From positions 1 through 25,452 of IMG/VR virus record IMGVR_UViG_3300027741_000248: DNA of 25,452 nt. The stretch is one strand, 5' to 3'. How positions within the stretch are numbered: the stretch's first letter is position 1; the number at the start of each line of letters is the position of its first letter. The notes under the pieces are model-generated. The model did no database searches, was not told the origin of the DNA, and saw nothing but the letters and a program-made list of their open reading frames with translations. The position numbers were made by a program, and so were the translations under genes. This document shows, in pieces, positions 1-25,452 of this stretch. The DNA is from a virus.

Positions 1-65
1 CCACAGGTACTGTGGCAAACACATTTGGTGGCGTGTCCGACACTGTGTACTTACAAACCGTCTAA
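1..65 (+). CDS. C-terminal end of an upstream structural gene (partial)
   Basis: An open frame (codons begin at base 3) enters from the left edge and stops at TAA 63-65. The visible C-terminus is TGTVANTFGGVSDTVYLQTV. Nothing in these 20 residues identifies a family. Its position just before small structural genes and the head-tail adaptor suggests a head protein such as the major capsid protein, but that is inference from gene order only. The next gene starts 9 bases after the stop. Confidence 0.5.
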   Translation, partial: TGTVANTFGGVSDTVYLQTV

Positions 66-74
66 GGAATAACT

Positions 75-470
75 ATGGCCTCATCTAGAGTTGCAAACAA
101 ACTGCCCAGTCAATTTGGAAGCATTCTGCTGGCTGTAGTTCCTGCGTTGAATTTGAATGCAACAGGCGATACGTTTGTTGCATTTGCCGACACTCCAACC
201 AAGTTTCGGATTCGTGCCATTGCCATGACCAATGGTTCGATCAATCCAACGACTGCTCGCTTTACCGTGCAAACGGCAGCGTCAGCAGGTGGTACTGCAA
301 TCGTAACTGCTGTTACTCCAGCGTTAGCATCTTCTGCTGTTGTACAAGACTTGAGCATTGCGTCTACAAACGCATTCTCTCAAGCGTACTTGTACATCAA
401 CGTGGGTACAGCGCAAGGTGCAGCAGCTACGGTTGATCTGTACATCTACGGCGATATTCTGACTGCATAA
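75..470 (+). CDS. Small virion protein, hypothetical (131 aa)
   Basis: ATG at 75 follows a short GGA ribosome-binding site in AAGGAATAACT. The protein is rich in Ala, Thr and Val, has no Cys, and consists mainly of alternating hydrophobic and polar stretches expected of beta strands, with no signal peptide or membrane segment. Composition and position between the upstream structural gene and the adaptor suggest a capsid-associated or decoration protein. I do not recognise a named family. It ends two bases before the start of the next gene. Confidence 0.6.
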   Translation: MASSRVANKLPSQFGSILLAVVPALNLNATGDTFVAFADTPTKFRIRAIAMTNGSINPTTARFTVQTAASAGGTAIVTAVTPALASSAVVQDLSIASTNAFSQAYLYINVGTAQGAAATVDLYIYGDILTA

Positions 471-471
471 C

Positions 472-798
472 ATGTGGGCAACAAATAACAGTCAACACGA
501 ACTGGAAGACGGCTTTGATGGCAAACGGATTTTGTTTCCTATCGGAGTCCCAGTAGAAATTGCGCCTGTTGTTTGTAATCACATATTTGGATATGGGGAT
601 GACAACAAAGTCCCCTATCTTCAACGACTTGGATGGATGAAGCACAGCGGTGAATTTGATAAAGCTCTTGAGCGATTGAATTCATTTAGCTTCTCTTCTT
701 CTCGTCCTAATCTCCACGTTCTATCCCCCGTGGTTGACGCAAAGCCAGTCCCTGTGCCTCAAAAGCGTAGGGCTGGCGTTGTCCAAAAAGCCGCATAA
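472..798 (+). CDS. Conserved phage hypothetical protein near head genes (108 aa)
   Basis: The N-terminal half has the pattern 'DGKRILFPIGVPVEI' followed by 'HIFGYGDDNKVPYLQRLGW' (about residues 37-55). I know this arrangement from many phage proteins of unknown function encoded between capsid and adaptor genes. The C-terminus after about residue 75 is Pro/Val/Lys-rich and probably disordered. No catalytic motif is visible. The ATG lies directly after the stop of the preceding gene with no clear Shine-Dalgarno sequence, so translation is probably coupled. A structural or assembly role is inferred from position. Confidence 0.65.
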   Translation: MWATNNSQHELEDGFDGKRILFPIGVPVEIAPVVCNHIFGYGDDNKVPYLQRLGWMKHSGEFDKALERLNSFSFSSSRPNLHVLSPVVDAKPVPVPQKRRAGVVQKAA

Positions 799-813
799 CA
801 TCATGAGGATGAA

Positions 814-1443
814 ATGGTACTCTCTGACTACATCACGGAATGCCGGAGATTGCTTCATGATGCGAATGGCAACTTCTATTCGGATTCTGAACTAATAGAC
901 TACATCAATGATGGCCGTACTCGCATGGTGCGAGATACCGGTTGTTTGCGTACTTACCAAACATCAACTGTAGCGGCAAGCCAAGAAATTATTCTTACCT
1001 CTGCGTTGCCTAATGGCGTAAACACGCTAGACATTATTAATTTGAATTTGATCTGGGGTAATACCCGTATTGCATTGCAATACTTGCCGTTCACAGACTT
1101 CAATGCCCGTTTGCGGTACTACCAGAATTACATTGGTAGACCTATTGCGTATTCTATGTACGGCCAGACCAGTATTTATTTAGGCCCAGTGCCTGATCAG
1201 ACATACACCATAGAGTTAGACACAATCATATTGCCTACGGCATTGACTACATCTTCTCCAACAGAGACCATACCAAGCCCGTATACGACTCCTGTAGCGT
1301 TTTACGCTTGCTATAAAGCCAAACACAAAGAACAGGCGTTTGGGGAATCAGAGATATTTAGACAAGAATACATCAATCAAGTCCGTGCGGTACTGTCATC
1401 GGTATTCACAAGACGCATCACAACACCTTATTTAGTGGGATAA
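814..1443 (+). CDS. Head-tail adaptor protein, SU10-adaptor-like (209 aa)
   Basis: The N-terminus 'DYITECRRLLHDANGNFYSD' followed by 'SELIDYINDGRTRMVRDTG' is the typical start of podovirus/SU10-type adaptor proteins, which form the ring joining the portal to the tail. Further along come the beta-rich 'YYQNYIGRPIAYSMYG' and 'YLGPVPDQTYTIELD' segments (about residues 105-135) and a C-terminal helical stretch 'CYKAKHKEQAFGESE', as in that family. Length about 210 aa fits. An AGGA ribosome-binding site precedes ATG 814. Family assignment is from remembered sequence pattern. Confidence 0.75.
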   Translation: MVLSDYITECRRLLHDANGNFYSDSELIDYINDGRTRMVRDTGCLRTYQTSTVAASQEIILTSALPNGVNTLDIINLNLIWGNTRIALQYLPFTDFNARLRYYQNYIGRPIAYSMYGQTSIYLGPVPDQTYTIELDTIILPTALTTSSPTETIPSPYTTPVAFYACYKAKHKEQAFGESEIFRQEYINQVRAVLSSVFTRRITTPYLVG

Positions 1444-1446
1444 CAG

Positions 1447-2628
1447 ATGACCTATCCAAATGTTTATGCAACTCAGACTGGCCCATTGGCTTTATCTGGC
1501 TTAGATGCTAACTTTTTGTATGCAGTTGACATTGCCAATGCTGCATTAACTGCTACGGCTGGTGGTTCGGCAGATGCTCTTACGGCAACTTACTCGCCAG
1601 CGCCAGCAGCTCTTGTTGCTGGTTTGACGTTGTACTTACGTGCGGCACAAGCTAATGCAACAACCACACCGCAATTCTCGCCTAATGGTTTGACTGGCAA
1701 AGTGATTGTCAAGAACAACAATCAAGCATTGGCGGTGGGAGATATTGCTGGTGCAGGTCACTGGTTGCAGTTGGTGTATGACGCAACCAATGGTGTGTGG
1801 GAATTAATGAATCCTGCAACTGTCGTTGGTGCGGTGCAAACTGGTGGTACTGCTAACGGTGTTGCTTATCTTAATGGCTCTAAAGTACTTACTACAGGCA
1901 CAGGATTTGTGTTTGATGGCACTAATGTGGGGATTGGCACAAGTTCGCCCGGCACACAATTAAATGTTTATAAAAGTACCGCAACTGCTGTAAACATCAG
2001 ACCTCAAAACTCACTTGGTTATGCTGATTTTGGCCTTCAAGCAGACGGAAGTGTTTACGGCCCATATGCATCACCTGCGGCTTCAACACAATTACTTGCA
2101 GGCACAGCCAACAGCAACCCATTTACGTTTTACACAAATGGCTCAGAACGTATGCGTGTTAATGCTGGTGCGCCAATTCTTTGTTTGTCTGGCGGCAACA
2201 CATCTGCCACAGGAACAGGCATTGCTTTCCCCGCAACTCAATCAGCATCATCTGACGTAAACACGCTGGATGATTATGAGGAAGGTACTTGGACTCCTGT
2301 AATTAACCCTGCTGTTGGAACAGTTACAAGTTCAGTGGTTGCGGGAACTTATGTAAAAGTTGGTCGTCAAGTTACTCTTAACTATGATGCTCGAATTACG
2401 GGTGGAACAATTACTTCAGTTGCTTCTATTAGTGGATTCCCTTTTGCAACAGGGTCGGCTGCGGTAGCTGCATCAGGCTCTTGTCGTGAATACAATGCAG
2501 TTGGGCAGTTGTGGAATTTAACCGCTGGAGCTAGTTCAACCATTGCTGGATTAGTCAATTATGTTAATTCAACCACTGTTACTAACGCATATGCTTGGAG
2601 TGGAACATTTGTATACCAAACTACTTAA
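1447..2628 (+). CDS. Tail fibre / receptor-binding protein (393 aa)
   Basis: The N-terminal part (about 1-135) is Ala/Thr-rich and resembles tail-attachment regions. At about residues 155-175 is 'GTNVGIGTSSPGTQLNVYKS', the 'NVGIGTSSP..LNV' signature common in phage fibre and tailspike proteins. A later 'SSDVNTLDDYEEGTWTPVI' segment (about 267-285) is also a recurring fibre motif and precedes a beta-rich C-terminal domain that probably contacts the host surface. No chaperone or lyase motif is seen. It follows the adaptor by 3 bases and precedes a small gene by 12. Confidence 0.75.
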   Translation: MTYPNVYATQTGPLALSGLDANFLYAVDIANAALTATAGGSADALTATYSPAPAALVAGLTLYLRAAQANATTTPQFSPNGLTGKVIVKNNNQALAVGDIAGAGHWLQLVYDATNGVWELMNPATVVGAVQTGGTANGVAYLNGSKVLTTGTGFVFDGTNVGIGTSSPGTQLNVYKSTATAVNIRPQNSLGYADFGLQADGSVYGPYASPAASTQLLAGTANSNPFTFYTNGSERMRVNAGAPILCLSGGNTSATGTGIAFPATQSASSDVNTLDDYEEGTWTPVINPAVGTVTSSVVAGTYVKVGRQVTLNYDARITGGTITSVASISGFPFATGSAAVAASGSCREYNAVGQLWNLTAGASSTIAGLVNYVNSTTVTNAYAWSGTFVYQTT

Positions 2629-2640
2629 AAGGAAACCAAA

Positions 2641-2889
2641 ATGGCAATCACCAAAGAAACAGCAGTAGACCAAATCACCGTAACTGAAAACGGCATTGTT
2701 CTCTACCGTGAAGCTACACGCATCATGGAGGACGGCAACGAACTGAGCAAGACCTACCACCGCAGTAGCCTGACGCCGGGTCAAGACCTTACAGGCATTC
2801 CTTCTAACGTAGTGGCAATTTGCAATGCGGCTTGGACTGACGAAGTTATTGCTGCCTATAAAGCTCAAATAGCTGCATCACAGCCCTGA
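2641..2889 (+). CDS. Small conserved phage protein (82 aa)
   Basis: ATG 2641 has an AAGGAAA ribosome-binding site. The protein contains 'DQITVTENGIVLYREATRIM', 'SKTYHRSSLTPGQDLTG' and a C-terminal 'NAAWTDEVIAAYKAQIAASQ' helix. This pattern is frequent next to tail-fibre genes in environmental phages, without an assigned function. No membrane segment or catalytic motif is visible. A fibre accessory or tail-associated role is inference from location only. Confidence 0.6.
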   Translation: MAITKETAVDQITVTENGIVLYREATRIMEDGNELSKTYHRSSLTPGQDLTGIPSNVVAICNAAWTDEVIAAYKAQIAASQP

Positions 2890-2917
2890 CAGCACGAATC
2901 ACAGCATTGGAAGCTAA

Positions 2918-3115
2918 ATGATTGATGATTTAGAAACAGAATTTGCAGTACATGAGGCTATTTGCGCCCAACGGTACGAAGCTATTCAAAAATCATTGGC
3001 TGATGGTGATAAGCGCATGACCAAGATTGAGTACCTGCTGTATGTGGTGATGGTTTGTGTGTTGTTTGGACCAGGTGTTGCCGCTGAGTTTGTCAAGAAA
3101 CTTTTGGGGCTGTAA
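2918..3115 (+). CDS. Small single-pass membrane protein, lysis-region candidate (65 aa)
   Basis: The first ~35 residues are charged and helical; about residues 39-58 ('YLLYVVMVCVLFGPGVAAEF') form one membrane-spanning helix, followed by a short 'VKKLLGL' tail. The layout (N-terminal cytoplasmic helix, one C-terminal membrane segment) occurs in small holin- or antiholin-like proteins and other phage inner-membrane proteins. It opens a run of overlapping small membrane-protein genes leading to spanins and endolysin, so a lysis role is plausible but not shown. A GGAAG site precedes ATG 2918. Confidence 0.55.
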   Translation: MIDDLETEFAVHEAICAQRYEAIQKSLADGDKRMTKIEYLLYVVMVCVLFGPGVAAEFVKKLLGL

Positions 3116-3805
3116 ATTGATCCAATCAGTCTTTGTTTACTTGCAGCAGGGCTGGTCAAGAACATCCAGCAAGGCTGTGAGTTATACAAGCAAGCTAAGG
3201 AATCTTTTGTCCAAGTCAAGAGAACTGCTGATGAAGTGGTGGCAATTGGCAAGGAATTACACGGTTTCTGGGGTCAATTACGCAAGTTCTTTGGGGCAAA
3301 GCCTCAAGTCAAACCTGTTACCAAAAGCAAAAAGTCTGAGTTTGTCAGTGTGGACGAGACTTCAGTCAAGGTTGAGATTGTCAAAAACCTTACCGAATTC
3401 TTCAGACTCCAAGAACAGTTAGCAGCACACATAAGAGAAGAAGAAGAAAAGAGCAAGACGGTATACGACCCTGACCAGAACCACATGGAAGCCGCACTCA
3501 AGAGGGTGATGGCACAGCAAGAAATGGCGGCACTTGAGGTTCAGATCAGAGAAACGATGGTGTACCAAAGCCCTCCTGAGATGGGTGCTTTGTACAGCTC
3601 GGTGTTTGAGATGCGTGAGGTGATTCAAGAGGAGCAAGAACAAGCTAGGCTGGCACAAGAGGCCAAGGAAAGGTACAAGGGATGGCTACGCAGGGAAAGG
3701 CAAAAAGACCTCCAAGCAAAGTCAGCGTACCTACTCGGAACTTTGTTCCTCCTCCTGTACGTGTGGGCATGGTTTCTCCTGTTAAGTCATCTGGAGAGGA
3801 AATAA
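3116..3805 (+). CDS. Phage membrane-anchored protein, probable ATT start (229 aa)
   Basis: The reading frame is open directly from the stop of the preceding gene. If started at ATT 3116, the protein begins '(M)DPISLCLLAAGLVKNIQQG', matching the 'M(I)DPISL' start I associate with phage proteins in this position; a GGGG stretch lies 6 bases upstream. The first standard start is GTG 3236, which would remove 40 residues that look genuine. The middle is highly charged and coiled-coil-like (EEEEKSK, EEQEQARLAQEAKERY), and the C-terminus has one membrane helix ('AYLLGTLFLLLYVWAWFLLL') plus a short basic tail. Function unknown; lysis-region location. The start is the uncertain part. Confidence 0.6.
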   Translation: MDPISLCLLAAGLVKNIQQGCELYKQAKESFVQVKRTADEVVAIGKELHGFWGQLRKFFGAKPQVKPVTKSKKSEFVSVDETSVKVEIVKNLTEFFRLQEQLAAHIREEEEKSKTVYDPDQNHMEAALKRVMAQQEMAALEVQIRETMVYQSPPEMGALYSSVFEMREVIQEEQEQARLAQEAKERYKGWLRRERQKDLQAKSAYLLGTLFLLLYVWAWFLLLSHLERK

Positions 3806-4056
3806 TGGGATGGATTGCCTGTTGTGTGTTGGTGGGCTTTCTCTTGCCTTTGGGTGCTATGTTGTATCTGGATGTTCTAGAAACAAAGTACCAAGTCAAA
3901 GAGCAATTAGAAAAAGTAGAAAAGTTAAGGCGGGAAATTGAAAGGAAGAACCGTGACAAACAGCCTAGCAATATTTCTGACAATCCTGTGTTTGACAGGT
4001 TGCGAAGACCGTTATCGTTATCCCTGTCAAGACCCAAAGAACTGGGGAAAAACTGA
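3805..4056 (+). CDS. Membrane protein with coiled coil, possible inner spanin-like subunit (83 aa)
   Basis: ATG 3805 overlaps the previous stop (TAATG) and has a strong GGAGAGGA site. Starts at 3682 or 3769 in the same frame would add residues read through the upstream gene and are less likely. An N-terminal membrane helix (about residues 3-22, 'WIACCVLVGFLLPLGAMLYL') is followed by a charged coiled-coil stretch ('VKEQLEKVEKLRREIERKN'), the layout of inner-membrane spanins. Its distal part overlaps the lipoprotein gene at 3953 in another frame. Because a clearer Rz lies at 4463, the spanin reading is tentative. Confidence 0.5.
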   Translation: MGWIACCVLVGFLLPLGAMLYLDVLETKYQVKEQLEKVEKLRREIERKNRDKQPSNISDNPVFDRLRRPLSLSLSRPKELGKN

Positions 4057-4147
4057 ATGCGAACCACCAGCGTGTGAGGCATCTGGCACTTGTACAAAAG
4101 ATTTGATACCAAAGGACATCTATGACAAATTCAAGAAGAACACCTGA
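3953..4147 (+). CDS. Small Cys-rich lipoprotein, overlapping the coiled-coil gene (64 aa)
   Basis: The chosen GTG start at 3953 has an AAGGAAG site 4-5 bases upstream; TTG 3938 is an alternative. The product begins 'MTNSLAIFLTILCLTGC', a signal peptide with lipobox L-T-G-C, so Cys17 should be lipidated. The mature part 'EDRYRYPCQDPKNWGKTECE' contains several further Cys and Pro residues. I recognise this 'CEDRYRYPCQDP.NW' protein from other environmental phages, where it has no assigned function. It is encoded partly inside the 3805 gene in another frame, like Rz1-type outer spanins. Confidence 0.6.
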   Translation: MTNSLAIFLTILCLTGCEDRYRYPCQDPKNWGKTECEPPACEASGTCTKDLIPKDIYDKFKKNT

Positions 4148-4466
4148 GGATTGGCACGCAATTGGGCAATTTGTTACTCAGATTGGCTTTGTTGCTTGTC
4201 TACTTGGCTCTGTATTTGGCGTACTTTATTGTTTTATCTTTGTAACCCAACCGATGATTGGTCAAGCAAAGAACGATGCAGTGCTGTTTGAGATTCTCAA
4301 GACTGTGTTGACCAGCATGATCTCAATCATTGGCACGTTAATGGCAGTTGGTCATGGAAGTGTTGCCACATCTACTCCTGTCAAACCACCTACCCCGCCA
4401 GTGCCGAGTGTTCCTGTCAGACCATTAAGTGTTGACGCACCTAGTAACAAGGTAGAAACCCCATGA
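4122..4466 (+). CDS. Holin candidate, two membrane segments (114 aa)
   Basis: An AAAGGA site precedes ATG 4122, which overlaps the end of the lipoprotein gene. Two hydrophobic helices are visible: about residues 17-41 ('FVTQIGFVACLLGSVFGVLY' onward) and about 60-78 ('LTSMISIIGTLMAVGHG'). They are joined by 'TQPMIGQAKNDAVLFEIL' and followed by a Pro-rich tail. Two membrane helices just before spanin and endolysin genes fit a class II holin, which would make the lesion that lets endolysin reach the cell wall. Family identity is not proven, and other small membrane proteins here could also be holins. Confidence 0.6.
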   Translation: MTNSRRTPEDWHAIGQFVTQIGFVACLLGSVFGVLYCFIFVTQPMIGQAKNDAVLFEILKTVLTSMISIIGTLMAVGHGSVATSTPVKPPTPPVPSVPVRPLSVDAPSNKVETP

Positions 4467-4936
4467 GCGTGTTTAATCCTTATGTCTTGCTTGGCATCGT
4501 TTTGTTCATTCTGTCAGCGTTTGGCGGTGGATATTACAAGGGTGGACAAGATGAAGTGACTCGGCAACAATTAGAAATTGCCAAGTTAAATGCAGAAGCC
4601 AGACAAAAAGAGCAAGCATTGACTGCCGCTGTAAACGCCCAAGCCACACAATTGATGAAAGCCAATCAAAATGCAAAACTACTTCAACAAAAGCGGAATG
4701 CTGATATTGACTCTGGTACTCTCAAGTTGCGTGTCCAAACCAGTTGCCCCATACAAGCCGCCGGAGATACCGCCACTACCCCCAGAGATAGCGTTCAAGC
4801 AACAGCCGAACTTGACCGAGAGGTTGCTAAATCTCTTGTCGCCATCACAGACCAAGGGGACGCAAACACCCGACAGCTCAACGCCTGTATTGATGCCTAC
4901 AACTCAGCCTACCAAACCCTAAGGAGTAAACCATGA
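4463..4936 (+). CDS. Inner-membrane spanin, Rz-like (157 aa)
   Basis: Residues about 8-27 ('LLGIVLFILSAFGGGYYKGG') form an N-terminal membrane anchor. They are followed by a long Ala/Gln/Lys-rich coiled coil ('QQLEIAKLNAEARQKEQALT') and a C-terminal region with two cysteines and 'ELDREVAKSLVAITDQGDAN', typical of lambda-type Rz. Rz spans the periplasm and, with an outer-membrane lipoprotein, fuses the membranes in the last step of lysis. The start overlaps the holin candidate (ATGA). The Rz1 partner is encoded wholly inside this gene in another frame, which strongly supports the call. Confidence 0.85.
   Translation: MSVFNPYVLLGIVLFILSAFGGGYYKGGQDEVTRQQLEIAKLNAEARQKEQALTAAVNAQATQLMKANQNAKLLQQKRNADIDSGTLKLRVQTSCPIQAAGDTATTPRDSVQATAELDREVAKSLVAITDQGDANTRQLNACIDAYNSAYQTLRSKP
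4671..4922 (+). CDS. Outer-membrane spanin lipoprotein, Rz1-like, embedded in Rz (83 aa)
   Basis: The frame starts 'MQNYFNKSGMLILTLVLSSC': a short signal peptide with lipobox L-S-S-C and lipidated Cys20. The mature protein is Pro-rich ('KPVAPYKPPEIPPLPPEIAF'), the hallmark of Rz1. It lies entirely within the Rz gene in a different frame, the classic embedded Rz/Rz1 layout. The ATG at 4671 has only a weak ribosome-binding site; ATG 4698 is an internal alternative that still keeps the lipobox. It would pair with Rz across the periplasm to disrupt the outer membrane. Confidence 0.85.
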   Translation: MQNYFNKSGMLILTLVLSSCVSKPVAPYKPPEIPPLPPEIAFKQQPNLTERLLNLLSPSQTKGTQTPDSSTPVLMPTTQPTKP

Positions 4937-5361
4937 ACTTGTCCGAGAATTTCACTTACGAAGAACTTACACACACAGACCACAGAGAGTTTGACAACAC
5001 ACCCTCTGAAGCAGAGATGGCCAACTTGGTTCGCCTGGCTGCATTCTTAGAGCAAGTTCGTGATGTTTTGGGTGGCCGTGATATTCACATCAATTCAGCA
5101 TTCAGATCAGCAGAAGTCAACAAAGCCGTTGGTTCTACCGACAAGTCTCAGCACCGTCATGGTTGCGCTGCCGACATTCGGGTTAAGGGTATGACTCCTG
5201 ATGAGGTTGTGACTGCCATCATAAATGCGGGTTTGCCCTATGACCAGTGCATCCGTGAGTTTGATCGCTGGACACACGTATCAATTCCTAACACAGAAGA
5301 TGCAGAACCACGTAATATGGCACTGATCATTGACAAATCTGGAACAAGACAGTATGCCTAG
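4933..5361 (+). CDS. Endolysin, M15-family peptidase (142 aa)
   Basis: The protein has the Zn-binding layout of M15 (D-Ala-D-Ala carboxypeptidase/L-Ala-D-Glu endopeptidase-like) enzymes: 'SAFRSAEVNKAVGS' (about 55-68), then 'SQHRHGCAADI' giving His74-X6-Asp81, and 'DRWTHVSI' giving His115, with Glu109 or Asp111 as likely catalytic acid. It would cut peptide cross-links of the cell wall. Length about 140 aa is normal for single-domain phage members, and there is no signal peptide, so release needs a holin. A strong AAGGAG site precedes ATG 4933, which overlaps the Rz stop. Confidence 0.88.
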   Translation: MNLSENFTYEELTHTDHREFDNTPSEAEMANLVRLAAFLEQVRDVLGGRDIHINSAFRSAEVNKAVGSTDKSQHRHGCAADIRVKGMTPDEVVTAIINAGLPYDQCIREFDRWTHVSIPNTEDAEPRNMALIIDKSGTRQYA

Positions 5362-5584
5362 AAAAAAAGGCCCTAACTTATCCGTTGGTCGGGGAGAGAA
5401 ACAGTCCGTTAGGGCGGGAGGTGGCTTGACTGCAAAAGGCCGAGCCAAGTATAACCGTGCCACTGGATCAAAGTTAAAAGCTCCTCAAAAGTCAGGGCCA
5501 CGGCACAAGTCATTTTGTGCTAGAAGCAAGGGTTGGACGGGGGAAAGAGGCAAAGCAGCAAGAAAAAGATGGGGTTGCAGATGA
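5354..5584 (+). CDS. Small basic protein, DUF6321-like (76 aa)
   Basis: Starting at ATG 5354, inside the end of the endolysin gene, the product reads 'MPRKKGPNLSVGRGEKQS', then 'GGLTAKGRAKYNRATGSKLK' and 'KSFCARSKGW'. The 'GGL(T/S)AKGR.KYN..TGS.LKAP' followed by 'RRKSFCAR' pattern is one I associate with DUF6321, a short Lys/Arg-rich phage family of unknown function. High basic charge suggests nucleic-acid binding, possibly within the virion; that is inference. An earlier ATG at 5330 adds eight residues but offers no better ribosome-binding site. Confidence 0.7.
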   Translation: MPRKKGPNLSVGRGEKQSVRAGGGLTAKGRAKYNRATGSKLKAPQKSGPRHKSFCARSKGWTGERGKAARKRWGCR

Positions 5585-5724
5585 AGACACCAAAAGCAAA
5601 ACGTGGTTTGTACTACAACATTAACAAGAGGCGCAAGGCTGGTAAACGTGCCAAGAAACCTGGTCAAAAAGGTTATCCAACAGCCAAAGCGTTTAAACGA
5701 TCTGCGAGAACAGCTAAAAAATAA
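5581..5724 (+). CDS. Very small Lys/Arg-rich protein (47 aa)
   Basis: ATG 5581 overlaps the preceding stop (ATGA) and the end overlaps the next gene (TAATG), so it is tightly coupled on both sides. The product has 'KAKRGLYYNINKRRKAG' and 'KKPGQKGYPTAKAFKRSA'. About 40% of residues are Lys or Arg. In-frame starts upstream (5569, 5533) would read back through the preceding gene. No family with known function is recognised; DNA binding or packaging inside the capsid is a guess from charge. Confidence 0.6.
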   Translation: MKTPKAKRGLYYNINKRRKAGKRAKKPGQKGYPTAKAFKRSARTAKK

Positions 5725-7466
5725 TGGCAACGCAAGAACAGAAAAAAGATTACCACGTCACTAAAGACTTTGATGGGGTGAACACCAAGGCCAATCGGAC
5801 TTCTATTAAGGAGACTGAGTTTGCTTGGTTGGAGAATGCTATGCCTATTGGTCACGGCAACCTTAAATCTGTTCCTGCTCCAACAACAGTAGTGGGTGTC
5901 ACGTTTGGTTCGACTGTGTATTACGCACAGTACGGCAATATTGGCACAACCAATTATTACTTGGCTTTTCAGACAGATGGCAGGTGTGAAGCCATTAACG
6001 TAGGAACAAGCGCCAAAGTAACAGTAGGTGCAGCCGGTACGTTCTCATCTTCTGGTGTCCAAGCCAGCCAATGGAACAATACCTTAATCATTATCATTGA
6101 TCCAACCAACGGTTACTTCCAGTGGAATGGCACAAACTTAGTCAAAGTTGGATCGCTAACTTTTACTCTGTCTGGAACAGGCACAGGTTACACAACCGCT
6201 ACAGCCGCAGTAGGTGCGCCAAATCAAACTGGTGGCACACAATCAGTCATCACACTGACTACTAACGGCACATCTATCACATCGGTATCTGCTTACGGCA
6301 CAGGACTTTCAACTGGTACTGGTTACACCAGTGTACCTACAGTTACTATTACCAGCGCTGGTAGTGGCCAAACTATTACTGCGGCTCTTGTCTCTCAACC
6401 AGGTACTTGCATTGCTTCATTCTCAGGCCGTGTTTGGATTGCCAATGGCCGTACTCTGTACTACACCGCAGCCGGTACAAACAATGATTTTTACAGTGCA
6501 TCTGCTGGCAACATCATCTTTAATGACTCCACACTGATTGGCAACATCACTCAATTAGTGTCGGCAAACAACTTTTTGTATATATTTGGTGTTGATAGCA
6601 TTAACGTTATTTCGGACGTTAGGATCAACACTACCACTGGCTCGACTCTGTACACAAATACCAACATCAGCGCCAGCGTTGGTTCAGATTTACCGTATGC
6701 CATGATGCCGTACTTCCGGTCAATTGTGTTCATGAACCGCTACGGTGTGTACGCTTTGGTGGGTTCAACCACATCAAAGATCAGCGATGCTTTAGATGGA
6801 CTGTTTCCTAGCATTGACTTTACCAAGACGGTCAGTGCTGGCCAAGTGTTGATTTACAACATTTTGTGCGCCAGTTTTAACTTTTACTATAACGGCACAT
6901 CTGGTACACAAGGTGCGGCACAATACATACAAGCAATATTTTTTGATAAAAAATGGTTTTTTACTTATCAAGGTGCGGTGAAATACATTGTTTCTGTACC
7001 AGTAAATGGTTCAGCAACAATTTATTCAACCACGGGTAGTGATCTTCAAACCATGTATCAAAGTGCATCAACTGCACAGGCAACCAAGATTCAAAGTGCG
7101 TTGCTTGGCATGGGTAACATCATCCGTGACAAGGTTGCGCTGAAATTTGGTGTTGAAGCCATTTTGAGCCAAGCTATTGGTAACAACATTACAGTAACTG
7201 TAGATTCTGAAAACGCTACATCGCCATCAGTCACACTGAATAACTCACAAACTGTTCAATGGACGAACAATTCTGGTGCGGTGGTGTCTTGGATTAACAA
7301 TTCATTGGCAACCGTATTGTGGTCAAACTACCAGCTTGGTTATTACTTGTACAAGTACGATGCTCAGATGTGGGGTAAGTACATTGGCATGACGATCACC
7401 AGCACCAGTCCTACTTACACGATTTCTGGTCTGCAATACGAAACCGAACAGAGGGCTAAATTCTAA
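5724..7466 (+). CDS. Tail hub/nozzle-type structural protein (580 aa)
   Basis: The N-terminus ('KDFDGVNTKANRTSIKETEF' then 'AWLENAMPIGHGNLKSVPA') resembles podovirus tail-tube/stabilisation proteins that sit below the adaptor and close the DNA exit channel. The rest is rich in Gly, Thr, Ser and Tyr with many short beta strands ('TNYYLAFQTDGRCEAINVG', 'SGRVWIANGRTLYYTAAG', 'VFMNRYGVYALVG'), consistent with a beta-propeller-like fold, which matches P22 gp10-type hub proteins. No enzymatic motif is seen. The exact ring (hub or nozzle) is inferred. Confidence 0.65.
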   Translation: MATQEQKKDYHVTKDFDGVNTKANRTSIKETEFAWLENAMPIGHGNLKSVPAPTTVVGVTFGSTVYYAQYGNIGTTNYYLAFQTDGRCEAINVGTSAKVTVGAAGTFSSSGVQASQWNNTLIIIIDPTNGYFQWNGTNLVKVGSLTFTLSGTGTGYTTATAAVGAPNQTGGTQSVITLTTNGTSITSVSAYGTGLSTGTGYTSVPTVTITSAGSGQTITAALVSQPGTCIASFSGRVWIANGRTLYYTAAGTNNDFYSASAGNIIFNDSTLIGNITQLVSANNFLYIFGVDSINVISDVRINTTTGSTLYTNTNISASVGSDLPYAMMPYFRSIVFMNRYGVYALVGSTTSKISDALDGLFPSIDFTKTVSAGQVLIYNILCASFNFYYNGTSGTQGAAQYIQAIFFDKKWFFTYQGAVKYIVSVPVNGSATIYSTTGSDLQTMYQSASTAQATKIQSALLGMGNIIRDKVALKFGVEAILSQAIGNNITVTVDSENATSPSVTLNNSQTVQWTNNSGAVVSWINNSLATVLWSNYQLGYYLYKYDAQMWGKYIGMTITSTSPTYTISGLQYETEQRAKF

Positions 7467-7807
7467 TGGCCAACATGGACGCTCTTTCAATGGTACGTCA
7501 TGGCGATGTAAACAGTCTGCAAGGCTTTATTTTTGAGAATGGAGTCCAACACAAGACGTTTGCAGAGACTTTGATGGATCAGAACATCGTAATACCCCGT
7601 TTTCCTCTCATGGATGCCAATCCTAATGACTTGGAGGACTGGCTTTTAGCCCATCAAGTTGAGCATCAGGCCATGTCAAATGCGCTTGATTTGAGCAATC
7701 CAATCAACCTTTTGGACACAAATTGGAACGATGAATCATCGTTTTATGATTGGTTGAGTACGCATCTCTCTCTTCATCAACAAATCTTAGCTGCACTTGG
7801 ACTTTAA
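7466..7807 (+). CDS. Small helical virion-region protein with internal duplication (113 aa)
   Basis: The start overlaps the hub gene stop (TAATG). Two similar helices, 'DLEDWLLAHQVEHQAM' (about 50-65) and 'FYDWLSTHLSLHQQI' (about 92-106), share a D-W-L-x3-H-x3-H-Q pattern, suggesting an internal repeat. Related short 'DWL..H...H..I' proteins lie beside tail genes in other podovirus-like genomes, without known function. Mainly alpha-helical and acidic; no membrane segment. Confidence 0.6.
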   Translation: MANMDALSMVRHGDVNSLQGFIFENGVQHKTFAETLMDQNIVIPRFPLMDANPNDLEDWLLAHQVEHQAMSNALDLSNPINLLDTNWNDESSFYDWLSTHLSLHQQILAALGL

Positions 7808-7808
7808 T

Positions 7809-8273
7809 ATGGAAATGCAAAACCCTGCCCCCCCACCAAAAAATTCTAAGTTTTCGCCTCCTGCTATGGATGCGTTGCGTAAAGAGAATGCGCCTGAGAA
7901 AACCATGAGTCCATTGGAAATCATTACCAAGAGCATGGATGGTGAAGGTGATCCACAGCAAATGTATGCAGTCTTGATTAAATTGGTTGAAACTGATCCC
8001 AAAGTAAGGATTCTTAGAGCCAATAACTCTTTGTTGATTATCTTTAACATGGGTAATGGCGAAGCAGAAGGAACATTAGAAACGGCTGATAATCCTAAAA
8101 CTCTAGTAAGTAGTTTTAAAGAATTTGCTCAAGCTCTTAAAAAAGCCAATTTCAACAAAATTCATTTTGATGTTGATAACCCTGATATTGTGAGAGTCAT
8201 AAAAATGGCAGGGTATGAGCCACAAATGTCTAGCGTATCTGGCAATCAAATGTCAGCAACAGTGGAGTTTTAA
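7809..8273 (+). CDS. Hypothetical protein with acetyltransferase-like tail motif (154 aa)
   Basis: ATG 7809 is chosen over TTG 7797, which overlaps the previous gene. After a Pro-rich N-terminus comes 'MSPLEIITKSMDGEGDPQQM' and then a compact alpha/beta region with 'NNSLLIIFNMGNGEAEGTLE' and 'FNKIHFDVDNPDIVRVIKMA' followed by GYEP. The last part resembles the end of GNAT-type folds ('DNP...LY.K.GF'), but the acetyl-CoA-binding loop is not obvious. It lies between virion genes and may be a structural or ejected protein. Function is not recognised. Confidence 0.55.
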   Translation: MEMQNPAPPPKNSKFSPPAMDALRKENAPEKTMSPLEIITKSMDGEGDPQQMYAVLIKLVETDPKVRILRANNSLLIIFNMGNGEAEGTLETADNPKTLVSSFKEFAQALKKANFNKIHFDVDNPDIVRVIKMAGYEPQMSSVSGNQMSATVEF

Positions 8274-8274
8274 C

Positions 8275-9432
8275 ATGGGAAAAGTAAAAAAAGCTATAAC
8301 CAAAGTAACATCAAAAATTGGCAATGTGATTAACAACACAATACAAAGTATAGGTAACACCATACAAGCAATTATTAAAAATCCTTTGCCGGTGATTGAA
8401 ACAGCGGCATTGATTACTGTTGGCGTACCTCCTTCTGTTGCTTCTGCTGCCGTAACAGCAGTCAATGGCGGTAGTCCAAAAGATATTGTCAATGCTGGTA
8501 TCACTGCTTATGCGGCCACTTCAATTGCTGGTTCTGTTGCTAGTCAATTGCCCGAAGGCACAAGTGCAACCACTGTCAAGATTGTTTCTTCTGCTGCCGG
8601 TGCAGATGCCGCAACAACCATCAAAAGTCTAGCAAGTGGCAAAAGTCTGGATGTTGCACTGCAAGATGGATTGGTTGCTGGCGCTTCTGCTGGCGCTGGT
8701 ACTGCTGCTTCTGGTTTGGTAGAAAACAAAATAGGTGCTGGTGCGGCTGGCGGTGCGGCTGCTGGTGCAACCAGTGCGGCTCTAAGAGGCAAGGACGTTG
8801 TTTCTGGCGCTCTTTCTGGTGCAGAGCAAGGTGCTATCAATCCTTTGATTAGCGAAGGAATCAGCCAAGCAAAAGACCTTGTAAGTGGTTTGCCAAAACT
8901 AGATACAGGGGGTTTTGGCGACACTTTGTCTGGAATTAAAGAAACCGTTCAACCTTACGTGACGGCTGCCAAAGAGACCGTTCAACCTTACGTCACGGCT
9001 GCCAAAGAGACACTCAAGCCTTACTATGACCCAATTTCTGGCGCTGTTTCTAATGTTGCACAAAGCGTAAAAGAAGCCACAGCTCCTGTTTACGATGCAA
9101 TTTCTGGTCTTGAAGTACCAAAAAATGCGATAACTCAAGCTATTGGTGAAGCGCCAAATTTGTACCATGATCAACAAGTCATGCAACAAATGGCAAAAAC
9201 TCCCAATGTTCCTTCAATTAGCAATGCTCCTGCATCAACTACTGTTGCTGGAGGTGACATTTCACAAGCCACCACTGGTTCTCCTGCGGCTTTTGGGTCA
9301 ACCGATGTAGCCATGTTGGATACCACAACACCAGAAGGAATGGGTAGCAAAATAGGCAAAAAAGGTGGAAAATACCCGTGGGGTGACCCAGAAGGTACAA
9401 CCGCATTAAAGCAAGAAGGGCAGGTAGTTTGA
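8275..9432 (+). CDS. Putative internal virion / ejection protein, Ala/Gly-rich (385 aa)
   Basis: ATG 8275 is preferred; the upstream ATG at 8215 would read back through the previous gene. The N-terminus is basic ('GKVKKAITKVTSKIG'), followed by long Ala/Gly/Ser helices ('AGAAGGAAAGATSAALRG', about 170-190) that could insert in membranes. A repeated 11-residue unit (ETVQPYVTAAK) lies at about residues 223-244, with a third degenerate copy. Low-complexity amphipathic helices and location before three similar large genes suggest a protein carried in the capsid and ejected with the DNA. No enzymatic motif. Confidence 0.55.
   Translation: MGKVKKAITKVTSKIGNVINNTIQSIGNTIQAIIKNPLPVIETAALITVGVPPSVASAAVTAVNGGSPKDIVNAGITAYAATSIAGSVASQLPEGTSATTVKIVSSAAGADAATTIKSLASGKSLDVALQDGLVAGASAGAGTAASGLVENKIGAGAAGGAAAGATSAALRGKDVVSGALSGAEQGAINPLISEGISQAKDLVSGLPKLDTGGFGDTLSGIKETVQPYVTAAKETVQPYVTAAKETLKPYYDPISGAVSNVAQSVKEATAPVYDAISGLEVPKNAITQAIGEAPNLYHDQQVMQQMAKTPNVPSISNAPASTTVAGGDISQATTGSPAAFGSTDVAMLDTTTPEGMGSKIGKKGGKYPWGDPEGTTALKQEGQVV
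8941..9006 (+). repeat. Two tandem 33-bp units inside a virion gene
   Basis: The units at 8941-8973 and 8974-9006 differ at two positions and each encodes ETVQPYVTAAK. A third diverged copy (ETLKPYYDPIS) follows in frame. The period of 11 residues is a heptad-plus-four spacing typical of helical rods. Copy number could vary between relatives. Confidence 0.9.
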
Positions 9433-10499
9433 TGGCAACTTTAGCAAAACTGTTGCAAGTAGACATGGGCTTGCCTGACATGGCAAAACGCCTTGCTGCC
9501 GCTGGTCGGGGCAAAGATTCTATTCTTGCTCACATTAATCCCAAAGAAGCTAAATTGCTTAAAAAGCATGGCGGCAGTGGCAAGATCAATCCTGCTACTG
9601 GCATCATGGAGTTTGAGGATGATGAAAATTATGGTTTTACAGAAGATACTGCTTATGACTATGCAGAACCTCGACGTGAAATAACTGATTACCAAGCCAA
9701 AGCTCCTGTCGATACTGCACCAGAAGCACCTGCACCTGCACCTGCACCTGCACCTGCGCCAATAGAAGCTGCGCCAGCTACGGCACAAACATCACCTGTT
9801 AGAGCACCGTCTGTTATAACTGGTGCGCCTTTGCCTATACTACCTCAACAACCACAAGCTCAACCACAAGCTCAACCAAAAACACCACAACCTGGTTTCT
9901 TTGACAAACTTGGTGAATATTCTAAAAAGGCCAAAGAGTTCAATGAAATGCTCAGCCCGTTTGCTCCTTATGCCAAGTTTGGTGGTCAATTGATTGCTGG
10001 CGCTAGGGGCGCACAAGCGTCTGAAGAAGCTCAGAAACAGGCTGCTGTGAACGAGCAAGAGATCAGAAAGCTGGCTGAACCGTATCGCCAACAGGCTGCA
10101 CAGATTGCCCAACAAGGTCAGCAGATGCTGACTATGGGACAGCAAGGACAACTCACGGCTGACCAACAACAGAAGTTGGAAACGCTACGTGCTCAAGCCC
10201 AACAGCAACAAGCTCAAGCTGGTATTACCGGCGGTACTGCGTCACAACAATCAGAAGCTCAGATTCAAAGAATTGCTCAAGAATACGCTCAGAACAACAT
10301 TACTCAAGGACTTGCCCTGATCAACCAGGCTCAAGCAATCTCTGGTACTGCTGACAAACTGATCCAAAATGCAATATCTACAGGATATTCACAAAGTGCT
10401 GATGCCGCTAAGTTGGCAAATGAGTTTTACAACGCTCTAGGTTTTAGTCTGCCAGAGACTCAATCCAAAGGTCCGGCACAAGCTGGGGGACAAGCATAA
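9432..10499 (+). CDS. Putative internal virion / ejection protein, Gln/Pro-rich (355 aa)
   Basis: ATG 9432 overlaps the previous stop (TGATG). Visible regions are an N-terminal helical domain ('KRLAAAGRGKDSILAHINPK'), a Pro/Ala linker (PAPAPAPAPAP, about residues 100-110), a second PQAQPQAQPK linker, and a C-terminal Gln-rich helical region ('AQQGQQMLTMGQQGQLTADQ'). The 'GRGKD..LAHI.P.EA.LLK..GGSG..NP.TG' segment is common in phage internal virion proteins. Probably packaged with the genome. The following gene overlaps by one base. Confidence 0.55.
   Translation: MATLAKLLQVDMGLPDMAKRLAAAGRGKDSILAHINPKEAKLLKKHGGSGKINPATGIMEFEDDENYGFTEDTAYDYAEPRREITDYQAKAPVDTAPEAPAPAPAPAPAPIEAAPATAQTSPVRAPSVITGAPLPILPQQPQAQPQAQPKTPQPGFFDKLGEYSKKAKEFNEMLSPFAPYAKFGGQLIAGARGAQASEEAQKQAAVNEQEIRKLAEPYRQQAAQIAQQGQQMLTMGQQGQLTADQQQKLETLRAQAQQQQAQAGITGGTASQQSEAQIQRIAQEYAQNNITQGLALINQAQAISGTADKLIQNAISTGYSQSADAAKLANEFYNALGFSLPETQSKGPAQAGGQA
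9726..9755 (+). repeat. Five tandem GCACCT hexamers (Ala-Pro linker)
   Basis: Five perfect copies of the hexamer GCACCT encode an Ala-Pro run in the linker of the 355-aa virion protein. Such hexamer runs change length easily by slippage while keeping the reading frame, so linker length may vary among related phages. Confidence 0.9.
9852..9875 (+). repeat. Two tandem 12-bp units encoding Pro-Gln-Ala-Gln
   Basis: CCACAAGCTCAA is present twice in direct tandem in the second Pro/Gln linker of the same virion protein. It keeps the reading frame and encodes the PQAQPQAQ segment. Confidence 0.85.
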
Positions 10500-12172
10500 T
10501 GGCTACAGCATTCATGGGTGGTCAGACTGGATACGATGAGGCAGGTAATCCTATTGGCACACCTGCGCCTCAAACACCTAAGCAGCCTCCACTGACTATA
10601 CCAAAATCATTGCAAGGCACATTGGGTACAACACCGTCCCCAATCAAAGCACCGCCCGTGATTGCTCCGCAGCCAAGACCTGCTCCTGCGCCAGCACAAC
10701 CCAAAACTTCAGCCGTTCCGTCAGCAGAAGATTTAATTTCTCATCCAGAAACAGCTTACAGTTCTTTGACAAAACAAGGCGTTAGTGCGCTTCCCGATGA
10801 AAAAGAACGGTTGCTTGAACTTGGCAGAATTCAGAGACAACAAGATGCCGAAACTGAATTGTTAAAAGCTCAGAATACTGAAAGACAACAAAAAGAATAC
10901 AACGACTCTGTGATGGCAATCAACAACAGAGAAAAAAATGACATAGAAGAAACTAAGCAAAAGATTAGCCAAACATCTCCTTTTGCTCCAACACCAGAAA
11001 GCGCAAAAGATGTAGCTGGTTTATTTAGTTTAGTAAGCGTTATAACATTTGGGTCTGGTGGTAAAGGCCGTTATTCTGGTATGCAAGCTCTTGCAAGTCT
11101 TACTGGTGCAATGAAAGGTTATCAAGCTGGCCGTCAAGATGTTTACGAAAAAGACATTAAAAATTTTGAAGAAAACTTAAAAGCCAACAAACAGCACAAT
11201 GAAGAGTTGTTAAAAATGTTAGAGCTTGCACAGAAAGAATATTCAAAAGACAGAGAAAACGCACAATTGCTGCTTAATCAAGCGGTTGCACACGACTCTA
11301 CAGGAGTGATTGCTCGGTTTGCAAGATCAGGAAATATTGCTGGCGCTATAGATGCCGCAAAAATGGTCATTGCTGGCCATGAAAAGATTGAAGAAAGAAC
11401 ACAAAAACTTGAAGATAAAAAGAAAGAGATTGATTACCAGATTGCTAAATACAAAGCCATTCATCCTGCCGCAGGTTTGTATGGAAACATGAACCCCAAG
11501 CAAATATTTGATGACAATGCTCATGCAATTGCTAGCTATGCAATGAATCCAAAAGATATTCCTATCAAGGAACGTGGCGCATTGTTGGCTGAAGCTCGCA
11601 AGATCAATCCTTCATACAACGAAGGCGATTACAACAACAGAAACAAGGCTATTGGATATTGGCAAATAGGTAAAGGAAGTCAACAACTTCAGTCGTTCAA
11701 GACCGTGCAAGGTCACTTGGATTCAATGAATAAATTGATTGATGCTCTGCAAAATGGAGACATCAAAGCACAAAACAAAATCATTAATTTCTTTAAAACA
11801 CAATTGGGTGAAACAAGCGTTACAAACTTTGAAACCGCCAAGCAAGTTGTTGCCAATGAAGTTGTTCGGGCAATATCTGCTGTTGGTGGAACAAGTGCAT
11901 TGGCTGATCGTCAAGAAGCGGCACGTATATTTGATGCTGCAAAAACACCAGCCATGCTTAAAGAAAGTATTGGAGTATTGCAAGATTTAATTTCTAGTAA
12001 AGTTGATACTGCCAGAGGGTTTTATCAAACCGCAACAGGTAGAGACGATTTTGATAAATTGATTGCGCCAACAACCATAAGTGCGCCAGCAACTACTACA
12101 ACCGCATCATCTGCTCTTACGAAAGAAGAGCAAGCAGAATTAGCAGCTTTAAAGGCTAAACATGGCAAATGA
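10499..12172 (+). CDS. Putative internal virion protein, long coiled coil (557 aa)
   Basis: ATG 10499 overlaps the previous stop (TAATG). After a Pro-rich N-terminus (about 1-80) come charged helices ('KERLLELGRIQRQQDAETEL' onward), a short Gly/Ser-rich hydrophobic stretch ('LFSLVSVITFGSGGKGRYSG', about 176-195) and a long coiled coil up to about residue 330. The C-terminal part has 'QSFKTVQGHLDSMNKLIDAL' and 'ISSKVDTARGFYQTATGRDD', also helical. No enzymatic motif is seen. Size, charge and neighbours suggest a capsid-internal protein ejected into the host envelope. Overlaps the next gene by 11 bases. Confidence 0.55.
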   Translation: MATAFMGGQTGYDEAGNPIGTPAPQTPKQPPLTIPKSLQGTLGTTPSPIKAPPVIAPQPRPAPAPAQPKTSAVPSAEDLISHPETAYSSLTKQGVSALPDEKERLLELGRIQRQQDAETELLKAQNTERQQKEYNDSVMAINNREKNDIEETKQKISQTSPFAPTPESAKDVAGLFSLVSVITFGSGGKGRYSGMQALASLTGAMKGYQAGRQDVYEKDIKNFEENLKANKQHNEELLKMLELAQKEYSKDRENAQLLLNQAVAHDSTGVIARFARSGNIAGAIDAAKMVIAGHEKIEERTQKLEDKKKEIDYQIAKYKAIHPAAGLYGNMNPKQIFDDNAHAIASYAMNPKDIPIKERGALLAEARKINPSYNEGDYNNRNKAIGYWQIGKGSQQLQSFKTVQGHLDSMNKLIDALQNGDIKAQNKIINFFKTQLGETSVTNFETAKQVVANEVVRAISAVGGTSALADRQEAARIFDAAKTPAMLKESIGVLQDLISSKVDTARGFYQTATGRDDFDKLIAPTTISAPATTTTASSALTKEEQAELAALKAKHGK

Positions 12173-13664
12173 TCGTCAAGAACTTGAAGAATTGCGCCGT
12201 ATAGATGAGCTAGAGCGTAAAGCTGCTGGCAGCAAAACTGACGCTAAAAAATCGTCTGCTCCTAAAGAAGAATCAGGTTTTGGCGATAGTCTAAAAGAAT
12301 ATGGTAAATCTTTTGTTGAATCACTACCTGCTGCTGGCGGCGGTCTTGCTGGCGCTGAAACCGGCGCTGCCATAGGTAGCTTTGCTGGCCCTATTGGAAC
12401 TGTTGCTGGCGGTTTAATTGGCGGTATTGGTGGAGCTTATCTGGGTGAAAAAGCCAAAGAGACTGTTGGCGGCATGATTCCAGAAGAAGACGTAAAAGCA
12501 GCAGGATTTGGTGAACAGCAAAGAAAACAAGAACGCAAACAAAGTCCTATTGCTTCTACCTTGGGAGCACTCACTCCTGATGTCATGGCTCTTGGCCCAA
12601 GTCTTGTAAGAGCAACAAGGTATGGTGCGGGTTTATTGCGGTCACCAGAGCCGCTTGCCACAGTCAAAGATGCTGCTGAAGTTGGTGAAAAAGGATTTAA
12701 GTTGCTTCAAGATAAAGCAGGAAAATTATTAAAAACTCGCCAAGCCGAAGCAGATATTAATTATGAAAATGCTTTTAATGTTGCACGACAAGCACAAGCA
12801 AAAGGTGAGCCGTTTGCAGTTTCTCCTCAAGGACGAAATTTAATTGCAGAACTTGAAAATGATAAACGTGTAATTGCAGGTGGCAAAGAATTTGAAAAAG
12901 GCGAGGAAAAGATTGCCGGTATTGACAGATTGATAAAAGCAATCAAGGGAACCACAACGGGGGGAGGAACTGCTCCTGTTGGCAAAGGTTTGGTTTCTAG
13001 CAAATTGACTAAAAAACTGCCTACCAAAACAACAGAAAAAGACATTGAGGCTTTAGTTGAAGAATTGCGTTTCTTGCGTGATGTAGATGCTAAAGGAAAA
13101 CCTTACGAGGCGTATGGTGCATTAAGCGCAGACTACAAGCGCAAGCTTATTGACAAACTTGAAAAGCAATTGTATGACTGGGCACCAGAGTACAAAGCTG
13201 CTGACAAGGCTTACAAAGATGCGTCTGCAAAACTTTCTCCATTCAAAACGCAACTTATGTCTGGCGCTTTAAAAGGCGAAAAATTCAATCCTGCCGATTT
13301 GGTTGCAAGTCCTGAACAATTTGGAAACACATTTTTTAAAGACAAAAATAGTGTTGAAAATTTAATAGAAGCTACAGGCGACAAAGCTGAAGTTGCTCGT
13401 TTGGCTAAAGAACATATTGCTTCAGTTTTTGCAAACAAGACCCCTCAACAAATACAAGCAATAGTCAGAGATAGATTGCAAGCTCCTTGGATGAAAGAAG
13501 CTGGTATTTATGATGATGTTGTTGAATATGCTAACAAAGCAACAAGCGCTCAAGATAAACAAAAAATACTTTCTAATTTGAAAAGAGGTGCTGTGTTAGG
13601 TATTGGTGCAACCGCTATTGGCGGCCCTGCATACTACGGCATTCGAAGAGGATTGGGATTATGA
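12162..13664 (+). CDS. Putative internal virion protein with glycine-zipper membrane region (500 aa)
   Basis: The N-terminal 35 residues are charged and helical. About residues 58-96 form a Gly/Ala-rich hydrophobic stretch ('GGGLAGAETGAAIGSFAGPI', 'GGLIGGIGGAYLGEKA') with GxxxG spacing, a glycine zipper that can insert in membranes. The rest is a long Lys/Glu/Ala-rich helical region, including 'EALVEELRFLRDVDAKGKPY' and 'YKRKLIDKLEKQLYDWAPEY'. A second short hydrophobic Gly-rich segment ends the protein ('GIGATAIGGPAYYGIRRGLG'). It may help form the channel across the host envelope during DNA entry. Function inferred, no named family. Confidence 0.55.
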   Translation: MANDRQELEELRRIDELERKAAGSKTDAKKSSAPKEESGFGDSLKEYGKSFVESLPAAGGGLAGAETGAAIGSFAGPIGTVAGGLIGGIGGAYLGEKAKETVGGMIPEEDVKAAGFGEQQRKQERKQSPIASTLGALTPDVMALGPSLVRATRYGAGLLRSPEPLATVKDAAEVGEKGFKLLQDKAGKLLKTRQAEADINYENAFNVARQAQAKGEPFAVSPQGRNLIAELENDKRVIAGGKEFEKGEEKIAGIDRLIKAIKGTTTGGGTAPVGKGLVSSKLTKKLPTKTTEKDIEALVEELRFLRDVDAKGKPYEAYGALSADYKRKLIDKLEKQLYDWAPEYKAADKAYKDASAKLSPFKTQLMSGALKGEKFNPADLVASPEQFGNTFFKDKNSVENLIEATGDKAEVARLAKEHIASVFANKTPQQIQAIVRDRLQAPWMKEAGIYDDVVEYANKATSAQDKQKILSNLKRGAVLGIGATAIGGPAYYGIRRGLGL

Positions 13665-13873
13665 GCAAGAAAAAACAACTTGGTATTGACCCTGCGCTTG
13701 AAAAAGCCATTGCCAAACTGTTGGAAGAGACTGTCAATGATGTCACTGCCAGCTTGACCGACAAGATGAAGATTATTGATCGCAGCTTGAAATTGGAAGC
13801 CTTGAAACTCAAAGTGTCTGATGACGCATGGGGATCAGGATTCTTTGAAGAAGATGACGAGAGTGAAACATAA
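13661..13873 (+). CDS. Small acidic-tailed helical protein (70 aa)
   Basis: The start overlaps the preceding stop (ATGA). The product is alpha-helical with 'ALEKAIAKLLEETVNDVTAS' and 'KMKIIDRSLKLEALKLK' and an acidic C-terminus (FFEEDDESET). I do not recognise a family with known function. It may be a virion assembly or scaffold-like protein, by position only. A gap of 33 bases follows before the next gene. Confidence 0.6.
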   Translation: MSKKKQLGIDPALEKAIAKLLEETVNDVTASLTDKMKIIDRSLKLEALKLKVSDDAWGSGFFEEDDESET

Positions 13874-13906
13874 CGATATACTACGGCTTTCTTTTAGGGG
13901 ATGATC

Positions 13907-14155
13907 ATGGAACAAAAAGTAGCTGCTCTTTTATCGTTGGCGTTAGCGGTAATTACCGACAGATTGTTAACAATCGTTGCATTGGGGATGACATTTGCCC
14001 TAGCAACGTGGATAATGAACAATCCTGACTGGTTAAGACTGTGCGCCTTTGGATTCTTCTGTGTCAGTGTGTTTCTGCCTGTTCTATACAAGGAGCGTAA
14101 ACGTGAACAAACTATTCCAAACCCAGTGCCTGTACAAGGAAATGACGCATTCTAA
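13907..14155 (+). CDS. Small membrane protein, two helices (82 aa)
   Basis: ATG 13907 is preferred over ATG 13901 because the AGGGG sequence lies at good spacing to 13907 but touches 13901. Two or three hydrophobic segments ('ALLSLALAVITDRLLTIVAL', 'MTFALATWIM' and 'LCAFGFFCVSVFLPVLY') cover residues about 7-66, followed by a basic 'KERKREQ' tail. This could be a holin-like or virion-associated membrane protein; nothing decides between them. The end overlaps the next gene by 53 bases. Confidence 0.55.
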   Translation: MEQKVAALLSLALAVITDRLLTIVALGMTFALATWIMNNPDWLRLCAFGFFCVSVFLPVLYKERKREQTIPNPVPVQGNDAF

Positions 14156-14366
14156 GGATGCAACTTTTCGTAATGGCGACAACCGTGTTCCTGTAGACGG
14201 CACACTTCAATACCGGTGGGCTGACAGCATGTCCACTCTGCGTCCTGAGACTGGCCGCAACTTCATGGAAAACAAGGGTGTCTTCAAAGACAAGCACCCG
14301 ACAAATCCAGAATCCAGCCCGTTCTATATGACCGGTGGCACAAAACGTAGCCATCCGCAGGAGTAA
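14103..14366 (+). CDS. Small conserved tail-region protein, GTG start (87 aa)
   Basis: The GTG at 14103 has an AAGGAG site at good spacing; ATG 14143 has an AAGGA that is too close. The product 'MNKLFQTQCLYKEMTHSKDA' continues with 'GDNRVPVDGTLQYRWADSMS', 'TLRPETGRNFMENKGVF' and a C-terminal 'HPTNPESSPFYMTGGTKRSH'. The 'D.RVP.DGTL.YRWAD..STLRPETG.NFMENKGV' block looks conserved and globular. I do not recognise its function. It directly precedes the large tail gene and may assist its assembly. Confidence 0.55.
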   Translation: MNKLFQTQCLYKEMTHSKDATFRNGDNRVPVDGTLQYRWADSMSTLRPETGRNFMENKGVFKDKHPTNPESSPFYMTGGTKRSHPQE

Positions 14367-14369
14367 TCA

Positions 14370-17015
14370 ATGGCCAATATCACATCTTTTGCTCCCGCAC
14401 CAATCAGCCAGGCCAATGGCCAAGCAATAACCCAAGCCAATCAACGCTCTGGTGCTTATGATGCCGTGGACAAGCTGCGGGTCAGCACACCCCAATCCTT
14501 GATTGACACTGACTTTGAATACGGCCAACAGTCTTCAAAGTGGGAACAAGTTGCACTGCAACAAAACCGTCAGTCTTGCTATTACTTAACCAACACGCCT
14601 TTGCAAGTCACTGCTATTGCTGGCAACCAGACAAACAAGTATCAGTTGGGAATTACTACCAGTAATAACACTACGATTCCTACAGGCACACCGATTTTCA
14701 TTCAAGACCCGTTGGATGCCAATGCCGGTGGTTGGGGACTTGTGACCACAGCATCAAGCGCCAGCACCTCTTTTACAGTGACTATGGGTTCACAGACCAC
14801 AACTTCTACTTGCTGGTCAGCCACTGCCACTTACGTGTACCAAGGCTATTTTTATAGCCAGTGTGGTATATCTTTGGGCATCACCACAGCATTTACTTTC
14901 TCTGGCGCAACAGTGACTTGTGTCACGGCATACCCTCATGGTTTGTCTGTTGGCTCTCTGATCTTTGTGACAGGCACAACAGGACCATCCGCTGCTACAC
15001 AGATCAACTCGCCACAAACTGTGGCTACTGTCACAGATGCCAAGACATTTACGTTCACCAACGTCAATGGAACACCGTCTGCAACCATCACCAACGTGGC
15101 CAACAACACTACGCTGTATGCCCGTCCTTCTGGTTTTGTGGACTGCCATGCTTATGATGGATCGGTTAACTTCACTGCTGGCGCTGCTGTGCCTAACGCA
15201 ATCCTGTTCCGTCAGACTCGCAGATATTTCCGCTATCAGTCTGGCAAGGGCATTCAGTTCTCGACCGGATCAATGCTTGCCCCTCAGATTCAGACACCTA
15301 CTCTGACGGCCTCTGGTTACACGGTTACTGTCACAACCAAGACCCCACACTTGTTGGCCATCAACACGTATGTCAAAGTCACTGGCGCTGACCAGACCAT
15401 CTACAACGGCACATTCTTGGTGCAGTCTGTTCCTTCTGCCACGACATTTACTTACTTCACCGCAGGTAATGTCGTGCCAAGCGTTCAGACCGAAACGTCT
15501 ACTGCACCCAACATCTTGCACGTTAGCCCAATCAATTGGTGGGGCAGTAGCAACAAGATTGGTTTCTTTGACCAACAAAATGGATTCTTTTTCCAATACG
15601 ATGGTCAACAACTGTATGCCGTTTTACGCAACAGTATCAACCAAATACCTGGCACTGTGTCTGTGACCAACGGTAATGCCACGGTTACTGGTAGCGGTAC
15701 ACAATTCTTGAGCAATTTGGTGGTAGGTGACTACATCGTTATTCGTGGTCAGTCTTACAAAGTCTTGACCATTACAAGTGACACGCAACTCTATATCTCT
15801 CCTGAGTACAGAGGAACAACGATTGCCAACGCTATTGTGTCTCGCACTATAGATGTAAAAGTCCCGCAGTCACAGTGGTATGACACGTTGGATGGCTCTA
15901 ATAGTCTTTCCAATCCGTCTGGTTATGCGCTTGATCTGACCAAAATTCAGATGTGGTACATCGACTATTCTTGGTACGGTGCTGGCGCTGTTCGGTTTGG
16001 TATTCGTACTGTTGGCGGTGCTATCAACTATGTCTACACATTCCAGAACAACAACGTGCAGTACACGGCTTACTTGCGTTCTGGCAACTTGTGCAGCCAC
16101 TATGAACAAAACAATGAAGTCCCTGTGACTAACCTGTTGGCAAGTATCGGCACTGGTGACACAACGATCAATGTCGGTAGCACACAGAGTTTTAACCCTG
16201 CCGGCGGCACTGCGATCATTCGTGGCAACGGTACGGCTGGTGTGGTGGAGTACATCAAGTACACAGGACTGACTGCCACAACCCTGATAGGTGTGACCAG
16301 AGGCCAGACTGGTGGTGCGGCTGCGACTGCGTTCACTTATTCAGCTAGTGCGCCTGTGACAGTGGAATACTCTTCTCCTGACACGGCAGCACTGTTGTCT
16401 CACTGGGGTTCGTCAGTTGTGATGGATGGCGGCTTCACAGCAGATGCGTCAGCCATTTACAACTACGGCATGACCACTTCTTTGACCAGCCCGAACTCTA
16501 CGGCTGCTGTGCCGATCATGGCCATCCGTCTTGCTCCATCTGTGGACAACGGCACGACTGGCTTGTTTGGTGTAAAAGAAATCATCAACAGATTGCAGGT
16601 TCAGTTTCGTGAGATTGCTGTAGTGACCAACGTCACATATTTGATTCAATTGATTTTGAACGGCGTACCGTCAGGATTCTCTGGATCGTTTGGTAACGTG
16701 GCTCAATCAGGTACAACCACAGATTCGATTTCACAAATAGCGGTGAACACTACAAACTCAATAACGATCAGTGGTGGTACATCCATTGCGGCTTTCTACA
16801 GCAACACTGGTGGGCAGACCACGTATGACCTGTCATACATTGCGCCAACAGGAAATGCGGCTTTGGGTGGCGGTACATCTAACACTGTGCCAACCAGCCA
16901 GGCTAACGTCTTCCCAGATGGTCCTGACATTGTGTATGTGGTGGCCAGTGCAACAATTGCCGGTGCAAGTAACACATGTCTTGCTCGTTTAAACTGGGTG
17001 GAGTCTCAGGCTTAA
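14370..17015 (+). CDS. Large tail structural protein (881 aa)
   Basis: A strong AGGAG site precedes ATG 14370. The N-terminus has 'GAYDAVDKLRVSTPQSLIDT' followed by 'DFEYGQQSSKWE', a segment I know from structural proteins of several large and environmental phages. The rest is almost all beta-rich and Thr/Ser/Gly-rich with repeated short domains. Examples are 'PHGLSVGSLIFVTGTTGPSA' and 'PHLLAINTYVKVTGADQT', both followed by 'TFTFTN' or 'TFTYFT', which look like duplicated beta-sandwich units. A tail-shaft, baseplate or fibre role is likely. It ends tail-to-tail with rusA, the stops sharing TTAA. Confidence 0.65.
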   Translation: MANITSFAPAPISQANGQAITQANQRSGAYDAVDKLRVSTPQSLIDTDFEYGQQSSKWEQVALQQNRQSCYYLTNTPLQVTAIAGNQTNKYQLGITTSNNTTIPTGTPIFIQDPLDANAGGWGLVTTASSASTSFTVTMGSQTTTSTCWSATATYVYQGYFYSQCGISLGITTAFTFSGATVTCVTAYPHGLSVGSLIFVTGTTGPSAATQINSPQTVATVTDAKTFTFTNVNGTPSATITNVANNTTLYARPSGFVDCHAYDGSVNFTAGAAVPNAILFRQTRRYFRYQSGKGIQFSTGSMLAPQIQTPTLTASGYTVTVTTKTPHLLAINTYVKVTGADQTIYNGTFLVQSVPSATTFTYFTAGNVVPSVQTETSTAPNILHVSPINWWGSSNKIGFFDQQNGFFFQYDGQQLYAVLRNSINQIPGTVSVTNGNATVTGSGTQFLSNLVVGDYIVIRGQSYKVLTITSDTQLYISPEYRGTTIANAIVSRTIDVKVPQSQWYDTLDGSNSLSNPSGYALDLTKIQMWYIDYSWYGAGAVRFGIRTVGGAINYVYTFQNNNVQYTAYLRSGNLCSHYEQNNEVPVTNLLASIGTGDTTINVGSTQSFNPAGGTAIIRGNGTAGVVEYIKYTGLTATTLIGVTRGQTGGAAATAFTYSASAPVTVEYSSPDTAALLSHWGSSVVMDGGFTADASAIYNYGMTTSLTSPNSTAAVPIMAIRLAPSVDNGTTGLFGVKEIINRLQVQFREIAVVTNVTYLIQLILNGVPSGFSGSFGNVAQSGTTTDSISQIAVNTTNSITISGGTSIAAFYSNTGGQTTYDLSYIAPTGNAALGGGTSNTVPTSQANVFPDGPDIVYVVASATIAGASNTCLARLNWVESQA

Positions 17016-17431
17016 ATCTCTTGGACGAGGATGACAACTTCGGATTGTTCAGCATACTGTTTTGTTACGTGTGCTTCAATGATCTGGGTGTCATCCCCAT
17101 AGACTACGCCGTTCATGGCATCACAAAAACTCTTTGCCACATTATCCCAATCGGGTTTCTTTAAGGGTTTGTCTAGCCCGTTTAAACAGGCTTCCCTGCG
17201 TTTATTTGAGTATGACTTTGGCACTGCCATGTTGATGCTGATAAAGACCCGTACAGCGCCTTGGATCGCTTTAGAGTCACCCATCGCTTGCAAAGCGTAA
17301 AACCTTATCTGATCTTCATAAGATGCTGTTTTGGCATCTGTGTAGGTTTTGACAAAGTTTCCACGCTTTGCAAACTTGGGGCGACCTTTCCCCCGTGGTT
17401 CACCAGGGACGCTGTACGTGACTTGCATCAT
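17012..17431 (-). CDS. rusA: RusA-like Holliday-junction resolvase (139 aa)
   Basis: The N-terminus 'VPGEPRGKGRPKF' and the later 'KKPDWDNVAKSFCDAMNG' plus 'VVYGDDTQI' are diagnostic for RusA. Asp94, Asp96, Lys100, Asp104 and Asp113/Asp114 correspond to the acidic active site with its conserved Lys. RusA dimers cut four-way junctions and would resolve recombination or replication intermediates before packaging. Length about 139 aa fits phage members. ATG 17431 (or the adjacent 17428) immediately follows the stop of the PP-loop gene. It is the last gene of the minus-strand recombination operon. Confidence 0.9.
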   Translation of the reverse strand: MMQVTYSVPGEPRGKGRPKFAKRGNFVKTYTDAKTASYEDQIRFYALQAMGDSKAIQGAVRVFISINMAVPKSYSNKRREACLNGLDKPLKKPDWDNVAKSFCDAMNGVVYGDDTQIIEAHVTKQYAEQSEVVILVQEI

Positions 17432-18229
17432 TTAATCCCCACAAAAACAAGCTATTGATTCTTGTGTTGCGTCAAACATATCAATTTGATCTTTTGTATA
17501 TTTCATCATGCTTGCATATGTAGGACGATCTTTGCTGAATCTACCTTGAGCCAAATGTTCTTGATTTGCCCACCAAACCGCACGTTCTGGATTTTCTTGA
17601 ATCATGCTTGCTACTTGGGAAATTGGCTTCATAAAACATAAATCACAATTTGAATAATATCCATTGGTAGGAAGATCAAGATCAAAAAAATTTGTTTTCC
17701 AAAAATCTAAAACGTCATTTTTAGTTACTTTGGCATAAACCAACGGTGTCCACTTATCTTTCATTTTGGCAGCACGATATTGTTCATCAGCCCTGATGCC
17801 AACAGCAGTAATGTAATCATTAAAACCTATAGATTTTAAATAGGATTCAATAGGTTTTATCTTTGTATTGACAGTGCAGATTCTTTGTACAGAATTAGGT
17901 AAGTAAGGTTTACCGTTTTGCCAAATTGATTCTGCAAATGGTTCTCCGTTTCTTGATGCTGTTTGATAAGAAACTACTTTAAACCTATCAACGGGTTTTT
18001 CAGCCCATTGATACTCTAACCAAACAATTGACACATTCCAATTAACAGAACAATCATGCACAAATTTAAGAGTTGCTTCATCTTCTTTACCAGTGTTGGC
18101 AAAACATACAACAGCTTCATTTGGCAGGCTCATATCATGAGCTTCTAATATTTTGTAAAGCATGTATGCACTTGTTCGTCCACCACTAAAACTGATGCAC
18201 GTTGGTTCTGTAATTAGGAATGGATTCAT
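17432..18229 (-). CDS. PAPS-reductase-like PP-loop protein (265 aa)
   Basis: The N-terminus carries the PP-loop 'SFSGGRTSAYML' (SGGRTS at residues 15-20) that binds the phosphates of ATP or an adenylyl-sulfate. 'FANTGKEDEATLKFV' (about 43-57) and 'VGIRADEQYRAAK' (143-155) also match the PAPS-reductase/ATP-pyrophosphatase superfamily, as does 'PLVYAKVTKNDVLDFW'. Cysteines at 118, 195, 198, 261 and 263 ('NCDLCF' and C-terminal 'CFCGD') could hold a metal or iron-sulfur cluster. In a phage, such proteins may act in sulfur chemistry on DNA or RNA rather than in cysteine synthesis; that is inference. The ATG follows the previous stop directly. Confidence 0.75.
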   Translation of the reverse strand: MNPFLITEPTCISFSGGRTSAYMLYKILEAHDMSLPNEAVVCFANTGKEDEATLKFVHDCSVNWNVSIVWLEYQWAEKPVDRFKVVSYQTASRNGEPFAESIWQNGKPYLPNSVQRICTVNTKIKPIESYLKSIGFNDYITAVGIRADEQYRAAKMKDKWTPLVYAKVTKNDVLDFWKTNFFDLDLPTNGYYSNCDLCFMKPISQVASMIQENPERAVWWANQEHLAQGRFSKDRPTYASMMKYTKDQIDMFDATQESIACFCGD

Positions 18230-18592
18230 TTACTTTCCAATGACTTCTGAAGCACTTCCCGCAGCCACTTGATCCCGCCCAGACGTTTCCATTCCTCGTT
18301 GTGTCTGGGGATCAATCTGATTCCGATTGGCTTGCAACTCTTCGTAAGTTCTGACTTTGGTCTTGGCATTGTCGATTTCCATTAAAAACTCTTGTTGTAT
18401 ACCTTTCCAAAGACCAAGCGGATGGCTCTCCAGCTCTTGCACTCTGTACCAAGTATGCTCTTTCCAACCCCTCGTCATGCCCATACGGATCAAGTGATTT
18501 AAGGTCTCCTGATAGTATGAGGGCTTGACGGATGGTGGCTGGGAGGAAGAGTCTACCTTCTCTGACTTGATCGAGAATGCGTATTGCTTCAT
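18230..18592 (-). CDS. Small phage protein overlapping another ORF; start uncertain (up to 120 aa)
   Basis: The central part, 'ETLNHLIRMGMTRGWKEHTW' then 'YRVQELESHPLGLWKGIQQE', resembles short phage proteins with a 'GWK...W.R.QEL..HP.GL..G' core, so this frame is probably coded. The first ~28 residues look less convincing, and ATG 18592 has AAGG immediately against it, so the true start may be internal or translation may enter by frameshift. Most of it overlaps the ORF that starts at 18602 in another frame. The C-terminus is polar. It is adjacent to the PP-loop gene. Function unknown. Confidence 0.5.
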   Translation of the reverse strand: MKQYAFSIKSEKVDSSSQPPSVKPSYYQETLNHLIRMGMTRGWKEHTWYRVQELESHPLGLWKGIQQEFLMEIDNAKTKVRTYEELQANRNQIDPQTQRGMETSGRDQVAAGSASEVIGK

Positions 18593-18602
18593 CCTTGGTC
18601 AT
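18312..18602 (-). CDS. Small phage protein, overlaps the next gene (96 aa or shorter)
   Basis: ATG 18602 lies two bases beyond the stop of the SSB-like gene (TGACATG), suggesting re-initiation. The first ~34 residues, 'MTKDEAIRILDQVREGRLFL' then 'PATIRQALILSGDL', look like a short family often found in phage replication regions ('ALxLTGDL' ending). Past residue 34 the frame runs 60 more codons over the 18230-18592 gene and its composition looks less protein-like. Either the annotated C-terminus is real and dual-coded, or ribosomes shift to the other frame. No function recognised. Confidence 0.45.
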   Translation of the reverse strand: MTKDEAIRILDQVREGRLFLPATIRQALILSGDLKSLDPYGHDEGLERAYLVQSARAGEPSAWSLERYTTRVFNGNRQCQDQSQNLRRVASQSESD

Positions 18603-18603
18603 G

Positions 18604-18954
18604 TCAAAACGGGATTTCGTCATCATCAATGTAATTCTGCTTTTGCAAAGCAGGGCGACCAAAGCCAGGGCGGGGTGTCAAAGGACGGGGCTGCACTTCT
18701 TTGGGCGTGTCCTTTTCCTGCTCCTTCAACTGATTCTGTTTCTTGCTCCAGTTGTCTTCACGCAACGACAGTAGCGTAAAACCAGATGAAGTTTCCTTAG
18801 TCCAGACACCAAACTTCAGCTTTTCGCCGGCCTTGTAATCCATCTCAAGGGTGATGAATCCAGTGTACTCAGGTGCTTTATCTGACCTGCGCTTCTCTGG
18901 TGGATCGTAGTAGGCAACTCCTGTGCCTGGTCTTTGTATGTGTGGGTCTGCCAT
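18604..18954 (-). CDS. Putative single-stranded-DNA-binding-like protein with SSB tip (116 aa)
   Basis: The last residues, IDDDEIPF, match the acidic tip of bacterial SSB (DDDIPF), which recruits replication and repair partners. The N-terminal half has beta strands 'YTGFITLEMDYKAGEKLKFG' and 'VWTKETSSGFTLLSLREDNW', with one or two aromatic residues per strand, as in OB-type DNA-binding folds; a Lys/Gln/Pro-rich linker joins this to the tip. The neighbours are RecT-like, exonuclease and RusA genes, which fits a role in protecting recombination intermediates. No standard SSB domain signature is seen, so the fold is inferred. A strong AAGGAG site precedes ATG 18954. Confidence 0.6.
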   Translation of the reverse strand: MADPHIQRPGTGVAYYDPPEKRRSDKAPEYTGFITLEMDYKAGEKLKFGVWTKETSSGFTLLSLREDNWSKKQNQLKEQEKDTPKEVQPRPLTPRPGFGRPALQKQNYIDDDEIPF

Positions 18955-18957
18955 AAG

Positions 18958-19479
18958 TTACTCCTTGATGTTATTAAGATTAAATGTGTCGGACATGATT
19001 TCTTGGTAATCGAAATGTTTACCAAAACAGTCCTTAAAAAAGATTTCTTCAGCAGAAAATCCCTCTATCCCTTTATCATATACATAGCACTTTTTAGGAA
19101 TGCTGATCTGATTTTTGAGGAATGCCATGCCTTTGCTGGTGACTTGCCACAGTCCCTCTGACTTCTTGGTCTTGTCTTCTGTCTTGTCTACTTTGACGAT
19201 CAGACCCCAGTGCTGCAGTGCGGGATAAGTTCTGCTCTTGACGATCCACAGTGGTGCAGTGTCAGTGATCTTTACAAACCCGTTGTCGTTGACTGGCTGG
19301 CGTGACAACCATAGCAAGGACAGTGCCATGTTCTCTGTCAGGCTCACAGCATTGATCTTGCCCCAGCGGTCACAGCAAGGACAGCGACCTCCTTCGTTTT
19401 CGATGGTAGTGCGCCAATTAGCTCGAATTGAGTCCAGCGCCCCCTCCCCAAAAAAATCCAGTTGTTTCATAAAACTCAT
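18958..19479 (-). CDS. Cys-containing phage protein in recombination operon (173 aa)
   Basis: ATG 19479 overlaps the RecT-like stop (ATGA) and has a near-perfect GGAGGTG site; an ORF extension to 19527 is unlikely. The N-terminal part 'SIRANWRTTIENEGGRCPCC' then 'DRWGKINAVSLTENMALSLL' has a C-x-C-C cluster (residues 33-36), possibly one half of a metal site. 'HWGLIVKVDKTEDKTKKSEG' and 'LWQVTSKGMAFLKNQISIPK' look like a winged-helix region. I have seen similar 'CPCCDRWGKIN' proteins beside phage recombination genes, with no assigned function. Confidence 0.6.
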   Translation of the reverse strand: MSFMKQLDFFGEGALDSIRANWRTTIENEGGRCPCCDRWGKINAVSLTENMALSLLWLSRQPVNDNGFVKITDTAPLWIVKSRTYPALQHWGLIVKVDKTEDKTKKSEGLWQVTSKGMAFLKNQISIPKKCYVYDKGIEGFSAEEIFFKDCFGKHFDYQEIMSDTFNLNNIKE

Positions 19480-20237
19480 GGCTGCACCTCCAACGGTGTA
19501 AGTTTGGCCAACAAAGTGGCGTTGCACTTTTCAAGAGCTTTCATACGTTCTTCTTTTGCTTCTTCTGTAAATTTAGGACTCTTCTGTATCTTGATAAACA
19601 ATACGTTAAATGCTTCAAGCCATTCCTCCATCGTGGCGTAGCTGGCGTAGGCTTCTTCAGCGCCAGGGATCATCAAAGCATAGGGAAGGCTCTGCGTAGG
19701 CTCAAATACTTCAGCATCTGATACTGTCTCCACCCGTTCCACGTTGCCCATGTGCTTCGGCGGCGGCTGAAAATCTTGAACTTCTTCCGGCGTATAGACT
19801 CCGACAACGCACCCTGGGAAGACGGCACGAATGCCTTCCGAAATAGTTCTCGCACGTAACATTGCTCTTGGGTACTTCGACCAATTATCCTTATTTGCGA
19901 TTCCAATGCGCTTCGCCTGAGCAAGACTCCAGCCCAACTCAAGTGTACCGCCCTGCGGATGGCTAAAGACTCCCGTAACCTGCTCATCTGTGTATTCCTT
20001 CCAAACTACTGAACCACCGGCTGCTTGAAAGCGAGCCAGCATTGCGTCTGCTTTGAGTGCTGGACGGCCTTGGATAACGTGGTAGTCCCGCATTGCCACG
20101 GCTGGGTGCATGTTCTCGCCTTGGCACAGCAACATGATTGCCAGTGCTTCCTGAGAGTTCTTGAAGCCAAACATCTTGGATGATGCTGCAACCTCGGCCA
20201 TCTGTTGCATGTCGTTATACGGAATGATGTTGCTCAT
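19476..20237 (-). CDS. RecT-like single-strand annealing protein (253 aa)
   Basis: The block 'GENMHPAVAMRDYHVIQG' followed by 'RPALKADAMLARFQAAGG' (about 40-74) and the later 'NWSKYPRAMLRARTISEG' followed by 'IRAVFPGCVVGVYTPEEV' are typical of phage RecT-family annealing proteins. These load onto single strands exposed by an exonuclease and pair them with homologous DNA. The exonuclease candidate is the gene just upstream, 2 bases away, as expected of an exo/annealing pair. The C-terminal third (about 160-253) is acidic and helical. An AAGGGG site precedes ATG 20237. Confidence 0.75.
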   Translation of the reverse strand: MSNIIPYNDMQQMAEVAASSKMFGFKNSQEALAIMLLCQGENMHPAVAMRDYHVIQGRPALKADAMLARFQAAGGSVVWKEYTDEQVTGVFSHPQGGTLELGWSLAQAKRIGIANKDNWSKYPRAMLRARTISEGIRAVFPGCVVGVYTPEEVQDFQPPPKHMGNVERVETVSDAEVFEPTQSLPYALMIPGAEEAYASYATMEEWLEAFNVLFIKIQKSPKFTEEAKEERMKALEKCNATLLAKLTPLEVQP

Positions 20238-20239
20238 AT

Positions 20240-21142
20240 TTACCCCTTAATTAAGAATCTACGGCTACCAGCCTTTTGCACAACAAACTTCTCGTAAATG
20301 TCGGGCATGGCTGACTGAAACAGCTTGCCATCAAAACCCATTGTGGGCTTGGCAGACTTCCATGTGGCCAGTACTGAGCCATCAATGGCGACCAGGCTGT
20401 CAGCATCTTGCATGTACCCTTGGATCAGTGTCTGGATTTGCTCTTCTTGCTTCTCCAGTTCCTTGATCTTGGCCTTGAGATCAAACAGGATGGCACAGGC
20501 TTGCTCGACCGATTGGCTGGCCATCTTTGCTGTACCAGCTACTGAGGCAGGGTAGAGCAGTTTGGTCTGCTCTAGGTCTTCTGGCGGCAGTGTTGTGCCG
20601 TTTTGCACATGAGTCCAGACTTCGGACATGGTGCGGATATGGTCAGCCTTCATCTGATCGGTGACCTCGACAGGGATGATGACCAGCTCTTGGCCACCAA
20701 ACAGGACAGCCAGATAGACCTTGTTCACGCCCACGACTGTTGCTTCATGGATACACTGAGCCATGTCAGCAGGTGGCATCATGCCGGTGTCAGGATCATA
20801 TTTTGATCTTGTGGCTGCGTTGTAGTTCTTGCATTCGATCAGGACTCTGCGGATGTCTTCGTACCCTTCAAAGTCTATGTGGGTTTTTAGCCACACGTTG
20901 TCTGGGTGGCTGAATGATTCATCACGCTTGGTTAACTCAAAACCAAGACGCTGTGCAGCCAGTTGACCAATGATTGGTTCCATGACATGACCCATCTGGA
21001 CAGCTTCTATGCCGGACAGATCGGGAATAGGCATCTTGCCCAGCTTGGTCAGAATAACTTCGTTGGCTTTACCAGATGCTATGCGTCTGGCATCGCCTGA
21101 CCACATTGCACTATTGCGGGTTTCGGGTGAAAAGTCACTCAT
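20240..21142 (-). CDS. YqaJ-like viral recombinase / exonuclease (300 aa)
   Basis: ATG 21142 is chosen because an AGGAG site stands 9 bases upstream; the longer frame to 21265 reads through the Cys-rich gene. The PD-(D/E)xK nuclease signature is visible: 'MGHVMEPIIGQLAAQRLG' (Glu55), 'LKTHIDFEG' (Asp90), 'VLIECKNYNA' (Glu103-x-Lys105) and 'ADMAQCIHEATVVGV' (Gln129). Such YqaJ-family enzymes digest duplex ends to give single-stranded tails. The C-terminal part contains a coiled coil ('KAKIKELEKQEEQIQTLIQG') and 'VLATWKSAKPT', also seen in this family. Directly followed by the RecT-like gene. Confidence 0.85.
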   Translation of the reverse strand: MSDFSPETRNSAMWSGDARRIASGKANEVILTKLGKMPIPDLSGIEAVQMGHVMEPIIGQLAAQRLGFELTKRDESFSHPDNVWLKTHIDFEGYEDIRRVLIECKNYNAATRSKYDPDTGMMPPADMAQCIHEATVVGVNKVYLAVLFGGQELVIIPVEVTDQMKADHIRTMSEVWTHVQNGTTLPPEDLEQTKLLYPASVAGTAKMASQSVEQACAILFDLKAKIKELEKQEEQIQTLIQGYMQDADSLVAIDGSVLATWKSAKPTMGFDGKLFQSAMPDIYEKFVVQKAGSRRFLIKG

Positions 21143-21401
21143 GTCTAATGTCTCCTGCCAAGAGTTCTTGCGTTTCTTCCAAAGTGAATTGGGGCGGGGT
21201 GGATTCTTCATAATGCTCACCAAGGGGTGTACAGCGGCCTGAGGGCTTGCGTTCATGGGTGGCAAAGGGTAAGTCTAGGATGGGCAAAAGATCGCCTGTA
21301 ACGAGCGATATTGGCCGTTCGTATCCGCAACGGGATAGCATAAGGTCATTGGGGGATGCTTCGGATAGAAGCCAGTGCTTGCAGTTTTTACAGAGTTTCA
21401 T
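21135..21401 (-). CDS. Small Cys-rich, probably zinc-binding protein (88 aa)
   Basis: The product starts 'MKLCKNCKHWLLSEASPNDL' and continues 'MLSRCGYERPISLVTG' and 'ERKPSGRCTPLGEHYE'. Cys4, Cys7, Cys25 and Cys57 form a likely four-Cys metal site (C-x2-C, then single Cys), a pattern common in short phage proteins ('YCKDCKH...C....G..C....'). Function unknown. An AAGGAAG site precedes ATG 21401, in the leader context shared with two other genes. The end overlaps the exonuclease start by 8 bases. Confidence 0.7.
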   Translation of the reverse strand: MKLCKNCKHWLLSEASPNDLMLSRCGYERPISLVTGDLLPILDLPFATHERKPSGRCTPLGEHYEESTPPQFTLEETQELLAGDIRHE

Positions 21402-21458
21402 GGATAACTTCCTTTTTGGTGATACTCAAGATTGAGTGATTGAATGATAACACTATGA

Positions 21459-21632
21459 TTAGATAGTGTATTGTTTAATTTTCTTGTCCTCCTTTACTTT
21501 GGGGTTATTGGGTTTTACAGTATCTACACCTAGTTTGCCTAGTACTTCACGCCAGGCTTTCTGGGCGGGGATGCAGAGTTTGCCTCCGGCTTCTTCTTTA
21601 GCTTTTAGTTTGTATGCCCATTCTTTGCTCAT
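21459..21632 (-). CDS. Small Lys-rich protein (57 aa)
   Basis: This frame is short but well supported: a GGGAG site stands 8 bases before ATG 21632 and the product, 'MSKEWAYKLKAKEEAGGKLC' then 'IPAQKAWREVLGKLG', is a compact basic helical sequence ending in a Lys-rich tail and TAA at 21459-21461. Similar short 'W..KLKAK...G..I...Q..AWREVL' proteins occur in phage early regions. Function unknown. It leads the recombination operon on the minus strand. Confidence 0.6.
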   Translation of the reverse strand: MSKEWAYKLKAKEEAGGKLCIPAQKAWREVLGKLGVDTVKPNNPKVKEDKKIKQYTI

Positions 21633-21694
21633 GCTGCTGTCTCCCTATAAAGTTTGGATTGATTGTGTCTACGTCTGATCATTCTTACTTTCAC
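21629..21694 (-). CDS. Possible 21-aa basic peptide, coupled to next gene
   Basis: GTG 21694 has an AAGGAA site 6 bases upstream and the frame reads MKVRMIRRRHNQSKLYRETA plus one Ala, then TGA. The stop overlaps the ATG of the 57-aa gene (ATGA), as in coupled phage genes. A peptide this short cannot be verified by eye; it could instead be a translational leader. Alternative starts: TTG further upstream or internal ATG 21682. Confidence 0.3.
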   Translation of the reverse strand: MKVRMIRRRHNQSKLYRETAA

Positions 21695-22001
21695 TTTAGA
21701 TTCCTTTCGGCAATACAAGGGCTACGATAGGGATGATGATAGGTAATAGCATCATTCTTATCTCAACCTTGTGGGGTTGTTATCAATGGGGTTTGACCCT
21801 TATTGATATGCACTGCTTTATTTATCGACCCAGAGAATGTGTCTCTGCAACACCCTATCAGCCTATCTAGTCGTTTATCGCTTGTGGTGCAACACTCACG
21901 CAGCCGTCCCCCTTGGGTCAAGCTGATCCGCTTTCCTCCCTCGCTGCCACAGACATGGGCACTTAATATCGCTAGGGGTACGGTTGTGTAAAAAGGACAA
22001 T
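21695..22001 (-). other. Structured non-coding region between RNA element and recombination operon
   Basis: No convincing gene is seen on either strand in these 307 bases. Inverted repeats that could fold as RNA: CAACC/GGTTG (21764-21768 and 21775-21779); TATCAAT/ATTGATA with inner GGG/CCC (21781-21808); CAGAGA/TCTCTG with a 5-base loop (21831-21847). TGCAACAC occurs twice (21846-21853, 21888-21895). It probably contains the leader and promoter of the operon starting at 21694, but no clear -35/-10 pair was found. The small-RNA terminator precedes it. Confidence 0.5.
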
Positions 22002-22077
22002 AAAAAAGCCCCTTACAACTGCCCTCGGTAGAAACCCATTGGTGTAGACCAAGGGCGAGAGCATGTGTAAGAGGCTT
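22002..22077 (-). terminator. Intrinsic terminator formed by the outer stem of the RNA element
   Basis: On the minus strand the 12-bp stem (22066-22077 with 22006-22017, GC-rich near its base) is followed directly by six T (22007-22002). It would end both the small RNA and readthrough from the methyltransferase operon. The intervening ~48 bases are themselves base-paired, so this is longer than a usual terminator hairpin. Confidence 0.65.
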
Positions 22078-22106
22078 AGACATAGTTGCTTTCTACGACA
22101 ACGGTT
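22002..22106 (-). ncRNA. Candidate pseudoknotted small RNA
   Basis: Downstream of a strong promoter lies a compact foldable element. P1 pairs 22066-22077 with 22006-22017 (12 bp, one G-U). P2 pairs 22056-22062 with 22021-22027 (7 bp, one G-U). P3 pairs 22049-22055 with 22035-22042 (one bulge) around a 6-base loop. The 7 bases left between P2 and P3 (22028-22034, RNA UUUCUAC) are exactly complementary to 22090-22096 (GUAGAAA), which sit in the loop of a 5' GUUG/CAAC hairpin (22085-22102). This gives a kissing or pseudoknot contact. P1 is followed by a run of six T. The family is not recognised. Seen: base pairing; inferred: transcription and function. Confidence 0.6.
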
Positions 22107-22109
22107 AAA

Positions 22110-22139
22110 AATATATCACGACTTAACAGGACTTGTCAA
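22110..22139 (-). promoter_or_regulatory. Sigma70-type promoter reading into the RNA element
   Basis: On the minus strand: -35 TTGACA (22139-22134, perfect consensus), an 18-base spacer, and -10 TATATT (22115-22110, one mismatch), with TG at the extended -10 position (22118-22117). The expected start is near 22106-22102. The extended -10 TG coincides with the TGA stop of the methyltransferase gene, so the promoter sits in coding sequence. No repressor site is evident. Confidence 0.65.
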
Positions 22140-22958
22140 GAGTCGCCAGGCAGTGGCAGCACACAAAGGGACTTGTCCATTTCCAATGGCTTTAAGTCTG
22201 TCCACTCTAGAGGCCAACCCATCAACCACTCTGTCCACGTTGGGTTCAGTTTCCCACCATTGTGCAGACCCGATACTTGTTCCCCAAGGTTGCCCTTGCC
22301 CCTGTCCCTCAACGCATGGCGAGAGTCTTGGGCTTTGGGTGTTCCCCACATATTCCGAATTGGATATTTCTGAGCAAATCCCGCCAAATTCATTGTGTAT
22401 CTTTTCCCCGCCAAAGTTGATGGACTGTTGTGATTTGCCCCGCCCGTACTGCTTGTAGGCGTTGGAACTAGCGACAATCCATATTCGTTCTCGTTTGTGC
22501 TTTGCACCAATGTCGGCAGCAGATACAACTCCCCACCTACTGTCATACCCCATTGAGGTAAGGTCTGCAAGGACTCGTTCAAGTCCTCTAGTAACGAGCA
22601 TTGGACTGTTCTCCACAAATGCGAATCGGGGTCGAACCTCGCCAATAATCCTTGCCATTTCTCGCCACATTCCTGATCGTTCTCCGTCAAGTCCGTCCCC
22701 ATTTCCTGCAACGGATATGTCTTGACAGGGAAACCCGCCCGATACAACGTCAACAATTCCTGCCCAAGGTCTTCCGTCAAAGGTTTGAACGTCATCCCAA
22801 ATCGGGAAAGGCGGGAGAGTGCCGTCATTTTGTCGGGCGAGCAATACGCTTGCGGGGTAGGCTTCCCATTCAACGGCGCAGACTGTTCGCCATCCAAGTA
22901 GTTTGCCGCCAAGTATTCCTCCACCTGCACCTGCGAAAAGAGCCAACTCATTCATCAT
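22116..22958 (-). CDS. C5-cytosine DNA methyltransferase (280 aa)
   Basis: All key motifs of C5-cytosine methyltransferases are present: motif I 'LALFAGAGGGILGG' (AdoMet binding, residues 5-18), motif IV 'GGFPCQD' with catalytic Cys78, motif VI 'VENS' (Glu116), motif VIII 'KRERIW' (about 155-160) and motif X 'KAIGNGQVP' (256-264). The target-recognition region between VIII and X (about 165-240) is short, and its specificity cannot be read. It would methylate phage or host DNA, for example to evade restriction; no cognate nuclease gene is adjacent. ATG 22958 or 22955; a G-run lies just upstream. A second ORF overlaps nearly all of it. Confidence 0.9.
   Translation of the reverse strand: MMNELALFAGAGGGILGGKLLGWRTVCAVEWEAYPASVLLARQNDGTLPPFPIWDDVQTFDGRPWAGIVDVVSGGFPCQDISVAGNGDGLDGERSGMWREMARIIGEVRPRFAFVENSPMLVTRGLERVLADLTSMGYDSRWGVVSAADIGAKHKRERIWIVASSNAYKQYGRGKSQQSINFGGEKIHNEFGGICSEISNSEYVGNTQSPRLSPCVEGQGQGQPWGTSIGSAQWWETEPNVDRVVDGLASRVDRLKAIGNGQVPLCAATAWRLLTSPVKS
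22136..22951 (-). CDS. Overprinted protein inside the methyltransferase gene (271 aa)
   Basis: The frame starts at ATG 22951, with the GGGGGG run at an ideal 7-base spacing, better than for the methyltransferase starts. The product 'MSWLFSQVQVEEYLAANYLD' contains 'LSRFGMTFKPLTEDLGQELL', 'SLLEDLNESLQTLPQWGMT', 'PTPTSS', 'WGTPKAQDSR' and a C-terminal 'LNPTWTEWLMGWPLEWTDLK' (residues 235-254). I recall similar proteins ('PTP.ASD...LNP.WVEWLMGWP.GWTDLK') beside or within phage cytosine methyltransferase genes, usually unnamed or called methyltransferase. It has none of the methyltransferase motifs. Function unknown; it could also be a by-product of codon bias in the other frame. Confidence 0.55.
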   Translation of the reverse strand: MSWLFSQVQVEEYLAANYLDGEQSAPLNGKPTPQAYCSPDKMTALSRLSRFGMTFKPLTEDLGQELLTLYRAGFPVKTYPLQEMGTDLTENDQECGEKWQGLLARFDPDSHLWRTVQCSLLEDLNESLQTLPQWGMTVGGELYLLPTLVQSTNENEYGLSLVPTPTSSTGGANHNSPSTLAGKRYTMNLAGFAQKYPIRNMWGTPKAQDSRHALRDRGKGNLGEQVSGLHNGGKLNPTWTEWLMGWPLEWTDLKPLEMDKSLCVLPLPGDS

Positions 22959-23131
22959 CCCCCCAAAATCAATAGAACGGCTAAGAAGCCCACGACAAAT
23001 GCAGCCAGTCCATATAGCACCACTTCATGTAGGGGCATGGGTTCTACCCATTGGGGTTCTTCCGGAAATGCGTCCATGAGGGTGCGAGGGAATGTCCTAA
23101 AAGTGTCGTCATGGTGTTTGAATTTGATCAT
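22955..23131 (-). CDS. Small phage membrane protein (58 aa)
   Basis: This short frame starts at ATG 23131 (GGAG site 9 bases upstream) and overlaps both neighbours: ATGA with the preceding stop and ATGATGA with the methyltransferase start. The product starts 'MIKFKHHDDTFRTFPRTLMD', a beginning I associate with short phage proteins ('KFK.HDDTFRT.PRT..EAF'), and ends in one membrane helix (about 38-57, 'VLYGLAAFVVGFLAVLLILG'). Function unknown. The tight overlaps support real translation. Confidence 0.65.
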   Translation of the reverse strand: MIKFKHHDDTFRTFPRTLMDAFPEEPQWVEPMPLHEVVLYGLAAFVVGFLAVLLILGG

Positions 23132-23460
23132 AATGGGCGCTCCAGGTTAACCAGAATACGGGTTATTTCAGACTCTAATGCTTCACGCTCGCCAATGGTA
23201 GTAAACCCATCCTGCAACATTGTCAGCGCCTTACATAGTGCATCAAACATGCATGGGGCTGCAGCCATTAGACGGGCATTGACCAACGCCTGGGCATCAT
23301 AATCGGGCTGCTTTTTGAGTGATGGGGCTTTAAGGGCCACTGCCGATCCGATTGACGGGCCATTATCTGCAGGGACAATATACCGGCCCTGCGTGTGCCA
23401 GGGTCCAGGCGTAGTGGTTGTCAATTGATGGGTGGTATCAGGCGTGTCAATTACTATCAT
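23128..23460 (-). CDS. Conserved phage protein, 'NARLxAAAP' family (110 aa)
   Basis: ATG 23460 is chosen because GGAG stands 9 bases upstream; the longer frame begins with TTG 23475. The product shows 'TTTPGPWHTQGRYIVPADNG' and 'YDAQALVNARLMAAAPCM' followed by a helical C-terminus. The 'TPGPW......I........NARL.AAAP.L..AL' pattern is widespread in phages and prophages and has no established function. No metal or membrane motif. Confidence 0.75.
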   Translation of the reverse strand: MIVIDTPDTTHQLTTTTPGPWHTQGRYIVPADNGPSIGSAVALKAPSLKKQPDYDAQALVNARLMAAAPCMFDALCKALTMLQDGFTTIGEREALESEITRILVNLERPL

Positions 23461-23487
23461 GATTTTATTCTCCAAGGGTTTAGGGGT

Positions 23488-23793
23488 TTAGATAGTGCAG
23501 CAGCCACAGCATGGGGCATCTTCGCAGCGTCCGGCCTTGTTGCGATAATATTCCTGGCCACTGAAATTGAACACGTGCGAGCGGTATTCTTTAGGGGTAC
23601 GTGTACGGGCTGCCAGATAGGCGCTGTCGTTCTCCGATTCCATTAGGCAGCTACTGTCTACTTCCGGATCCCCTGGTTCACTGATAAAAGCTTTTTTGGC
23701 AACAGTGTCATAAATTATTGAGTCCCCAGGGTTTATAGGTATGCCGGTTAAAGCACAGCGGCCAGGGTACTTGGCTATCATTGATTTTTGCAT
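23488..23793 (-). CDS. Cys-rich phage protein with GRCEDAPCCGCC tail (101 aa)
   Basis: An AAGGAAG site precedes ATG 23793. The N-terminus 'MIAKYPGRCALTGIPINPGD' looks like the first half of a small zinc finger ('KYPG.C..(T/C)G..I..GD'), and the C-terminus 'GRCEDAPCCGCCTI' carries five cysteines. I know this tail from other phage proteins of unknown function. The cysteines probably bind zinc. It sits between two hairpin-bearing gaps in the accessory operon. Confidence 0.7.
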   Translation of the reverse strand: MQKSMIAKYPGRCALTGIPINPGDSIIYDTVAKKAFISEPGDPEVDSSCLMESENDSAYLAARTRTPKEYRSHVFNFSGQEYYRNKAGRCEDAPCCGCCTI

Positions 23794-23831
23794 GATGGAA
23801 CTTCCTTAAATTGATTTATAAACGTAGGACT

Positions 23832-23867
23832 ATATAACCCCTATCCCTTGCAGAATAGGGGCTATAT
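23832..23867 (-). other. Strong RNA hairpin between genes
   Basis: Bases 23832-23846 pair with 23853-23867 over 15 bp (two G-U on the minus-strand RNA) around a 6-base loop. It fills most of the 82-base gap between two minus-strand genes. There is no T-run after it, so it is not a standard terminator; an mRNA stabiliser, processing site or binding site is possible. Confidence 0.7.
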
Positions 23868-23875
23868 GGGGCTAT

Positions 23876-24049
23876 TTAATAGCCTACAGCGTAATCTTCT
23901 AGGCTAGTGACAAGGCCGTCAAAGTCTTCGCTGCTACCGAGCATATCGGCCATGGCAAACACAATGCTCGCATCAATGCCTAGGCTATCGGCTAGATCGA
24001 GTAAATACTCTTTACGTGTTTCAAACCCGTATTCTTGATAAATTGTCAT
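23876..24049 (-). CDS. Small acidic helical phage protein (57 aa)
   Basis: ATG 24049 has a GGGAG site; an earlier ATG at 24094 lies in hairpin sequence. The product 'MTIYQEYGFETRKEYLLDLA' continues 'DSLGIDASIVFAMADMLGSS' and 'EDFDGLVTSLEDYAVGY'. Similar short 'YG(F)..RKEYL.DLA...G.......AD.LGP.EDFDGLV..LED' proteins are common in phages and prophages; none has a proven function. Mostly helical and acidic. Confidence 0.7.
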   Translation of the reverse strand: MTIYQEYGFETRKEYLLDLADSLGIDASIVFAMADMLGSSEDFDGLVTSLEDYAVGY

Positions 24050-24070
24050 GATGGGAACTCCCTTAATTGA
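24050..24070 (-). promoter_or_regulatory. Leader sequence shared with another gene's ribosome-binding region
   Basis: The bases before ATG 24049 read (minus strand) CAATTAAGGGAGTTCCCATC, nearly identical to CAATTTAAGGAAGTTCCATC before ATG 23793 (23794-23813); the leader before ATG 21401 has AAGGAAGTTATCC. The core GGRAGTTCC is partly palindromic around the Shine-Dalgarno sequence and could be a shared translational control site. Confidence 0.4.
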
Positions 24071-24082
24071 TTGATTGAAAAC

Positions 24083-24123
24083 CCTGTGAAACACAGGCCA
24101 TAAACCCCTATTTCTAAGGGTTT
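24083..24123 (-). other. Two adjacent hairpins between genes
   Basis: On the minus strand, AAACCC (24118-24123) pairs with GGGTTT (24102-24107). Immediately after, CCTGTG (24092-24097) pairs with CACAGG (24083-24088) around a 3-base loop and is followed by GTTTTC. The second could act as a weak terminator after the Gp88 gene. The first shares AACCCCTAT (plus strand) with the hairpin at 23832-23867. Confidence 0.5.
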
Positions 24124-24134
24124 ACAGTCTATAC

Positions 24135-24785
24135 TCAAGCTTGCATTAATCGGATAACCCTGGCCATCTTTTGACCATGCGCTGGATAGCATATCAAGTC
24201 AACCGATTTATCCCAGCATGCCCGGCATCCGCTGCACTTACCCTCATGTTCATATGCCCGGCATAAACTAGAACCAGGTTGATCCTGGTAAGTAGCTGCA
24301 TCTGGACCGATCACCGATCCATGCAAGCCAGGGATATATTCGCCGGTTATTGAGTCGCTAGAGAATCGCACTGACACGTTATCGAGTGCTTTCATGGCAT
24401 CAAATACCATGCGAAATTTTGGGAATTTATGCATACGTGTAGGCAGCCAGTGCTTGCACCAGGGCGTACGCTGCATAACCTCTAGAATCTTTTCTGCCAG
24501 TGCAAGAGAATATACGTCCCCAGAATCAAACCAGCGGAAATAACGATCATTCTCTAATGCAGCCACCATATCATCAACCCAGTCCATGCGCTCCCAGTCC
24601 GTACGATTGAATTCTCTAGGGGCTTTGACGTTAGGATAATTGTAGTTGCCTGTAGTGGCATAGCATCCCTTACACGCATCAACTAATACGCCGGGACTTG
24701 CAATTGATCCGGGACAAGTATCGATAGCTTGCAATGACCAGGATCTTATCCCGTCTAACTTTGATGTAATTGAAATTCTCGGCAT
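24135..24785 (-). CDS. Gp88-family protein, Cys-rich (216 aa)
   Basis: ATG 24785 is preferred (GGAG site) over ATG 24809. The product starts 'MPRISITSKLDGIRSWSLQA' and carries 'DTCPGS' (Cys24), 'VDACKGCYATTGNYNYPNVK' (Cys38, Cys41), 'YFRWFDSGDVYS', 'KHWLPTRMHKFPKF', and a C-terminal 'EGKCSGCRACWDK' (Cys184, 187, 190). This pattern matches the Gp88 family of mycobacteriophages and other phages, of unknown function. The Cys spacing resembles metal- or iron-sulfur-binding proteins, and the 'R(W/I)..SGD..S' stretch occurs in related TIM-barrel phage families. The enzyme activity is unknown. Confidence 0.75.
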   Translation of the reverse strand: MPRISITSKLDGIRSWSLQAIDTCPGSIASPGVLVDACKGCYATTGNYNYPNVKAPREFNRTDWERMDWVDDMVAALENDRYFRWFDSGDVYSLALAEKILEVMQRTPWCKHWLPTRMHKFPKFRMVFDAMKALDNVSVRFSSDSITGEYIPGLHGSVIGPDAATYQDQPGSSLCRAYEHEGKCSGCRACWDKSVDLICYPAHGQKMARVIRLMQA

Positions 24786-24812
24786 AACAATGCTCCGGTT
24801 AAAGTGCAAAAT

Positions 24813-24844
24813 AGCACTGAATAGCCCGTAGGCTATCCGCTGCT
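24813..24844 (-). other. Hairpin with UACG tetraloop between genes
   Basis: On the minus strand GGATAGCC (24838-24831) pairs with GGCTATTC (24826-24819), 8 bp with one G-U, around a C(UACG)G loop, a stable UNCG-type tetraloop. Outer AGCA/TGCT (24844-24841 with 24816-24813) extend it across a small internal loop. A short T-rich stretch follows, so a weak terminator or processing site is possible. Confidence 0.6.
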
Positions 24845-24847
24845 ATC

Positions 24848-25057
24848 TTAAACCTTGATTACATTCTCTAAACCATAAAAATGCTCATGGTTAGCTAAAT
24901 AACCTATAAACAGCATAATGTCAGGCTGCTGGCCTACTATGTCGCTAGTATCTTTGCAGATACCAGGTGAAGTTAAAAATTTAGACTCTAAACCACACTC
25001 TTTAACCAGTACGTTTAGATTGTCTACTGTAGTGCTTACACGTGCTTTTAATATCAT
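24848..25057 (-). CDS. Small phage protein (69 aa)
   Basis: An AAAGGAAAG site precedes ATG 25057; ATG 25084 is less likely. The product is 'MILKARVSTTVDNLNVLVKE' then 'CGLESKFLTSPGICKDTSDI', with 'MLFIGYLANHEHFYGLENVI' at the C-terminus. It is small, mixed alpha/beta, with two Cys and no metal pattern or membrane helix. I do not recognise a family. It is the first gene of the minus-strand accessory operon in this window. Confidence 0.6.
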   Translation of the reverse strand: MILKARVSTTVDNLNVLVKECGLESKFLTSPGICKDTSDIVGQQPDIMLFIGYLANHEHFYGLENVIKV

Positions 25058-25100
25058 GGTTACTTTCCTTTGAGTTAAGATCATGCAAAATTACATGATG

Positions 25101-25106
25101 ATTATA
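25101..25106 (-). promoter_or_regulatory. Possible -10 element for the accessory operon
   Basis: TATAAT is present on the minus strand about 45 bases before ATG 25057. No good -35 stands at 16-18 bases (the sequence there is CCATTA). TTGTCA occurs 24 bases upstream, too far for sigma70. It may need an activator or be chance in AT-rich DNA. Confidence 0.35.
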
Positions 25107-25261
25107 TAACGAGACAACTACAGTAATGGTTGACAACAATCTAAAATAATTTATTGTTGTATTTATGCCATTGTCAGTTAAGTGTAAGCATACTCTATAC
25201 AATGATGTTACATACCCTAAAGCTTATATCATGTGATAGCATCATAGTGATTAATTGATAG

Positions 25262-25270
25262 TTATCCACA
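25262..25270 (+). other. DnaA-box match TTATCCACA
   Basis: A perfect match to the E. coli consensus DnaA box in non-coding DNA. Only one perfect copy was seen, so an origin is not established; a single 9-mer match could be chance. Confidence 0.3.
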
Positions 25271-25340
25271 ATGGTCATCATGGGGTAAGGCTGAATGTAT
25301 TCCGCTTATCGTTCTCAGTACAATAAGCATAATCCATGCC

Positions 25341-25373
25341 TGCTAGGGTGCTATGTGATGCTATACGTGCTAT
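25341..25373 (+). repeat. Cluster of TGCTA(T) direct repeats
   Basis: TGCTA or TGCTAT occurs at 25341, 25349, 25359 and 25368 (8-10 bases apart), again at 25414, and in reverse as ATAGCA at 25236-25241. Spacing near one helical turn suggests a protein-binding array, but the unit is very short. Confidence 0.4.
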
Positions 25374-25452
25374 ATAGTACATAAGGCGTAATGGAATGGA
25401 CGAGTGAATGGGATGCTAGCTCTATGTGGTGTGACCCCCACATTGCTCCCAC

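Follow-up and report, generated by a model that had tools for sequence, protein, structure and literature searches.

Type III toxin-antitoxin loci combine one promoter, a pseudoknotted RNA, and a Rho-independent terminator that sets the dose of the downstream product (PMC5086642). By sequence, the phage element described here has the same order of parts as these loci (ToxIN, CptIN, and TenpIN), but its downstream product is a large RNA, and its pseudoknot, unlike theirs, involves the terminator hairpin itself. Tandem repeats of the kind found in type III antitoxin RNAs are absent from positions 21600-22300 of our sequence. The neighboring proteins tested against Pfam, PHROGs, and PADLOC match no toxin family, and in place of a ToxN-like gene there is a large noncoding RNA followed by a 57-amino-acid open reading frame (ORF). 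Because both the repeats and a toxin gene are absent, we do not class the element as a type III toxin-antitoxin system.

Antitermination provides a second point of comparison. The put RNAs of phage HK022 and other RNA-encoded antitermination signals are likewise short, structured phage RNAs that stand right after a promoter, in some phages after cro. However, put RNAs are not known to carry a terminator and depend on conserved sequence, whereas the element has its own terminator and a pseudoknot and conserves its architecture more than its sequence. The phi29 pRNA and the GOLLD and ROOL RNAs are also phage-encoded structured RNAs with complementary, covarying segments; the element differs from them in size and fold, in having its own terminator, and in a spacing that suggests intramolecular pairing. 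Finally, the Rfam model Betaproteobacteria-1 (RF02932) covers only about the first 120 nt of one kind of RNA found downstream of the element, and the pseudoknotted element lies outside it.

The element was studied in the virus record IMGVR_UViG_3300027741_000248 of IMG/VR, a stretch of 25,452 bases referred to below as the window, where it occupies 22139-22002 on the minus strand. It is one copy of a widespread, previously undescribed phage RNA, some 100 letters long, that brings a promoter and a terminator locked by a covarying pseudoknot. In the order of transcription, the features of the locus are as follows.

22116..22958, minus strand: upstream gene, a C-5 cytosine DNA methyltransferase (dcm-like; PF00145, E=1.5e-30)
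22110..22139, minus strand: sigma70-like promoter, with TTGACA at 22139-22134, an 18-nt spacer, TATATT at 22115-22110, and TG at 22118-22117
22102..22104, minus strand: inferred transcription start at the foot of the 5' hairpin, placed by its spacing from the -10 box and by the start of conservation among homologues
22085..22102, minus strand: 5' hairpin, with stem 22102-22098 / 22089-22085, an unpaired C at 22097, and the 7-nt loop GUAGAAA at 22096-22090
22066..22077, minus strand: P1 5' strand (AAGCCUCUUACA), from the fold and the alignment of homologues
22056..22063, minus strand: P2 5' strand (UGCUCUCG), from the fold and the alignment of homologues
22035..22055, minus strand: P3 hairpin (CCCUUGGU / ACCAA-U-GGG), whose length and sequence differ from one relative to another
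22028..22034, minus strand: pseudoknot 3' arm UUUCUAC in the P3/P2 junction, pairing with 22096-22090
22020..22027, minus strand: P2 3' strand (CGAGGGCA), from the fold and the alignment of homologues
22006..22017, minus strand: P1 3' strand (UGUAAGGGGCUU), which is the terminator stem, from the fold and the alignment of homologues
22002..22007, minus strand: U-run of the intrinsic terminator, where the RNA and the conserved module both end
21980..21998, minus strand: P0 segment, a possible partner of the 5' hairpin strand in read-through transcripts; its complementarity is weaker and often imperfect
21701..21986, minus strand: large RNA region (type A), with approximate ends, defined by homology to loci L057, L174, and L177; no ORF is assigned
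21462..21632, minus strand: first ORF after both RNAs, 57 amino acids, matching no toxin family

A sequence-only reading of the window had already picked out the promoter, with its extended -10 TG, and the 7-nt match between hairpin loop and junction, and both lie exactly where it put them. Its outer stem ending in a T-run corresponds to P1 and the U-run at 22007-22002. The stem lengths it gave (12, 7, and 7 bp) hold for P1, which has 12 bp, but P2 really has 8 bp and P3 has 3+5 bp with a bulge; the stem of the 5' hairpin has 5 bp. The nested fold is predicted at -43.1 kcal/mol, compared with -25.0 +/- 3.1 kcal/mol for dinucleotide shuffles (z = -5.9), and eight homologues gave z-scores of -4.5 to -6.7 against shuffles. 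The unit is nearly palindromic, and the covariance model also matches the plus strand weakly at 21981-22077 (22.8 bits), as it does in many homologues.

The window promoter matches the consensus at 11 of 12 positions, the top score in a promoter scan over 12000-25452, and homologue promoters average 10.0 of 12 matches, compared with 6.6 in shuffles. The distance from the end of the -10 box to the UUG of the hairpin stem is 7 or 8 nt in 86 of 89 homologues, and so the transcription start is placed at the hairpin foot. The sequence-only reading described an RNA gene after a methyltransferase, and the two do adjoin; nevertheless, the promoter overlaps the 3' end of that gene, with the -35 box in its last codons and the stop at 22118-22116. 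The methyltransferase is an incidental neighbor, since other copies of the element follow cro, terminase, or resolvase genes. Elsewhere on the minus strand of the window, a gene at 17432-18229 that adjoins a RusA gene encodes a protein like phosphoadenosine phosphosulfate (PAPS) reductase that matches SspD of DNA phosphorothioation defense (PADLOC, E=3e-11), and a GP88 family gene (PF17338) lies at 24135-24809.

A scan for relatives of the methyltransferase supplied loci in which nhmmer then detected diverged copies of the element. Several of the loops in these copies differ, and each has its exact complement at the same junction (GUAGGAA/UUCCUAC, GUAACGG/CCGUUAC, GUGAAGG/CCUUCAC, and GUUGCAC/GUGCAAC). 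A degenerate DNA pattern with no pseudoknot requirement matched at least 120 viral contigs, with about 90 real members among the matches listed. Among those listed matches, the pseudoknot pairing is exact in 89 of 107 distinct sequences, and nearly all of the remaining ones are visibly unrelated. Across the family, loop and partner change together into more than 20 different sequences. Imperfect pseudoknots also occur: one copy (L223) is mismatched, with loop GUGAGAA and partner UUUCCAC, and another (L098) forms 6 of the 7 pairs.

In an alignment of 54 members, 94.8% of cells are paired, compared with 79.0% after shuffling, and both partners have changed in 24 of 35 pairs. Four of the seven pseudoknot pairs show three or four pair types with no unpaired cell; this alignment (A1) was filtered beforehand for an exact pseudoknot, so its complete pseudoknot pairing is no evidence by itself. 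Because the 54 members had been chosen in this way, the covariance model R1 was built without the pseudoknot and was searched against loci fetched for other reasons, which makes the search a test independent of the pseudoknot selection. Its matches outside the training set (L203, L072, L202, L027, L025, and L034; E-values from 1e-18 to 6e-8) each carry an exact 7-nt complement, as do, by inspection, the marginal matches L011, L065, and L030. G-U pairs far outnumber A-C mismatches (137 versus 38), which indicates that the structure is selected as RNA and on this strand. A script scored the architecture in 61 of 64 distinct regions upstream of large RNAs, compared with 22 of 320 shuffled regions and 25 of 275 other T-run windows; a few of the 61 script matches are A/T-rich or otherwise due to chance (e.g., in L224, L214, L210, and L162), with a true pairing visible there by eye.

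The proposal that the locus encodes a functional RNA and more than a terminator is thus supported by the homologues, in which compensatory changes affect P1, P2, the stem-loop at the 5' end, and most of all the pseudoknot. The sequence-only reading had named compensatory substitutions in the stems and the 7-bp pseudoknot as the feature to look for; they are abundant, and homologues without them, one of its refuting outcomes, were not what we found. The roles it listed (operon regulator, decoy, packaging, or defense) are guesses, and it did not anticipate that the RNA belongs to an arrangement with a second, large structured RNA downstream.

That reading had also assigned the RNA to no known family, and Rfam 15 agrees. 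No model matches the window at its gathering score, the only hit at E<=5 is a 16-bit snoU31b match elsewhere, and no model matches at the element in the homologous loci scanned. Neither ARAGORN nor Rfam gives a tRNA or tmRNA match. The literature searched, with most subscription papers and preprints outside that search, yielded no earlier description of the element. BLASTN of the window element against a phage collection returned weak matches only, Vibrio matches among them, of which the best (MW202484) proved to be a true homologue; a search of phages with a second member and a plasmid search returned no match.

Copies follow cro-like genes, methyltransferases, large terminases, and resolvases (gene names assigned partly by eye), and some directly follow tRNA genes. 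Searches of host genomes recovered two contigs from bacterial metagenome-assembled genomes (L202 and L203), of which L203 reads as phage, and 399 genomes of one bacterial order gave a single further match, a weak one. The element is a phage RNA, mostly of uncultured phages, and the hosts are probably betaproteobacterial. It is common in environmental phages, whereas Rfam lacks it and sequenced bacterial genomes hardly ever contain it. Few structured phage RNAs are found, since most searches target proteins.

Directly after the U-run, nearly every copy is followed by a noncoding stretch of 200-300 nt, and the large structured RNA comes 15-40 nt after the terminator. Grouping the stretches by k-mer similarity gives seven sets with at least three members each, and the others are singletons. 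Examples from the at least seven sequence types are L082:3045-3240, L083:12245-12480, L198:8817-9030, and window 21986-21701. One type (in L022, L085, L193, and L133) is Betaproteobacteria-1, the sole type in Rfam, and another has 43 predicted pairs, of which 27 show compensatory changes. By energy alone, the window's own large RNA folds no better than shuffles (z = -0.8), and its status as a structured RNA consequently rests on its relatives. Retron, RNase P, and group I intron identities were considered for the large RNAs and rejected, being matches by eye with no Rfam support.

The coupling of the two RNAs also holds in reverse. For two of the large RNA types, loci were sought with core motifs of the large RNA itself and with no reference to the small element. 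Of the 71 newly fetched loci, 5 were cut by contig ends; an R1 match lies directly upstream in 54 of the 66 that remained, and a divergent element of the same plan was seen by inspection in 11 further loci, for a total of 65 of 66. The one locus with no recognizable element upstream of its large RNA is L277. A strict pattern scan for the Betaproteobacteria-1-like type gave no match, the pattern having been too strict. In at least one locus (L186), the element directly precedes a coding gene. Near-identical small RNAs also stand before different large RNA types, so the two RNAs have no sequence-specific partnership.

We propose, at an even chance, that this phage RNA gene is the first half of a two-RNA cassette in which terminator read-through sets the dose of the large RNA. 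The sigma70 promoter would start the transcript at the foot of the 5' hairpin, the emerging RNA would fold into P1-P2-P3, and the 7-nt loop of the hairpin would dock in the P3/P2 junction, some two helical turns up from the foot of the terminator stem. RNA polymerase would then stop at the U-run and release a compact RNA, about 100 nt long, whose 5' and 3' ends are both enclosed in structure. Between the terminator and the large RNA, a scan limited to sigma70-type sites found 6.73 consensus matches in homologues, compared with 6.78 in shuffles and 10.0 at the small-RNA promoter. Since no promoter of its own is detectable, the large RNA would most likely be made by read-through, either from the small-RNA promoter or from upstream genes, and with this source the element would make the small RNA abundant and the large RNA scarcer. 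We infer that termination is partial, that the pseudoknot either makes the RNA more stable or adjusts termination, and that the two RNAs work jointly. Against the cassette, near-identical small RNAs precede different large RNAs or even a coding gene, and a constitutive terminator would need no pseudoknot.

A switch based on the P0 segment was considered as well and rejected. An exact 5-nt match to the loop complement occurs after the terminator in 20 of 89 copies, compared with 12.3 expected, and P0 is accordingly kept only as a weak secondary signal. Its pairing energy is -14.98 kcal/mol, compared with -14.03 +/- 0.21 kcal/mol in within-type permutations.

The main rival to the cassette is a stand-alone, trans-acting small RNA whose shape binds a host or phage protein or a nuclease (as a decoy, in counter-defense, or in host takeover), with the large RNA as an independent passenger of the same mobile RNA island. 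We consider this possible though rather unlikely. The way in which copies are exchanged speaks for it: in 173 copy pairs whose RNAs are 91% identical, identity of the promoter, upstream, and downstream sequences is 55, 49, and 52%, at or near background. Among copies that are about 91% identical and have different downstream RNAs, identity drops to near the background of unrelated copies immediately outside the start and after the U-run. Over 22104-21995, the window RNA itself shares about 97% identity with the L085 RNA, while the flanks on both sides are unrelated. As judged from these comparisons, the conserved and exchanged unit is the transcript and not a larger stretch of DNA. A trans-acting RNA would also fit the moron-like occurrence after very different genes and the enclosure of the 5' end in a hairpin and of the 3' end in a terminator. 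However, there is little invariant sequence outside the helices for a protein to read, and a large RNA almost always lies directly downstream of the element, a neighbor that an RNA acting independently could do without.

Two further alternatives turn on the geometry of the pseudoknot. In most copies, even those that cannot be aligned with the window, the 3' arm ends 19-22 nt before the U-run, while the interval from loop to arm ranges from 45 to 96 nt. Such a near-constant distance would be expected if the element acted on elongating polymerase, as in a cis antitermination element like the put RNAs of HK022, where the nascent pseudoknot would bind RNA polymerase and let it pass its own and later terminators. 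One copy (L203) even lies between cro-like and replication-like genes (named by eye), the place of nutR in lambda. Yet other copies follow terminase or resolvase genes, and it is mainly architecture that is kept here, not the sequence on which put RNAs, not known to carry a terminator, depend; we regard antitermination as improbable.

Slightly less probable still is an intermolecular 7-nt pairing that would join the RNAs into rings or chains, as in phi29 pRNA or the GOLLD and ROOL RNAs. Covariation would look the same for pairing within or between molecules, and fully paired 7-nt loops are typical of kissing complexes. Nevertheless, 19-22 nt is about two A-form turns, which would put the docking site on the helix face where the linker lies, and this near-constant distance, together with a linker of 5-9 nt, argues for docking within one molecule. 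The length of the linker does not track helix length across copies. Moreover, the phage relatives have a gene for an ordinary large terminase and need no packaging RNA of the pRNA kind. A different element stands upstream of the large RNA in L210, L214, L221, L222, L236, and L252; there, the partner of ATTAGCGTCA, which lies inside the terminator hairpin, is not a hairpin loop but a 10-nt segment (TGACGCTAAT) located before P1.

The least probable reading, an ordinary strong terminator at a junction of phage mosaicism that serves as a recombination linker and matches its hairpin loop incidentally, accounts for flanks exchanged exactly at the element ends (L122 and L132 share upstream but not downstream sequence, and L142 and L172 the reverse), but it would need identical sequence and appears already disfavored by the covariation of loop and partner, and nearly every copy retains the promoter. 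In L142 and L172, whose downstream sequences are identical, the elements differ mainly in both pseudoknot arms and the P3 loop, as if the pair of arms had been swapped as a unit.

Returning to the two-RNA cassette, we more tentatively suggest, at somewhat less than an even chance, that freshwater phages carry a general system in which a pseudoknot-locked terminator RNA would be the gate and partner for at least seven large RNA types. Both RNAs would be exchanged as modules, with the limits of the small one set exactly by the ends of its transcript, and the various large RNAs would serve a single phage function, perhaps host takeover or counter-defense, as interchangeable effectors. The covariation is unusually clean, pseudoknot included, and compensatory changes of this kind make it straightforward to test by genetics whether intrinsic termination can be controlled by a pseudoknot. 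The element also supplies a simple rule for locating a set of large uncharacterized RNAs, which makes those RNAs findable and testable.

Some of these large RNAs have distinctive features of their own. In types D and E (L083, L183, L190, L085, L193, and others), a variable stretch of about 8 nt after GGCUCCG is repeated directly after CACCA near the 3' end. The stretch is AAGGGCAU in L183 and UCCAGCAU in L085; it differs between phages, and both copies agree. In L084, L094, L106, L188, L190, L104, and L128, an extra element of about 90-170 nt, mostly closed by a long inverted repeat, lies between the small and large RNAs, and the one in L104 contains a T arm like that of a tRNA (GGTTCGATTCC) beneath a very long stem that resembles an acceptor stem.
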